A stretch of 64,000 bases of DNA from positions 2,480,001 through 2,544,000 of the forward strand of contig NZ_CP012257.1 of NCBI RefSeq assembly GCF_001277175.1, written 5' to 3'. The position numbers were made by a program, and so were the translations under genes. This document shows positions 1 through 64,000 of this stretch, piece by piece (within the stretch, counting starts at the first letter, position 1; every line of letters starts with the position of its first letter). The notes below the pieces were generated by a model, which saw only the letters and a program-made list of their open reading frames with translations, had not been told where the DNA came from and ran no database searches. The DNA comes from Cronobacter universalis NCTC 9529 (lineage in GTDB: Bacteria > Pseudomonadota > Gammaproteobacteria > Enterobacterales > Enterobacteriaceae).

Positions 1-447
1 CTATCTTTCCGACCAGCAGAAAGTCTACGCGCGTTTCTTCTGGCAGCAGACCGGCAAAGAAAACTATCGCCTGCTGCTCACCAACCCGCTCGGCAGCACC
101 GAGCTTGAGCTGAACGCGAAGCCGGGCACGGTGGAGCTGGTCGATAACAAAGGCAAGCACTACCAGGCGACGGACGCCGAAGAGATGATCGGCAAACTGA
201 CCGGTATGCCGATTCCGCTCAACAGCCTGCGCCAGTGGATTGTCGGCCTGCCGGGCGACGCGACTGACTACTCGCTCGACGACCAGTACCGCTTACGTGA
301 AGTGAACTACACCCAGAACGGCAAGACCTGGAAAGTGGTGTACGGCGGCTATGACACCAAAACCCAGCCTGCTATGCCATCGAACCTGGAGCTGCGCGAA
401 GGCGACCAGCGCATTAAGCTCAAAATGGATAACTGGATTGTTAAATA

Positions 448-448
<1 letters not shown>
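1..448 (+). CDS. lolB: Outer-membrane lipoprotein LolB, C-terminal part (5' truncated by window edge)
   Basis: LolB is the outer-membrane receptor that takes lipoproteins from the periplasmic carrier LolA and inserts them into the outer membrane. Only the last 148 or so codons are present, read in the frame starting at base 2; the signal peptide and lipobox lie outside the window. The visible part has the LolB beta-strand pattern and ends in KMDNWIVK. Its stop codon overlaps the ispE start by one base (TAATG), the usual enterobacterial lolB-ispE coupling. The identification rests on similarity to E. coli LolB and on synteny with ispE and prs. Confidence 0.93.
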
Positions 449-2389
<1,941 letters not shown>

Positions 2390-2402
2390 TCGGACTGCGC
2401 TT

Positions 2403-2430
2403 AAAAACCCGCCCCGGCGGGTTTTTTTAT
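2403..2430 (+). terminator. Rho-independent terminator after prs
   Basis: The hairpin AACCCGCCCCGGCGGGTTTTTTT has a 7-bp GC-rich stem (ACCCGCC/GGCGGGT) followed directly by a run of T, 14 bases past the prs stop. Confidence 0.9.
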
Positions 2431-2510
2431 TCTTTTGTTTTATTTGTATGATTTATGTATTCACCGTCATATATTTAATCTCATGATGGTGAGCTCATGG
2501 ATGAAATATC

Positions 2511-4190
2511 GTGAACACACAGTATCTCTCGCAAATCCTGCCTTTCCGCGCGCTGGTGGAAGCCTGCTGGCGTGAAAAATATACCGTTTCCCGGCTGAGC
2601 CGCGATCTGATTGCCGGTATTACCGTCGGCATTATCGCTATTCCGCTCGCGATGGCGCTGGCTATCGGCAGCGGCGTGCCGCCGCAATACGGTCTTTATA
2701 CCTCCGCCATCGCAGGCATCGTCATCGCACTCAGCGGCGGCTCGCGCTATAGCGTCTCGGGGCCGACCGCCGCCTTTGTGGTCATCCTCTACCCCGTCGC
2801 GCAGCAGTTCGGGCTCTCGGGACTGCTGGTAGCGACGCTGCTCTCCGGCGTCTTTCTGGTGCTGTTCGGCCTGGCGCGCTTCGGGCGGCTGATCGAATAC
2901 ATTCCGCTGCCGGTTACGCTGGGCTTTACCTCCGGGATCGGCATCACCATCGCCACCATGCAGATCAAGGATTTCTTCGGCCTCGACATCGCGCATATGC
3001 CGGAGCACTACCTGCCGAAAGTGGCGGCGCTGGCGATGGCCCTGCCCGGCCTGAACCCTGGCGATGCGGCGATCGGTATCGTCACGCTGGGCGTACTGAT
3101 TATCTGGCCGCGTCTGGGCATTCGCCTGCCGGGGCATTTGCCGGCGCTGCTGGCGGGCTGCGCGGTAATGGGCGTCGTCCATCTGCTGGGCGGCAATGTC
3201 ACGACCATCGGCTCGCGTTTTCACTGGTTGCTGGCGGACGGCACCCAGGGAAGCGGTATTCCGCCGCTCCTGCCGCAACTGGTGCTGCCCTGGGATCTGC
3301 CGGGGTCGTCGTTTACGCTGAGCCTTGATGCGCTGCGCGCGCTGCTGCCCGCCGCGTTTTCCATGGCGATGCTGGGCGCCATCGAATCCCTGCTGTGCGC
3401 CGTGGTGCTGGACGGCATGACCGGCACGCGCCACAACGCCAACAGCGAGCTTATCGGCCAGGGGCTCGGTAATTTGATTGCGCCTTTCTTTGGCGGCATT
3501 ACCGCCACCGCCGCCATTGCCCGTTCGGCAGCCAACGTGCGCGCGGGCGCGACATCGCCTGTCGCCGCCGTGTTTCATGCGTTGCTGGTATTGCTGGCGC
3601 TGTTGGCGCTGGCCCCGCTGCTCTCCTGGCTGCCGCTCTCAGCGATGGCGGCCCTGCTGCTGATAGTGGCGTGGAACATGAGCGAGGCGCATAAAGTCAT
3701 CGGCCTCCTGCGCCGCGCGCCAAAGGATGACATCGTCGTGATGCTTATCTGCATGTCGCTGACGGTGCTGTTTGATATGGTGATTGCCATCAGCGTTGGG
3801 GTGGTGCTGGCTTCGCTGCTTTTTATGCGCCGGGTGGCGCGCATGACGCGGCTCGCGCCGCTGAATGTGTCGGTGCCGGAGGATGTGCTGGCCGTGCGGG
3901 TAACGGGGCCGCTGTTCTTCGCTGCCGCGGAAGGCGTCTTCACACCGCTGCTGACGCAGGCGGCAGGAAAACGCGTTATCGTGATGCAGTGGGACGCGGT
4001 GCCGGTGCTGGACGCCGGCGGCCTCGACGCCCTGCAACGCTTTATTGAACGCCTGCCGGACGGCTGCGAGCTGCGCATCTGTCATCTCGAATTCCAGCCG
4101 CTGCGCACGCTGGCGCGCGCAGGCGTACAGCCCATCCCTGGGCGTCTTGCTTTCTTCCCGGATCGCGACGCAGCCTTAGCGGCCCTCTGA
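2511..4190 (+). CDS. dauA: SulP-family C4-dicarboxylic acid transporter DauA
   Basis: DauA (formerly YchM) is an inner-membrane SLC26/SulP transporter that takes up succinate, fumarate and aspartate aerobically at acidic pH. The 559 residues equal the E. coli length. About 400 residues are hydrophobic membrane segments, including the conserved [15 protein letters not shown] stretch. A C-terminal cytoplasmic STAS domain (roughly residues 440-559) ends in PGRLAFFP. The GTG at 2511 is chosen because it aligns with the E. coli N-terminus (FRAL..ACW). The gene stands alone between the prs terminator and a convergent MerR gene. Confidence 0.95.
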
Positions 4191-4191
4191 A

Positions 4192-5238
4192 TCAACGCGC
4201 AGGCGCAGCCCCCTGCGCCTGCATCAACGCGCCAAACGCCTGCTGCAGCCAGCCGAGCGTTTCGGGCGTCATCCAGGTGCCTTTCGAGAGATGCGGCTCC
4301 CGCATCATCGCCTCACGAAATTTCTGCTGGGTCTGCGGGTTTTCGCCAGCGAACGAGGTAAACAGCGTCAGCCAGTGCGTCGCAATCCCGCGCGCTTCTT
4401 CGCTTGATGGCGAGAGCTGCGTCTTCACCGCCGCATGCAGCTTCGCCACCAGCGGCGGCCATTCCATCATGCGATCGAAATAGTGCTCGCGGGTGAAAGC
4501 ATACTCTTCAGGCGTCAGATAACGCTGATAAATGGCGAGTTTGCTTTCGGCAAACGCGTGCGTTATCCAGTCGATTAACGCCGGAGTGATACCGGTTTTA
4601 TCGCGCAACGCTGGCTCCGTGGCGTGCATCTCATTGAGGCGCGTCAGAAACTCGGGGTTGCCCGCGGTATCCCGCTCCAGCGTTTCCATCCAGCGCGTGG
4701 CGAGCGCCTGCGCAGCCGGGTCGCTGACCGGCATTCCCTGCGCCATCGCGTCGTTAACGTCCTGGACAAGCGCGGCCCATTGCGTCTCGCGCTCGGTACT
4801 TTCCTGCGCAAACGGCAGCTGTTTCAGCTCTTCCTGTGAAAACCATTTCTCATACATCATCATTAGCTCCAGTGTTTTCAGCCACTCCTGAAGATCCGGC
4901 TCATCGCCTGCCAGAAGCCCTTCACGCAGCGCCACCAGCCGGTCGCGCAGTATCGCGGTACGGGCAAGCTGGGCGTTAAGCTGTGTGATCTGCGTGTCGA
5001 TGACTTCCGGCAGCGTCATGCTGCCGCTCTCCAGGCACTCCCGCACCTGCGCCAGGCTCAGCCCCATCCGCGTCAGCGCCTGAATATGATGCAGGCGCTG
5101 AATATCGTCGCGGTTATAGAGCCGGTAGCCGGCGGCCGTGCGGCCGGAGGGAATGAGCAGTCCAAGGCTTTCATAATGATGCAGCGTGCGAACCGTCAGA
5201 CCAGACCGTTTCGCGAGTTCACCTACCTGCAACAACAT
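4192..5238 (-). CDS. MerR-family regulator with two TipAS-like ligand-binding repeats
   Basis: The first 75 or so residues of this 348-residue protein are a MerR winged helix ([20 protein letters not shown]), followed by a coiled-coil dimerisation helix at about 80-125. Residues 129-230 and 237-336 align with each other (Y..(F/Y)....EE..., then GNP or ENP, then (M)TP..L.W....AF), a tandem duplication of a TipAS-like domain. TipA proteins bind drugs there and activate their own and efflux promoters; the ligand here is unknown. The ATG at 5238 follows AGGAGAGG; in-frame upstream codons run through the promoter and are rejected. It is convergent with dauA, two bases away. Confidence 0.8.
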
Positions 5239-5267
5239 AACGCCTCTCCTCTTCCCTTGCGAAGCCC

Positions 5268-5298
5268 ACTGTGAGCCCTGACGTAACGTAAGGGTCAA
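5268..5298 (-). promoter_or_regulatory. MerR-type autoregulated promoter/operator
   Basis: On the minus strand a -35 box TTGACC (5293-5298) and a weak -10 CACAGT (5268-5273) are separated by 19 bp. This overlong spacer contains the dyad CCCTTACGTTACGTCAGGG (5276-5294). Long spacers with a dyad are the hallmark of promoters twisted open by MerR-family activators. The site lies 30-60 bp upstream of the regulator's start, so autoregulation is likely. The sequence is seen; the function is inferred. Confidence 0.7.
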
Positions 5299-5309
5299 GA
5301 GCGTATCAT

Positions 5310-5341
5310 AAAAAAAGCTCCCGACCGGCGGGAGCTTTTTT
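5310..5341 (-). terminator. Terminator after ychH (structurally bidirectional)
   Basis: The inverted repeat AAAAGCTCCCGACCGGCGGGAGCTTTT has a stem of about 10 bp, with A-runs on one side and T-runs on the other. It closes the minus-strand ychH gene and lies just upstream of the MerR promoter. Confidence 0.85.
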
Positions 5342-5355
5342 CACAGCGTTTAGCA

Positions 5356-5628
5356 TTAGCTGGAGTGATGATTGCGCTTACAGCGTTTGTCATAGTGGCG
5401 CACCCACCAGTAGCGGTCGCATACCTGTTCATGACCGCCGACGCGGGCGCCAGCGAGCCACAGCACCGCGCCGACAAAAATACTGAATATCGCGCCATGC
5501 GCGAAAAACTGCGGCAGGTTAAGCTGCGGCAGCTGGTTGAGAATGGAGTAACTGACACCGACAACCATGACCACTAACCCCAGCCCCATCAGAAAGTTGC
5601 CAAGCAACGACGCGTTTTTGCGTTTCAT
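5356..5628 (-). CDS. ychH: Stress-induced inner-membrane protein YchH
   Basis: YchH is a small inner-membrane protein (here 90 residues) of unknown mechanism that in E. coli is induced by cadmium, peroxide and acid and affects biofilm formation. Two hydrophobic segments are visible (about residues 10-28 and 40-60), followed by the conserved polar tail GGHEQVCDRYWWVRHYDKRC. The ATG at 5628 follows GGAGGTGACT at ideal spacing; a GTG two codons upstream is part of that ribosome-binding site. It is divergent from pth, as in E. coli. Confidence 0.93.
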   Translation of the reverse strand: MKRKNASLLGNFLMGLGLVVMVVGVSYSILNQLPQLNLPQFFAHGAIFSIFVGAVLWLAGARVGGHEQVCDRYWWVRHYDKRCKRNHHSS

Positions 5629-5895
5629 AGTCACCTCCGGAACAGTGGGTGGGAAAGTATCCCTGCGATTTATGTGTAAAGTATAGGCAACGCTTATATA
5701 TAAGGGTTGCGCCAGGGATCACATTTATGAACATTCTGAGGACGAAACTTTACAAATAACCCAATGAATTACATGAATATCTAATGATTCATGATAGTGA
5801 TTATTGTTTTTCTCCCAGCGAGGCGACGCGGTTTTGTGATCTGCGCGACACCACAGTAAACTACGCCGCAAACAGAGGTTTTCAGGAACAGTAAC

Positions 5896-6480
5896 GTGAC
5901 GATTAAACTGATTGTGGGGCTGGCGAACCCGGGCGCGGAATACGCCGCCACCCGCCATAACGCGGGCGCGTGGTATGTGGATCTGCTGGCGGATCGCTTT
6001 CGCGCGCCGCTGAAAGAGGAAGCCAAATTTTTCGGCTATACCTCGCGTATCAACGTGAACGGCAACGATGTGCGTCTGCTGGTGCCGACCACTTTTATGA
6101 ACCTGAGCGGCAAAGCCGTGGCGGCGATGACCACCTTTTACCGTATCGCGCCGGATGAAATTCTGGTGGCGCATGATGAGCTGGATCTCCCGCCGGGCGT
6201 GGCGAAGTTCAAGCTGGGCGGCGGTCATGGCGGGCATAACGGCCTGAAAGACATCATCAGCAAGCTGGGCAATAACCCTAATTTTCACCGTTTACGCCTC
6301 GGTATCGGGCATCCGGGCGATAAAAACAAAGTTGTCGGATTTGTGCTCGGCAAACCGCCGGTAAGCGAGCAAAAGCTGATTGACGACGCCGTGGACGAAG
6401 CGGCGCGATGCACCGAAATCTGGCTGCAGGACGGCTTAACCAAAGCCACTAATCGTCTGCACAGTTTTAAAGCGCAATAA
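5896..6480 (+). CDS. pth: Peptidyl-tRNA hydrolase
   Basis: Pth cleaves the ester bond of peptidyl-tRNAs released prematurely from ribosomes and recycles the tRNA; it is essential in E. coli. The 194 residues equal the E. coli length. Conserved features are the Asn11 loop (GLANPGAEY), catalytic His21 in TRHNAGAW, the HDELDLPPG segment with its catalytic Asp, and [13 protein letters not shown]. The start is GTG, as in E. coli. The gene is followed by ychF after a 139-bp gap, the conserved pth-ychF arrangement. Confidence 0.97.
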
Positions 6481-6619
6481 ACCGCGCGGCGGCGCGGCGC
6501 GAGGGCGATTTCTCCCCCGTTGCGCGCCTGTTACGTGTATAATAGCCAAATAACATCATTTCTCATCATCGGGTTAATTTTAACCCCCTGATAAACAAGC
6601 AATTAAGGTAATGTAAACC

Positions 6620-7711
6620 ATGGGATTCAAATGCGGTATCGTCGGCTTGCCGAACGTCGGTAAATCCACTCTGTTCAATGCGCTGACCAAAGCAGGTATT
6701 GAGGCGGCGAACTTCCCGTTCTGTACCATTGAGCCGAACACCGGCGTCGTGCCTATGCCCGATCCGCGTCTGGATAAAATCGCCGAGATCGTGAAGCCGC
6801 AGCGTATTCTGCCGACCACGATGGAATTCGTGGATATCGCCGGTCTGGTGAAAGGCGCGTCCAAAGGCGAAGGTCTGGGCAACCAGTTCCTGACCAACAT
6901 CCGCGAAACCGAAGCTATCGGTCACGTAGTGCGCTGCTTTGAAAACGACAACATTATTCACGTCGCGGGCAAAGTTAACCCGGCGGAAGATATTGATACC
7001 ATCAATACCGAGCTGGCGCTCTCCGATCTCGACGCCTGCGAGCGCGCGATCCACCGTATCTCCAAGAAAGCGAAAGGCGGCGATAAAGACGCCAAAGCCG
7101 AGCTGGCCGTGCTGGAAAAATGCCTGCCGCAGCTTGAGAACGCCGGTATGCTGCGCGCGCTGGATCTGAGCAAAGAAGAGAAAGAACTCATTAAATACCT
7201 GAGCTTCCTGACGCTTAAGCCGACCATGTACATCGCGAACGTCAACGAAGACGGTTTTGAGAACAACCCATTCCTGGACCAGGTGCGTGAAATCGCCGCG
7301 AAAGAAGGCTCTGTCGTGGTGCCGGTGTGCGCCGCGGTGGAATCCGATATCGCCGAGCTCGACGACGAAGATCGCGATGAGTTCATGAAAGAGCTGGGCC
7401 TTGAAGAGCCGGGCCTGAACCGCGTGATCCGCGCAGGCTACGCGCTGCTGAACCTGCAAACTTACTTCACCGCTGGCGTGAAAGAAGTGCGCGCCTGGAC
7501 TATCCCTGTCGGCGCGACCGCCCCGCAGGCGGCCGGTAAGATCCACACTGATTTCGAGAAAGGCTTTATCCGCGCGCAAACCATCGCCTATGACGATTTC
7601 ATTACCTACAAAGGCGAACAGGGCGCGAAAGAAGCGGGCAAAATGCGCGCCGAAGGGAAAGAGTACATCGTCAAAGACGGCGACATCATGAACTTCCTGT
7701 TTAACGTCTGA
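6620..7711 (+). CDS. ychF: Redox-regulated ATPase YchF (OLA1 homologue)
   Basis: YchF is an Obg-family P-loop protein that hydrolyses ATP rather than GTP, binds ribosomes and represses the oxidative stress response. The 363-residue sequence has Walker A GLPNVGKS near residue 8, the G3-like [17 protein letters not shown], the altered G4 motif NVNE that explains ATP preference, and a C-terminal TGS domain. The stretch 6481-6619 has a TATAAT box at 6538-6543 without a good -35, so ychF may have its own promoter in addition to readthrough from pth. A terminator follows. Confidence 0.97.
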
Positions 7712-7764
7712 CGGTTACTTTTGCCTTATGAGGTGGGATTCTCCTCATGATCTCACGTTATTCA

Positions 7765-7796
7765 AATCCACGCTCCGGCGTGGATTTTCTTTTTTA
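7765..7796 (+). terminator. Terminator after ychF
   Basis: The stem AATCCACGC/GCGTGGATT with a TCCG tetraloop (7765-7786) is followed by TTTCTTTTTT. Confidence 0.88.
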
Positions 7797-7909
7797 ATTT
7801 GATGTTTTTAACGTATTGAAATCGTCACGGATAACGCCGCTTTTACCAGGTTTATGGCTAAAAGCGTGTACACTGCTGCGGTTTTGCAACTAAGCGCCCA
7901 GGAGGCAAC

Positions 7910-8581
7910 ATGATGAAAGAAGGCCCGCTGACAGAGAAAGAGCTGGAATGGCTTGACGAGATGCTGGAAAAATATGGCAGCGAGGATTCGATTGTCGATG
8001 TCGCCGAACTGGATGGCCTGCTGACCGCCGTGCTTTCCGGTCCCAAAACCATTGAGCCGAGCGAATGGCTGGTGGCGCTGTGGGGCGGACAGAACCGCAT
8101 TCCCCGCTGGAGCAACGAGCGTGAGATGAACCGCTTTATGGATCTCTGCTTCCAGCATATGAACGATATCGCCGATCGTCTTGCGGAGTTCCCCGATCAG
8201 TTCGACCCGCTGTTTGGCGTGCGCGAGACTGAAGGCCAGGAGTTTACCGTAGTGGAAGAGTGGTGCTTTGGCTACCTGCGCGGCGTGGCGCTTTGCGACT
8301 GGTCATCACTGCCGCAAGCGTTGCAGCCCTCGCTGGACGCTATCGCCCTGCATGGCAAGGAAGAAAACTTCCCGCAGCTGGAATCGCTCTCCCCGGAAGA
8401 ACTTGAGGCGAGTTTCGCCGCTATCCGCCCCGCCGCGCTGGCGCTGCACGATTACTGGATAGCCCAGCCGGAAGCGGTGCCGGAACCGCAGCAGCCGGTG
8501 GTGGCCGAACTGAAGCCGGGCCGCAACGATCCCTGCTTTTGCGGCAGCGGTAAAAAGTATAAGCACTGCTGCCTGCACTAA
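7910..8581 (+). CDS. yecA: UPF0149-family metal-binding protein YecA
   Basis: The 223 residues comprise an UPF0149 (YgfB-like) helical domain at about residues 8-185 and a C-terminal SEC-C metal-binding motif, [21 protein letters not shown], with the four metal-ligand positions intact. E. coli YecA (221 residues) is closely similar; it has been linked to ribosomes and SecA and proposed as an iron carrier for the Sec machinery. The start follows AGGAGGCAAC; ATG ATG makes the first residue uncertain by one codon. In E. coli yecA is not next to ychF, so the local order has been rearranged. Confidence 0.9.
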
Positions 8582-8693
8582 ACGCGATGCGCCTGCGGGC
8601 GCATTTTTCAGGCTGCGTGCGGCGGGCGCCGAAAGCCGGGTAAAAGATCGCCAGAACGCTTTCTTACATATTCGCCATTGAGCAGGCGTCCGT

Positions 8694-9479
8694 TTATTCC
8701 TCGCCGCCTTCCCTGTTCTTCTGCAAATTATCCCTTCCCACCCCGCCGATAAAGGGCAGCCGAAGTTTAAGCGGCGACAGATCCACGCCCATACTCAGCC
8801 CCAGGATGTTGACCTCAATCCCCTCTTCCACGCCCAGCGTGATCCCTGCAACGCCCAGAACAGACACCTGAACGCCGCGTCCTGACGGCGGCAAGCCGAC
8901 GACATGGCGCAGAGAGCGGAAATCCTTACCGATAGCGTTGGCGGGCAGATCCAGCTTCAGCGCCGGCACTTCCCGGCCAATGTGAGCGATAAACGTATTA
9001 CTGTTTGGGCCAGGCCAGACGCGATAGGTATCTGGCCACGGCCAGGAGGCGATAGCCGCTTCAATCTGCGGGATCATGGCTTCGGCTTCCGCGCCCCGGT
9101 GCTCTACAAGCAGACGGGGTTTCGAACCGTACCAGTAGCCATCCGGCGCGTTCTGGTTGCGTCGCACTTTCTTGCCCGCGCCCCAGCTAATCACTTCATA
9201 GCGGCTATAGTGCGTTTCCCCGGCGCGCTTATAGATTATCCACGGATGCACCGCGACCACGCCTTTCCAGCCCCAGGTCGGGGCGGCGTATACCTGCACC
9301 ACCGCCAGTCCGGCGTTTTTCCGGGGATCGGGGGCCAGTCCGGCGGAATCGCTGCGGGCGGCCCACCATCCCCGCTGCGCCTGCGGATCGTGGTGATATA
9401 ACGCCCGCCCGACGCTCGCGGCAAGCGACAGTAGGGTGATACAAAGAAAACTTAATGAAAGCGTTTTGATAAGCAACAT
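8694..9479 (-). CDS. DUF3750-domain protein, probably membrane-anchored or exported
   Basis: The 261-residue protein starts with a hydrophobic stretch (about residues 3-24, LLIKTLSLSFLCITLLSLAA) that is a signal anchor or signal peptide. The body has the DUF3750 pattern: VVAVHPWIIYKRAGETHYSRYEV, then W.G.....(R)N..PDGYWYG, then a Ser/Asn/His-rich core (PGPNSNTFIAHIGREVP). No catalytic function is established for the family. The gene is isolated, convergent with yecA. It ends in a charged tail (NREGGEE). Confidence 0.78.
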   Translation of the reverse strand: MLLIKTLSLSFLCITLLSLAASVGRALYHHDPQAQRGWWAARSDSAGLAPDPRKNAGLAVVQVYAAPTWGWKGVVAVHPWIIYKRAGETHYSRYEVISWGAGKKVRRNQNAPDGYWYGSKPRLLVEHRGAEAEAMIPQIEAAIASWPWPDTYRVWPGPNSNTFIAHIGREVPALKLDLPANAIGKDFRSLRHVVGLPPSGRGVQVSVLGVAGITLGVEEGIEVNILGLSMGVDLSPLKLRLPFIGGVGRDNLQKNREGGEE

Positions 9480-9641
9480 GCGGGGCCAGTTACGGTTAAA
9501 AATACGTCATGACATGACGCTATCCTAACGCTGTATTTATATCCAGCATAGTCCGTTTTGTGCTACGGATGGCGCGGTAGCTGACGACTGGCGAGTGAAA
9601 ACGCACAGCAGCGACAGGGCGCTCTTTTCGTCACTTGCGGC

Positions 9642-10229
9642 TTATTCCCTTTCCACCATCCCGACAATCGCGTCGCGCAACTCCGCTTTCGCCTGATCGG
9701 CATCAATCGCGCCAATCGTCACGGCCCAGGAGAGCCCTTCGGCGGCGCCGAACATCGCCCACAGCGCGGCGTCCCGCAGCGCCTTATCCGCCCGCAGCGG
9801 CGCAAACAACGCGCGGCATTTCGCGATAAAATCGACCGCGTAATCCTGACGCAGTTTTTCAAGTTCCGGCGTACCGGTGAGCGCCGCCATCACGTTCGGC
9901 ATCTCGCGTCCCTGCAACAGCGCGCAGTCGATATAGGCATCGGCAATCACCACGGCCAGCGGCGACAGTTCAGGTTCCGCGCGCGCGATCGCCTCGTCCA
10001 TTTTGCGGTTCTGGCGCACCTCATACTCGTGATAAAGCGCCGCCAGCAGGCCGGAGCGGCTGGTGAAATGATCGTAGACCACCGGTTTCGTAACGCCCGC
10101 CCGTTCCGCCAGTCTGCCGAGCGTCAGCGCCTCGGTGCCTTCTTCACGAATAATCCGCCAGGCCACTTCGACAAGCTGGGTGTGACGCGCATCGCGGCTC
10201 AGCCGCTGACGCGTGCGGTTTTCGGACAT
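9642..10229 (-). CDS. TetR/AcrR-family transcriptional regulator
   Basis: This 195-residue regulator has an N-terminal TetR helix-turn-helix (about residues 28-48, LTLGRLAERAGVTKPVVYDHF) and a C-terminal ligand domain with no recognisable specificity. The start ATG at 10229 follows AAGGAG. It is transcribed divergently from a flavodoxin-fold oxidoreductase across a 113-bp gap containing a long concentric palindrome. The usual arrangement of such pairs makes the oxidoreductase and the regulator itself the likely targets. The inducer is unknown, perhaps an electrophile or quinone. Confidence 0.88.
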   Translation of the reverse strand: MSENRTRQRLSRDARHTQLVEVAWRIIREEGTEALTLGRLAERAGVTKPVVYDHFTSRSGLLAALYHEYEVRQNRKMDEAIARAEPELSPLAVVIADAYIDCALLQGREMPNVMAALTGTPELEKLRQDYAVDFIAKCRALFAPLRADKALRDAALWAMFGAAEGLSWAVTIGAIDADQAKAELRDAIVGMVERE

Positions 10230-10251
10230 ACGTATTCTCCTTGACAGTATT

Positions 10252-10282
10252 ACCTACTAAAAGTAACTTACTAATGGTAGGT
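10252..10282. promoter_or_regulatory. Concentric palindrome between tetR-type gene and oxidoreductase; candidate TetR operator
   Basis: Both arms ACCTAC (10252-10257) and GTAGGT (10277-10282) and the inner AGTAACTTACT (10262-10272) are centred on base 10267. This makes a 31-bp imperfect palindrome of the size typical of TetR-family operators. A TTGACA box at 10241-10246 lies at its edge and could be the -35 of the oxidoreductase promoter, so a bound repressor would cover the -10. Confidence 0.65.
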
Positions 10283-10342
10283 TACCTTTGGTATATCAGA
10301 TTACGTCTGTCATCGGCTGATGGCAACGCAGGAGGAGTGAAT

Positions 10343-10939
10343 ATGCACGCATTAATCGTCGTTTCCCATCCGTTAACGTCATCCCTGACCCACCGCGTGG
10401 CGCACGCGCTGGCTGAAGGTATTACCAGTACCCACCGCGGAAACAGCGCCGAAATTGCCGATCTCACCCGCGAGGGCTTCAGTCCGGTCTTTAATGAGAA
10501 CGACTACGCCGCGTTTATGAAAACCGCGCCGCTGCCGCCGGATGTCGCCCGCGAGCAGGCACGCATCGATAACGCCGACGCGCTGGCGCTGGTGTTTCCG
10601 GTGTACTGGTGGTCGATGCCGGGGCTGCTGAAAGGCTGGATCGATCGCGTATTCGCGAACGGCTGGGCGTATGAAGAGAGCCCGGAAGGAAAGGTAGTCA
10701 AAAAACTGGGACACCTGCCGGTGCACCTGGTGAGCATCGGCGGCGCGGATCGCAAAACCTTCGATAAACACGGCTATCACCAGGCCTGGGACACGCAAAT
10801 TGCCCACGGGATTTTCGATTACTGCGGCGCGCCGGTGGTAACCAACGAGACGCTGTTTCTGCCGGATCTCAGCACGCCGGACGTCGCCCTGGAACAGGCC
10901 CGCGCGCTGGGCGCAAGGGTTTTTGCCGCGCCAGTGTAA
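10343..10939 (+). CDS. NAD(P)H-dependent oxidoreductase, flavodoxin-like fold (NQO1/KefF type)
   Basis: The product has 198 residues. Family features are the N-terminal HALIVVSHPLTSSLTH phosphate-binding loop for FMN/FAD, the central FPVYWWSMPGLLKGWIDRVF motif of the Flavodoxin_2 family, and SIGGADRKTF. Relatives reduce quinones or nitro compounds by two-electron transfer. The start ATG at 10343 has a strong AGGAGG upstream. The longer open frame to 10241 crosses the operator and is rejected. Regulation by the divergent TetR-family protein is inferred. Confidence 0.85.
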   Translation: MHALIVVSHPLTSSLTHRVAHALAEGITSTHRGNSAEIADLTREGFSPVFNENDYAAFMKTAPLPPDVAREQARIDNADALALVFPVYWWSMPGLLKGWIDRVFANGWAYEESPEGKVVKKLGHLPVHLVSIGGADRKTFDKHGYHQAWDTQIAHGIFDYCGAPVVTNETLFLPDLSTPDVALEQARALGARVFAAPV

Positions 10940-11101
10940 CGCGCATCAGACAGGGTGGTTTGCAGAACGGAGCGGCGGGGAAAAACATAGCGGGAGAAAA
11001 ATAGTCCCGCCGCGTCGCGCTTATGCCGACTGCGCCTGCGGATAACCGCAGGCGGAAAGCATAAGGAAGACGCCGCCGGGCGTTCACGGTGCGCCGGGCC
11101 G

Positions 11102-11821
11102 TCAGGCCGCGGCGCCGTTGGTCTGTGCGGCGATGTGCGCGGCCCAGAGGCTCGCCACCCATTTCACGCCGCGCGCCGTAAAGCGCGGTTGAGCGAACGT
11201 ATGCAGGTTTTCGCCCACCCCTGAGCGCAGCGTAAAGTAACCCGCCTGCAGATGGTGATGCTGCGGCACCAGCGTGCCGTTAGCGCGCTGCATGATGTTG
11301 CGCTCCAGCAGGAACTGGCGGAACTCCGGCTCTTTTACCTTGAGCATTTTGCACAGCTGGCGAAAACCAAGCGACTCGTCGACCTGTACGAAACGGTCGA
11401 AAAACTCGGCTTTAGGGGCGAAGAGAGCCAGCTGCTGCTCCGCCCGCTGACGCTTTTCATACTGCTCGGCCCAGGCGCGTGCGGCGGCGGCCGGGTTGGT
11501 AAAGTCCGGCAGGCTGGCGTTACGTTCGCGCTCCTGCCAGCGATCGAGCATTTCGGCGGTAAACGCAGGCGAAATGCGCGCCACCGTGAGCAACGAGTCG
11601 CGTTTATTCAACAAGAACTCCTGACGCATCTCCCCTTCCCGCTCGTACAGATTAATACCGATGGGCTGGGACAGACGCTGCGCCGTTTCCAGGCTTTTAA
11701 TCATGCGCTTCACTTCACTGTGGGCAATACCTGTCAACGTCGCGATTTCACGGCTGCTCATTGTGACCGATTGATCCTGAGCATTAAGATTTTCCAGCGG
11801 AATCATCATAGGTTTCACCAC
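11102..11821 (-). CDS. Solitary phage-type antirepressor (Rha-like N-terminus, KilAC/ANT-like C-terminus)
   Basis: The 239-residue protein has an N-terminal DNA-binding segment (MSSREIATLTGIAHSEVKRMIKSL, residues 21-44) resembling phage Rha/antirepressor proteins. A middle charged helix follows (about 110-135). The C-terminal 110 residues look like the KilAC/ANT domain: LGFRQLCKMLKVKE..F..FL, then (Q)AGYFTLR and FTARGVKWVA. In phages such proteins inactivate the CI-type repressor. No integrase, repressor or structural phage gene lies nearby, so it is probably a domesticated remnant. The start could be Met1, Met5 or Met6. Confidence 0.78.
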   Translation of the reverse strand: MVKPMMIPLENLNAQDQSVTMSSREIATLTGIAHSEVKRMIKSLETAQRLSQPIGINLYEREGEMRQEFLLNKRDSLLTVARISPAFTAEMLDRWQERERNASLPDFTNPAAAARAWAEQYEKRQRAEQQLALFAPKAEFFDRFVQVDESLGFRQLCKMLKVKEPEFRQFLLERNIMQRANGTLVPQHHHLQAGYFTLRSGVGENLHTFAQPRFTARGVKWVASLWAAHIAAQTNGAAA

Positions 11822-12021
11822 TCATTCACTGACTCAATTACAACAACACCTGGTGCTTTGTAGAAATAGTATACAGTGACCTGGTTAAATATCCAGTAGA
11901 TTTTTTAATCGGTTTTACTTAAGTTTCAGGCGAGACGCGGGCTGCGGCCGGTGGTCTGCTATGTGATTAAAAAGTAAGCCCTTGCGGAAAGCGCGATGCT
12001 CAGTCTGCCGCCAGCGCCCAT

Positions 12022-12048
12022 AAAAAAAGCCCGCGCAGGCGGGCTTTT
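12022..12048 (-). terminator. Terminator after the AhpD-like gene
   Basis: The stem AAGCCCGC/GCGGGCTT, with a T-run on the minus-strand side, lies 19 bases past the stop of the AhpD-like gene and separates it from the antirepressor gene. Confidence 0.85.
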
Positions 12049-12066
12049 CAGAAGTTAAAAACGGAT

Positions 12067-12546
12067 TTATTCGAGGCCGGCGCGCTGCAGGCCAAACGCC
12101 GCATCCTGACTGCCGGGCGCCATTTGCGATACTAATTGCAGACGGTTCCAGCTATTGATGATGGCAATGGCAAACGCGATCTCCGCGATCTCCGTTTCGG
12201 AAAAATGCGCGCGCGCCTCACGGTAGATCGCCTCGCTGACGCCTTCCGCGCCGATATGCGTTATGGCTTCCGTTAAGGCCAGCGCCGCTTTCTCCTTCGC
12301 GCTGAACAGCGGCGATTCGCGCCACACCGGCAGATGATACAGACGCAGTTCACGCTCGCCCGCCATCTTCGCCTCTTTCACATGCATATCGACACAAAAC
12401 GCGCAGCCGTTGAGTTGCGAAGCGCGCAGATCGATCAATTGTTTAAGTGTCGGCGTCAGGCTGCTTTTTTTCAGCGCCGCGCTGGCGTTGATCAGCGTGT
12501 TCACCAGCGCCGGAATGGCCTGGTAATGGTTTACGCGCGTACTCAT
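12067..12546 (-). CDS. Carboxymuconolactone decarboxylase/AhpD-family peroxidase-like protein
   Basis: The 159 residues carry the AhpD-type active-site motif CAFCVDMH (Cys48, Cys51, His55), preceded by LRASQLNG. In the AhpD family the two cysteines form a redox disulfide for alkylhydroperoxidase activity. The fold is the all-helical CMD fold. The ATG at 12546 has AGGAGC upstream. A MocR-type regulator is divergent 124 bp away and is the probable controller. The real electron donor and substrate are unknown. Confidence 0.88.
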   Translation of the reverse strand: MSTRVNHYQAIPALVNTLINASAALKKSSLTPTLKQLIDLRASQLNGCAFCVDMHVKEAKMAGERELRLYHLPVWRESPLFSAKEKAALALTEAITHIGAEGVSEAIYREARAHFSETEIAEIAFAIAIINSWNRLQLVSQMAPGSQDAAFGLQRAGLE

Positions 12547-12670
12547 GGAAGCTCCTTACATCACAAGAGAAATCACCCCGCGTGGTGCGGAGTGCGTCAG
12601 ATTCTTCTCGTCTATCATACGGAGCCATGACATAGTCAAAAGGGTCAAGAAACGTGAAATAAGGCAGGAC

Positions 12671-14068
12671 ATGAAACCAGGCTATCGCGAAATCTACCAG
12701 CGCTACCGCCAGAATATCCACGACGGGCTTCTGAAACCGGGCGATCGCGTACCGTCCATCCGCGTGCTGGCGCAGGAATTACAGGTGGCGAAGAAAACCG
12801 TGGAGGCGGCCTACGCGGTGCTGGTGGGCGAAGGGTATCTGGTGAGCCGCGGCCCGCAGGGTACGCAGGTCAATCCGGCGCTCACGGTGCCCCCGCGCCC
12901 GGCAGAGACAACGCCTGCGGTGACGGGCGACAATGACGCCCTGCTGACGCCTGACGAACACGACGGATTTCTGCGCCCCGGCCTTCCTTCGCTGGATCAG
13001 TTTCCTTATAAAAAGTGGCTATTGCTGAGCGCGAGAGCGACGCGCGCCATGCGCCCGGACGAGATGGTGAACCCGCCGGTCGCGGGTTACGCGCCGCTGC
13101 GGGCCGCTGTCGCGAGTTACCTGGCGCTGTCTCGCGGCGTGGCGTGCACCGCCGACGATATTTTCATTACAAACGGCTATCGCGGCAATCTGCTGCTCAC
13201 GGTCCAGGCGCTGCTGGGCCGCGAAGGACGCGTGGCGATGGAAGACCCGGCCTATTTTCTGGGCCAGCGGCTGCTGAAAACGCTCACGCCGACCCTGCAC
13301 GCCGTGCCGGTGGATAACGAAGGCTTACAGGTGGATTATCTGCAACGCCACCACCCGGACGCGCGGCTCGCGATTGTCACGCCGACGCACCACAGCCCGC
13401 TTGGCGTGTCGCTGTCGCTGCCGCGTAAACAGCAGTTGCTGGCGTGGGCGTCGCGCCATAACGCATGGATTGTGGAAGATGATTACGACGGCGAATTTCA
13501 CTTCGCCCGCAACGTGCTGCCGTCGCTCAAAAGCCTCGACACTGACGATCGCGTGATTTACTTCGGCACCTTCAGTAAAACCATTATGCCGTCGGTGCGT
13601 ATCGGGTATCTGGTGATGCCGCGCGCGGCGCGCCACGCGTTTCTGGAAAGCGGCGCGCTGCTGACGGGCGGCCAGCCGCTGCTGATGCAAAAGATCCTCG
13701 CGGCGTTTCTCACCGGGGGCGAATTCTATACGCACCTGCGGAAAATGCGCGCGCTTTACCAGCAGCGGCGCGCGATGGCTATCACGGCGCTGCACGCCGT
13801 TTATCCCGGCCTGTTTGAGACGCCGCTGGAGGATGGCGGGATGCATGTAGTGGCGTATCTGAAAACCGCGACCTGCGACGAAGCGCTCGCCCGCCTCTGG
13901 CAGCAGAACCAGTTGCAGGTCAGCGCGCTGTCGTCCTGGTACCGGCGGCCCGACAAACGCTACGGGCTGATTATCGGCTACGCTAATCTGCGTTCGGCAG
14001 ACGAAGCCGTCGCCCTGCTCACGCGCGCCCGCCCAGGGACGCTGACGCTGCTCGGCGCAAGCGCATAA
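12671..14068 (+). CDS. MocR/PdxR-family regulator (GntR winged helix fused to aminotransferase-like domain)
   Basis: This 465-residue fusion has a GntR-type DNA-binding domain (about residues 5-72, YREIYQRYRQNI...GDRVPSIRVLA) and a fold-type I aminotransferase domain (about 110-460). In the latter, Lys303 of FSKTIMPSVRIGY is the expected PLP Schiff-base residue; the VEDDYDGEF motif supplies the pyridine-nitrogen aspartate. MocR proteins sense PLP or its amino-acid adducts. The ATG at 12671 is chosen because it begins the GntR domain; the frame is open further 5' but overlaps the divergent gene. The target is probably the AhpD-like gene. Confidence 0.88.
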   Translation: MKPGYREIYQRYRQNIHDGLLKPGDRVPSIRVLAQELQVAKKTVEAAYAVLVGEGYLVSRGPQGTQVNPALTVPPRPAETTPAVTGDNDALLTPDEHDGFLRPGLPSLDQFPYKKWLLLSARATRAMRPDEMVNPPVAGYAPLRAAVASYLALSRGVACTADDIFITNGYRGNLLLTVQALLGREGRVAMEDPAYFLGQRLLKTLTPTLHAVPVDNEGLQVDYLQRHHPDARLAIVTPTHHSPLGVSLSLPRKQQLLAWASRHNAWIVEDDYDGEFHFARNVLPSLKSLDTDDRVIYFGTFSKTIMPSVRIGYLVMPRAARHAFLESGALLTGGQPLLMQKILAAFLTGGEFYTHLRKMRALYQQRRAMAITALHAVYPGLFETPLEDGGMHVVAYLKTATCDEALARLWQQNQLQVSALSSWYRRPDKRYGLIIGYANLRSADEAVALLTRARPGTLTLLGASA

Positions 14069-14071
14069 AGG

Positions 14072-14932
14072 CTACTTGCCGAGCTTTGAGAGCATCTCCG
14101 GGCGCATAAATTTATTCACCACCAGCATAAACACGACTGACGGCGCCAGCAGGATCAGCGCGGTAATCGATGAGATCTGATAGTTGCCGGACATGCTGGC
14201 GTTATAGAGCAGCAGCGGCAGCGTGCTGATATCCGGCGCGCCGACGAAAAACGCGCCGGTAAACTCATCCAGCGACTCCAGAAACACAAAAATACTGGCG
14301 GCGATAATACCGGGCGCCGCCTGGGGCAGCACGATGCGAAAAAAGGTGTACGTCGCGCTCGCGCCGAGATTGCGCGCGGCGCGGGCGAGCAGCGGATCGA
14401 CGCTGCTGAAGGCCGCCACGCTTATCCAGATGGCGTACATCATGCCGTGAACGCTGTGCACCAGCACCACGCCCGTCACCGTCCCGTTCAGCCCCCACTG
14501 GTAAAAAAGCCGCGCCACGTTCATGTAAACCGTGAGCCCCGGAAACGCCTGCGGGATGAGAAACAGCAGCATAAAGAAGAAGCGCAGCGGCATTCCCCGG
14601 CGCGAGAGCGCATAGCCGGCGGGCACCGCCACCGCCAGACACACCGCCACGGTGAGCAGCGCGACGCCGATACTGGTGAGGAGCGAGCCGGAGACATCGC
14701 TGTACGGGCTGAACACCTGCGACCAGTATTTCATCCCCCACTGCGCGGGCAGCGCATGCGGAAAGTACCAGCTCTCGGCCACCGACCAGATAAGCAGGTT
14801 CAGCACCGGGCCGAGCAGGATAAGCATCAGTAAAACCAGCAGCAGCGTCTGCCAGAACAGCCCTGCGCGAAACGGCGTCAGGCGCGCGCGCCGCGCCGGG
14901 ACCACCAGCGTATTGTCAGCCATCGGGCTCAT
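14072..14932 (-). CDS. ABC transporter permease (second of two), PotC/PhnV-like
   Basis: The 286 residues contain six predicted membrane helices. The binding-protein-dependent transport (BPD) loop has the pattern ARAARNLGASATYTFFRIVLPQAAPGI, which docks on the ATPase. The ATG at 14932 overlaps the stop of the upstream permease (ATGA), so the two are coupled. A long open frame upstream is a shadow of that permease and is excluded. Together with the first permease, a periplasmic binding protein and an ATPase it forms an importer of the spermidine/iron/aminoethylphosphonate class. The sequence alone does not fix the substrate. Confidence 0.85.
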   Translation of the reverse strand: MSPMADNTLVVPARRARLTPFRAGLFWQTLLLVLLMLILLGPVLNLLIWSVAESWYFPHALPAQWGMKYWSQVFSPYSDVSGSLLTSIGVALLTVAVCLAVAVPAGYALSRRGMPLRFFFMLLFLIPQAFPGLTVYMNVARLFYQWGLNGTVTGVVLVHSVHGMMYAIWISVAAFSSVDPLLARAARNLGASATYTFFRIVLPQAAPGIIAASIFVFLESLDEFTGAFFVGAPDISTLPLLLYNASMSGNYQISSITALILLAPSVVFMLVVNKFMRPEMLSKLGK

Positions 14933-15762
14933 GCGTGGGCTCCTTTTTCTTTCAACGAATGGCGCAGGTAAAACCACGACAGCAGCGCGCATATCAGGTA
15001 CGAAATAACGCCCAGCGCGTTCGCGACGTGGTAATCGCCGTAGGAACTGACGCGAAACGCCATATCGACGGTCATCATGGTGGGCGTGCCGGTGCCTATC
15101 ATCAGCGGCACCGACAGCACCGAGAGCATCGTGACGGTGGAGAGCACCAGCGCCACGCCAAGCGTCGGCAGCGCCTGCGGCAGTAGCACCTGCAACAGAA
15201 TTCTTATTCGCGAGGCGCCGAGATTTTTCGCCGCCTGGATCTGCGCCGGCTCCACCGAGGCCATCGCCCCGCAGGTCAGCAGCGTCACAAACGCCATTTG
15301 TTTCCAGACGAACGTAATAAGGATGCCTTTCCAGCCGAGCCACGAGACGGTTTCCAGCGGCGTAAAGAGCCCGCCTGCTACCAGCGCGTTATTCATCAGG
15401 CCGTTTTTGGCGAGAAACGTGCGCATCATCTGCGCCGTCACGATAAACGGAATAAACAGCGGCAGCCGGTAGAGCAGCCCAAAAGCGCGCGCCAGCCCGC
15501 GGTATGGCGAGAGCACAATCACGCCGGAGAGCGCCACGGCAATCAGCGCCAGCACGGCCACCGAGACCAGCACAATCACCAGCGAGAACAGTATGTCCTG
15601 CGAATAGAGGTCAAAGACTTTGGTAAAGTGCGCAAGCGTAAACGCCGGGGCATCGGTGATAAACGCCGAGGCCAGCGAGAAGCCCAGCGGGTATAAAAAC
15701 AGCACGGCGGTCAGCAGCGCGGCAGGCGCCACCAGCAGGCCGTAACGAAGGGAGTGTCTCAT
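14929..15762 (-). CDS. ABC transporter permease (first of two), PotB/PhnU-like
   Basis: The 277-residue inner-membrane permease has an N-terminal helix (LVAPAALLTAVLFLYPLGFSL) and the EAA-type loop IQAAKNLGASRIRILLQVLLPQALP at about residues 180-205. Its stop overlaps the start of the partner permease by four bases. It lies 56 bp downstream of the binding-protein gene on the same strand. The likely operon order is ATPase, binding protein, permease, permease. Confidence 0.87.
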   Translation of the reverse strand: MRHSLRYGLLVAPAALLTAVLFLYPLGFSLASAFITDAPAFTLAHFTKVFDLYSQDILFSLVIVLVSVAVLALIAVALSGVIVLSPYRGLARAFGLLYRLPLFIPFIVTAQMMRTFLAKNGLMNNALVAGGLFTPLETVSWLGWKGILITFVWKQMAFVTLLTCGAMASVEPAQIQAAKNLGASRIRILLQVLLPQALPTLGVALVLSTVTMLSVLSVPLMIGTGTPTMMTVDMAFRVSSYGDYHVANALGVISYLICALLSWFYLRHSLKEKGAHA

Positions 15763-15818
15763 CGGCAGTTCCGCATAGTCACCGGAAAGCGCCCGACGTA
15801 GCCGCCGGGCGCGCGGGA

Positions 15819-16964
15819 TCAGTTTGATACCTGGCTTTCGTAGCCTTCTTTGATGTCGTCAAAGTACGGGGCTATCGGGAAGCTCTTGCCATAACGGGCC
15901 AGCGTCTGCGGCGAAATTTCGGCAAACAGTTTCCGCCAGGTCGGGGCATCGAGCTGCGCTTTGACATACTGCGCGTCGATGCCCGGATACCAGTTGAACT
16001 GCTTCACGATGCCCTGCGCCTGCACCTCGGGGCTGGTCGCGAGCGCGATAAATTCTCTGGCGAGTTTTGCCTGCGCCGCTTTGGCGGGCACCACGTAATA
16101 CATCGGCTGGCCCGGCATTCCCGGCGCGATCAGCGCGAGCTTCAGCGATGGCGGCACCTTGCCCTGATCTTTCCAGCTGTAAAACATATCCACCCACACC
16201 GGGCCCATGGCGATTTCACCGCGGCTTAGCATATCGAGCGTCCCGGCGTTGCCTGGCGTAAAAGTCACGTTCTGGTTAAAGGCTTTGAGTTTTTCGAACG
16301 CGGGCGCCCAGCTTTTCTCAACGCTTTTGTCGTACGGCTGCGCGCTGAGACGCGCCGCGTCGGTGCCGTAAGCGTAGATCCAGCCCACCACGAAGCTCAC
16401 GCCGGACATGCCGTTTTTGATGCCGTTATAGCCAAACGCCTTCGGGTTTTTCTGCGCCCACTGCACCAGTTCGTCATACGAGGCGGGCGGCGTTTTCACC
16501 AGATCGCTGTTATACGCCAGCGCCGTCTGGCTCAGGAACATCGGCATCACGTAGCCGTCCACGTTAACGCCAAGCGCATTGCGCGCGCTCTCCAGGGAGA
16601 CCATTTTTCCGGTGGGGATCTGGTCGCGAAACGCGGCCAGCAACCCTTTTTGCACCAGCTCTCCGCCCGCTTTCTGGTGCACTACCGCCACATCCATATC
16701 CCACTGCGCGGCCCCGCTCTGCTGCTGCGCGGTCAGTTTTTCGATAATTTTGTTCGAGCCCGCGTCCCCCGGCCCCGTGCCGACCACGCGAATGTTGACG
16801 CCCGGATGGGTCGCCTCAAAACGGGGCGCCAGGAACGTTTTAACGTAATCGACCATATTCTGGTCGCCCGCCGTCGCCACGTTCAGTACCGTTTCCGCCT
16901 GCGCGCTGGCCGCCGTCCCGAAAGAAAGCGCCGCCATAAGCGCGAGAGTGGTTTTCGCAAACAT
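15819..16964 (-). CDS. Periplasmic solute-binding protein of an ABC importer
   Basis: The first 22 or so residues are a clear Sec signal peptide (MFAKTTLALMAALSFGTAASAQA, cut in two here: MFAKTTLALMAALSF then GTAASAQA). The mature part is a type II periplasmic binding protein of the solute-binding family 1 type (ETVLNVATAGDQNMVDYVKT...). Total length is 381 residues. The ATG at 16964 follows GGGGA. Relatives bind polyamines, ferric ion, thiamine or aminoethylphosphonate; no ligand can be assigned with confidence. It sits between its ATPase and permeases. Confidence 0.86.
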   Translation of the reverse strand: MFAKTTLALMAALSFGTAASAQAETVLNVATAGDQNMVDYVKTFLAPRFEATHPGVNIRVVGTGPGDAGSNKIIEKLTAQQQSGAAQWDMDVAVVHQKAGGELVQKGLLAAFRDQIPTGKMVSLESARNALGVNVDGYVMPMFLSQTALAYNSDLVKTPPASYDELVQWAQKNPKAFGYNGIKNGMSGVSFVVGWIYAYGTDAARLSAQPYDKSVEKSWAPAFEKLKAFNQNVTFTPGNAGTLDMLSRGEIAMGPVWVDMFYSWKDQGKVPPSLKLALIAPGMPGQPMYYVVPAKAAQAKLAREFIALATSPEVQAQGIVKQFNWYPGIDAQYVKAQLDAPTWRKLFAEISPQTLARYGKSFPIAPYFDDIKEGYESQVSN

Positions 16965-16993
16965 GAGATATCCCCGACTGTGTGAGTAAAAAA

Positions 16994-17965
16994 TTACGAA
17001 TGAAAACGGTGCAGCGCCTGCGCCGGAACATGCAGCGCGACGGCGGCGTTGACGGGCCAGCACTGCGGGCTGTCCGCCTGAATTAACTGCTGACTGACCC
17101 GCACGCTGTGGCGATACTGATGGCCCATAAACGCGCTCTGCTCAATCACGCCGTCAAGCGTCAGTCCGGCGCACGGCGCAGCCGCTTGCGCGGCGCTTAT
17201 CGTCACGTCGCTGCTTCGAAAACACAGCGTCTCCGTCTGCGCCTGCAGGCGGTTGGTCGCGCCCATGAAGTCAGCCACGAAGGGCGTCGCCGGCTGCCGC
17301 CAGATGGCCTGCGGCGTGCCGGTCTGCTCAATGCGCCCCTGGTTTAGCACCGCCACGCGATCCGCCATAACCAGCGCCTCTTCCTGATCGTGGGTGACGA
17401 TAAGCGAGGTAAAGCCGAGCTGCTGTTGCAGGGTTTTGATTTCGTGGCGCACGCTGAGACGTACGCGGGCGTCGAGGTTAGAGAGCGGCTCGTCGAGCAC
17501 CAGGACATCCGGCTCCACCGCCAGCGCCCGGGCCAGCGCCACGCGCTGCCGCTGGCCGCCCGAAAGCGCGCCGATTTTGCGTTCTTCAAAGCCGGTTAAT
17601 TTCACCAGCGCCAGCATTTTTCTGATACGCGCCTGAATATCGGCCTTCGGTAATTTACGCACCGTTAGTCCAAAACCGATATTTTGCGCCACCGTTAAAT
17701 GCGGCCATAAGGCGTAACTCTGAAAGACCATAATAATATTGCGGCGCTCGGGCGGCAGCGTGGTGATATTTCTGCCCGCGAGGAAAATATCGCCGCTATT
17801 CACCTCGGCAAATCCGCACAGCGCATTTAACAGCGAGGTTTTCCCGCAGCCCGAGGGGCCGAGCAGCGCAATCATCTCGCCGCGATCCACTGATAAATCA
17901 ATCCCATGCAGTACGGTATTGTCGCCGTAGCGCAGCGTTAATTGCGACATCTGTAAATAACTCAT
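16994..17965 (-). CDS. ABC transporter ATP-binding protein (PotA/PhnT-like)
   Basis: The 323-residue ATPase has Walker A GPSGCGKTS (residues 36-44), Q-loop VFQSYALWPH, signature ALSGGQRQR (from 133), Walker B VLVLDEP (154-160) and H-loop IVTHDQEEAL. A C-terminal TOBE-like regulatory domain follows from about residue 240. The ATG at 17965 is preceded by GTGGAAAG; a GTG three codons upstream is possible. It is the first gene of the minus-strand importer operon and faces the MBL/LacI pair across a palindromic operator at 18002-18017. Confidence 0.9.
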   Translation of the reverse strand: MSYLQMSQLTLRYGDNTVLHGIDLSVDRGEMIALLGPSGCGKTSLLNALCGFAEVNSGDIFLAGRNITTLPPERRNIIMVFQSYALWPHLTVAQNIGFGLTVRKLPKADIQARIRKMLALVKLTGFEERKIGALSGGQRQRVALARALAVEPDVLVLDEPLSNLDARVRLSVRHEIKTLQQQLGFTSLIVTHDQEEALVMADRVAVLNQGRIEQTGTPQAIWRQPATPFVADFMGATNRLQAQTETLCFRSSDVTISAAQAAAPCAGLTLDGVIEQSAFMGHQYRHSVRVSQQLIQADSPQCWPVNAAVALHVPAQALHRFHS

Positions 17966-18001
17966 TCTTTCCACCTGCGTTCCGGCGCGATTTTTTTATC
18001 G

Positions 18002-18017
18002 ATGAACACGTGTTCAT
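18002..18017. promoter_or_regulatory. Perfect 16-bp palindrome, candidate LacI-family operator
   Basis: ATGAACACGTGTTCAT is an exact inverted repeat with a central CG, the form of LacI/GalR-family operators. It lies midway between the ATPase gene (start 17965) and the MBL-hydrolase gene (start 18120), and a LacI-family gene is the last gene of the rightward unit. Control of both divergent units by that regulator is inferred. Confidence 0.72.
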
Positions 18018-18119
18018 TGCGCTGTAAAAAAATTGCAACCTCGCCCCGACATGATAGGCGCCTACTTTGTCGCGCCTTTGTGACAATTTAATTAAGTGAG
18101 CGATAAAACAGGTGAGAAA

Positions 18120-18857
18120 ATGATTATCGATGTGCTCGGCAGCGGCAGCGCTTTCGCCACGCAGCAAAATACCTCCGCGATATTAATTAAGGGCGACGGA
18201 CAGTGGCTGGTTGACTGCGGCCCGACTATTCCGCGCGCGCTCTGGCAGCGACAGACCGATATTAACGCCATCGATGTCATCTGGTTTACCCATGTGCATC
18301 CCGACCACTGCGCCGGGCTGGCGCCGCTGCTGAACCAGTGGAAAAGCGTCGGACGCGTTAAGCCGCTCGCCATTTACTGTCAGCCCGCCCAGCGCGCGGT
18401 GTTGCAGCAGCAGGCGCTGCTGGCGGTCTGGCCGCAGACGACGTTCTGTTTTGCCATCGACTGGCGGGATATTACCGACGACATGGCGTGGCGCGGCTGG
18501 CGCATCCGCAGCGCGCCGACCCAGCATGAGATCCCGTGCCGGGCGCTGCGCATCGACGCGGGCGACGCGGCGCTGTTCTACAGCGGCGACGGCAGGCCGA
18601 CGCCCGACAGCCTGGCGCTGATGGCGGGCGCGACGCTCGCGTTTCAGGAGTGCGCCTCCTGGCAGGCGCTGGACGATGACGCCTCCCACGGCGATTTCCC
18701 CTCCTGCCTGACGGTGTGCGAATGCCTGCAACTGCCCGCGCTGGGGCTTTATCACTGCCGGGAGGCGGATATTCCGGCTATCCGCGACGCCTGCGCGCGC
18801 CATCCGGCGCTGTTTTTCGTTGAAGAGGGTCAGCAACACACGCTGGCGCGCGCATGA
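18120..18857 (+). CDS. MBL-fold hydrolase (RNase Z/PhnP-like), importer-associated
   Basis: The 245 residues begin with MIIDVLGSGSAFAT, typical of the RNase Z/PhnP branch of metallo-beta-lactamase-fold enzymes. Metal ligands are visible in FTHVHPDHCAG (His58, His60, Asp62, His63), with a further aspartate in YSGDGRP. The ATG at 18120 follows AGGTGAG; the frame 5' of it is rejected. Its stop overlaps the start of the LacI-family gene by four bases. The link to an ABC importer suggests it hydrolyses the imported compound, perhaps a phosphodiester or cyclic phosphate; this is inference. Confidence 0.82.
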   Translation: MIIDVLGSGSAFATQQNTSAILIKGDGQWLVDCGPTIPRALWQRQTDINAIDVIWFTHVHPDHCAGLAPLLNQWKSVGRVKPLAIYCQPAQRAVLQQQALLAVWPQTTFCFAIDWRDITDDMAWRGWRIRSAPTQHEIPCRALRIDAGDAALFYSGDGRPTPDSLALMAGATLAFQECASWQALDDDASHGDFPSCLTVCECLQLPALGLYHCREADIPAIRDACARHPALFFVEEGQQHTLARA

Positions 18858-19873
18858 AGCCGCGCCAGACGCGGGGAGCCGTTACGGCGCAGGATGTCGC
18901 CGCCCTTGCGGGCGTCTCGCGCGCCGTGGTGTCGCGGGCGTTCAGCGACAGCGGCAGCATCTCGCCCGACACCAAAACGCGGGTGCTGGCCGCCGCCGCC
19001 GAGCTCGGGTATCAGGTCAATTTTCTGGCGCAGGGGCTCAACCGCCAGCGCAGCCAGCTTATCGGCGTGGTGGTCGCGCGCATCGGCGATCCGTTTCGCA
19101 GCGCGCTGCTGGAGGCGCTGCTTGGGGCGATTTCGCAGCGCGGTTATCAGGCGCTGGTGACCGAGCTTTCCGACGCGAGCGGCCTTGAAACCACGCTGCG
19201 CCGCTTTATGCAGTACCGCGTCTCAGGCGTCGTGGTGACCTCCGGCCAGCCGCCGGAGGCTATCGTCAAGGAGTGCGTACAGCATCAGATCCCGGTCGTG
19301 GGCATCAACCGTCCGCCTGTCTGCGCCGCGGTGGATACGGTCTGCTCCGACAACGCGCAGGGCGCGGCGCTTGCCGCCGCCCAGTTGTGCGACGCGGGCT
19401 GTCAGCGCTTCGGCTGGCTTAACTATCAACACTCGACCTGGGCCGGGCAGCAACGCGGCGCGGCGTTTCTGGCAGCGCTTGGCGCGCGCGGCGTCAGCGT
19501 GGCGACGCATGTGACGCGGCTTCTCGCGCCGCAGGAGGGTTACGAGGGCGGGCTGGCGGCGGCGCTCAGCCTGGAAACCCTGCCGGACGGCATTTTCTGC
19601 GCCAACGCCCAGCTCGCCTGCGGGTTTCTCGATGGGATGCGGCGGCTGGGGAAAACCGCGCCGCGGGATTTTCATCTGATCGGATTCGATAACACGCCGC
19701 AAACGGCTTATGAGGCTTACCAGCTCACCACGCTCGATCAGGATGTGGCGACGCTTGCCGCGCGGGCGCTGGCGGCGCTGGCCGCGCGCGCGCAGCAACC
19801 TGGAAGCCCGGCGCGCGTCGACCGCGTGCCCGTGACGCTCCTGCACCGGCGCACGTCGCCACGGGTAACGTAA
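18854..19873 (+). CDS. LacI-family transcriptional regulator
   Basis: The 339-residue regulator has an N-terminal LacI helix-turn-helix (VTAQDVAALAGVSRAVVSRAF, residues 10-30), a hinge helix region ending in FLAQGLNRQRS, and a type I periplasmic-binding-like ligand domain from about residue 67. Translation is coupled to the MBL gene by an ATGA overlap. The ligand is presumably the solute of the adjacent importer. The predicted operator is the palindrome at 18002-18017. Confidence 0.9.
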   Translation: MKPRQTRGAVTAQDVAALAGVSRAVVSRAFSDSGSISPDTKTRVLAAAAELGYQVNFLAQGLNRQRSQLIGVVVARIGDPFRSALLEALLGAISQRGYQALVTELSDASGLETTLRRFMQYRVSGVVVTSGQPPEAIVKECVQHQIPVVGINRPPVCAAVDTVCSDNAQGAALAAAQLCDAGCQRFGWLNYQHSTWAGQQRGAAFLAALGARGVSVATHVTRLLAPQEGYEGGLAAALSLETLPDGIFCANAQLACGFLDGMRRLGKTAPRDFHLIGFDNTPQTAYEAYQLTTLDQDVATLAARALAALAARAQQPGSPARVDRVPVTLLHRRTSPRVT

Positions 19874-20005
19874 ACCACGGCTTAACCGGAGGCGAAAAAC
19901 AGAAATTTCCCCTTTACGCGCTCTCGAAACGGGAATATTCGTCTAAGGTTTTCATATGGTTGATTCGCAGTGGTGTGCGCTGCGCCCCTTAAGGAGAATT
20001 CATTG

Positions 20006-21910
20006 ATGTCACAATCCGTCACGCGCCGTCCCCGGACGCTGTTTTTCGCCATTCAGGTCGCCCTTAGCGGCGCGCTGCTGGCTTTCTCCACCCTCCCCGC
20101 CAGCGCGGAAGAGGCGTCGGGCGCAGAACGCCCCGCCCCGCAATCACCGGACCAGCTTCTCGGCCCGCTGTTTACGGATGTGCAGAGCGCCAAACTCTTC
20201 CCCGATCAGAAAACGTTCGCCGACGCGGTGCCCAACAGCGATCCTTTGATGATCCTGGCCGACTACCGTATGCAGCGTAACCAGTCGGGCTTCGACCTGC
20301 GCCATTTCGTTGAGCTTAACTTTACCCTGCCGCAGAAAGGCGAAGCCTATGTTCCGCCAGCCGGACAAAGCCTGCGCGAGCATATCGACGGCCTGTGGCC
20401 GGTGCTGACGCGCTCGACCGATTCCGCCAGCAAATGGGATTCCCTGCTGCCGCTGCCGAAGCCTTACGTGGTGCCGGGCGGGCGTTTCCGCGAGGTCTAC
20501 TACTGGGACACCTACTTCACCATGCTGGGGCTCGCCGAGAGCAATCACTGGGATAAAGTGCAGGATATGGTCGATAACTTCGCCCATGAAATCGACGCCT
20601 GGGGCCATATCCCGAACGGCAACCGTAGCTACTATTTAAGCCGCTCCCAGCCGCCGTTCTTTTCTTTCATGGTGGAACTGCTGGCGACCCATGACGGCGG
20701 CGACGAGACGCTGAAAAAATACCTGCCGCAGTTGCAGAAAGAGTACGCGTACTGGATGGAAGGCAGCGAAAACCTGGCGCCCGGCGATGCTCACGAGCGC
20801 GTGGTGAAACTGAAAGATGGCGCGGTGCTGAACCGCTACTGGGACGATCGCGACGCGCCGCGTACCGAATCCTGGCTTGATGACGTGACCACCGCCAAAA
20901 ATAACCCGGATCGTCCGGCGACCGACATCTATCGCGATCTGCGCGCGGGCGCGGCGTCCGGCTGGGATTTCAGCTCGCGTTGGATGGATAATCCGCAGCA
21001 GCTTGGCTCTATCCGCACCACCAGCATCGTGCCTGTCGATCTCAACGCCCTGCTGTTCCAGATGGAAAAAACCCTGGCGCGCGCCAGCAAAGCCGCAGGC
21101 GACAGCGCCGGCGCCGCCCGCTATGAATCGCTCGCCAGCCAGCGTCAGCAGGCGATAGAAACCCATCTGTGGAACGCGAAACATGGCTGGTACGCGGATT
21201 ACGATCTGAAAACCAACAAGGTGCGCGATCAGCTGACCGCCGCCGCGCTCTACCCGCTGTATGTGAAAGCCGCCGCGCAGGATCGCGCCGAGAAAGTGGC
21301 GGCCGCGACCCGCGCGCAGCTGCTGAAACCGGGCGGCCTTGTCACCACTACCGAGAAGACCGGGCAGCAGTGGGATGCGCCGAACGGCTGGGCGCCGCTC
21401 CAGTGGGTGGCGACCGAAGGTCTGATGAATTACGGGCAGAAAGATCTGGCGATGGACGTCACCTGGCGGTTCCTGACCAACGTTCAGCACACCTATAACC
21501 GTGAGCAGAAACTGGTGGAGAAATATGACGTCTCTTCCACCGGCACGGGCGGCGGCGGCGGCGAATACCCGCTCCAGGACGGCTTTGGCTGGACTAACGG
21601 CGTGACGCTGAAAATGCTCGACCTGCTGTGCGGCACGGAAAAGCCGTGCGACGACGTGCCGCAGACCCGTCCGGGCAGCGATCGCGCGCCGCAGCAGAAG
21701 CAGGAAGGCAAAATGCTGAGCAAACCGGCGGAAACCTCAGCGCCAGCAAAAGCCGACGCCCCGGCTCCGGCAAAAACGGAAACGTCTGCCCCGGCGAAAA
21801 CCGACACCGCTGCGCCCGCCAGCAATAGCGCCCCTGCTGATAACGCACCGGCCGCGCCGAACAGCAGCGCGCAGGATAACGCCGCTGCGCAACCCGCGCC
21901 TGCCCAGTAA
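20006..21910 (+). CDS. treA: Periplasmic trehalase (GH37) with extended Pro/Ala tail
   Basis: TreA hydrolyses trehalose to two glucoses in the periplasm during growth at high osmolarity. A Sec signal peptide covers about the first 34 residues (ends TLPASAEEA). Both trehalase signatures are present: [15 protein letters not shown] and [12 protein letters not shown]; the glycine-rich [20 protein letters not shown] is near the end of the catalytic part. At 634 residues it is about 70 longer than E. coli TreA (565). The excess is a C-terminal Pro/Ala/Lys/Thr-rich tail. The ATG at 20006 follows AAGGAG. Confidence 0.95.
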
Positions 21911-21927
21911 TTCACACGCTCCACACC

Positions 21928-21955
21928 ACTGCCCTCTGCGGAGGGCAGTTTTTTA
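21928..21955 (+). terminator. Terminator after treA
   Basis: The 9-bp stem ACTGCCCTC/GAGGGCAGT with a TGCG loop (21928-21949) is followed by TTTTT. Confidence 0.9.
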
Positions 21956-22017
21956 CTTCCCCCAGCCCGAATATATCCTCCCTGCCAATTCTGCTAGTTG
22001 TATCTCTTGTTGTTAAC

Positions 22018-22036
22018 GATAATAATTCGCATTCTT
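22018..22036. promoter_or_regulatory. Fur box upstream of foxA
   Basis: GATAATAATTCGCATTCTT matches the 19-bp Fur consensus (GATAATGATAATCATTATC) at 13 positions, including the whole GATAAT arm. It lies about 60 bp before the receptor start, where a Fur-repressed promoter would be. Confidence 0.75.
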
Positions 22037-22096
22037 TATTACATCTCGTTACGTCCCTGTCACGCAGGGAGCAGCTGGCAACCAGAGAAGACAACA

Positions 22097-24274
22097 ATGA
22101 CAATGGCTTTAACCCTGAAACGCTCCGCCGCGCTGTGCGCGCTGGCGCTGGCCGCGCCTCACGCCGCGTTCGCTGAAGACACTATCACCGTAAGCGCCGC
22201 CCCCGCGCAAACCGCTACGTCCCCCACCGAAGGCTATACGGTGAAAACCAGCACGGGGGCGACTAAAACCGATCGGCCGCTTAACACCACCGCCCAGTCG
22301 GTTTCCGTGGTCACGCGCCAGCAGATAGAAGACCAGGGGGCGCTGTCGGTTAACAGCGCGCTGAATTACACCGCAGGCGCGTTTACCGGGTTCTCCGGCG
22401 GGGCAACCCGTTACGACACCATTTCATTGCGCGGCTTCCACGGCGGCGACGTCAATAACACGTTTTTAGACGGTCTGCGTCTGATGAGCGACGGCGGCAG
22501 CTATAACGTTTTACAGGTCGATCCGTGGTTCCTTGAGCGTATCGATGTGATTAAAGGCCCCTCTTCCGCGCTCTACGGCCAGACCATTCCCGGCGGCGTG
22601 GTGATGGAAAGCTCAAAGCGCCCGCTCTTTAGCCCGGAAGGCCATCTGCGCGCCTCGGTCGGCAATCACAACACCCGCAACACCGCCTTTGATTACACCG
22701 ACGCCATTAACGACGAGTGGGCTTACCGCATTACCGGCCTGACGAAATACACCGACACGCAGTATGAAAAAACGCGTGACGAACGCTACGCGATTTCTCC
22801 GCAGCTGCTGTGGCAGCCGGGCGAATCCACGTCGCTGCTGCTGCGCGCGTATCTGGAAAAAGATCCGTCCGGCGGCTATCACGGCTCGGTACCGGCAAGC
22901 GGCAGCCTCGACGCCACCTCGCACGGCAAGCTCGACACAGGCTTCTCGGACGTCGAGCCGGGCAACGACGAATTCAAACGCTACCAGCAGCTCTACAGCT
23001 ACGCGTTTTCGCACGACTTCAACGACACCTGGTCGTTCCGCTCGAACGGCAGCTACACGCACTCGAATCTGGATCTAAAGCAGGCTTACCAGATCGGCTG
23101 GGCCGATGCATCGAAGAACGAGCTGACCCGCTACTACAGCGGCGAACACTCTTCGCTGAACGCCTGGGCTATGGACAATCAGTTAGAGGCGCGCTTTAAC
23201 ACGGGCGACCTCGCGCATACCGTGGTGTTGGGCGGCGAATACCATAAATTCACCAACAATCTCTCCGACGACGCGGGCTACACCACCAGTCTCAACCCGT
23301 GGACCGGCGTCTCCGGCGGCGCGGGCGGCTTCTGGTATTACGATCCGCTCGACCCGACCTTCGCCACCCGTCTGCAGGGCCTGCAACGCAAGGATATGAA
23401 GCGCGTCTATGAGCAAACCGGCGTTTATCTGCAGGATGAGATGGTCTGGAACCGCTGGCATATGGATCTGTCCGGGCGTTTTGACCACCTGGAAACCAAA
23501 AACCGCGTGATCACGCCGTCGGCGGGCACCGATACCACCGATCACCGCAAGGATGATCATTTCAGCGGTCGCGCCTCGCTGCTTTACGCGTTTGAAAACG
23601 GCCTGTCGCCGTACCTGAGCTACAGCACGGCGGTGACGCCGCAGGTGCTGACCGACGCCCGCGGCAAGCTGCTCAAGCCCACCACCAGCGAGCAGTATGA
23701 AGGCGGCCTGAAATATCAGCCGCCAGGCACGTCCGATCTCTACAGCATCGCCATCTATGATCTGATGCAGAAAGATGTCGGCAACCGCGTCGTGGTCGGC
23801 AGCTATTTCGAACCGGCAGGCAAAGTGCATTCGCAGGGCGTAGAGCTGGAGGCGCACACGCAGCTGACGTCGCGTTTCTCCGCTATCGCCAACTACACCT
23901 GGAACCATGTGCGCTTTGAAGACGCTATCGACGGCAACAACAAGAACACGCCATACGTAACGCCGGATCAGATGGCGAACCTGTGGGGCCATTATCAGTT
24001 CGATTACGGCTTAAGCGCGGGCGCGGGCGTGCGCTACATCGGCAAACAGTGGGCGGATAACGAAAACACGCGTCGCGTGCCTTCCGTCACGCTGGTGGAC
24101 GCGATGGTTAAAGCCGATTTGGGGGCGTGGAATAGCGCGCTGAAAGGCGCGTTTGTTCAGGTTAATGCGAATAACCTGACCGGACGTGACTACGTGGCGG
24201 GCTGCTACGGCACCGGCTACTGCTACTGGGGCGCGGAGCGCAGCGTGACCGCCACGGTCGGCTACGATTTCTGA
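22097..24274 (+). CDS. foxA: TonB-dependent ferrioxamine-type siderophore receptor
   Basis: This 725-residue outer-membrane receptor imports ferric hydroxamate siderophores (ferrioxamine B in Yersinia FoxA) using TonB energy. It has a signal peptide (about residues 1-25, ending AAFAED), a TonB box (DTITVSA), a plug domain with LRGFHGGDVNNTFLDGLR and VIKGPSSALYGQ, and a 22-strand barrel ending in the aromatic C-terminus VGYDF. The similarity I recall to Yersinia FoxA runs over the whole length. The ATG at 22097 begins the signal peptide; the frame 5' runs through the Fur box and is rejected. No siderophore synthesis gene is nearby, so it probably uses xenosiderophores. Confidence 0.9.
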   Translation: MTMALTLKRSAALCALALAAPHAAFAEDTITVSAAPAQTATSPTEGYTVKTSTGATKTDRPLNTTAQSVSVVTRQQIEDQGALSVNSALNYTAGAFTGFSGGATRYDTISLRGFHGGDVNNTFLDGLRLMSDGGSYNVLQVDPWFLERIDVIKGPSSALYGQTIPGGVVMESSKRPLFSPEGHLRASVGNHNTRNTAFDYTDAINDEWAYRITGLTKYTDTQYEKTRDERYAISPQLLWQPGESTSLLLRAYLEKDPSGGYHGSVPASGSLDATSHGKLDTGFSDVEPGNDEFKRYQQLYSYAFSHDFNDTWSFRSNGSYTHSNLDLKQAYQIGWADASKNELTRYYSGEHSSLNAWAMDNQLEARFNTGDLAHTVVLGGEYHKFTNNLSDDAGYTTSLNPWTGVSGGAGGFWYYDPLDPTFATRLQGLQRKDMKRVYEQTGVYLQDEMVWNRWHMDLSGRFDHLETKNRVITPSAGTDTTDHRKDDHFSGRASLLYAFENGLSPYLSYSTAVTPQVLTDARGKLLKPTTSEQYEGGLKYQPPGTSDLYSIAIYDLMQKDVGNRVVVGSYFEPAGKVHSQGVELEAHTQLTSRFSAIANYTWNHVRFEDAIDGNNKNTPYVTPDQMANLWGHYQFDYGLSAGAGVRYIGKQWADNENTRRVPSVTLVDAMVKADLGAWNSALKGAFVQVNANNLTGRDYVAGCYGTGYCYWGAERSVTATVGYDF

Positions 24275-24282
24275 TTCAGACG

Positions 24283-24313
24283 TAAAAAAACGGCCCCTCG
24301 GGGCCGTTTTTTC
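24283..24313 (+). terminator. First terminator after foxA
   Basis: AAAACGGCCCC/GGGGCCGTTTT forms a stem of about 11 bp, followed by further T residues. Confidence 0.9.
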
Positions 24314-24325
24314 TGGCAGATTCAG

Positions 24326-24349
24326 ACGGTCCGTATGGACCGTTTTTTA
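24326..24349 (+). terminator. Second tandem terminator after foxA, overlapping the end of ymgE
   Basis: The stem ACGGTCC/GGACCGT with a GTAT loop is followed by TTTTT. Its T-run overlaps the stop codon region of the convergent ymgE gene. Confidence 0.7.
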
Positions 24350-24601
24350 ATCCCTGCGTAGCATACGGAAGATCAGCAACACCACAATGGCGCCGACCAC
24401 CGCGACCAGGAAGCTTGGCAGGTTAAAGCCCGTCACGCTGCCGCCAATACCGAAGAACGTCGCCAGCCAGCCGCCGACCACCGCGCCGACAATACCGAGC
24501 ACGCAGGTCAGGATAAAACCGCCGCCATCGCGGCCCGGCATGATCAGTTTGGCAATGATGCCCGCAATAAGTCCAAATACGATCCAGGACAAAATACCCA
24601 T
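24347..24601 (-). CDS. ymgE: GlsB/YeaQ/YmgE-family small membrane protein
   Basis: The 84-residue hydrophobic protein has three membrane segments separated by glycine-rich turns (IMPGRDGGG; GGWLATFFGIGGS) and ends in LRRD. It corresponds in length and position to E. coli YmgE, a transglycosylase-associated family member linked to stress; the molecular function is unknown. The ATG at 24601 follows GGTGGAGACT; an upstream in-frame GTG is part of that site. Confidence 0.9.
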   Translation of the reverse strand: MGILSWIVFGLIAGIIAKLIMPGRDGGGFILTCVLGIVGAVVGGWLATFFGIGGSVTGFNLPSFLVAVVGAIVVLLIFRMLRRD

Positions 24602-24749
24602 AGTCTCCACCCTCTTGTTTAAGTGTCACAGAATAGCTGGCCGCAACGCGCGGCAAACCGAAGTGGTTCAAGTATAGGTAATAAAAAAGGATTCTTCCGG
24701 TAAGCTCGGATTATCCTCATACCAAAATAAATATATTTTAGGATAAATC

Positions 24750-24776
24750 TTAAGTTTCGGGCGGGCGGGCCGATAA
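24750..24776 (+). promoter_or_regulatory. Sigma-28 (FliA) promoter of ycgR
   Basis: A -35 TTAAGTTT (24750-24757) and a perfect -10 GCCGATAA (24769-24776) are separated by exactly 11 bp. The FliA consensus is TAAAGTTT-N11-GCCGATAA. The ycgR start is 42 bp downstream of the -10 box. Confidence 0.9.
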
Positions 24777-24818
24777 CCGTTCACATCTCTCTGTCAGTCA
24801 TTTGAGGAATCACGCGAC

Positions 24819-25550
24819 GTGAGCAATTACAGTGAGCAGTTTCTGAAGCAAAATCCGCTGGCCGTACTGGGGATTTTACGCGATTTGCAAAAAAGCCAGG
24901 CGCCGATCCGCCTCTCCTGGGGCGGCTGGCAGTTTATCAGCCGCATACTTGAGGCGTCGCCGGAACAGCTGGTGCTGGATTTCGGCAGCCAGACGGGCGA
25001 AAACCAGGCCGTGCAAAAAGCGAAAAATATCCAGTTCAGCGCTGAAGCCCAGGGCGCCAAGGTGGAGTTTAATCTGCCTGCGCTGAACGTCGGGGAGTTT
25101 CAGGATCTGCCTGCCTTTGTCGCCCCGCTGCCGGAAGCCGTCTGGTTTGTGCAGCGCCGCGAGCATTTTCGCATCACCGCGCCGGTGCAGCCGCAGTTCT
25201 ACAGCCTGGCGCGGATGCCGGACGGCAAACTGTTTCGCGGCCGCCTGCAGGATCTGTCGCTCGGCGGGATGGGCACGCTGCTGGAAGGCGCGATGCCGGA
25301 AGGGCTGGAAGCGGGTATGCAGTTCTCGCCGCTGGAGCTGGATCTGCTGGAGTGGGGAAAATTTCGTGTCGACGCGCAGCTGTTAACCATCAGCGAGCGC
25401 AAAGTGGTGGACAGTAAAAACGAGACTATCGCCACGCCGCGCCTGAGCTTTCGCTTTTTAAACGTAAGCCCAGGCACTGAGCGCGAGCTCCAGCGCATTA
25501 TCTTCGCGCTGGAGCGTATCGCCCGGGAAAAAGCCAGCCGGGTGCGCTGA
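24819..25550 (+). CDS. ycgR: Flagellar brake protein YcgR (c-di-GMP receptor)
   Basis: When cyclic di-GMP is bound, YcgR interacts with the flagellar motor and slows or biases rotation. The 243-residue protein has an N-terminal YcgR-type PilZN domain (about 1-108) and a C-terminal PilZ domain. The c-di-GMP ligands are visible: the RRxxxR element QRREHFR (Arg113, Arg114, Arg118) and DLSLGGMG (from Asp145). The start is GTG at 24819, as judged by alignment to the E. coli N-terminus. A textbook FliA promoter upstream places it in the late flagellar regulon. Confidence 0.96.
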   Translation: MSNYSEQFLKQNPLAVLGILRDLQKSQAPIRLSWGGWQFISRILEASPEQLVLDFGSQTGENQAVQKAKNIQFSAEAQGAKVEFNLPALNVGEFQDLPAFVAPLPEAVWFVQRREHFRITAPVQPQFYSLARMPDGKLFRGRLQDLSLGGMGTLLEGAMPEGLEAGMQFSPLELDLLEWGKFRVDAQLLTISERKVVDSKNETIATPRLSFRFLNVSPGTERELQRIIFALERIAREKASRVR

Positions 25551-26162
25551 TTACATGGCGTTCATCGCCTGCTGCACTTTCCAGATATAACGCGGGGCCT
25601 GCGGCGCCGGATGATTTTTCGCGACATGTTCGACAAACTCATCCGGGCTCAGGTCGTTTATCTTCTCAATCGCCGCTTTGCGGTCTGAAGAGAACGTGCG
25701 CAGCAGCGCGCCCGCGCCATTCACATAAGAGACCACCAGCGCATATTGCATGGTTTCCGGCGCTTCAATGCCTTTCAGCACGCCATGCTCAAGAATGCTT
25801 AAATACGCGGTGCCGAGCGAAATATTGCGCTCCGGGTTTTTCAGCTCGCTGGTCGACGGCTGGCCGCTCCAGCCCATATAGCGGTAGACTTCGCGCCCGG
25901 CGGTGGACGCTTTAATCTGCATCAGGCCAACGGCGTTAGATTTACTCACCAGAGTCGGGTTGCCGCCGGACTCCACCGCGATAATCGCCGTCACCAGACG
26001 CGGGCTCACGCCCCAGGCGTTGCCGGCTTTTTCCGTAATCGGCATCCACTGCATTGCGCGTTTCACCGGCACCTCGGGGTTCCAGGGCGGATTTTTATAA
26101 TCCGGCGTGGAAGAACACCCGGCGAGGAACACCACTAACCACATTAACCATCTTAATTTCAC
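25551..26162 (-). CDS. emtA: Membrane-bound endo-type lytic murein transglycosylase EmtA (MltE)
   Basis: EmtA cleaves the glycan strands of peptidoglycan internally, forming 1,6-anhydro ends. The 203 residues equal the E. coli length. A lipoprotein signal peptide ends in the lipobox LAGC (Cys16). The SLT/goose-lysozyme domain contains the catalytic Glu64 in AVESGGNP, then AVGLMQIK and YLSIL. It is convergent with ycgR, its stop being immediately after the ycgR stop, and divergent from ldcA, which acts on the same polymer. Confidence 0.95.
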
Positions 26163-26291
26163 GCAACTTTCCTTTCGATATCAGTGCCAAACGACGTATC
26201 ACATCGGCTGGCCGCGCGGGCAGCCGGATGACAACCGCTAAGGTTAGCGGCATGATAGCGGTTTCGCCTGGTATGTCAGCAAGGATTTGTC

Positions 26292-27224
26292 ATGGTCTCT
26301 GTTCATCTCATCGCCCCGTCGGGTTACTGCATTAATCAGGACGCCGCCTGGCGCGGCGTACGCCGCCTCGAAGAGGCCGGAATAGCGGTAAAAAATCAGC
26401 AGGTTATCACGCGCCGGATGCAGCGTTTCGCCGGGCGCGACGATGAGCGTCTTGGCGATTTACAGGCGTTAAGCGCATTGTCTGAAAATGCCCCGATCGT
26501 GATGCCGGTACGCGGCGGCTACGGGATGACGCGCCTGCTGGAGCGTTTTGATCCGAAGCCCTTGATTGCCCGCCAGCGGGAAAACCCGCTGCTGATTTGC
26601 GGCCACAGCGATTTCACGGCGCTACAGATGCTCCTGCTGGCGCGCGGCGACACGGTTACCTTCAGCGGGCCGATGCTGGCCGGTAATTTCGGCGCGCCGG
26701 CGATGAATGATTTTACCTGGCGACACTTCTGGCAGGCGCTCACCGAACCGCAATTTACGCTGGCGTGGCGCAGCGACGGCGCGCCCTGTGAAACCGCAGG
26801 CACCGTCTGGGGCGGCAATCTGGCGATGCTGGCGTCCATCACCGGCACGCCGTGGATGCCGGTCATCGACGGCGGCATTCTGGTAGTGGAGGACATCAAT
26901 GAACACCCGTTCCGCGTTGAACGTATGCTGCTGCAACTGCACGCGGCCGGGATTCTGGCGCGCCAGAAGGCGCTGATCCTGGGGAGCTTCACCGCCGCCG
27001 CCGTCAACGATTACGACGACGGCTACAATCTTGAAAGCGTCGCCGCCCTTCTGCGCGAGCGGCTCGCAATCCCGGTACTGACCGGCCTGGCGTTCGGCCA
27101 TGAGCAGGAGACCGTTACGCTGCCGCTCGGCGCGCATGGCGAACTGCGCCACGACGGCGAACGCGCGCAGCTACGCCTCAGCGGTCATCCGGTGTTGCCT
27201 GTTGCGGCGCCCGTGGGGTTATGA
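26292..27224 (+). CDS. ldcA: Muramoyltetrapeptide L,D-carboxypeptidase LdcA
   Basis: LdcA removes the terminal D-Ala from murein tetrapeptides in the cytoplasm during peptidoglycan recycling. The 310-residue S66-family serine peptidase keeps the triad at the E. coli positions: Ser106 in CGHSDF, Glu200 in VVEDIN and His270 in FGHEQ. The neighbour emtA produces substrates for the same recycling route. No clear intrinsic terminator follows; only a weak stem (CTGAG/CTCAG near 27240-27258) is present. Confidence 0.96.
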   Translation: MVSVHLIAPSGYCINQDAAWRGVRRLEEAGIAVKNQQVITRRMQRFAGRDDERLGDLQALSALSENAPIVMPVRGGYGMTRLLERFDPKPLIARQRENPLLICGHSDFTALQMLLLARGDTVTFSGPMLAGNFGAPAMNDFTWRHFWQALTEPQFTLAWRSDGAPCETAGTVWGGNLAMLASITGTPWMPVIDGGILVVEDINEHPFRVERMLLQLHAAGILARQKALILGSFTAAAVNDYDDGYNLESVAALLRERLAIPVLTGLAFGHEQETVTLPLGAHGELRHDGERAQLRLSGHPVLPVAAPVGL

Positions 27225-27995
27225 GGTGAAGGCTACGCCTGAGCAACCCGGCGGCTCAGGGTGAAATGGTGAGCGTGCTGTTTAAGCGGGCCCTCACGCG
27301 CAAAGCGGACGCTGGCCCTGCTGCTATTTTGCAAAACAGGGCGCATTAACCTGTTGCTGTCCGCTGTAATGCTTCGTGGCTCCCGAAAAAAGCGGATAAA
27401 TCGCACCTCGCATTATCGTAGCGCGCACTCTCCGCCATGAAAAAAATCCATCATAAAGCAAGGTGTTATTGAGTTTATTATTTTTGGCCGTATCGTTTAA
27501 TAATGCTGCATTAACTCAATGGTTTTACTCATCTGTATAGTCTCAGCTAATGAGGATCATCATATTTGAGTTCTTATTTAAACTTCTCATCACAAACGAA
27601 ATATTTACGCGCCTGTGCAGTGGGATCTGCCGAGTAAATATCTCTGCCGGACTGTTTGCCTGTAATGGCCAAAGCGGCTGCTGTGCGCGGACAGTCAGTG
27701 GCGATAGGGTTCAGCGCGGCGCGAAGGATATTAACTCACTTCATTATCGCCTGAGCCTGGCCGCGTGAGGAACCCGCACCTGCCCCGTTTTGCACCGCAG
27801 GAAGAAGATCCCCGGCTGATTTCGCTGGCTCGTAAAGGCTCTCCTTTCATTTTTGGGGCCGCAGAAACGCCGCAACGAATAGATGCTGGCAGCGGCGCCC
27901 GCCTTTATAGCGCGCTATCCGTTTGAATATACCCACAAAACAAAAAAGCCGGAAAGGATATATTCTCCGCCGTCTCTGCGTTTATCAATTTCAGT
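27225..27995. other. About 770-bp intergenic stretch with no supported gene
   Basis: Between ldcA and the chemoreceptor promoter I find no ORF with a convincing ribosome-binding site or recognisable product. A 72-codon frame at 27550-27768 starts without a Shine-Dalgarno sequence and looks cysteine-rich and random. The central part (27410-27620) is clearly more AT-rich than the flanks. It may hold a decayed gene or an unrecognised RNA, but nothing in it can be assigned. Confidence 0.5.
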
Positions 27996-28022
27996 TAAAG
28001 CCAGAAAAGCCCGTGCCGATAA
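27996..28022 (+). promoter_or_regulatory. Sigma-28 (FliA) promoter of the chemoreceptor gene
   Basis: TAAAGCCA (27996-28003), 11 bp, then a perfect GCCGATAA (28015-28022) fit the FliA consensus. The chemoreceptor ATG lies 57 bp beyond the -10 box. Confidence 0.82.
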
Positions 28023-28079
28023 CTTATCTGTTTACGGCGCTTCACGCGGCTCTGTCACCTTATTCAGGACGAGGTTTAA

Positions 28080-29630
28080 ATGTTCAGGAATTTACCTATC
28101 AAGAAAAAGTTCTTTTTTGCCTTTGGCGCTGTTTTAGCATTGCTGCTGTTATTGTGCGCGACCTTCTACAATAACTTTTCCAGCATCGTTAATACCAACG
28201 CCTGGAACATTCATAGCTGGCGCGTCATTGATAAAAGCCGTGCCCTGACGCAAAGCCTGGTGAATATGGAAACCGGTCTGCGTGGCTATGCGATTAATGG
28301 CAAAGAGGAAATGCTGGCTCCCTGGAATTCAGGCAAAGAGGATTTTGGTAAACTCTTGCAGGAAACGAAAGGCTTAACGGCGGATAACCCGGCGCAGCAA
28401 AAGCGTCTGAATGATTTGCTTAAGCAGGAGCAAGAGTGGCGGGAAAAGTTTGTCGCTGAATTGCTCGAAAATCGTCGCGCGCTCAATGCCGGGTCAATGT
28501 CGCAGGCGGATTTCAACGCGGCCTTTGAAGCCAACACGGGCAAGCCGCAGATGGATCAAATGCGTAAAACCATTGATGACATCGTCAATGACGAAAAAAA
28601 TCTGCTCAGCGAACGCCAGCATTCTGTCGATTCCGTTGAAACGCAGACCCAGCTGACCTTGTTTATCGGCGCGTTGTCAGGTGTCCTCGTCGCTTCCGCT
28701 TTAGGCTATGTCCTTGCCCGTTCCATTACCCTTCCGCTCGGGGAAGCGGTAAAAGCGGCCCAGGCGATTGCCGCAGGCGATCTCTCGACCCGTCTGGTGG
28801 CGCATTCAAAAGATGAAACCGGTGTGCTTATCGACACCCTGACCGCCATGCAGGAGCAGCTCAAAAAGGTGGTCGCTGATATTCAGACCGCCGCGTCCTC
28901 TATCGACAACGCCTCTAAAGAGGTCGCGATGGGCAATACCGATCTCTCTGCACGAACGGAACAGCAGGCCGCCTCGCTGGAAGAAACCTCAGCCAGCATG
29001 GAGCAACTGACGGCGACCGTGAGGCAAAACGCTTCTAACGCGCAAAGCGCCAGCAGCCTGGCGTCCGACGCGTCCGAGGTCGCGAAACAGGGAGGCGAAG
29101 TGGTGGATAAAGTCGTCGTCACCATGGCGTCCATTTTCGACAGTTCGAAAAGCGTGGTCGATATTATCGGCACCATTGAAAGCATCGCTTTCCAGACCAA
29201 TATCCTGGCGCTCAACGCCGCCGTGGAAGCGGCTCGCGCCGGCGAGCAGGGCCGCGGTTTCGCCGTGGTGGCAAGCGAAGTGCGCGCGCTCGCGCAGCGC
29301 AGTTCGACCGCGGCGAAAGAGATTAAAGCGCTGATTGAAACATCGAACCAGCGCATATCGGAGGGCACCGACCTGGTCGCGCAGGCGGGCAAAACCATGA
29401 CCGGGATCGTCACGGCGATCGGCAACGTCTCGACAATTATGTCTGAGATCTATACCGCTTCCGGCGAGCAGGTTAACGGTATTGAGCATGTGGGCATCGC
29501 TATCAACCAGATGGATGAAGTGACCCAGCAAAACGCCGCGCTGGTTCAGGAGGCCGCCGCGGCTGCCGCGTCGCTGGAAGATCAGGCGGCGCAGCTAAAC
29601 CGCTCCACGGCGATTTTTAAACTCGCCTGA
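28080..29630 (+). CDS. Methyl-accepting chemotaxis protein with CHASE3-like sensor
   Basis: This 516-residue transducer has a first membrane helix (about residues 10-30) and a helical periplasmic domain with [20 protein letters not shown], typical of CHASE3. A second membrane helix lies at about 190-212, followed by a HAMP domain (about 212-265) and the MCP signalling domain. The conserved hairpin tip [20 protein letters not shown] is near residues 382-401. The C-terminus lacks the NWETF pentapeptide that tethers CheR/CheB in Tsr and Tar, so it behaves as a low-abundance type receptor. The ligand is unknown. The ATG follows GAGG and a FliA promoter. Confidence 0.93.
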
Positions 29631-29702
29631 TATACGGATGCCGTAACGGGATAAGGTTGATGTCCGCTTCCTTCACGACGCGGACATTCAACCTTCAGCA
29701 GA

Positions 29703-29996
29703 TCACACTTCCGGCCCTTCCACTAACACCAGCGTGCCTGTCGAGGCGCGGACGCGCATGGCTCTGGCTGCCTGATACGCCGGACTGTCGTAAAAGCGCT
29801 TTGCGTCGTCAAACGAATCAAATTCCAGAACGATGTGTTTTTCATGCGCCTCTCCCTCCAGGTTTTCATACTGCCCTGACCAGGCCACGATTTTCGGGTT
29901 AAAGGGCTGCATGGCCTGTGCGGCGGCCTCGGCATATTCCGCGTAGGCAGCCGGATCGGTGATAGTCACATGAGCGACCAGATAGCCTTTCTTCAT
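29703..29996 (-). CDS. DUF1330-domain protein
   Basis: The 97-residue protein has the dimeric alpha-beta-barrel pattern of DUF1330: KKGYLVAHVTITDPAAYAEY, HIVLEFDSFDDAKRFYDSPAYQ and VLVEG. No activity is established for the family. The ATG at 29996 follows AAAGGA; seven upstream codons are rejected. It is the third gene of a minus-strand group after a flavodoxin-like protein and a damaged aldo/keto reductase, so it probably belongs to the same redox-related unit. Confidence 0.82.
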   Translation of the reverse strand: MKKGYLVAHVTITDPAAYAEYAEAAAQAMQPFNPKIVAWSGQYENLEGEAHEKHIVLEFDSFDDAKRFYDSPAYQAARAMRVRASTGTLVLVEGPEV

Positions 29997-30065
29997 TTTC
30001 TTTTCCTTTATCAACAATGGGTTTTACACACGTTAAGCCAGGTGGCTGAACACGCGCAGAACGGG

Positions 30066-31104
30066 TCAAAGATGCTCTGTATGAACGCCAGCGGGTTGCG
30101 GATAGCGCATGGCTTCCTGTCGCTCAATCATCCAGGCCGGGTAATGCGGCGGCAGCGCGCTTACCGCATCCAGACGCGCCAGTTCGTCGGCGGTGAGCGT
30201 AATGTTGCTCGCGCCCAGATTATCGGTGAGCTGCTCCCGCCGTTTTACCCCGATAATGACGCTGGTGACCGCGGGGCGGGCAAGAAGCCAGGCGAGCGCT
30301 ATCTGGCTGACCGATACCGCACGCGCCTCTGCGATAACCCGCATTTCGGCGACGCATTGCCAGGCCCGGTCGCGGTCGACAGGCGGGAAATCGAATGTGC
30401 TGCGGCGCGCCCGGTCCGAATTTGCCGGACAGCAAGCCGCCCGCGAGCGGCGACCAGACGAGAAGCCCCAGTTTTTCTTCATTGACCAGCGGCACCAGTT
30501 CACGTTCCACGTCGCGGCTGGCAATGGAGTAATAGGCCTGCAATGTTTCAAAGCGCGTGGCATGAAGCGCCTCGCTCAGGCCCAGCGCTTTGCCGAGCCG
30601 GCCGGCGGCCCAGTTGGAGACGCCGACATAGCGAACCAGCCCCTGGCGGGTCAGATCGTCAAGCGCGCGCAGCGTCTCCTCAACCGGCGTGACGCTGTCG
30701 CTGGCGTGGATCTGGTATAAATCGATATGGTCAACCTGCAACCGCTCAAGGCTCCTTTGCACGGAATCCATAATGTGTCCGCGCGAGGCGCCCCGATCGT
30801 TAGGCCCTTTCCCCATCACGCCGCCGGTTTTGGTCGCGAGAACAATGTCGCTGCGCGCCACGCCAAGCGCTTTTAGCGCGATCCCCGTAATACGCTCCGA
30901 CTGGCCGAAAGAGTAAATATCGGCGGTATCAATGAAGTTAATGCCGCCCGCCAGCGCCTGCGCGATAAGCTGGTTGGCCTCCTCCTGCGCGACCGCGCCG
31001 ATGGAGGACCACATGCCCGCATCGGCGTTACCGCCGAGCGTCATTGTGCCGAGGCACAGTTCCGATACGAACATGCCTGTCCGTCCGAGTTGTTTATATT
31101 TCAC
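30066..31104 (-). pseudogene. Aldo/keto reductase, frameshifted
   Basis: The N-terminal frame (31104 down to about 30420) encodes a normal aldo/keto reductase: MKYKQLGRTGMFVSELCLGTM, FIDTADIYSFGQSE with the catalytic Asp/Tyr, KTGG and QIHASD, ending in GGLLSGKFG. Homology then continues in another frame (DFPPVDRDRAWQCVAEMR ... SVIIGVKRREQL ... YPAWMIERQEAMRYPQP) to a stop at 30066. A one-base extra (or two-base missing) change at about 30405-30430, in a GC-rich run, joins the two. The gene is therefore broken unless this is an assembly error. The first frame alone would give a 294-residue protein with a nonsense tail. Confidence 0.85.
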
Positions 31105-31167
31105 GGGATCCCCTTGTTGCGTCAGCGTGTGACGCCCTGGTTATGTGTGGCTTTAACCGGCTGTGGT

Positions 31168-31758
31168 TCAGCGGGCAGAGGCATTCACCGACGAGAACTG
31201 CGCGGCAATCTTCGCCACGCGCGCGCCATAGAGCCGTGCCGTTTCGAGATCCCCTGAAGACATCTCTTCGGGCGATGCATCGGCCGGGGTCTGCGCCATA
31301 GGGCCGATATTGGAGCCCATTCGGTTCAGATCGTCGCGCTGCGACGCTTTGGTGTTTGAGGATTTGATATCCATGTTGACCCAGATACCGCCGTGCTGAC
31401 CGGCCAGCAGAAAGAAATAGGCCAGCGTATTGAGCTTGTCGCCATTGATGCTGGCGCTGTTGGTAAAGCCGCCGAAAATCTTGTTGTTCCACTCGCCCTT
31501 AAACCAGGGCTTTGACGAGGCATCGGCAAACTTCTTGAACTGCCAGCTCGGCCCGCCCATATAGGTCGGCGAACCGAACAGAATCACCGCTGCCTCGCGA
31601 AGTGTCGCCCAGGCGTTCTCAGGAATATTGCCTTCAGAATCGATAGCGATAAGCGTGGCGCCAGCGCCTTTCGCTACCGCAGCGGCCATCCGTTCCGTAT
31701 GCCCATAGCCGGAGTGGTAGATAACCACGGCGTTAATCGTGTTGAGGGGATGCGTCAT
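31168..31758 (-). CDS. Flavodoxin-family NAD(P)H:quinone oxidoreductase-like protein (WrbA-like)
   Basis: The 196-residue protein has the flavodoxin FMN-phosphate loop VVIYHSGYGHTERMA, the WrbA-type FGSPTYMGGPSWQFKKF and the FGGFTNSASINGDKLNTL segment that packs on the flavin. WrbA-type enzymes are two-electron quinone reductases. It leads a minus-strand group with the aldo/keto reductase and the DUF1330 gene. A LysR-family gene is divergent 115 bp away and is the likely regulator. It is not WrbA itself. Confidence 0.86.
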   Translation of the reverse strand: MTHPLNTINAVVIYHSGYGHTERMAAAVAKGAGATLIAIDSEGNIPENAWATLREAAVILFGSPTYMGGPSWQFKKFADASSKPWFKGEWNNKIFGGFTNSASINGDKLNTLAYFFLLAGQHGGIWVNMDIKSSNTKASQRDDLNRMGSNIGPMAQTPADASPEEMSSGDLETARLYGARVAKIAAQFSSVNASAR

Positions 31759-31873
31759 AGTGTCTGCCTTTCATAAAAGTATGCGGATTACGCGGTGTGA
31801 AAGTAGTCTATTAAGTATTAATATGGGTATAAATGACCCAAAAAAGAACACACTGTTTCTTTCAGGAATAACA

Positions 31874-32779
31874 ATGAAAAACCTTGAGCCGCTGATGATT
31901 TTCGCGCGCGTGGCGGAAATGAAGAGCTTTACGCAGGCCGCGGAAAGCCTCGGGATCCAGAAAGGCCGCGCCTCTGTGGTGGTGCGCGAACTTGAGCAGG
32001 AGATAGGCGCCACGCTTTTAAACCGAACCACGCGCACCGTGCAGCTGACCGAAGAGGGGCGGGCGTTTTATAGCCGCGCGCGCGATCTGCTCTCGGAAGC
32101 CGATGAACTGAAATCGATGTTTTCTCAGAGCGAGACAGCGCTACGGGGACGCTTACGCGTCGATATGCCGGCGGTGCTAGCGGAGAATGTGGTGATCCCT
32201 GCCCTGCCGCAACTGCTGGAGGCCCACCCGGAACTGGAGCTGGAGCTCTCCAGCACCGACCGCCGCGTCGATCTGATTCAGGAAGGATTTGACTGCGTCA
32301 TCCGCCTGGGGCCGATCGTGGATGAAACGCTGGTGGCCCGCCCGCTCGGAAAATTACGCATGATCAATGCCGCAAGCCCGGATTATCTCGCGCGCGTCGG
32401 CGTGCCGCAGACGCTGGATGACCTGACTCGCCAGGGGCACCGGATGGTGCATTACACGCGCAATTTTGGCTCAAAGCCCTATGGGTGGGAGTATCCGACA
32501 AAAGAGGGCTATGCCTCGCTGATGCTGCCGGGCGCGGTAAGCGTCAACAGCGTCCAGTCCTATCACCGGGCGGGGCTTGCGGGCCTGGGCCTGATCCAGG
32601 GCGGCTATTCCACCCTCGCGCCCTGGATTGCGCGCGGCGCGCTGGTTGAAGTGCTGCCTGATTTGCGTCCAGAGCCGCTGGATGCGTCTTTCGTCATAGC
32701 GCACCGGCGCAATTTATCGCAGCGCGTCAGAGCCTTTATGCGCTGGACGGAAGAGATCCTGCAACCGTATTTTGCCTGA
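31874..32779 (+). CDS. LysR-family transcriptional regulator
   Basis: The 301-residue protein has an N-terminal LysR winged helix (LEPLMIFARVAEMKSFTQAAESLGI) and a C-terminal periplasmic-binding-like effector domain (RLRVDMPAVLAENVVIPALPQLL). The ATG at 31874 begins the conserved domain; a longer open frame 5' would overlap the divergent gene and is rejected. The AT-rich ATTAAGTATTAAT at 31810-31822 lies in the intergenic space and may be part of its binding site. Targets are inferred to be the divergent quinone-reductase group. Confidence 0.9.
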   Translation: MKNLEPLMIFARVAEMKSFTQAAESLGIQKGRASVVVRELEQEIGATLLNRTTRTVQLTEEGRAFYSRARDLLSEADELKSMFSQSETALRGRLRVDMPAVLAENVVIPALPQLLEAHPELELELSSTDRRVDLIQEGFDCVIRLGPIVDETLVARPLGKLRMINAASPDYLARVGVPQTLDDLTRQGHRMVHYTRNFGSKPYGWEYPTKEGYASLMLPGAVSVNSVQSYHRAGLAGLGLIQGGYSTLAPWIARGALVEVLPDLRPEPLDASFVIAHRRNLSQRVRAFMRWTEEILQPYFA

Positions 32780-33030
32780 CGCCCCGGCGCCTGCTCGTTC
32801 AGGCGCCGCAGAGACGTAAGACAAATCCCGAACTGTCGCCGGAACACGGCTTTTAGTTCAATACGTTGCAAAATGGTAACCGGATGGACCCTGCCATCTG
32901 CTACCCTGACTTTGCACTTGCTCAACGGAAAACCCCGGAAAAGGTCATTCACCATGCTAATTAAACCGATTGATTCATAATTAGTATGGTAAGTTTTTAA
33001 AAAACCCATCAGCAGAGGAGATCGCGCACG

Positions 33031-34761
33031 TTGGACGCCGGGACGATAATTAGTCTTTTTATTCTGGGTTCGGTACTGGTCACCTGCAGTATCCTGTTAA
33101 GTTCATTCTCGTCACGTCTTGGTATCCCCATCCTGGTGATTTTCCTGGCTATCGGCATGCTTGCGGGCGTGGATGGCGTGGGCGGCATTCCGTTTGACAA
33201 CTACCCTTTCGCATATCTGGTGAGTAACCTGGCGCTGGCGGTGATCCTGCTTGATGGCGGGATGCGCACCCAGGCAAGTTCCTTTAAAGTGGCCCTCGGC
33301 CCTGCGCTGTCGCTCGCGACCGTCGGAGTGCTGATTACCTCCGGGCTGACCGGCATGGCCGCCGCGTGGCTGTTCCATCTGGACATCATGGAAGGGCTGC
33401 TGATAGGCGCGATAGTCGGCTCCACCGACGCCGCGGCGGTCTTCTCGCTGCTTGGCGGCAAAGGCCTGAACGAGCGCGTGAGTTCCACGCTTGAGATTGA
33501 ATCCGGCAGCAACGATCCGATGGCGGTATTTCTCACCATCACGCTGATTTCAATGATTCAGGAGCATCAGACCGCGCTGAGCTGGCTGTTCCTGGTGCAC
33601 ATTGTTCAGCAGTTCGGGCTCGGGATACTCATCGGCCTGGGCGGCGGCTGGCTGCTGCTGAAAACCATCAACCGTATTCCGCTGCCCTCCGGGCTCTACC
33701 CGCTGCTGGCGTTAAGCGGCGGCATCATGGTGTTCTCCGTGACCACGGCGCTCGATGGCAGCGGCATTCTGGCGGTCTATCTGTGCGGTTTTGTGCTCGG
33801 CAATAAACCGATTCGCAACCGCTACGGCATTCAGCAAACCTTTGACGGCCTGGCCTGGCTTGCGCAGATTGGCATGTTCCTGGTGCTTGGTCTTCTGGTG
33901 ACACCGTCACATCTGCTGCCGATCGCCATTCCGGCGCTGCTGCTCTCGCTGTGGATGATTTTCATCGCCCGCCCGCTCTCTATCTTTACCGGCCTGCTGC
34001 CGTTTCGCGGGTTTACGCTTCGCGAGCGCGTGTTTATCAGCTGGGTGGGTCTGCGCGGCGCGGTGCCGATTATCCTCGCCGTCTTCCCGATGATGGCCGG
34101 GCTGGAACGCGCGAATCTGTTCTTCGACGTGGCGTTTTTCGTGGTGCTGGTCTCGCTGCTCTTTCAGGGCACGACGCTGGGCTGGGCCGCGAAAAAGGCC
34201 AAAGTGGTGGTGCCGGAAGTCGGCCGCCCGCAGTCTCGCGTGGGGCTCGATATTCACCCGGAAAACCCGTGGGAGCAGTTTGTTTATCAGCTGAGCGCCG
34301 ATAAATGGTGCGTGGGCGCGGCGCTGCGCGACCTGCATATGCCGAAAGAGACGCGCATCGCGGCGCTGTTTCGTGAAAACCAGCTGATGCACCCGACCGG
34401 CAGCACTCGCCTGCGGGAAGGCGATGTGCTGTGCGTGATTGGCCGCGAGCGCGACCTGCCTGCGCTTGGCAAGCTGTTCAGCCAGTCGCCGCCGGTGGCG
34501 CTCGACCAGCGCTTCTTCGGTGATTTTATCCTTGAAGCGGACGCGAAGTTCTCCGACGTGGCGTTTATCTACGGGCTGGATGACCAGTCGGCGGTGGATC
34601 AAAACCGCACCATCGGCGAAGTGGTGCTGGCGCTGATTGGCGCCGCGCCTGTCGTGGGCGACCAGGTGGATTTCGCGGGCATGACGTGGACGGTGGCGGA
34701 GAAAGAAAATAACCAGATCCGCCGCATCGGTCTGAAAGTGGCCGAAGACGGCGACGACTGA
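33031..34761 (+). CDS. cvrA: Potassium/proton antiporter CvrA (NhaP2)
   Basis: CvrA is an inner-membrane CPA1-family antiporter that exports potassium in exchange for protons; E. coli needs it for osmotic-volume control. The 576 residues comprise about 12 membrane helices, including [16 protein letters not shown] and [12 protein letters not shown] with the ND pair expected at the ion site. A cytoplasmic TrkA-C domain (about 400-485) and a C-terminal CorC/HlyC-type domain follow. The start is TTG at 33031 ([14 protein letters not shown]), 10 bases after AGAGGAG, matching the E. coli N-terminus. Confidence 0.93.
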
Positions 34762-34783
34762 CGGCGCCGCACGGCACAAAAGC

Positions 34784-34813
34784 AAAAGGGAAACCCGCGG
34801 GTTTCCCTTTTTT
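34784..34813. terminator. Terminator between cvrA and dadX (bidirectional)
   Basis: AAAAGGGAAACCCGCGGGTTTCCCTTTT is an almost perfect palindrome flanked by A- and T-runs, placed between the convergent genes cvrA and dadX. Confidence 0.9.
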
Positions 34814-34831
34814 ATGGCCTCGGTAACGCGC

Positions 34832-35902
34832 TTAGCGCGTGCTGACCGGCACGCGCGGCGCCAGCGCGCACATCAGCTCATAGCCAATTGTGCCGCAGGC
34901 CGCGGCGACATCGTCGATTTTAATCTCGTTGCCCCACAGCTCTACCGGACTGCCGATGCCCGCCTGCGGGCAAGGCGTGAGATCGACCGCCAGCATATCC
35001 ATCGAGACGGTGCCGACAATCCCGGTACGCACGCCATCCACCAGCACCGGCGTGCCGTCCGGCGCATGGCGCGGATAACCGTCGGCGTAACCGCCCGCGA
35101 CAATCCCGATACGCTGCTCGCCGGCGGCGCGGTAGCGGCTGCCGTAGCCCACGGTGTCGCCAGGCTTCAGGGTCTGCACGCCGATAATCTCGCTCTTCAG
35201 CGTCATCACCGGTTGCAGACCGCTGGTGGCGATATCCCGCCACTGCCCGGTCGGCGACGCGCCGTAGAGCACGATGCCAGGACGTACCCAGTCGAAATGC
35301 GCCTGCGGATGCCAGAGCGCGGCGGCGGAGTTGGAAAGCGAGCGCGGCGCGTCGATGCCTTCCGCCGCCTGCTCAATGCGCACCATCGCCGCGTCAATGC
35401 CGTCCGGGCGATCGGCATCGGCGAAGTGCGCCATCAGCGTTATCTGCCCCACATTGGCAATGGTTTTCAGCTGCTGCCAGATGCTGTGCACCCGCTCCGG
35501 CGTGAAGCCCAGACGGTTCATGCCGCTGTTGATTTTGAGATAGACATCCAGCGGGGCGTTCAGCTTCGCCTCCGCCAGCGCCTTTAACTGCCAGTTGCTG
35601 TGCACGCTGGTGGTGAGCCGGTATTTATCGAACAGCGGCAGTTCATCGGCGTGGAAAAAACCTTCCAGCATCAGGATCGGGCCTTTCCAGCCGCGCTCGC
35701 GCAGCAAAATGGCCTCTTCCAGATTAAGCATCGCAAAACCGTCGGTGGCGCCCAGCGCCGACCAGACGCGGTCAAGCCCGTGGCCGTAAGCATTCGCCTT
35801 GACCACTGACCAGACGCGCGACCGGGGCGCCGCGCGGCGCACCACCTCCAGGTTGTGACGCAGAGCCTGCAAATCCAGGCTCGCCTGTATCGGACGAGAC
35901 AT
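34832..35902 (-). CDS. dadX: Catabolic alanine racemase DadX
   Basis: DadX converts L-alanine to D-alanine, the substrate of DadA, in alanine catabolism. The 356-residue PLP enzyme has Lys35 in VKANAYGHG as the Schiff-base residue and the second catalytic tyrosine in GYGSRYR. It follows dadA on the same strand after 12 bases, the conserved dadAX operon. This context is what separates it from the biosynthetic paralogue Alr. Confidence 0.95.
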
Positions 35903-35914
35903 GCGGGTTCCTTA

Positions 35915-37213
35915 TCAGGGGTGCGCGCCGTGCAGGCGGTGGGAAGAGGACGGTGTGAAGCCCGGCGCGTAACGGGCCACCGACAGATCCTCAAACGGAA
36001 TCGCGGGCGTGCGGCCGGAGATGATATCGCTCAGAAGCTGCCCGGAGCCGCAGGCCATCGTCCAGCCGAGCGTGCCGTGCCCGGTGTTGAGCCACAGGTT
36101 TTTGAATTCGGTGCGCCCGACCACCGGCGTGCCGTCCGGCGTCATCGGGCGCAGGCCGGTCCAGAATTTCGCCTGTTCGATATGGCCGCCGCGCGGGTAG
36201 AGATCGCGCACCACCATTTCCAGCGTCTCCTGACGCGGTTTCAAAAGCTCGGTGTTAAAGCCGACGATTTCAGCCATGCCGCCGACGCGGATACGGTCAT
36301 CAAAGCGCGTAATGGCGATTTTATAAGTTTCATCGAGCACGGTGGAGACCGGCGCGCCGGTTTCATCGGCAATCGGAATGGTGAGCGAATAGCCCTTCAG
36401 CGGGTAAACCGGAATATCCACGATGCCTTTGAGCATGGCGGTGGAATAGGAGCCGAACGCCATGACATAGCCATCGGCTTTAATAACTTCATCGCCGCAC
36501 TTCACGCCGTAGATGCGCTGGCCTTCAGAGAGCAGTCTGTCTACCGGCGTGTTGTAACGGAACACCACGCCCGCCGCTTCCGCCATCTGCGCGAGGCGCG
36601 TGGTGAAGAGCTGGCAGTCGCCGGTTTCGTCATTCGGCAGTTGCAGCCCGCCGGTGAGTTTATGCGCTACTTCCGCCAGCGCTGGTTCCACCTGCGCCAG
36701 TTCAGCGGCTTTCAGGAGGCGGAACGGCACGCCTTCGCTCTCCAGCACCGCGATGTCGCGCGAAGCGTTTTCATATTGCTGTTCGGTGCGGAACAGTTGC
36801 AGCGTTCCGCCCTGACGGCCCTCATACTGAATGCCGGTGGATTCGCGCAGCGCTTTTAAGCAGTCGCGGCTGTACTCCGCCAGCCGCACCATGCGGCCTT
36901 TATTCTGCATGTAGTGGCGGGTGTCGCAGTTGCGCAGCATCTGCCACATCCACTTAAGCTGAAAGTGCGTGCCGTCAAGGCTGATGGCCAGCGGCGCGTG
37001 ACGCTGGAACATCCACTTGATGGCTTTCAGCGGCACGCCGGGCGCGGCCCAGGGCGCCGCGTAACCGGGCGAGATCTGGCCGGCGTTGGCGGCGCTGGTC
37101 TCCAGCGCCGGGCCCGGCTCGCGATCGATAACCGTCACTTCGTGCCCCGCCTGGCGTAAATACCAGGCGCTGGCGACGCCGACAACTCCACTCCCCAGCA
37201 CGACTACATGCAT
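35915..37213 (-). CDS. dadA: D-amino acid dehydrogenase small subunit DadA
   Basis: DadA is a membrane-associated FAD enzyme that oxidises D-alanine and other D-amino acids to keto acids and feeds electrons to the respiratory chain. At 432 residues it equals E. coli DadA. The N-terminal dinucleotide motif [17 protein letters not shown] binds FAD, and [16 protein letters not shown] and [16 protein letters not shown] are the typical C-terminal flavin contacts. It is the first gene of dadAX. Control by Lrp and CRP, as in E. coli, is likely but I do not identify the sites. Confidence 0.96.
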
Positions 37214-37478
37214 GTCCTCTTCCTTCTCAGGCTAAAGAATAATTAACTGATTACAAATTGATAACCCAGAAGAAAATATTATTCAACATATGGCTTTTTT
37301 ATGGTGAACCCTCTCACAACTTTCCGCGTCACAGCAGGGATAGCGCTTTCAGGATCTCCTGCTTCCCTTCCCTGCCCGGCAAAATAAAATTCTGCGACGC
37401 CCGGCATTTACCGACAGGCGGGCTCAGGAAATCGCGCAGAAAAAATTTTTGCCGTGGCGCTGATAAGTCGGGGGTGAT

Positions 37479-37485
37479 CTATGCT
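37479..37485 (+). promoter_or_regulatory. Candidate sigma-S-type -10 box of ycgB
   Basis: CTATGCT resembles the sigma-S extended -10 (CTATACT) and lies about 50 bp before the ycgB start, with no good -35. E. coli ycgB is RpoS-dependent. The rest of the 323-bp dadA-ycgB gap (37214-37536) holds AT-rich divergent promoter DNA and no gene. Confidence 0.45.
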
Positions 37486-37536
37486 TGAAATTAAGGCTCT
37501 CCCCGGATGAGAGCCGCTAACAATGAGGGCGCGCTG

Positions 37537-39072
37537 ATGGCTACCGTAACTGATTCCCTGAAAAAGGATACCCAACGTCTGAGCGACGGGCCGGACTGGA
37601 CATTCGAGCTGCTGGATGTCTATCTCGCTGAAATCGATCGCGTGGCGAAACTCTACCGGCTGGACACTTATCCGCACCAGATTGAGATAATCACCTCCGA
37701 ACAGATGATGGACGCGTACTCCAGCGTCGGGATGCCGATTAACTACCCGCACTGGTCGTTCGGTAAAAAATTCATCGAGACCGAGCGGCTCTATAAGCAT
37801 GGTCAGCAAGGGCTCGCCTACGAGATTGTGATCAACTCCAATCCGTGTATTGCGTATCTGATGGAAGAGAACACCATTACGATGCAGGCGCTGGTGATGG
37901 CGCACGCCTGTTACGGCCACAACTCGTTTTTCAAGAATAACTACCTGTTCCGCAGCTGGACCGACGCCAGTTCGATTGTCGATTACCTCATTTTCGCCCG
38001 CCACTACATTACCGAGTGCGAAGAGCGCTACGGCGTGGATGAAGTGGAGAAGCTGCTGGACTCATGCCACGCGCTGATGAATTACGGCGTTGACCGTTAT
38101 AAACGCCCGCAGAAGATCTCGCTGCAGGAAGAGAAAGCGCGCCAGAAAAGCCGCGAAGAGTATCTGCAAAGCCAGGTCAACATGCTGTGGCGCACGCTCC
38201 CCAGACGTGAGGAGGAGAAGGCCGTCGAGGCGCATCGCCGCTTCCCCGCCGAGCCGCAGGAGAACCTGCTCTATTTTATGGAGAAGAACGCCCCGCTGCT
38301 GGAGCCGTGGCAGCGCGAGATCCTGCGCATCGTGCGTAAGGTGAGCCAGTATTTCTACCCGCAGAAACAGACGCAGGTGATGAACGAAGGCTGGGCGACG
38401 TTCTGGCACTACACCATCCTGAATCATCTCTACGATGAAGGAAAAGTGACCGATCGCTTTATGCTGGAGTTTCTGCACAGCCACACCAATGTCGTTTTCC
38501 AGCCGCCCTACAATAGCCAGTGGTACAGCGGCATCAACCCGTACGCGCTCGGCTTCGCCATGTTCCAGGATATTAAACGTATCTGCCAGAACCCGACGGA
38601 GGAAGACCGCTACTGGTTCCCGGATATCGCGGGCTCCGACTGGCTGGAAACGCTGCATTTCGCCATGCGCGACTTCAAAGACGAGAGCTTTATCAGCCAG
38701 TTCCTGTCGCCGAAAGTCATGCGCGATTTCCGCTTCTTTACGGTGCTGGATGACGATCGCAACAACTATCTGGAAATTGAGGCTATCCACAACGAAGAGG
38801 GTTACCGGGCGATTCGTAACGAGCTGTCTGCCCAGTATAACCTGAGCAACCTGGAGCCGAATATTCAGGTGTGGAACGTTAACCTGCGCGGCGACCGCGC
38901 GCTGACGCTACGCTACATTCCGCAACACCGCGCGCCGCTCGATAAGGGCCGTCGGGAAGTGCTGAAGCATGTGCATCGCCTGTGGGGCTTCGACGTGCTG
39001 CTGGAGCAGCAGAACGAAGACGGCAGCGTGGAGCTGCTGGAGCGCTGCCCGCCGCGGATCAATACGCTCTGA
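37537..39072 (+). CDS. ycgB: SpoVR-family protein YcgB
   Basis: The 511-residue SpoVR-family protein closely matches E. coli YcgB (510). The family is linked to YeaG kinase/YeaH and to spore cortex formation in Bacillus, but the biochemical role is unsettled. Conserved marks are YPHWSFGKKF, MAHACYGHNSFFKNNYLF and MNEGWATFWHYTILNHLY, the last with a His/Glu pattern suggesting a metal site. The ATG at 37537 aligns with the E. coli start (MATVTDS); ten upstream codons are rejected. A terminator follows. Confidence 0.95.
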   Translation: MATVTDSLKKDTQRLSDGPDWTFELLDVYLAEIDRVAKLYRLDTYPHQIEIITSEQMMDAYSSVGMPINYPHWSFGKKFIETERLYKHGQQGLAYEIVINSNPCIAYLMEENTITMQALVMAHACYGHNSFFKNNYLFRSWTDASSIVDYLIFARHYITECEERYGVDEVEKLLDSCHALMNYGVDRYKRPQKISLQEEKARQKSREEYLQSQVNMLWRTLPRREEEKAVEAHRRFPAEPQENLLYFMEKNAPLLEPWQREILRIVRKVSQYFYPQKQTQVMNEGWATFWHYTILNHLYDEGKVTDRFMLEFLHSHTNVVFQPPYNSQWYSGINPYALGFAMFQDIKRICQNPTEEDRYWFPDIAGSDWLETLHFAMRDFKDESFISQFLSPKVMRDFRFFTVLDDDRNNYLEIEAIHNEEGYRAIRNELSAQYNLSNLEPNIQVWNVNLRGDRALTLRYIPQHRAPLDKGRREVLKHVHRLWGFDVLLEQQNEDGSVELLERCPPRINTL

Positions 39073-39086
39073 CAGCCACGCCCAAC

Positions 39087-39116
39087 AAAAAAGGCTTCCC
39101 GAAGGAAGCCTTTTTT
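39087..39116. terminator. Terminator between ycgB and fadR (bidirectional)
   Basis: AAAAAAGGCTTCC/GGAAGCCTTTTTT form an almost perfect stem with a CGAA-type loop between the convergent genes. Confidence 0.92.
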
Positions 39117-39134
39117 ATGCGCGCTCGCCGTGTA

Positions 39135-39854
39135 TTAACGGCTGTGCATCGCCAGATCGCCCGGCAGGTTTTTCTGCATCCGGTGCCAGATCTCGCCGCT
39201 TTCACGGCCGTAAGTACGGACCACGTCGTAGACCTGATCGTGCTGCCCTTCGCGCGAAAGCGTGCCGAGCTTGTGGTAAAAGCCCAGCGCCAGGCTGCGC
39301 GCTTCCGGGTTGGAGAAATAGTGGCGGCCGATGCGGGTGTAAAGCCCTTTCATGCCGTTGAGGATAAGGCCGTAGATCGGGTTGCCGGAAGCGAACGCCA
39401 GACCGCGGAAAATGTTGTAATCCAGCTCCGCGAAAGCGTCAGCGTGATCTTCGACTTCATCCGCCGTCGCCAGCACTTCATGCGCGCGATCGGGGTGCAT
39501 ACGCAACGCGGTGCGGATAAAAATCGTCGCGATGTTGGTGCGCACGGAAAGGAGGTTATCGATAAGCTGCGGCACGCTTTCGTGGTCGAGACGCGCCAGC
39601 GTTTCGAGGATGTTGAGCCCCGACGTTTCCCAGAAGTTGTTTACTTTCGTCGGCTTACCGTGCTGGATAGTCAGCCAGCCGTCGCGCGCCAGGCGCTGTA
39701 GCACTTCGCGCAGGGTGGTGCGCGTCACGCCGATCAGTTCAGAGAGTTCGCGTTCAGCAGGCAGAATAGATCCCGGAGGGAAGCGGTTATTCCAGATGCT
39801 TTCAATAATGTACTCTTCCGCGAAACCCGCCGGGCTCTGCGCCTTAATCACCAT
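39135..39854 (-). CDS. fadR: Fatty acid metabolism regulator FadR
   Basis: FadR represses fatty acid degradation genes such as fadD and activates fabA, fabB and iclR; long-chain acyl-CoA releases it from DNA. The 239 residues equal the E. coli length. The GntR-type winged helix is at about residues 9-74 ([38 protein letters not shown]). The C-terminal acyl-CoA domain includes [20 protein letters not shown]. The ATG at 39854 ([11 protein letters not shown]) is the E. coli start; ten upstream codons are rejected. One target operator is visible in this window at fadD (52167-52183). Confidence 0.97.
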
Positions 39855-40065
39855 AATGAGCTTTCCAATACACCTAAGATGCAAAATTCACTCATCATAC
39901 CAGACGCGCCGGAGCGCAGGTAGCATGACGAAATGTAAAAAAAGGGATCGTGGTTCGGTTTCTGACAATCCCCACCGGCCCGCCATACGCGCCCGCGGCT
40001 TGATCGCCGCACCACTGCCGGGTACCCTGCCATGTTAACGAAAAATAACCGTAAAGGATCATGGC

Positions 40066-41628
40066 ATGGAAATTTCATATGGCCGGGCGTTGTACCGTAA
40101 CTTTTTAGGACAATCTCCGGACTGGTACAAGCTTTGTTTACTTGGCTTTTTGATTCTTAATCCTCTGGTTTTCTGGGTAAGCCCCTTCGCCGCCGGCTGG
40201 CTGCTGGTTATTGAGTTTATCTTCACGCTGGCGATGGCGCTGAAGTGCTACCCCCTGCTGCCGGGCGGGCTGTTGGCCGTCGAGGCGCTGTTTATCGGGA
40301 TGACCAGCGCCGAACATGTGCGCGAAGAGGTGGCGAATAACCTCGCCGTCGTGCTGCTGCTGATTTTCATGGTGGCGGGCATCTACTTTATGAAGCAGTT
40401 GCTGCTGCTGATTTTTACCCGGCTGCTGCTGGGTATCCGCTCCAAAACCCTGCTCTCTCTGGCGTTCTGCTTTGCGGCGGCATTTCTCTCCGCGTTCCTC
40501 GACGCGCTGACGGTGGTCGCCGTGGTCATCAGCGTGGCGGTAGGCTTTTACGGCATCTACCATCGCGTCGCGTCCAATCGTGAAGAGGGACAAGAGTTAG
40601 TGGACGATGCCCAGCTCGACGACGAACGCCGCGCCACGCTTGAGCGCTTTCGCGCGTTTCTGCGCAGTCTGATGATGCATGCGGGCGTCGGCACGGCGCT
40701 TGGCGGCGTGATGACGATGGTGGGCGAGCCGCAAAACCTGATTATCGCCCACGCGGCAGGCTGGGGCTTCGGCGACTTCCTGCTGCGCGTCGCGCCCGTG
40801 AGCGTGCCGGTGTTCATCTGCGGCATCCTCACCTGTATTCTGGTGGAGAAAACCAAATCGTTTGGCTATGGCGAACCGCTACCGGAGCCGGTGCGTAAGA
40901 TCCTTCGCGAGTACGACGACAAGAGCCGCCAGAAGCGTACCCGTCAGGACACCATGAAGCTGATTATCCAGGGCCTGATCGGCGTCTGGCTGATTGCCGC
41001 GCTGGCGCTGCATCTGGCGGAAGTGGGCCTGATTGGTCTGTCGGTGATTATTCTCGCCTCCTCGCTGTGCGGCGTCACCGACGAGCACGCTATCGGCAAA
41101 GCGTTCACCGAAGCGCTGCCCTTCACCGCCCTGCTGACCGTGTTCTTCGCCATTGTGGCGGTGATAATCGACCAGCATCTGTTCGCGCCGATTATCGCGT
41201 ATGTGCTGGAAGCCACGCCGCATAACCAGCTGTCGCTCTTCTATCTCTTCAACGGCCTGCTGTCGTCGATTTCCGATAACGTGTTTGTCGGCACGGTCTA
41301 TATCAATGAAGCGAAAAGCGCGCTGCAACAGGGCGTTATCGACGCGAAACAGTTTGAGATGCTGGCGGTGGCGATTAACACCGGCACCAACCTGCCGTCC
41401 GTCGCCACCCCGAACGGCCAGGCGGCGTTTCTGTTCCTGCTGACTTCCGCGCTGGCACCGCTGATTCGCCTCTCCTATGGCCGCATGGTCTGGATGGCGC
41501 TGCCGTATACGGTGGTTCTGACGCTGGTGGGCCTTGCGTGCGTGCAGTACACGCTGGTGCCATTCACCGACTGGCTGCTGCAAAGCGGCTGGGTCAGCAC
41601 CCCTGCCGTCACGGCGCTGCTGCATTAA
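40066..41628 (+). CDS. nhaB: Sodium/proton antiporter NhaB
   Basis: NhaB exports sodium in exchange for protons at the inner membrane, and matters when NhaA is limiting. The 520 residues (E. coli 513) contain about 12 hydrophobic segments. Conserved stretches include [22 protein letters not shown] and [26 protein letters not shown]. The ATG at 40066 ([11 protein letters not shown]) aligns with E. coli; another ATG five bases upstream is out of frame. It is divergent from fadR across 211 bp. Confidence 0.96.
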
Positions 41629-41632
41629 TCGC

Positions 41633-41660
41633 AAATCGGGCCTTCGCGGCCCGATTTTTT
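41633..41660 (+). terminator. Terminator after nhaB
   Basis: AAATCGGGCC/GGCCCGATTT form a 10-bp stem with a TTCGC loop, followed by a T-run. Confidence 0.92.
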
Positions 41661-41764
41661 GTTTATAGGCAGGGGTTTAATGCGTTATTTTTGATGTCGC
41701 TAGTGGCGTCAAAGAGGTTTTCGTTTACACTGCCGGTTCAACGCAGATTGCAGAGATAATCATT

Positions 41765-42298
41765 ATGTTGCGATATTTAAACCAGTGTTCGCGTGGGCGC
41801 GGCGCATGGCTGTTGCTGGCGCTCACCGCTTTCGCGCTGGAAATGGTGGCGCTGTGGTTCCAGCATGTCATGCTGCTGAAGCCATGCGTGTTATGTATTT
41901 ATGAACGTTGCGCGCTGTTCGGCGTTATGGGCGCAGGGCTGGTGGGAGCCATTGCGCCGAAAACCCCGTTACGCCTTGTGGCGATGGGGATCTGGATCTA
42001 CAGCGCCTGGAAGGGCCTGATGCTCTCCATTGAGCACACAAACATCCAGTTGCACCCTTCGCCGTTTGTCACCTGCGACTTCGCCGCGCGCTTCCCGTCC
42101 TGGCTGCCGCTCGACAAATGGCTGCCGCAGGTGTTTGTCGCCAGCGGCGACTGCGCCGAGCGTCAGTGGTCATTCCTGACCCTGGAGATGCCGCAGTGGC
42201 TGATAGGCATTTTCGCCGCCTATCTGCTGGTCGCTCTTCTGGTGCTGCTGGCCCAGGCGTTCAAACCGAAAAAACGCGATCTTTTCGGCCGCTACTGA
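41765..42298 (+). CDS. dsbB: Disulfide bond formation protein DsbB
   Basis: DsbB is an inner-membrane quinone reductase that reoxidises periplasmic DsbA. The 177-residue protein has four membrane helices and all four catalytic cysteines at E. coli positions: Cys41 and Cys44 in [10 protein letters not shown], Cys104 in FVTCDF and Cys130 in ASGDCAERQ. It has a free-standing position after the nhaB terminator, as in E. coli. Confidence 0.97.
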
Positions 42299-42408
42299 GT
42301 CTGTCTCGTCAGCGCCACACCACGCCCACCGCGCCCCGGCCGGTGGGCGTTTTTTTTGGCCACGCGCAGGCATTCCCCTTGCCGCCTGGCTTGTTCCGGA
42401 TTCCGGCG

Positions 42409-42419
42409 CCTATACTTAA
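42409..42419 (+). promoter_or_regulatory. Sigma-S-like -10 box before a 29-codon gene
   Basis: CCTATACTTAA matches the extended sigma-S -10 (CTATACTTAA). The small ORF begins 30 bp further on. A proper -35 at 17 bp is not evident, as is common for RpoS promoters. Confidence 0.6.
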
Positions 42420-42449
42420 CAGGTGTTTAATTAACGACAGGAGAACGTG

Positions 42450-42539
42450 ATGAATAAGTATCCACTTAACGTCGAAAAAGATGATCCGAACGAAGCGCCG
42501 GAATCGGGCGATAAAAGACCCAGTCCGAATCAGAAGTAA
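42450..42539 (+). CDS. Candidate 29-residue hydrophilic small protein
   Basis: ATG at 42450 follows AGGAG at good spacing and opens a 29-codon frame (MNKYPLNVEKDDPNEAPESG plus DKRPSPNQK). The peptide is highly charged, Pro-rich and without hydrophobic core, so it is probably disordered. It is framed by a sigma-S-like -10 box and a strong terminator three bases past the stop, which makes a dedicated transcript of about 140 nt likely. I do not recognise the family. The regulatory frame supports a real gene; translation is not proven. Confidence 0.65.
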   Translation: MNKYPLNVEKDDPNEAPESGDKRPSPNQK

Positions 42540-42541
42540 TC

Positions 42542-42569
42542 AAAAAGGCCGCTCAGTCGGCCTTTTTTT
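42542..42569 (+). terminator. Terminator after the 29-codon gene
   Basis: AAAAAGGCCG/CGGCCTTTTTTT form a stem with a CTCAGT loop and a long T-tract. Confidence 0.9.
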
Positions 42570-42714
42570 CGGCGTTTTCTTACAATCGCTGGATTATCGA
42601 CCAAAAACCGCTTACGTAACTTTACGCTTAAAAACAAAGCCTTAATTACCACTACAATAGATACAGACTATTGGTTCAATCACTATAAAAAGGTGAATTG
42701 TATCAAGCTGGCAG

Positions 42715-42993
42715 ATGTGTTATTTGTGTGGGCAGATGATTTTTCGAAGCCCTTTCAGCCCTATGAACCCACTGATTTTACGCGACGACGTTTCTGTTAA
42801 AGCGGTACTTGCGCCTTCTGGCGCCCTGCGCGGCGTGTCGCTTATTCGACAGCCCGGCAATGAAACCTGGATGACCATTATCGCGCAGCCGTGCGATCAT
42901 CTTCAGGAACAAATTGCGCGTTTTTTATCCCTTACTGACGATGAGCACAATACGCTGAGTCAGTATCTCGCGCAATTCAGCGAACCGGAATGA
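42715..42993 (+). CDS. Hypothetical protein of up to 92 residues
   Basis: An open frame starting at ATG 42715 gives 92 residues; other in-frame starts are 42736 and 42763 (MNPLILRDDVSVKAVLAPSG), the last giving the most protein-like N-terminus. None has a strong ribosome-binding site. The body (RQPGNETWMTIIAQPCDHLQ, then EQIARFLSLTDDEHNTLSQY) has good amphipathic composition and GC-rich codons like the core genes. I do not recognise a family. Confidence 0.5.
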   Translation: MCYLCGQMIFRSPFSPMNPLILRDDVSVKAVLAPSGALRGVSLIRQPGNETWMTIIAQPCDHLQEQIARFLSLTDDEHNTLSQYLAQFSEPE

Positions 42994-43115
42994 CCGGTGA
43001 TTAAACGTAAATAAATGAAAATGCAATTATTCAGGCGTGCTTAAGAAATATCTCAGGGCACGCTGAGCGAATAATCTGATTTTTTAAAATTGAAGATGCA
43101 CCGCAATAAACAATA

Positions 43116-43123
43116 GCTATACT
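43116..43123 (+). promoter_or_regulatory. Candidate -10 box before a 30-codon membrane-peptide gene
   Basis: GCTATACT has the TATACT hexamer with the C at -13 favoured by sigma-S and no good -35. The ORF start is 33 bp downstream. Confidence 0.5.
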
Positions 43124-43156
43124 CCCTGTGTCGTAAAAACACGCCCGGAGTATTGT

Positions 43157-43249
43157 ATGGAGATTTCAAGCAGAACTGCGGTTTTACTTAACCTGTTCGC
43201 CTTTGCTGGTCTACTCCTTTCCTTATCCGTCAGGTTTGGCTGGCTCTGA
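43157..43249 (+). CDS. Candidate 30-residue hydrophobic membrane peptide
   Basis: ATG at 43157 is six bases after CGGAG. The 30 codons read MEISSRTAVLLNLFAFAGLL then LSLSVRFGWL: a short polar head, about 18 hydrophobic residues able to span the membrane, and a C-terminal Arg/Trp cap. Such peptides include regulators of membrane proteins and type I toxins. A -10 box upstream and a structured 3' region with a terminator downstream suggest its own short transcript. No family is recognised. Confidence 0.6.
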   Translation: MEISSRTAVLLNLFAFAGLLLSLSVRFGWL

Positions 43250-43263
43250 GAGGCGCACTGAGC

Positions 43264-43317
43264 CTCACCGCCGTCAACAGTCCCTTGCGAGCGATGTATC
43301 CCCGCTCCGGCGGTGAG
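43264..43317 (+). other. Long-range perfect 10-bp stem in the 3' region of the small transcript
   Basis: CTCACCGCCG (43264-43273) is the exact reverse complement of CGGCGGTGAG (43308-43317), leaving a 34-nt loop. It lies between the 30-codon ORF and the terminator, so the transcript would be strongly folded. It could be a 3' UTR element or part of a small RNA. Confidence 0.5.
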
Positions 43318-43343
43318 AAAATACGTAGCGCTTACGCGCCGGA

Positions 43344-43376
43344 TAAAAAAAGCCGCTAATCAGGAGCGGCTTTTTT
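43344..43376 (+). terminator. Terminator of the small-peptide/structured transcript
   Basis: AAAAAAAGCCGCT/AGCGGCTTTTTT form a stem with a seven-base loop, followed by a T-run. Confidence 0.88.
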
Positions 43377-44131
43377 ATGCATTTCTGTTTAGCGTGGAGA
43401 ATATTCACGGCTAGCAGAAAATAGCAGCTGAGATTATTCCGCCCAGTCCGTTTTTTTTGATACAGGCTGCCGTTTGAAGCAACAATATTTTGTTATGGTA
43501 GAAAATCTCTTTGCAAGCAATGGGTTAGCGCAGGGCAAATCTGCACCATCAGGGTCTTGAATTGTTTTCCGTTAGTTTTTTGCCACATAAATGCCCAACG
43601 TCGTATTGTCTGGACAGCTCGCCAAAGTTAGCATCAGCAACTTCTTCGCAATGGCAAAGAGCGTTATATGTTTTATAACTCATCTGACTGCATCTCGTTG
43701 TTCCTGCAGGTAAGCGCAGCGCCTTCCTGCGCTTCAAGCGCTACCTTCTGAGGTACTACAGCCAACATATAAGCCAGCGCGATGATGCTATGGGACTAAT
43801 ATAGCGTGTCTACTGTCATCGTGGTTGACTTAAGGCCCACCGTTTAATGTGCCTGCTCCCCTCGTAACAAGGGATCATGATAAACAATAAACCATATGGT
43901 TCACTAAAATATTGCACCGTAATTATTATCAAATAGATAAAAGGGCATCAGGAAAGGCAAGTTTATGTTGATGGCTTGTGGGTAACAGAATCTCAACTTA
44001 ATAGCTTGTAACGTGGCGGTTATGCAGCTAAAATTGGTTAACTTTTTATAAAAATTATGAATGCGGCTTGGTATTTTTTTGATAAACTAAAACCTTTTAT
44101 TAGCAGTAGTAAAAACCTCTTAAGGACAAAC
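43377..44131. other. AT-rich stretch without a supported gene
   Basis: The 750 bp before the acetyltransferase gene are much richer in A and T than the core genome. A 62-codon minus-strand frame (43549-43737) has no ribosome-binding site and no recognisable product. The part from about 43860 looks like a promoter region for the acetyltransferase. No integrase, transposase or tRNA is visible. Confidence 0.5.
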
Positions 44132-44626
44132 ATGACAAATTTCATCAAAACTCTTATTTATGATTTAAAGATAAATAATGCAAAATCGAAGGTTGTCGTA
44201 TTATTATTTAGATTATCCACGATACATGCAAAAACAAAGATGCTGTATCCATTATCCCTTATTTTTGTAATCCTGAATAAAATAGTAAACGAATTTTTCC
44301 TTGGTGTGGAGTTATCCTATCATTTAAAAATTGGAAAAGGCTTTAAAATATGGCATGCAAATTCTGTAATTATTAACAGGAGCTGCGTTATAGGAGATAA
44401 TTTTGTCATCCGCCAATGCTGTACGCTTGGGGGAAACAAAAGAGGAATAGATATACATTTCAAAGTCGGGAACAACGTAGAAATGGGCGCGCATTCATGC
44501 ATCATCGGAGATGATATTGAAATTGGTGATAACGTTAAAATTGGTGTAGGAACACTTGTGATGAAAAGTGTTCCATCAGATAAGACAGTAATTTCAAGTA
44601 ATAAAATGATCATACTCGATAAATGA
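44132..44626 (+). CDS. WcaB/serine acetyltransferase-like hexapeptide-repeat transferase
   Basis: The 164-residue protein (from ATG 44132 after AAGGAC; an in-frame ATG at 44057 would add 25 residues) has an N-terminal helical part. A left-handed beta-helix follows: KIGKGFKIWHANSVIINRSCVIGDNFVIRQ (read in pieces), CCTLGGNKRG, and repeated I-G-D/N hexapeptides (CIIGDDIEIGDNVKIGVGTLV). It resembles colanic-acid acetyltransferase WcaB and CysE. Codons are strongly AT-rich, unlike neighbouring core genes, which suggests horizontal transfer. It is orphaned from any polysaccharide cluster; the acceptor is unknown. Confidence 0.8.
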   Translation: MTNFIKTLIYDLKINNAKSKVVVLLFRLSTIHAKTKMLYPLSLIFVILNKIVNEFFLGVELSYHLKIGKGFKIWHANSVIINRSCVIGDNFVIRQCCTLGGNKRGIDIHFKVGNNVEMGAHSCIIGDDIEIGDNVKIGVGTLVMKSVPSDKTVISSNKMIILDK

Positions 44627-44766
44627 AGGGTTTTTCCTTATTTATAACCGCGCCTGGTCCGAAAAGTACAGGTCGGCGCGGTTACACAGTAGGCCACTTT
44701 TAGGGAAAGTTTATCATATATTCAAGGCGTACTCGCTGTATACCTGGTGTTGGTATGGCGGCTCAG

Positions 44767-45039
44767 TCACCACCGGTGCCGCCCCGCAAGATAAAAGCCT
44801 GAGTAAATGAACTCATGACACCATCTATATAAACAGCCACAGGCAAAGGATAAAGTTGCCCCAGATATCATTTTTACTTTGTTAACAGATAATGCATTTA
44901 AAGTTGTGGAAGTTTTGATATCTGTATTATACACGAAATCAGTAACATTCTTTTTATCTACATTATAAATTATGTGTTTATCACCCAGGCTAACGGTAAT
45001 ACCATCACCTGATGTCGCTCCCCAGTTTACTTCGATCAA
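44767..45039 (-). CDS. Doubtful hypothetical ORF, possibly a gene remnant
   Basis: This frame of about 90 codons starts at a TTG with no clear ribosome-binding site. The first part (VNWGATSGDGITVSLGDKHI) has the alternating pattern of beta-strands and natural-looking composition, while the end (FIYSGFYLAGRHRW) looks random. It may be the remains of a longer surface or phage protein. I recognise no family. Confidence 0.25.
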   Translation of the reverse strand: MIEVNWGATSGDGITVSLGDKHIIYNVDKKNVTDFVYNTDIKTSTTLNALSVNKVKMISGATLSFACGCLYRWCHEFIYSGFYLAGRHRW

Positions 45040-45297
45040 GGTGTGGAGTTTCTAATCAACATTTCTCTTTTTTGTCGTGATATACTGAAAACACCCTCAA
45101 GACATTTTTTTGATCTCTGACCGCTGTAAAAAACTATTTGAATATTTTTTAAAATAAACATTCGTCTCAACCTTGATCGTTAAAATTTGCTGCAAAAAAC
45201 TCTTTGGTAAAGTAAAAAATTCAGAAACACATCCCATTTGAATAGTAAGCCTCCCAGATTAGCCTCGTCAGTTACCTGACTTCGTAATACAGTCTGT

Positions 45298-45567
45298 GTG
45301 ACGTCTGGTTTTTCAGGACGGTTTTCCCTGGATGCCCCTCAATACATTGCAGAAAATGTTTGCAGAATAACGCGCGCTGGGTTTCCCCATGATCGGGGAA
45401 CTGTTCAGGAAATCAATTTCAGTGTGCCATTACACAGTTCGGCGCAGATGGTTTACAGCGTTTACGGGAAATGGATGATCGATAACAATGTGGATCAGAT
45501 GAGCATACTGAACGCTAATTTTGGAGGAAATGCCCCACAGATGCCCCAGGCAGTAAATCAGAAGTAA
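45298..45567 (+). CDS. Doubtful hypothetical ORF of 89 codons
   Basis: It starts at a GTG (45298) without a clear ribosome-binding site. The product contains plausible protein segments (RFSLDAPQYIAENVCRITRA; QMVYSVYGKWMIDNN) and ends in PQMPQAVNQK. Codon composition is intermediate between the AT-rich island and the core. It could be a short real gene or the tail of a decayed one. It is convergent with ycgN, 23 bases away. No function can be given. Confidence 0.35.
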   Translation: MTSGFSGRFSLDAPQYIAENVCRITRAGFPHDRGTVQEINFSVPLHSSAQMVYSVYGKWMIDNNVDQMSILNANFGGNAPQMPQAVNQK

Positions 45568-45590
45568 TAAATCCCTTTCATATCAACGCT

Positions 45591-46037
45591 TCAATCTGCC
45601 CAGTCCGGTTTGTTTAAAATGTGATCCTGCCAGTCACGCACTACCGATTCTTTAACCGCAATATGACGCACTGAAATACGTTCGGCGTGCATCGCGGCTT
45701 TTGAGCCGGCGCGCAGCGGGTGCCACTGAGGCAGGTTTTTCCCCTCGGCCAGCAGACGGTACGCGCAGGTGGGCGGCAGCCACTCGAAGGTCGGCAGATT
45801 TTCGCGGGTCAGTTTAATGCAGTCCGGCTCATACTCGAAGCGCCGTTCATAGTTGCGGCACTGGCAGGTTTTAATATTGAGCTGACGACAGGCGACGTTG
45901 GTGAAATAGATTTCGTCGGTGTCTTCATCCATCAGCTTATGCAGGCAGCACTGACCGCACCCGTCGCAGAGCGATTCCCACTCGGCGTCGCTCATCTCAT
46001 CCAGGGTTTTACGCTGCCAGAAAGGCGTATCGGTCAT
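45591..46037 (-). CDS. ycgN: YcgN-family cysteine-cluster protein (UPF0260)
   Basis: The 148-residue protein matches E. coli YcgN. It has the UPF0260 pattern: [12 protein letters not shown] near residue 25, then [18 protein letters not shown] with clustered cysteines that may bind a metal or Fe-S cluster, and [10 protein letters not shown]. The function is unknown. It follows ycgM on the minus strand, and the ycgL-ycgM-ycgN order beside minC is the enterobacterial arrangement. Confidence 0.93.
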
Positions 46038-46125
46038 AACGGTGTCCGCGCATCAAAAATTAAGCTGCACCTTATAAACACTCTGACGCCAGGATGCAAG
46101 TTTTGCCGCCCTGCGGGCGGCATCT

Positions 46126-46785
46126 TTACAGAACCCGTGTGGTCAGCGAGTGATTGTCAAAGGCGATATCCAGCGCGTCGCCGCTGGTGAGCGGGCCGAC
46201 GCCTTCCGGCGTGCCGGTGAGGATCACATCCCCTGCGCGCAGCGTGAAGAAACGACTCATATAAGCGATAAGCGGCACGATCTTGTGGATCATATCAGCG
46301 GTGTTGCCGCTCTGGCGCACCTCGCCGTTGACGCGCAGGCTCAGCGGCGTGTTTTGCGGATCGCCGGTAAACTCCCCGGCCGGAATAAACCCGGAGATTG
46401 GGCAGGAGTTATCAAACGCTTTCGCTTTCTCCCAGGGCTGTCCGGCCTTTTTCATTTTGCCCTGAATATCGCGAAGCGTGAGATCGAGCGCGACGCCATA
46501 GCCCGCTATCGCTTTAGCGACATGCTCATCGCTCGCCTGACGGAGCGTTCCGCCAATCAGTACCGCCAGTTCAACCTCATGATGCACCGAGCCGAGCCCC
46601 TGCGGCAGCACGAGCGGCTGGCGCAGATCGCACAGCGCGGTTTCAGGTTTGATAAACAGTACCGGCTCTTCCGGCGTGGCGCTGCCCATCTCCTGAATAT
46701 GCTTTGCGTAGTTGCTGCCGACGCAAACGACTTTACTGACGGGATAATCAAGTAGCGCGCCCTGCCAGTGATGATGTTGGTACAT
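46126..46785 (-). CDS. ycgM: FAH-family hydrolase/isomerase YcgM
   Basis: The 219 residues equal E. coli YcgM, a fumarylacetoacetate hydrolase-family enzyme; family members act as acylpyruvate hydrolases or oxaloacetate tautomerases. The metal-binding acidic residues are in HHEVELAVLIG, and conserved parts include GYGVALDLTLRD, WEKAKAFD and GDVILTGTPEGVG. The ATG at 46785 (MYQHHHWQG) aligns with E. coli; 29 upstream codons are rejected. Confidence 0.94.
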   Translation of the reverse strand: MYQHHHWQGALLDYPVSKVVCVGSNYAKHIQEMGSATPEEPVLFIKPETALCDLRQPLVLPQGLGSVHHEVELAVLIGGTLRQASDEHVAKAIAGYGVALDLTLRDIQGKMKKAGQPWEKAKAFDNSCPISGFIPAGEFTGDPQNTPLSLRVNGEVRQSGNTADMIHKIVPLIAYMSRFFTLRAGDVILTGTPEGVGPLTSGDALDIAFDNHSLTTRVL

Positions 46786-46902
46786 AGCGTCCCTCTGTGT
46801 TCGATGATAAGACAGTACGTAACTATTCGTCCCGGCAGCGCAAAAAGTCAAACCGCGCGGATGCCGACGCAAAAAAAGCGCCGTATGAAACGGCGCGTGG
46901 GA

Positions 46903-47178
46903 CTATTTTTTACCGAGCGATTCGAGATGCTGTTTTAGCAAATTTTCCTGCGGCGGCGGGATCTGTAAATAATAGCCCTGATCTTTGAGCGCCTGTTTCA
47001 CTTTTTCGAGATCGGCGTTGGCTAATTTTTTACGACCGTCCAGCGGAAGCATCATAGTCATAATTGGCTGGCCGAAACCGGCCAGCAATTCTTCCGGCAC
47101 ACGCGAAAAATCGTCTTTTTTTTCAACATAAAGATAAGTTTGCTCGCGGCGCGCGCTTCGATAGATCACACAAAACAT
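46903..47178 (-). CDS. ycgL: YcgL-domain protein
   Basis: The 91-residue YcgL-family protein begins [20 protein letters not shown] and has the GQP(..)[14 protein letters not shown] motif. The fold is known for the E. coli protein, but the role is not; it is conserved next to minCDE. The start matches the core of E. coli YcgL, which carries a few extra N-terminal residues. It is divergent from minC across 125 bp. Confidence 0.93.
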
Positions 47179-47303
47179 GTTTTTACTCTAATTTAGCCAG
47201 ATGGTTACTTGCCTGAATATAAGGCTGACTATAACATGCCTGATGTGCTTCGGAATATCATCCCACTGCGGTGGGGATTTAAACTGAATTGAGTAAGGCC
47301 AGG

Positions 47304-48005
47304 ATGTCAAACACGCCCATCGAGCTAAAAGGCAGTAGTTTCACCTTATCAGTGGTTCATTTGCATGATGCTCACCCCGAGGTTATTCGCAAGGCGCTTG
47401 AAGAAAAAATTGCTCAGGCGCCGGCCTTTCTCAAAAATGCGCCGGTGGTGGTGAATGTTGCAGGGCTTGACGGGTCGATAAACTGGCAGCAGTTACATCA
47501 GACGTTTATCGACAGCGGGCTGCATCTGGTCGGCATCAGCGGCTGTCAGGATGACGCGCTGAAAGCGGAAATTTCGCGTGCGGGCCTGGCGCTGCTGACC
47601 GAGGGAAAGGCCAGCGCGCCGCGCGCCGCCGCACAGCCCGCTGAAGCGCCCGTGCCGCCTGCTCCCGCGGCAGCGCTGCGTACCCGGTTAGTCGATCTGC
47701 CGGTGCGTTCCGGCCAGCGGATCTACGCGCCGGGGGCCGATCTGGTGGTCACAAGCCACGTCAGCGCGGGCGCAGAGCTTATCGCGGATGGCAATATTCA
47801 CGTCTACGGCACCATGCGCGGGCGCGCCCTCGCAGGCGCCAGCGGCGATAAAGAAGCACAAATATTTTCAACAAATCTCGCGGCGGAACTGGTTTCCATC
47901 GCCGGGGTTTACTGGCTGAGCGATCAAATCCCGGCCGAGTTTTACAACAAAGCGGCACGCCTGCGTCTGGCCGACGGCGCGCTGACGGTTCAACCATTAA
48001 ATTAA
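47304..48005 (+). CDS. minC: Septum site-determining protein MinC
   Basis: MinC inhibits FtsZ polymerisation away from mid-cell and is brought to the membrane by MinD. The 233 residues comprise an N-terminal FtsZ-inhibiting domain (1-100), a Pro/Ala-rich linker (about 103-125) and a C-terminal beta-helix dimerisation and MinD-binding domain ([32 protein letters not shown]). The ATG at 47304 has AGG upstream; five in-frame codons 5' are rejected. It heads the minCDE operon. Confidence 0.96.
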
Positions 48006-48029
48006 GCCCTTTTAACAAGGAATTCCTTT

Positions 48030-48842
48030 ATGGCACGCATTATTGTAGTTACATCAGGTAAAGGGGGCGTTGGCAAAACCACCTCCAGCGCGGCCATCGC
48101 TACGGGTCTGGCCCAGAAGGGAAAGAAGACTGTAGTTATCGATTTCGATATCGGCCTGCGTAACCTTGATCTGATCATGGGTTGTGAACGCCGTGTCGTA
48201 TACGATTTCGTGAACGTCATTCAGGGCGATGCCACGCTGAATCAGGCGCTTATCCGCGATAAACGTACCGAAAGCCTCTACATCCTGCCTGCGTCCCAGA
48301 CGCGCGACAAAGACGCGCTGACCCGCGAAGGCGTGGAAAAGGTACTGGATGAGCTGAAAAAGATGGAGTTCGACTTCATTGTCTGCGACTCCCCTGCCGG
48401 TATTGAAACCGGCGCGCTGATGGCGCTCTATTTTGCTGATGAAGCCATCATTACCACTAACCCGGAAGTCTCCTCCGTACGCGACTCCGACCGTATCCTG
48501 GGTATCCTCTCTTCCAAATCGCGCCGCGCCGAAAATGGCGAAGCGCCGATTAAAGAGCATCTGCTGTTGACCCGCTACAACCCGGGCCGCGTCAGCAAAG
48601 GCGATATGCTCAGCATGGAAGATGTGCTGGAGATCCTGCGTATTCCTCTGGTGGGCGTTATCCCGGAAGATCAGTCCGTGCTGCGCGCCTCCAACCAGGG
48701 CGAACCGGTCATCCTTGACGCCACATCCGACGCAGGGAAAGCCTACGCCGATACCGTTGATCGCCTGATGGGAGAAGAACGCCCTTTCCGCTTCATTGAA
48801 GAAGAGAAGAAAGGTTTCCTCAAACGCCTGTTCGGAGGATAA
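48030..48842 (+). CDS. minD: Septum site-determining ATPase MinD
   Basis: MinD is the ATPase whose membrane cycling between poles positions MinC. The 270 residues equal E. coli MinD. The deviant Walker A GKGGVGKTT (Lys11, Lys16) is near the N-terminus, and the C-terminal amphipathic membrane helix (EEEKKGFLKRLFGG) is intact. It lies 24 bases after minC with AAGGA upstream. Confidence 0.98.
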   Translation: MARIIVVTSGKGGVGKTTSSAAIATGLAQKGKKTVVIDFDIGLRNLDLIMGCERRVVYDFVNVIQGDATLNQALIRDKRTESLYILPASQTRDKDALTREGVEKVLDELKKMEFDFIVCDSPAGIETGALMALYFADEAIITTNPEVSSVRDSDRILGILSSKSRRAENGEAPIKEHLLLTRYNPGRVSKGDMLSMEDVLEILRIPLVGVIPEDQSVLRASNQGEPVILDATSDAGKAYADTVDRLMGEERPFRFIEEEKKGFLKRLFGG

Positions 48843-48845
48843 GTT

Positions 48846-49112
48846 ATGGCATTACTCGACTTTTTTCTCTCCAGAAAAAAGAACACCGCGAATATCGCCA
48901 AAGAGCGCTTACAAATTATTGTTGCTGAGCGCCGTCGCAGCGATGCTGAACCGCATTATTTACCGCAGCTGAAGCGGGATATTCTGGAAGTAATTTGTAA
49001 ATACGTTCAGATTGATCCGGAAATGGTCACCGTTCAGCTGGAACAAAAAGGCGACGATATTTCGATTCTCGAACTTAACGTCACTTTACCGGAAGCGGAA
49101 GAGACGAAATAA
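48846..49112 (+). CDS. minE: Cell division topological specificity factor MinE
   Basis: MinE stimulates MinD ATPase and drives the pole-to-pole oscillation. The 88 residues carry the N-terminal membrane-targeting and anti-MinCD segment ([20 protein letters not shown]) and the C-terminal topological-specificity domain. The start lies three bases after the minD stop, with GGAGG inside the minD end. Confidence 0.98.
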
Positions 49113-49116
49113 CGAT

Positions 49117-49149
49117 AAAAAATACCCCGGCATGCCGGGGTATTTTTTT
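49117..49149 (+). terminator. Terminator after minCDE
   Basis: AAATACCCCGGCATGCCGGGGTATTT is a perfect palindrome with a T-tract, five bases past minE; it may also serve the convergent rnd gene. Confidence 0.93.
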
Positions 49150-49215
49150 AGCTGCTTCACTGTATATATTCTCAGTGAATTTAACTTTCCCTGTAAATAA
49201 TTACAGGTCATGCCA

Positions 49216-50337
49216 TTAATAATGTTGCAGCAGCGTTTTTAACGCATCGCCTAATAACTCGCCGCGCCAGCCGCTGATTAATTCCGGTAGCTGATTCTGC
49301 GGTTTCAGCTTCCAGTGCCAGTTCAGCAACTGGTTAATCTGGCGGCGCGACGCCATCAGCTCGGCGCTGATCTTGTGCGCCTCGCTCGTCTCCTGCACCA
49401 GCGCTTTGATCTCTTTGAACACTTTGCGATAGCCCGGCATGTCGACCAGATTCGAGAGCGGCTCCGGCAGGGCATCTTCCGGCAACGCCTGCGCTTCGCC
49501 GACCAGCGCCAGCAGCGTCTTGCCGTGGAAGCGGATTTCGCTGCCTGACAGCCCCAGGCCGTCGAGTTCGCCAAGCGAGCCCGGCATATGGCGCGCCACT
49601 TTCCAGAGGTTTTCTTCACGCACCACGAAATTCACCGCCATATCGCGCTCGCGCGCTTTGCGCAGGCGCCAGCCCGCCAGCAGCTTCAGGCAGGCGAGCT
49701 GACGTGGGCGCAACTGCCAGGCGTTGGTGATTTCACGCCACGCCTCGTCAGGATCGAGCACCTCGCCGCGGCGCTGGGTCATCAGGCGGCATTCGTTAAT
49801 GGCGGCGGTCAGCCAGCCGGCGTCGCGCACCTGCTCCATCAGTTTGTGGGCAATCGGCAGCAGATACCAGACGTCCGCCGCCGCGTAATCGCACTGGCGC
49901 TCCGTCAGCGGGCGCGCCAGCCAGTCGGTACGCGACTCGCTTTTATCCAGCGCCACGCCGGTGTGATGTTCCACCAGCGTCGCAAAACCGCAGGAGAGCG
50001 GATGACCGACAAATGAGGCCAGCACCTGAGTGTCGATAAACGGATCGGGCATCATGCCGAACGCGTTCTGGAACACTTCCAGATCTTCGCTGCCCGCATG
50101 GAGGAATTTGTTGACGTTTTGATCCTGCAACAGCGCCTGAAAAGGCGCCCAGTCGGTAATGGTCAGCGGATCGATCAACGCGACGTTTTCGCCGTCATAC
50201 AGCTGGATGAGCCCCAGCTGCGGATAGTAAGTACGGGTACGGACAAATTCGGTGTCCAGCGCCAGGGCGCGCTGCGTGCGTGCGGTCTCGCACAGCGTCG
50301 CCAGCGCGTCATTGGTGGTAATCATCTGGTAATTCAA
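49216..50337 (-). CDS. rnd: Ribonuclease D
   Basis: RNase D is a 3'-5' exonuclease that trims tRNA precursors and other small RNAs. The 373-residue protein has the DEDD exonuclease fold, with Asp28 and Glu30 in ALDTEF as metal ligands, then HAGSEDLEVF, CDYAAADVWYLLP, and two HRDC domains. The start is TTG at 50337 (MNYQMITT), as in E. coli, where the UUG start is established; an internal ATG lies four codons later. It is 71 bp downstream of fadD, with a terminator between. Confidence 0.94.
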   Translation of the reverse strand: MNYQMITTNDALATLCETARTQRALALDTEFVRTRTYYPQLGLIQLYDGENVALIDPLTITDWAPFQALLQDQNVNKFLHAGSEDLEVFQNAFGMMPDPFIDTQVLASFVGHPLSCGFATLVEHHTGVALDKSESRTDWLARPLTERQCDYAAADVWYLLPIAHKLMEQVRDAGWLTAAINECRLMTQRRGEVLDPDEAWREITNAWQLRPRQLACLKLLAGWRLRKARERDMAVNFVVREENLWKVARHMPGSLGELDGLGLSGSEIRFHGKTLLALVGEAQALPEDALPEPLSNLVDMPGYRKVFKEIKALVQETSEAHKISAELMASRRQINQLLNWHWKLKPQNQLPELISGWRGELLGDALKTLLQHY

Positions 50338-50363
50338 ATCGCTCTCTCTTTGTCTGCGCCCAT

Positions 50364-50387
50364 AAAAAACGCCGGTAGAACCGGCGT
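50364..50387 (-). terminator. Terminator after fadD
   Basis: On the minus strand, ACGCCGG/CCGGCGT with a TTCTA loop is followed by TTTTT, 20 bases past the fadD stop and ahead of rnd. Confidence 0.87.
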
Positions 50388-50407
50388 CAGGGCGACGTGA
50401 TTGCAGC

Positions 50408-52093
50408 TCAGGCGGTATTGTCGCCCGCCCGGCGCGCTTCGTCACGTAGTTCTCGTCGTAAAATTTTGCCGACGTTGGATTTTGGCAGCTCAGTGCGAAA
50501 TTCCACCTGTTTCGGTACTTTATAACCCGTCAGGTGACGGCGACAGAAGGTAATCAGCGCCTCTTCCGTAAGCGACGCCTCTTTCTTCACCACGAAGATT
50601 TTCACCAGCTCTCCGCTGGCTTCCGACGGCACGCCCACCGCCGCGACTTCCTGCACGCCGCTGTGCTGCATCACCACATCTTCGATTTCATTCGGATAGA
50701 CGTTAAAACCGGAGACCAGAATCATATCTTTTTTGCGATCGACGATGCGCAGGAAACCTTCTTCATCCATTACCGCGATATCGCCGGTGCGCAGCCAGCC
50801 GTCCTGGATAATCTCATCGGTGGCGTCGGGGCGCTGCCAGTAACCCAGCATCACCTGCGGGCCTTTAATGCACAGCTCGCCAGGCGCGCCAGGCGCCACT
50901 TCGTTGCCCTCGTCGTCAATCAGTTTGACTTCGGTGGACGGCACCGGCAGGCCGATGCTGCCGCTGTGGTAGTCGATGTCGTGCGGGTTGACGCTCACCA
51001 GCGGCGAGCACTCCGTCAGCCCGTAGCCTTCCAGCAGGAACTGGCCGGTCAGTTTCTCCCAGCGCTCCGCGACCGCCTGGTGCACCGGCATGCCGCCGCC
51101 CGCCGAGAGGTGCAGCGAGGAGAAATCGAGCTTGTGGAACTCTTTATTATTCAGCAGCGCGTTAAACAGCGTATTCACGCCGGTCATCGCGGTAAACGGG
51201 TATTTGCCAAGCTCTTTCACCAGCCCCGGGATATCGCGCGGGTTGGTTATCAGCACGTTCTGGCCGCCGAGTTCGATAAACAGCAGGCAGTTCATGGTGA
51301 GCGCGAAAATGTGGTATAGCGGCAGCGCGGTGATCACCAGCTCTTTGCCGCGATGCAGCAGCGGGCCGTATGTGCCGAGCACTTGTTCGAGATTGGCGAG
51401 CATATTGCGGTGCGTCAGCATCGCGCCTTTCGCCACACCCGTGGTGCCGCCGGTGTATTGCAGGAAAGCCAAATCGTCTGGCGTCACTTCCGGCTTGATG
51501 TACTGCATCCGGTAGCCGTTATGCAACGCGCTGCGAAACGAAATGGCGTCCGGCAGGTGATACTTCGGCACCAGGCGTTTCACATACTTGACCACAAAGT
51601 TCACCAGCGTGCCTTTGGCGGTGGAGAGCTGGTCGCCCATGCGCGTCAGAATGACGTGCTTCACCTGGGTTTTATCGACCACTTTTTCCAGGGTGTGCGC
51701 GAAGTTGGAGACAATCACAATCGCGCTGGCGCCGCTGTCGTTAAGCTGATGCTCCAGCTCGCGCGGCGTGTAGAGCGGGTTGACGTTCACGACGATCATC
51801 CCGGCGCGCAGAATGCCGAACAGCGCCACGGGGTATTGCAGGAGGTTAGGCATCATCAGCGCCACGCGATCGCCTTTTTGCAGGCCCAGGCCCTGTTGCA
51901 GCCAGGCGGCGAAGGCGCGGCTGCGCTCTTCCAGCTTACGGAAGGTCATTACCTCGCCCATGTTGGTGAAGGCAGGCTGGTCGGCGTAGCGTGTGCAGGA
52001 TTGCTCAAACAGATCCACCAGGGAGTGATAACGGTCCGGGTTTATCTCCGCCGGAACATCCGCCGGATAACGGTTAAGCCAAACCTTCTTCAA
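50408..52093 (-). CDS. fadD: Long-chain-fatty-acid--CoA ligase FadD
   Basis: FadD activates exogenous long-chain fatty acids to acyl-CoA at the inner membrane for beta-oxidation and for FadR signalling. The 561 residues equal E. coli FadD. The AMP-binding motif [14 protein letters not shown] and the FACS signature region [20 protein letters not shown] are present, with the catalytic lysine in [13 protein letters not shown]. The start is TTG at 52093 ([12 protein letters not shown]) after AGGTGA, as in E. coli; 12 upstream in-frame codons are rejected. A FadR box lies 75-90 bp upstream. Confidence 0.96.
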
Positions 52094-52166
52094 TGCGTCA
52101 CCTCTGAATGTATTATTCGTCGTCATCACAACCCCAAAACAATAAACACGGCGTTAACATAATATT

Positions 52167-52183
52167 AACTCATTGTACCAGTT
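52167..52183 (-). promoter_or_regulatory. FadR operator upstream of fadD
   Basis: On the minus strand the 17-mer AACTGGTACAATGAGTT matches the FadR box (consensus AACTGGTCNGACCAGTT) in its left half and in the last bases, much as the E. coli fadD site does. It lies in the fadD promoter region. Confidence 0.8.
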
Positions 52184-52252
52184 TATTAATTCACCTGATT
52201 TAAGGTTGCGAAGCGCGTCACTAATTATTTTTGTTATGCCGATAAAACAAAT

Positions 52253-52275
52253 AAACAGCGGACCGGCCGCTGTTT
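52253..52275 (-). terminator. Terminator after yeaY
   Basis: AAACAGCGG/CCGCTGTTT form a 9-bp stem with an ACCGG loop, followed on the minus strand by ATTTGTTTTAT; the T-tract is imperfect. Confidence 0.6.
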
Positions 52276-52298
52276 ATTTTATTTACTAAATCAATGTG

Positions 52299-52883
52299 TT
52301 ACTCAGTTACTACGGTCTGAACCTGTGCCGGGCCGGGATTATACCAGCCCCACGGACCATAACCATAACCCCAGCCGGGACGCGGCCCCCACATCCACGG
52401 ATCGATGGGCTGCGGCGGCATTACCACCTGCTGCGTCACGCGCCAGCGCTTAAAGCCGTTCACCTGCATCACCATAAATTTGTACGGGCTGGCGCCGATT
52501 TTGCCGTCCGCCGTACCGGTAATGGGGCCAACCACCGTCACGAGCTGATTACGGAAGTCCACCGGGTCGAGAAAGCCGCCAACGTCGGCATAGATGCGTC
52601 CTCGCGACGGCTGGCCGAGCAGCGGCCGCGCCGCGCTGTCGAGCGGCAGCGTGGCTATTTCAAGGCGGGTTTTGCCCTTCTCGTTATCGACATTCACCAC
52701 CCGCCCGCCGAAGCGCGCCTCCTGCCCGACGTAGAGCTGCGGCGCGTTCATCACGCGCACCAGATCCTGCTGCGGCGTCGGACTGGTGCCTTTAATCGCG
52801 TCGGGAACGCTGACGCACCCACTGACGAGCAAAACGCTCAGCGCCAGAAACCCACTGCGCATCATTGATTGTTGACCCACCAT
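52299..52883 (-). CDS. yeaY: Slp-family outer-membrane lipoprotein YeaY
   Basis: The 194-residue lipoprotein has a signal peptide with lipobox LVSGC near residue 20. The Slp-family body has [20 protein letters not shown], then [10 protein letters not shown], and ends in a Gly/Trp/Tyr-rich tail ([14 protein letters not shown]). Slp relatives are starvation- or acid-induced outer-membrane proteins; the exact role of YeaY is unknown. The ATG at 52883 follows AAGGAG; a longer frame 5' overlaps tsaB and is rejected. Confidence 0.94.
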
Positions 52884-52923
52884 AAGCGACTCCTTAAACC
52901 CGCCCGCGGCTCGCGTCGGGATG

Positions 52924-53619
52924 TTATTCCCGGCCTGGCAATTTTTTCCACGCCACTTCGTTGCGCAGATAGACCGGTTCTGCATGTTCGACCGCGACAA
53001 CGCGCTGTTGTTCGAACAACCGGCACGCCAGCGGCAACATATCTTCCGCCGCCGGGAGCGTTACCTGCCCGTCGGTAAGCGTAAGCCCGCTGCCGTTCGC
53101 CATATCCGGCCACGCCTGCCAGCCGGTGCCGACCGTCGCCCACGCGCCGCTGAGCGCTTTCAGGCGTTCCGTGACGGCTTCAGGTTTGAGCACCGCTTCG
53201 GTCTCTTCGCCGTGCCAGACGCCCTGCTCATCGCGCTGGTATTCGGCCCAGTAGACTTCGCCCATGCGCGCGTCGATCGCCGCCAGCACGCGAGTCGCGC
53301 CGCTGACGCGCCATGCGCCCTGGGCCATGGTCATCAGCGTCGAGACGCCGACCATCGGCAGTTGTGCGCCGAGCGCCAGCCCCTGCGCGATGCCAATGCC
53401 GATTCGCACGCCGGTGAAACTTCCCGGCCCGCGGCCAAAGGCCAGCGCGTCCATCGCCGCCAGCGCAACGCCGCTTTCGGTGAGGATTTCACTGACCATC
53501 GGCAGAATACGCTGGGTGTGCTCGCGCGGGCAGAGTTCAAAAAGGGCGGACGTTTTACCGTTGTCCCACAAGGCGACGGAACAGGCCTCGGTGGCGGTAT
53601 CAATAGCCAGAATTCGCAT
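52924..53619 (-). CDS. tsaB: tRNA threonylcarbamoyladenosine synthesis protein TsaB
   Basis: TsaB (YeaZ) is the non-catalytic partner of TsaD in the t6A modification of ANN-decoding tRNAs and is essential in E. coli. The 231-residue ASKHA-fold protein begins [20 protein letters not shown], and [20 protein letters not shown] is the conserved dimer and active-site segment. It is followed by yeaY and preceded by yoaA on the same strand, the E. coli order. Confidence 0.96.
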
Positions 53620-53688
53620 GGATCAATAACACTCTTACGCGTCGTGGTGGTTCAAAAAGGGGCGCATCTTATCACAGTCTGGCGCAAA

Positions 53689-55599
53689 TTACTGCCGCGC
53701 CGCGTCGGTGAGAAAGCGCGCCGCCTCGCCGATATCGCGGGTGCGCGGCGTCGGCGGCAGGCTTTTCAGGAACACGGCACCGTAGGGGCGCATCACCAGG
53801 CGGTTGTCGCAAATCACCAGCACGCCGCGGTCGTCGACGTCGCGGATAAGCCGCCCGACGCCCTGCTTGAGCGTGATGACCGCCTCCGGCAACTGGACTT
53901 CATCAAACGGATCGCCGCCGCGCAGGCGACAATCTTCCATCCGCGCTTTCAACAGCGGATCGTCCGGCGAGGTGAACGGCAGTTTGTCGATAATCACCAG
54001 CGACAGCGCGTCGCCACGCACGTCTACGCCTTCCCAGAAGCTGCTTGTCGCCACCAGCAGCGCGTTGCCCGCGCTAATAAACTGCTCCAGCAGCTGGCTT
54101 TTGCTGGTTTCGCCCTGCAAAAGCACCGGCAGCGTCATGGTGGCGCGGAATTGCTCGGCCAGGTCACGCATCATCGCGTGTGACGTGCAGAGCATAAAGC
54201 AGCGCCCCTGGTTGGCTTCAATCAGCGGTTGTAACATTCGCGCCAGCGCTTTTCCGGCCTGCGGCTGGTTAGTCTGCGGCAGGCCGCGCGGCACGCAGAG
54301 CAGCGCCTGGCGGGCATAATCGAACGGGCTTGGCAGCAGCAGGGTTTGCGCCTCGTGAATACCAAGCCGATCCGTGAAGTGATGCAAGTCGTCATTCACC
54401 GAGAGCGTGGCGGAGGTGAAAATCCAGCTGCCGCCCTTTTCGGCGATCACGTCCTGGAATTTATCCGCGACGGTAAGCGGCGTGAGGGCCAGCGTAAAGT
54501 GGCGCGAGTTGCACTCATACCAGTAGCTGTAGCCCGGCTGATTGATCTCTTTTAAGCGTTTAAGGCGCGCGCGGTAGAGCGTGGCGCGCTCAAAGGCGGC
54601 GTCCAGCAGCGCCGAGCGGCCAAGCGACAGCTTCGCCACGTCGTAGCAGAGCTCCAGCGCGTCATCGAGCAGCAGCAGCGCGCGGCTGATGGAGGCATCC
54701 GCCAGCAGTTCGCGCAGGTTGCCGCGAAAGCCGGGGTCACCCAGCTGGAGCCTGAAATCCTGCGTGCTTTGCGCCAGACGGTCGGCGCACTTTTGCAACT
54801 GCTGGGTATCTTTCACCTCGGTGCGGTAGGCGATGATAATGTCTCTCGCGAGATCAAGCAGCTGGCGGCTGGAGAGCGACTGGCCGAAATACTGGCTGGC
54901 GATATCCGGCAACTGATGGGCTTCGTCGAAAATAATCACCTCAGCCTCCGGGATAAGCTCCGCGAAGCCGCTCTCTTTGACCACCATATCGGCGAGAAAC
55001 AGGTGATGGTTCACCACCACCACGTCGGCTTCCATCGCCTTTTTACGCGCTTTCACCACAAAGCAGTCTTTATAGAGCGGGCAGTCGGTGCCAAGGCAGT
55101 TATCGTTGGTGCTGGTGACGAGCGGCCAGACGGGGGCGTCTTCCGCCACGCGTCCGCAGGTGCTGATATCGCCATCGACGGTTTCGTTGGCCCAGCCGCG
55201 CAGCTGGATAACGTCGCTCAAGGTCTGTACCGGCAGATCGCCGCCCGCCAGCGCCTGTTGCTCCAGGCGCTCAAGGCACAGGTAGTTGGAGCGCCCTTTC
55301 AGGAGCGCCAGGCGGCCTTTGTACTCCAGCGCTTTGGCGACCGTGGGCAGATCGCGGCTGTAGAGCTGATCCTGCAACGCTTTCGAGCCGGTGGAGACAA
55401 TCACTTTCTTACCGGCGCGCAGCGCGGGCGCCAGATAGGCGTAAGTTTTCCCGGTCCCGGTGCCCGCTTCCACCACCAGCGGCTTCGCGGCCTCAATGGC
55501 GGCGCTGACCGCCTGCGCCATCTGGCGCTGCGGCTCACGCGGTTTAAAGCCGGGAATCGCGTTGGCCAGCTGGCCATCTGCTGCAAAATCGTCTGTCAC
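53689..55599 (-). CDS. yoaA: DinG-like Fe-S DNA helicase YoaA
   Basis: YoaA is an XPD/DinG-type 5'-3' helicase that pairs with the clamp-loader subunit HolC in repair of stalled replication. The 636 residues include Walker A EAGTGTGKT (44-52), DEAH (225-228) and four cysteines spaced for a 4Fe-4S cluster (about 108, 168, 173 and 179). The C-terminal helicase half has GVGRLIRD. Its start is divergent from yoaB. Confidence 0.96.
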   Translation of the reverse strand: MTDDFAADGQLANAIPGFKPREPQRQMAQAVSAAIEAAKPLVVEAGTGTGKTYAYLAPALRAGKKVIVSTGSKALQDQLYSRDLPTVAKALEYKGRLALLKGRSNYLCLERLEQQALAGGDLPVQTLSDVIQLRGWANETVDGDISTCGRVAEDAPVWPLVTSTNDNCLGTDCPLYKDCFVVKARKKAMEADVVVVNHHLFLADMVVKESGFAELIPEAEVIIFDEAHQLPDIASQYFGQSLSSRQLLDLARDIIIAYRTEVKDTQQLQKCADRLAQSTQDFRLQLGDPGFRGNLRELLADASISRALLLLDDALELCYDVAKLSLGRSALLDAAFERATLYRARLKRLKEINQPGYSYWYECNSRHFTLALTPLTVADKFQDVIAEKGGSWIFTSATLSVNDDLHHFTDRLGIHEAQTLLLPSPFDYARQALLCVPRGLPQTNQPQAGKALARMLQPLIEANQGRCFMLCTSHAMMRDLAEQFRATMTLPVLLQGETSKSQLLEQFISAGNALLVATSSFWEGVDVRGDALSLVIIDKLPFTSPDDPLLKARMEDCRLRGGDPFDEVQLPEAVITLKQGVGRLIRDVDDRGVLVICDNRLVMRPYGAVFLKSLPPTPRTRDIGEAARFLTDAARQ

Positions 55600-55729
55600 A
55601 CTGCCCCCTGGTTAAATTGCCAGTGATTATGTCAGGGCGGCCACGCTTACGCCAGCCGAACAGATGACGGCGCTCGCGCTTTATGGCAGGCTTGCACCCT
55701 GCTAAACAGAACAGGAAAAGGAAACAGCG

Positions 55730-56074
55730 ATGACAATCGTGCGTATCGATCCCGCAGATCGTTGGTCTGACGCGGTGATTCACAACCAGACGATTTACTA
55801 CACCGGCGTGCCGGAAAATCTCGATGGCGACGCTTACGAACAAACCGCCAATACGCTGGCGCAAATCGACACCCTGTTAACCGCGCAGGGCAGCGACAAA
55901 TCCCGCATTCTTGACGCCACGATTTTTCTGGCCGACGGCGACGACTTCGCGCTGATGAATAAAGCGTGGGATGAGTGGGTGGTGGCAGGCTGTGCGCCGG
56001 TACGCTGCACCGTGCAGGCCCGCCTGATGAATCCGCGCTATAAAGTGGAAATCAAAATCATCGCCGCCGTGTAA
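55730..56074 (+). CDS. yoaB: RidA-family protein YoaB
   Basis: The 114-residue protein belongs to the RidA/YjgF/UK114 family, whose members hydrolyse reactive enamine/imine intermediates of amino-acid metabolism. The active-site arginine is present in the APVRCTVQARL segment. It equals E. coli YoaB in length and in divergence from yoaA. The ATG follows AAGGAAA. It is convergent with the five-gene accessory operon, 12 bases away; E. coli has yoaC here instead. Confidence 0.94.
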   Translation: MTIVRIDPADRWSDAVIHNQTIYYTGVPENLDGDAYEQTANTLAQIDTLLTAQGSDKSRILDATIFLADGDDFALMNKAWDEWVVAGCAPVRCTVQARLMNPRYKVEIKIIAAV

Positions 56075-56086
56075 TACCCATGGCCG

Positions 56087-56749
56087 TCACCGTTCGCCGG
56101 TGGCGGTTTCTTCTCTTTCTGTCTTCTGCGTGTTTTCACATCGCAAGGCGCCTTGCGCCAAAGAACGAGCCAGCATCCTACGCGCCAGCATACCAGCCAG
56201 CAGCGTCAGCGCGACGCCGCCAACCAAATCAACAAAAAGATGCCGGCGCAGCTGCAAAATCGACACGCCGATCGCCGCGCCCCAGAGCACAGCGGCCAGC
56301 GTATAGCGCCACTGTCCGCGTTTACTGATGCCCCAGACCATCAGCAGCGTGAGCGCCATATGCAGCGACGGGAAGCAGTTCTGCGCAGAGTCCACCGCCA
56401 GCAGGATACGCAGCGCGTCAGCGCTGATGCCCTCGCCGCTGACGGCGGGGTACGCCATCGTCGTGGGCCACGCCAGATAGATAGCTCCGGCAAACAGCGC
56501 CGCCAGTTGGGTCGCGCGCATCAGCCATTTCACTTCTGCGCGCGGGGTCAGCCAGTAGCCTGCGGGAACGAGCAGGAAAAACGACATATAGAGCCAGATG
56601 GCCGAGGGCGTGAAATCCAGCAGCGTGTCGAACCACAGCGGCGGCAGCTTATGTCCGGCGCGCTGGAGCAGATCGGTCGTGAAATAGACCACGCCGACGC
56701 TTCCCCACCCCAGCAGCAGGGATTTCAGGCGATAACCCGTTTCGTTCAT
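56087..56749 (-). CDS. PAP2-superfamily membrane phosphatase/phosphotransferase-like protein, last gene of the lipid-type operon
   Basis: The 220 residues contain about five or six hydrophobic segments. The phosphatase motifs are FPSLHMALTLL and RRHLFVDLVGG, with the catalytic histidines; the first (KxxxxxxRP) motif is not evident, as in the inositolphosphotransferase-like PAP2_3 group. A cytoplasmic Arg-rich tail follows. The ATG at 56749 overlaps the stop of the upstream gene by four bases. It presumably acts on a lipid phosphate or transfers a head group made with the operon's products; this is inference. Confidence 0.82.
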   Translation of the reverse strand: MNETGYRLKSLLLGWGSVGVVYFTTDLLQRAGHKLPPLWFDTLLDFTPSAIWLYMSFFLLVPAGYWLTPRAEVKWLMRATQLAALFAGAIYLAWPTTMAYPAVSGEGISADALRILLAVDSAQNCFPSLHMALTLLMVWGISKRGQWRYTLAAVLWGAAIGVSILQLRRHLFVDLVGGVALTLLAGMLARRMLARSLAQGALRCENTQKTEREETATGER

Positions 56750-58032
56750 ACGCGCTTCCTCATGCGCACGATACGCCGCCGCTTGGCCCCGGCGGCGGCT
56801 TCCGGGACCTGCGATAAAAGCGTCCAGTGGAGGACGCCGCACGCCACGCCCTGTTGTTCAAAAAGCGCGATCAGCGCGGCCTGCGCCTGCGCGCGCTGCG
56901 CGTCGTCGGCCTCGACGATAAGCGTCAGGCGCTCCGCGCCGTGCTGGATAAGCCGGTAATCCGCCGAGAAGGGCAGAACGCGCGCCAGCGCCCGGTTGCA
57001 GAGATCGCCGAAAATCGCGCGCTCGCCGCCCTGGCCATCCGGCAGCAGGAGTTGATCGTCCTCTCGCCCTTCAATATGCGCCAGCGCCAGCGACGGATCG
57101 CCGCAGGCGCACGGCGTCTCGCGTACCGCCAGCACATCGTCCAGCCGGTAACGCACGATGGGCTGCGTGGTGCGGGTAAAATCGGTAATGACCGGGACAA
57201 AACGGCGCGCATCCAGCCACTCTTTTTCAACATGGATAAACGCCTCGTTCAGGTGCAATACCCCGTGCGCGCAGGTGGCGGCGAGAAAACCTTCGGTCGC
57301 CTGATACACTTCGCCGACGTCAGGAAAAACGTTTTCCAGCAGCGCGCGGTCCTGCGCGTCGAGCACTTCCGCCACGGAAATGACTTTCTTTGGCGCAATC
57401 TTCAGCTCGCCTGCCTGGACGGCCAGTGCCAGCGCGCGCAACACCTGCGCAGGCGCAACGATAATCGACGGCGATTCGGCTTCAAGCCGTGTGAGCAGCG
57501 CCTCGAAGGGCTCAAAGAGATCGTAAAAACCGAGGCTCAGCCAGCGGCTATTCACGCTCTGATAGAGGTTATTATCGGCGCGCAAAAAGAGCGCCACCCG
57601 CTCGCCTGCAAAGAGGCCGTCAGGCAGCATTTTCGCGAGCATGGCGCCTGCCCACAGCGCCTGTTCCTGCGGGCTGACCGCGAAAATCCCGCGCCGCCCG
57701 GATGTGCCGCTCGACAGTCCCACGCTGTAGCGCCCGACCGTCGGCGTAAAATTGCGGTCGTTTTCGCTCTTAAGCGCGCACGCCATCACGTCCGCCGCTT
57801 TCAGACCGCCGGTGTTCATCTCATCGAAATGCGCCATCATCCGCGCTTTGTCCATCCCCGGCCATTCGCGAAACGGCAGCGTACTGTAACGCCTGAACCA
57901 CGGGCTTTTCGCCAGCACGCGCGCGGCAAACCGCCCAAGCTGTTTTTGCTGGTAGCGCTCCAGCGCCGCGCGGCTGTGAAAACGCAGACGTTTAACACGG
58001 AAATAGTGCCAGAGCATGGCGAGCTTATTCAC
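56746..58032 (-). CDS. CoF390-synthetase/PaaK-like adenylate-forming enzyme
   Basis: The 428-residue protein belongs to the F390-synthetase-related branch of the ANL adenylating superfamily (with phenylacetate-CoA ligase and LuxE). The nucleotide loop is VGLSSGTSGRRG (about residues 103-114), YQATEG is the A5-like motif, and TQPIVRYRLDDV the hinge-region aspartate motif. It probably activates a carboxylic acid as an acyl-AMP. The GTG start at 58032 overlaps the preceding stop (GTGA), and its own stop overlaps the PAP2 start. Confidence 0.82.
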   Translation of the reverse strand: MNKLAMLWHYFRVKRLRFHSRAALERYQQKQLGRFAARVLAKSPWFRRYSTLPFREWPGMDKARMMAHFDEMNTGGLKAADVMACALKSENDRNFTPTVGRYSVGLSSGTSGRRGIFAVSPQEQALWAGAMLAKMLPDGLFAGERVALFLRADNNLYQSVNSRWLSLGFYDLFEPFEALLTRLEAESPSIIVAPAQVLRALALAVQAGELKIAPKKVISVAEVLDAQDRALLENVFPDVGEVYQATEGFLAATCAHGVLHLNEAFIHVEKEWLDARRFVPVITDFTRTTQPIVRYRLDDVLAVRETPCACGDPSLALAHIEGREDDQLLLPDGQGGERAIFGDLCNRALARVLPFSADYRLIQHGAERLTLIVEADDAQRAQAQAALIALFEQQGVACGVLHWTLLSQVPEAAAGAKRRRIVRMRKRV

Positions 58033-58835
58033 AGGTCGCCCTCGTGCGCGAGACGGATCTCCGCGCCGCCGTCGCGCCAGAGCTGGTGCAGTAAGTCGAG
58101 CGTGCGCGCAGCGGCCGCCGGATCGGCAATCACCAGATTCGCAAGCCGCGACGGGCCGCGCTGTTCGCGGTAGCTGACCGGCGACCAGGCGGCGTCGGCC
58201 GCGAGCAGCACCCAGCCGTTATCCGTCAGCACAAACGCGCCGATATGCCCGGCGGCGTGGCCCGGCAGCGACACCAGTAACACCTCGCCGTTGCTGCCTG
58301 GCAATAAGAAGCCAGTATCAAACGGCGCGAGCGCGGCGGGCAACGCCACGCGCTCAAAGCCCTCGATAAAGCTGACCGCGTTTTCAAAATTCTCCGGGAT
58401 AAGCCCTGGCACGAACGCCTGGCGCAGCGCGGCAAACCCGCGCAGCGTGCGCGTCTGCGCCCAGCCTTCTCCCGAGCAGATAAAGCGGTTATCCGCGAAA
58501 TCGCGCAGCCCGGCGATATGGTCGGCGTGAAAGTGCGAGAGGATCAGCGCGTCGATGTCAGCAGGGCGATAGCCTTTCGCCGCAAGCTGGCGCACCAGCG
58601 ACTGTTCCGGGGAGAAGTAAACCGGCGTCACGCGGCGATAAAGTTGATAGATCCCGCGGCGGGTGTAGTCGTCAAACCACGAGGCGTAGCCGGTATCCCA
58701 CAGCCAGCGTTTGCCGCCCGCTTCGATAAGGCTCGCGCGGGCCGGAAATTTACAGGTTTTCCATGCCGCGCCCTTGAGCGCGATACAGCCCAGATGGGTG
58801 CAATAACCCGTTTCAAACGTCGTAATCGTGGCCAT
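58029..58835 (-). CDS. MBL-fold hydrolase, AHL-lactonase-like
   Basis: The 268-residue metallo-hydrolase has metal ligands SHFHADH (His101, His103, Asp105, His106), LPGHAAGH (His193), Asp214 in AADAAW and a C-terminal AHEGD histidine, the ligand order of AiiA/AttM-type lactonases. In its operon it could open a lactone, hydrolyse a thioester or release the product. The ATG directly follows the stop of the reductase gene with no gap, and its stop overlaps the next start. Confidence 0.84.
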   Translation of the reverse strand: MATITTFETGYCTHLGCIALKGAAWKTCKFPARASLIEAGGKRWLWDTGYASWFDDYTRRGIYQLYRRVTPVYFSPEQSLVRQLAAKGYRPADIDALILSHFHADHIAGLRDFADNRFICSGEGWAQTRTLRGFAALRQAFVPGLIPENFENAVSFIEGFERVALPAALAPFDTGFLLPGSNGEVLLVSLPGHAAGHIGAFVLTDNGWVLLAADAAWSPVSYREQRGPSRLANLVIADPAAAARTLDLLHQLWRDGGAEIRLAHEGDL

Positions 58836-59840
58836 TCAGCTTTTCCTTTCGCGCAGCCAGGCGCCGGTAAGCCGCACGCCGTCCGCCAGCGACACCGGCG
58901 GTCGGTAGCCGAGCCGGGTGATGGCTTTCTCCTGGCTTAACGTCATATCGAAACTGACGGTGCCCGCGCTGTAGCGCGTCAGGCGCGGTTCCGTGCCGGT
59001 GAGATGTCCGTGGATTTCCATGCCCTGCGCCACAAGCGCGAGCAGCGGCCAGGGCACCGACGCCACCCGATACTGTAACCGAAGCTCATCGCGCAGCAGA
59101 CGGCCGAGCATCTCCACCAGCCGCTGCGGCTCATGATTGGTAATATTGAACGCTTCACCGGAGAGGAGACCCGGCTGTTCGGTGGCGAGACGCATCGCAT
59201 GCACCACATTGCCGACCCAGGTTAAATCCAGCAGCGCCTCGCCGCCGCGCGGCAGACGCAGCACGCCGCGGTCGGCCTCAAGCTGGCGCAGCAGGCGTGG
59301 AATGATGACGCGATCGTGCGCGCCGAACAGCCCGCGCGGGCGCAGAATAATAAATGTGACATGCGTAAATCGCCGCGCCGCCGCCTGAATCACCTGCTCC
59401 GCCGCATATTTACTGCTGGCGTAGTGGCAGGCGAAACGGGCAGCCCGGTAGTGTTCATCCACATTGTGGTGATGACGGAAATCGAAATAGATAGCGGGCG
59501 TGGAGATATGAATAAAGCGCGTGACGCCTGCCCGCGCCGCGGCATGGGCCAGCCGTTCGGTAGCCGCGACATTCACCGCGTGAAACGCCTGCGCGCTGCC
59601 CCACGGCGACGATTTCGCCGCGCAGTGCCAGACCACATCGCAGCCCTGTATCAATGCATCGCAGCGGGCATCGTCGGCCTGCGCCAGCTCCAGCGGCACG
59701 AAGTGCGCGCCGAGCGCGGCCAGTTCAGCCCCGGCCTTTTCGTCACGTCCGGTCGCGCGCACGTCGCAGCCCTGCGCGAGCAGCGCCTCGACCGCGTTGC
59801 GGCCAAGCCCGCTGGTGGCGCCCGTCACCAGATATTTCAT
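58836..59840 (-). CDS. NAD(P)-dependent epimerase/3-beta-hydroxysteroid-dehydrogenase-like reductase (OleD-like)
   Basis: The 334-residue extended SDR has the cofactor loop VTGATSGLGR (residues 5-14), HCAAKSSPWG, and catalytic Tyr140 and Lys144 in CHYASSKYAAEQ. The 3-beta-HSD/OleD-type architecture fits reduction of a 2-alkyl-3-keto acid made by a head-to-head condensing enzyme. Its start overlaps the stop of the ketoacyl-synthase gene by four bases. The substrate is inferred only from context. Confidence 0.84.
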   Translation of the reverse strand: MKYLVTGATSGLGRNAVEALLAQGCDVRATGRDEKAGAELAALGAHFVPLELAQADDARCDALIQGCDVVWHCAAKSSPWGSAQAFHAVNVAATERLAHAAARAGVTRFIHISTPAIYFDFRHHHNVDEHYRAARFACHYASSKYAAEQVIQAAARRFTHVTFIILRPRGLFGAHDRVIIPRLLRQLEADRGVLRLPRGGEALLDLTWVGNVVHAMRLATEQPGLLSGEAFNITNHEPQRLVEMLGRLLRDELRLQYRVASVPWPLLALVAQGMEIHGHLTGTEPRLTRYSAGTVSFDMTLSQEKAITRLGYRPPVSLADGVRLTGAWLRERKS

Positions 59841-60844
59841 GGCAGCAGCACCATACCGGCGAGCGTTAACCCGGCGGCCGTGCCGACCAGCATCAGCGGC
59901 TCGCCCGTTTTTACACGCCCGGTGATGAACGCTTCGTGCAGCGCGGTGGGAATCGATGCCGCCACCTGATTGCCGTGCTGGCGGTAGATATCCACCAGCA
60001 CGTCAGGCTTCACTTTAAGGCGTTTGCGCATATGCTCGAGCGACAAATGGCTCGCCTGGTGCGGCACCACGGTGGCGATGTCATCAAGCGTTAGCCCGGC
60101 GGCGTCAAGCAGCCGCTGCCAGAACCCATCGATCAGCAGCGAAGCCTGGCGGAACAGCGCTTTGCCCTGCATCCGGAACAGAAAATCGCTCTCCTCCATC
60201 CCGGCGCGGGGATTTTTACGCGTGCCGCCGGCGCGGATCTCGCACAGTTCGCTGCCCTGCGGGTAGGTTTCCGCGTTCATCGCCAGAATGCCAGAGCGAC
60301 CGTCGCCCGCTTCAACAATGGCGCAGGCGGCGCCGTCGCCGAAAATCAACGAGGACTCCTCATGCCGCCAGTCAATGCCGCGCGAGGCGATATCGGCTGA
60401 AACAATGGCGATACGGCGGTAGCTGCCGCTGGTTAACAGCGCCGAGGCCACCTGCATGGCGCTGATAAAGCTCACGCAGCTGCTGTTGATGTCGAACCCC
60501 GCCGTACCGGCCGGTAAGCCCGCGGCTTTCATGACGTGAACCGCCGAACAGGGCAGCGCCTGGACGGCGATGGCCGAGGCGGAGATCAGCAGATCGATGG
60601 AGTCCGGATCAATGGCGTGACGACGGCAGGCGTCGTGCAGCGCGGCGGCGGCGAGCGCGGCCTGACTGTCGTCGCTCGCGGCATGGTAGCGGTGCAGAAT
60701 GCCTGAGCGGCGCTCGACATATCCCGTCCGCTTGCCGAGGCGGCTGTCGAGTTCGGCGGACGTAATAAGGTGTTCAGGCAGCGCCTTGCCGGTCGCGATG
60801 ATGTTCAGCCGCGAGGCTGGCGGAGAGTGAGGTGTAAAGGCCAT
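59837..60844 (-). CDS. 3-oxoacyl-ACP synthase III-type condensing enzyme (FabH/OleA-like), first gene of the operon
   Basis: The 335-residue thiolase-fold enzyme has an intact Cys-His-Asn triad: Cys123 in DINSSCVSFI, His262 in VVPHQASH and Asn292 in HGNQVAAS. The FGDGAACAIVE and GTAAGLTLAGMVLL motifs are also present. It is distinct from the housekeeping FabH and likely condenses two acyl chains or an acyl chain and a malonyl unit. It heads five coupled genes; the 140 bp upstream, toward yoaH, should hold the promoter. Confidence 0.88.
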   Translation of the reverse strand: MAFTPHSPPASRLNIIATGKALPEHLITSAELDSRLGKRTGYVERRSGILHRYHAASDDSQAALAAAALHDACRRHAIDPDSIDLLISASAIAVQALPCSAVHVMKAAGLPAGTAGFDINSSCVSFISAMQVASALLTSGSYRRIAIVSADIASRGIDWRHEESSLIFGDGAACAIVEAGDGRSGILAMNAETYPQGSELCEIRAGGTRKNPRAGMEESDFLFRMQGKALFRQASLLIDGFWQRLLDAAGLTLDDIATVVPHQASHLSLEHMRKRLKVKPDVLVDIYRQHGNQVAASIPTALHEAFITGRVKTGEPLMLVGTAAGLTLAGMVLLP

Positions 60845-60985
60845 GACGCTCTGTCCCTAAGCTCAACGTCCCTGCCGGACAGGGACGTAAATGAAGTGAT
60901 ATCTGACGTTATTATGCGTGGTGCGCACGATAACATGTCAGCAGGGACAAAAAAATTCTCGCTACCTTTTCCTGGAGCCGGAGGC

Positions 60986-61171
60986 TTATTCCTCTTCGTC
61001 CTCGTCTTCAAAGCGCGCGACGATGCGATCGCCTTTATGGGTGGCGCGGATCTCCTGGGCCACCTGCGCGATGGCCTCGCCGCTGCTCATGCCCTGCGAC
61101 ATCAGCTCCTGAATTCGTTCGACCGCTTGCTGTTGTTGTTCATGGGTGAGAGAAGGTAAACCTGCAAACAT
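60986..61171 (-). CDS. yoaH: UPF0181-family small protein YoaH
   Basis: The 61-residue hydrophilic protein matches E. coli YoaH (59): [20 protein letters not shown], then [17 protein letters not shown] and an acidic tail EDEDEEE. The function is unknown. It keeps its E. coli position, divergent from pabB. The start follows AGGAGT. Confidence 0.93.
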
Positions 61172-61261
61172 CGCTGACTCCTGTTACATTGATGAGTTCA
61201 ATTATTTCACGCCGGGCGCGCGGGCGCCAGACGCCCCGCGCCGTTGTTAGCTGTCGTCCTG

Positions 61262-62626
61262 ATGAATACGAACCAGACTCCTGAACTGATCTCCCTGCCC
61301 TGGCGCGCCGATGCGCTGCAACAGACCTTTTCTGCGCTACAACACCAGCCGTGGGCGATGCTGCTGCACTCGGGTTTTGCCGAGCACGCCCACAACCGTT
61401 TCGACATTCTGGTAGCCGACCCGCGCGTCACGCTGACCACGCGGGGGGCGCTCACTATGACGCAAGACGCAGAGGGTTGCCAGCAGAGCGACGACGATCC
61501 GCTGTGTCTGCTGCACGCGGCGCTGGCGCGTTTTCCGTTTTCGCCCGCGCCAGATGAGGATTTCCCGTTTCAGGGCGGCGCGCTCGGGCTGTTTGGCTAC
61601 GATCTCGGGCGGCGCTTCGAACGGCTGCCATCACAGGCCAGCGCCGATCTCAACGCGCCGGATATGGCGGTCGGCATCTATGACTGGGCGCTGGTAGCCG
61701 ATCATCACCGCGAGCGCCTGACGCTGCTCTGCTACGGCGATGCCAGCGCGCGTCTCGCCTGGCTTGACGCACAGCAGCCGGTTGAGACCGCGCCGTTTCG
61801 CTTAACCACGCCCTGGCGCTCCAACATGAAGCGCGAGGAATATGGCGAGAAATTCCGCCAGGTTCAGGCGTATCTGCTAAGCGGCGACTGCTATCAGGTC
61901 AATCTCGCGCAGCGGTTTTGCGCGCAGTACGAAGGCAGCGAATGGCAGGCGTTTTTAAGGCTCAATGCCGCTAACCGCGCCCCGTTCAGCGCCTTTCTGC
62001 GCCTGCCGGATCAGGCGATTCTAAGCCTGTCGCCGGAGCGGTTTATCCGTCTGCACGACAGCGCCATCGAGACGCGCCCCATTAAAGGCACGCTGCCGCG
62101 CTTGTCCAATCCCGAGGACGATGCCCGCCAGGCTTTAAGGCTCGCGAACTCGCCTAAAGATCGCGCCGAAAATCTTATGATTGTCGATCTGCTGCGTAAC
62201 GACATTGGCCGCGTGGCGACGCCTGGCAGCGTCAAAGTGCCGGAGCTGTTTGTGGTCGAGCCGTTCCCGGCGGTGCATCATCTGGTCAGCACCATTACCG
62301 CGACGCTGCCGCCGTCGCTTCACGCCACCGATCTCCTGCGCGCGAGCTTCCCCGGCGGCTCTATCACCGGCGCGCCCAAGGTGCGGGCGATGGAAATTAT
62401 TGAGGAACTGGAGCCGCAGCGGCGCAACGCCTGGTGCGGCAGCATCGGTTATCTCAGCTTCTGCGGCGCGATGGACACCAGCATTACCATCCGCACGCTG
62501 ACCGCCGACGGCGGCGCGCTGTACTGCTCTGCGGGCGGCGGCATCGTGGCGGACAGCGAGGAAGCGGCGGAATATCAGGAAACTTTTGATAAAGTTAACC
62601 GTATCCTGCACGCATTAGAGAGGTGA
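61262..62626 (+). CDS. pabB: Aminodeoxychorismate synthase component I PabB
   Basis: PabB converts chorismate and PabA-derived ammonia to 4-amino-4-deoxychorismate for folate synthesis. The 454 residues match E. coli (453). The chorismate-binding domain has [23 protein letters not shown] with the catalytic lysine, [10 protein letters not shown] and GGSITGAPK. The ATG at 61262 is chosen by alignment although no strong ribosome-binding site is visible. nudL starts three bases after its stop codon. Confidence 0.95.
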
Positions 62627-62628
62627 CG

Positions 62629-63207
62629 ATGGAGAATAGCCCGCTGACGCTCGACCGGTTTTTATCGCGTTTCCAGCTTCTGCGCCCGCAGATGAGCCGT
62701 TCCAGCCTGAATCAACGCCAGGCCGCGGTGCTGGTGCCGGTGGTGCGCCGCCCGGAACCGGGCCTGCTGCTGACGCAGCGCGCGGCCACGCTTCGCAAGC
62801 ACGCGGGCCAGGTGGCCTTCCCCGGCGGCGCCGTCGATGCCACCGACGCCTCGCTAATCGCGGCGGCGCTGCGCGAGGCGCAGGAAGAAGTGGCTATCCC
62901 GCCCGAGGCGGTGGAGGTTATCGGCGTGCTGCCGCCGGTCGACAGCGTGACCGGTTTTCAGGTGACGCCCGTGGTGGGCATTATCCCGCCGGATCTGCCG
63001 TATCACGCCAGTGAAGATGAAGTGGCGGCGGTCTTTGAGATGCCGCTTGCCGAGGCGCTGCGGCTCGGGCGCTATCACCCGCTCGACATCCACCGGCGCG
63101 GCAATCATCACCGCGTCTGGCTCTCCTGGTATCAGCACTATTTTGTCTGGGGCATGACCGCAGGCATTATTCGTGAGCTGGCGCTACAAATCGGCCACAA
63201 ACCCTGA
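62629..63207 (+). CDS. nudL: Nudix hydrolase NudL (CoA pyrophosphatase-type)
   Basis: The 192-residue Nudix enzyme has the Nudix box [22 protein letters not shown] (read with REAQEEV as the catalytic part) and the [20 protein letters not shown] segment of the CoA-pyrophosphatase (NUDT7/8) group. It likely cleaves CoA-type pyrophosphates. The ATG at 62629 follows GAGAGG within the end of pabB; a GTG two codons upstream is part of that site. It is co-transcribed with pabB. Confidence 0.93.
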
Positions 63208-63378
63208 CTATTATTGTGGGTGAAAAGTGGGATCCGCAGCACTTTATTAGGCGGCCTCGCCTTATTCATTAGTTTAATTCATGTGAATAGTTAACTGCGC
63301 AGCACAATAACCTTTTACACTATGCGCTGTTTTCACACCGTCATTTGCAACGCAGATGACTCTGTCAGGAGTTACCAC

Positions 63379-64000
63379 GTGATTAGTATATTCGACATGT
63401 TTAAGGTGGGCATTGGCCCCTCCTCTTCCCATACCGTAGGTCCGATGAAGGCCGGGAAGCAGTTCGTCGATGACCTGGTCGAAAAAGGATTATTGCAGGA
63501 CGTGACCCGCGTCGCGGTGGACGTCTACGGCTCGCTCTCATTGACCGGCAAAGGGCACCACACCGACATCGCCATTATTATGGGCCTGGCGGGCAACGAA
63601 CCCGCCACGGTGGATATCGACGCCATACCTGCGTTTATCCGTGATGTCGAAACCCGCGGTCGCCTGCTGCTCGCGCAGGGCGCTCATGAAGTGGATTTCC
63701 CGAAAGATAACGGGATGCGTTTTCAGAGCGACAATCTGCCGCTGCATGAAAACGGCATGACCATTCACGCTTACAGCGGCGAGAAAGAGATCTACAGCAA
63801 AACCTATTACTCCATCGGCGGCGGCTTTATCGTCGACGAAGAGCATTTCGGCAAAACCGCCAGCAATGAAGTGAGCGTGCCGTATCCGTTCCATTCCGCC
63901 AAAGATCTGCTGGCCCATTGCAAAGAGACCGGCCTGTCGCTCTCCGGCCTGGTGATGAAAAACGAGCTGGCGCTGCACAGCAAAAAAGAGATTGAAGACT
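63379..64000 (+). CDS. sdaA: L-serine ammonia-lyase (L-serine deaminase I), N-terminal part cut by window edge
   Basis: SdaA deaminates L-serine to pyruvate and ammonium with a 4Fe-4S cluster. The visible 207 codons match the E. coli N-terminal domain: MISIFDMFKVGIGPSSSHTV, then GPMKAGKQFVDDL, TGKGHHTDIAIIMGL and YYSIGGGFIVDEEHF. The cluster cysteines lie beyond the window. The start is GTG at 63379 after AGGAG, as in E. coli. Confidence 0.96.
   Translation, partial: MISIFDMFKVGIGPSSSHTVGPMKAGKQFVDDLVEKGLLQDVTRVAVDVYGSLSLTGKGHHTDIAIIMGLAGNEPATVDIDAIPAFIRDVETRGRLLLAQGAHEVDFPKDNGMRFQSDNLPLHENGMTIHAYSGEKEIYSKTYYSIGGGFIVDEEHFGKTASNEVSVPYPFHSAKDLLAHCKETGLSLSGLVMKNELALHSKKEIED

Follow-up and report, generated by a model that had tools for sequence, protein, structure and literature searches.

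A tightly coupled ketosynthase, reductase, hydrolase and ligase operon of Cronobacter universalis, shortened by a deletion, probably makes and then modifies an unusual fatty-chain molecule

Results

Operon Layout and Neighborhood

The window analyzed here is a stretch of 64,000 nt from Cronobacter universalis NCTC 9529, and it contains five genes at 60844-56087, all on the minus strand. The first encodes a KAS III-type, MxnB/CorB-like ketosynthase (KAS, 335 aa, 59837..60844; Pfam ACP_syn_III) with Cys123, His262 and Asn292, and with Leu97 at the position of Glu117 in OleA. It is followed by an extended SDR of the OleD/3beta-HSD type (334 aa, 58836..59840; Epimerase/3Beta_HSD) with Tyr140-x3-Lys144, a metallo-beta-lactamase-fold hydrolase (MBL, 268 aa, 58029..58835; Lactamase_B) with a complete seven-residue metal site, a PaaK-type adenylate-forming enzyme (ANL, 428 aa, 56746..58032) assigned to TIGR02304, F390 synthetase-related, and a PAP2_3 membrane phosphatase/transferase (PAP2, 220 aa, 56087..56749) whose C-terminal tail has been changed by a deletion. 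The KAS/SDR and ANL/PAP2 junctions are ATGA overlaps (59840-59837 and 56749-56746), the MBL/ANL junction is a GTGA overlap (58032-58029), and at the SDR/MBL junction TGA directly abuts ATG with zero gap (58836/58835). In all, three of the four junctions overlap by 4 bp and the fourth has no gap, and the five genes form a single real, tightly coupled operon, as a preliminary description of this DNA had proposed. The operon is flanked by yoaB (55730-56074, plus strand) on one side and by yoaH (61171-60986, minus strand) on the other, yoaH being labeled by synteny with Escherichia coli K-12; in K-12 the yoaB/yoaH interval is indeed occupied by yoaC, and yoaC as a tblastn query gave no convincing match in the window (best E 0.05). 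Among named sequences, the closest matches were from C. malonaticus and C. sakazakii, at 93-95%, in keeping with a Cronobacter host.

A leader with repeats and a hairpin lies upstream of KAS (60853..60948, minus strand). Relative to the KAS start, GTCCC occurs at -104 and -42 and GGGAC at -28 and -13, the hairpin is at 60887-60867, and these features were found in 7/7 Cronobacter genomes. The GGGAC copy at -13 is a possible candidate Shine-Dalgarno sequence. A sigma-70 scan found no promoter-like site, and Rfam at gathering scores gave no family within 55000-62000. The KAS-SDR stretch matched none of 50,697 phage records, and the operon matched 4 of 72,556 plasmid records, none over 80% of its length; an origin in a mobile element was dropped on these grounds.

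Deletion in the Cronobacter Operon and Selection on the Remaining Genes

The ANL gene was present in 7/7 Cronobacter genomes examined, and two fatty acid desaturase genes in 5/7, with none in the window genome and G1024. The full eight-gene order, KAS-SDR-MBL-ANL-PAP2-FA_hydroxylase-desaturase-desaturase, was found in five Cronobacter genomes (L129, L130, L131, L136 and L137), where it occupies the same yoaB-pabB locus. In a blastn comparison with L130, the alignment of the window ends at 56113 and restarts at 56168, and the L130 coordinate jumps from 3014 to 6317. The window thus lacks about 3.3 kb, comprising FA_hydroxylase and the two desaturases, and has about 54 bp instead, a scar inside the PAP2 tail (56114..56167, minus strand). 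The tail of the window PAP2, EETATGER, resembles the last codons of the lost desaturase (ESTATDERQR in L129), and the PAP2 frame now continues into the end of the last desaturase gene. The locus of G1024 (L135) aligns with the window without a break over 1,401 bp and has the same PAP2 tail, which also occurs in the representative of a C. malonaticus PAP2 cluster (P0241, 37 members). The window operon is a deletion derivative of the eight-gene operon, and a single deletion in the common ancestor of the window genome and L135 would be the simplest reading of these alignments. The preliminary description had mapped the five genes onto the OleABCD pathway; since three genes have been deleted in this lineage, that mapping rested on an incomplete gene set.

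As the window and L135 both carry the deletion, their divergence mostly postdates it. Between them, dN/dS (upper 95% bootstrap limit in brackets) was 0.097 (0.145) for KAS, 0.086 (0.166) for SDR, 0.174 (0.419) for MBL, 0.276 (0.460) for ANL and 0.119 (0.225) for PAP2, and the flanking genes yoaB and pabB gave 0.028 and 0.137. With values of 0.09-0.28 between deletion carriers, the reduced operon is still constrained, ANL least, and the five remaining genes are under purifying selection.

Ketosynthase

The window KAS had been taken as an analog of OleA, and this part of the preliminary description was not upheld. The position of Glu117, the base of OleA at the dimer interface, is Leu or Ile in 86/86 aligned KAS, Glu being kept in the OleA-like control L123, and the window KAS scored 99.6 bits against PRK09258, which we take to be the OleA family (cut-off 285). 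An OleA-type mechanism was dropped because of the Glu position and the low family scores. The Cys is conserved in 86/86 sequences and the His and Asn each in 85/86; the sole exception, L003, has a shortened reading frame. Scores against FabH subfamily models, 222 and 207 bits, were below both cut-offs (249 and 292), and a separate FabH of 479 bits is encoded in the C. universalis genome. In a phmmer search of solved ketosynthases, MxnB came first with 166 bits, and PqsD reached 81 bits. VIA-align of the KAS model, which took only Foldseek's own match list as input and thereby does not exclude other folds, placed MxnB/CorB and not OleA as the top solved relatives, whereas Foldseek itself had E. 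coli FabH at the top and CorB in eighth place; residues 200-227 and 93-98 of this model, including Leu97, have pLDDT <50. In the tree, KAS grouped with MxnB/CorB with support of 80/86, at an identity of 33-34%, and the two have an N-x-S/T-C-L/V motif in common and both carry a hydrophobic residue where OleA has Glu. Sequence and VIA-align together suggest that MxnB/CorB are the nearest solved relatives.

SDR, MBL, ANL and PAP2 Proteins

The description of the SDR as OleD-like holds in so far as two OleD models are its best NCBIfam matches, but their scores of 147 and 142 bits are far under the cut-offs of 580. Tyr and Lys of the SDR are conserved in 89/89 aligned sequences, and all seven metal ligands of MBL (HxHxDH plus His, Asp, His, the set of a dinuclear lactonase/thioesterase fold) in 89/89; the catalytic residues of synthase, reductase and MBL enzyme are intact, as had been stated, and are conserved among relatives as well. 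The MBL protein scored under the cut-offs of curated lactonase models and matched no PqsE-named NCBIfam model.

No Pfam family was found for ANL at E <= 0.001, and it passed the curated cut-off of TIGR02304 in NCBIfam (566 against 251.9 bits). The "F390 synthetase-related protein" of this model is a named family for which we found no tested function, and F420 chemistry is not implied for ANL. Glu247 is conserved in all 89 sequences aligned; of the other residues, Asp298 is kept in 86, Gly112 in 87, and the two Cys as well as Lys417 in 88. In a structure search the ANL model resembled PaaK, NatL2, AjiA1 and ClxA; the PaaK-type relatives found there act mostly on aryl acids, and an aryl substrate is possible for ANL; the fold model is weak (pLDDT 62, TM about 0.4), and therefore no substrate argument was drawn from it. 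Pro-Ser-x-His and the later His and Asp of PAP2 are present in 69/69 aligned sequences, and database sources name the protein IPC-synthase-type. No OleB- or OleC-named model of Pfam or NCBIfam was matched by any of the five operon proteins. The F390-synthetase/PaaK-type and MBL enzymes that had been proposed in place of OleC and OleB belong to TIGR02304 and Lactamase_B.

Distribution and Variable Genes

A scan of genome contigs gave 153 encoding loci, and the comparison covered the best 80 of them, picked by ANL similarity; because of this choice, and because some contigs end nearby, the counts are not unbiased fractions. SDR, MBL and ANL were found in 80/80 of these best 80 of 153 loci and KAS in 77/80, being absent from L069, L070 and L071. 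The co-occurrence of the gene families that the preliminary description had suggested checking was found as a KAS-SDR-MBL-ANL core, collinear in 77/80. The other genes of the best 80 of 153 loci vary: PAP2 occurred in 64/80, FA_hydroxylase in 60/80, a desaturase in 58/80, a second SDR in 16, GT21 in 16 and GT28 in 15, and 13 loci have a 180-aa protein that no Pfam family matches. PAP2 lies upstream of KAS in four Xenorhabdus and is absent from 16/80, and the core stands alone in Snodgrassella L061 and several Xenorhabdus; the membrane steps are therefore optional. Strict His-box patterns were matched by 56/60 hydroxylase-type proteins and 89/94 desaturases; eight of the nine misses keep H-xx-HH-type boxes, and L025 shows none.

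The loci span Serratia, Pseudomonas, Pectobacterium, Erwinia, Escherichia, Citrobacter, Providencia, Xenorhabdus, Snodgrassella, Azoarcus, Burkholderia and others. Under even sampling, with the window's own genome included, TIGR02304 proteins were present in 40/295 genomes of the host family and 2/369 of the host class (E <= 1e-60), and in 8/398 of the host phylum (E <= 1e-50), 7 of them above the cut-off. In the distant genomes L124-L127, the KAS-SDR-MBL-ANL order is kept at 30-42% identity; Rieske-type and ATP-grasp-like genes adjoin the core in L126 and L127, and a GNAT-like gene in L126 (all named by eye from translations). The four core proteins had correlated pairwise distances (r = 0.79-0.90 over 42 sequence sets), and in the core tree, several deep forks of which are weak, Pseudomonas was nested within the enterobacterial sequences. 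The correlated distances and this nesting suggest that the cassette has moved between genomes as one unit.

Escherichia Copies

With a query from Escherichia whittamii, the core was found in 672/5,426 complete E. coli genomes (~12%), with no less than 80% of the query covered in every case and identities of 90-95%. E. coli 4/4 and Nissle 1917 (HW372_RS13300-RS13270) carry a seven-gene operon, consisting of the core, PAP2, a sterol-desaturase family gene and a desaturase, with narI on one side and a tyrosine tRNA on the other. K-12 has the same flanks, with the operon absent and no remnant of it seen at the narI-tyrV site. Between E. coli and E. whittamii, dN/dS was 0.07-0.15 across the seven genes and 0.011 for the neighbor narI. 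With the yoaB-pabB site in Cronobacter and the narI-tRNA site in E. coli, one cassette thus occupies two unrelated loci in two genera.

Discussion

In this study, a specialized lipid or polyketide-like operon was found in which known folds occur in a new combination. Among the matches listed in open-licence PMC papers, we found no characterization of this cluster as a pathway. The name "F390 synthetase" occurs in PMC5467263, PMC5501837 and PMC2649909; in their available parts, these papers and PMC10850344 deal with annotation or with other proteins. For Pseudomonas syringae pv. actinidiae, the available part of PMC9823363 has a transposon mutant in a "Coenzyme F390 synthetase" (IYO_RS29540), and IYO_RS29530, two tags off, is a chorismate-family gene; IYO_RS29540 is therefore probably outside this operon type, and a virulence link through it was not used.

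The gene cluster probably assembles an unusual fatty-chain molecule and then decorates it. Of the preliminary description, a probable acyl-chain pathway is supported and the OleABCD variant is not. More specifically, we tentatively favor an operon that builds the scaffold of an acyl-chain-derived lipid, which is then decorated by membrane enzymes. KAS, as an MxnB/CorB-type enzyme, would take up an acyl chain of medium or long length on Cys123 and condense this chain with another thioester from FAS II, either beta-ketoacyl-ACP or malonyl-ACP; the SDR would reduce the beta-keto group, MBL would hydrolyze a thioester or lactone and free the acid, and ANL would adenylate the freed acid and couple it to a small acceptor. 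PAP2 would act on the product embedded in the membrane, transferring or removing a head group that bears phosphate, the hydroxylase-type enzyme and desaturases would oxidize the chains in most relatives examined, and the GT21/GT28 pair would glycosylate the product in others. In the window lineage, the oxidizing genes were lost in one deletion, and a simpler product would still be made and selected. The collinear core, intact catalytic residues, the nearness of KAS to the two-chain enzymes MxnB/CorB, lipid-type additional genes, correlated distances and low dN/dS were counted in favor. A lipid scaffold is favored over a diffusible aromatic because the two alternative sets of additional genes each bring a class of enzyme by which eukaryotes attach head groups to ceramide, IPC-synthase-type PAP2 in one and GT21 in the other. 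Counted on the other side were the first rank of FabH in Foldseek, the tree support of 80/86, the aryl-acid-type kin of ANL, which would suit an aromatic acid better, the optional membrane steps and the choice of the 80 loci by ANL similarity.

IPC synthase, ceramide glucosyltransferase, desaturase and hydroxylase are tailoring enzymes of eukaryotic sphingolipids, and the same classes occur as additional genes in relatives of the operon. In contrast, its backbone genes are KAS III/SDR/MBL/ANL, and no serine palmitoyltransferase-like gene is present in the window operon. It is conceivable, if unlikely, that E. coli, Cronobacter, Serratia, Pseudomonas, Xenorhabdus and Snodgrassella make two-chain, ceramide-like envelope lipids whose backbone comes from this cassette rather than from serine palmitoyltransferase, with swappable modules (IPC-synthase-type PAP2 with hydroxylase and desaturases, or GT21/GT28) setting head groups and chains.

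The intact Cys-His-Asn triad, the FabHs as best Foldseek matches and the FabH subfamily scores of 222 and 207 bits would also fit a single-chain route, in which KAS, a variant of FabH working with malonyl-ACP, starts from an unusual ANL-activated acid and the operon yields a special fatty acid, modified by the optional desaturases and hydroxylase; we consider this unlikely. In alkylquinolone synthesis, PqsA activates an acid, PqsD elongates it and PqsE hydrolyzes the thioester, and the window operon likewise joins an ANL ligase, a KAS III and an MBL hydrolase. A similar module, in which ANL activates an aryl or similar acid, KAS elongates it, MBL hydrolyzes the thioester and the SDR reduces, yielding a diffusible signal or antibiotic, would suit the resemblance of the ANL model to PaaK, NatL2, AjiA1 and ClxA. 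It is nevertheless distinctly unlikely, as the window KAS is nearer to MxnB (166 bits) than to PqsD (81 bits), MBL matched no PqsE-named model, an SDR is added, and the core is often accompanied by membrane desaturases, a hydroxylase-type enzyme and PAP2 rather than by aromatic tailoring enzymes.

MxnB and CorB, of myxopyronin and corallopyronin, are alpha-pyrone-forming, two-chain ketosynthases that serve type I polyketide assembly lines, according to the available part of PMC5724707. Their rank as top solved relatives of KAS by sequence and VIA-align, together with the common motif and hydrophobic residue, would agree with an alpha-pyrone operon, in which KAS joins two beta-ketoacyl chains into a pyrone that the other genes feed or modify. 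However, this is quite improbable: the identity is just 33-34%, the window KAS, unlike MxnB/CorB, sits with SDR, MBL and ANL genes, and direct pyrone release would leave reductase, hydrolase and ligase little to do. A variant OleABCD olefin or beta-lactone pathway shares with the window operon a KAS-superfamily enzyme, an OleD-type SDR and an ANL enzyme, yet it is very improbable, with the catalytic Glu missing in 86/86 KAS, a low OleA-family score, an ANL that is PaaK-type and not OleC-named, MBL in place of OleB, an alpha/beta hydrolase fold, and PAP2 and desaturases added in the present cluster. A decaying remnant without function, as the loss of three of eight genes and the replaced PAP2 tail might suggest, is hardly credible in view of the intact active sites and the dN/dS of 0.09-0.28 between deletion carriers (upper 95% limits 0.15-0.46).

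The lipid cassette favored here is an intact, selected pathway with its core in ~12% of complete E. coli genomes, the probiotic Nissle 1917 included, and the absence of the core at this site in K-12 may explain why the pathway has been missed. The natural deletion in two Cronobacter genomes offers a ready comparison, with the same core and the chain-oxidizing genes gone. Furthermore, E. coli is regarded as a maker of unsaturated fatty acids by the anaerobic FAS II route, and E. coli strains whose lipid-like operon contains a membrane desaturase and a hydroxylase-type enzyme stand out against this view.

Leader Region and Genomic Surroundings of the Operon

A leader lies upstream of the KAS gene on the minus strand (window 60853-60948) and is conserved in all seven Cronobacter compared. 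Each carries a hairpin and, at nearly fixed positions, a pair of GTCCC-type elements and a pair of GGGAC elements. The Cronobacter comparison also revealed a paired change on both sides of the leader hairpin stem, from TG/CA to CG/CG. Since a possible Shine-Dalgarno sequence is overlapped by the GGGAC nearest the KAS start, it is conceivable that the leader acts as a switch.

The sole FA_hydroxylase match in the genome of the window (G000:C1:3586266-3586643) falls in a 239-aa frame far from the operon, which we would guess to be a carotenoid hydroxylase. Within window 43001-46000, GC content drops to 35% at 44-45 kb, the rest of the window being at 53-66%, and this low-GC stretch is perhaps an acquired segment.

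Related Loci in Other Genomes

The operon was also present in two E. coli records labelled as plasmids, NZ_CP141085 and CP054248 (386 and 542 kb), which could represent either chromosomal pieces or true transfer. Shortened or shifted frames were observed in other relatives, namely for KAS in the Pseudomonas caricapapayae locus L003 (5173-6192) and for a hydroxylase-type gene in locus L025 (9873). In a genome of 2.1 Mb (G559), locus L128 holds a degraded operon copy at 5000-16000, surrounded by transposase-like frames, in which SDR and MBL are retained the ANL frame reaches only 351 aa, and KAS gave no match over 1e-4.

Distant versions of the core were found in loci L125, L126 and L127. Rieske-type and ATP-grasp-like genes adjoin the core in L126 and L127, together with a GNAT-like gene in L126 (all named by eye), and these genes constitute a third decoration set beside the core.
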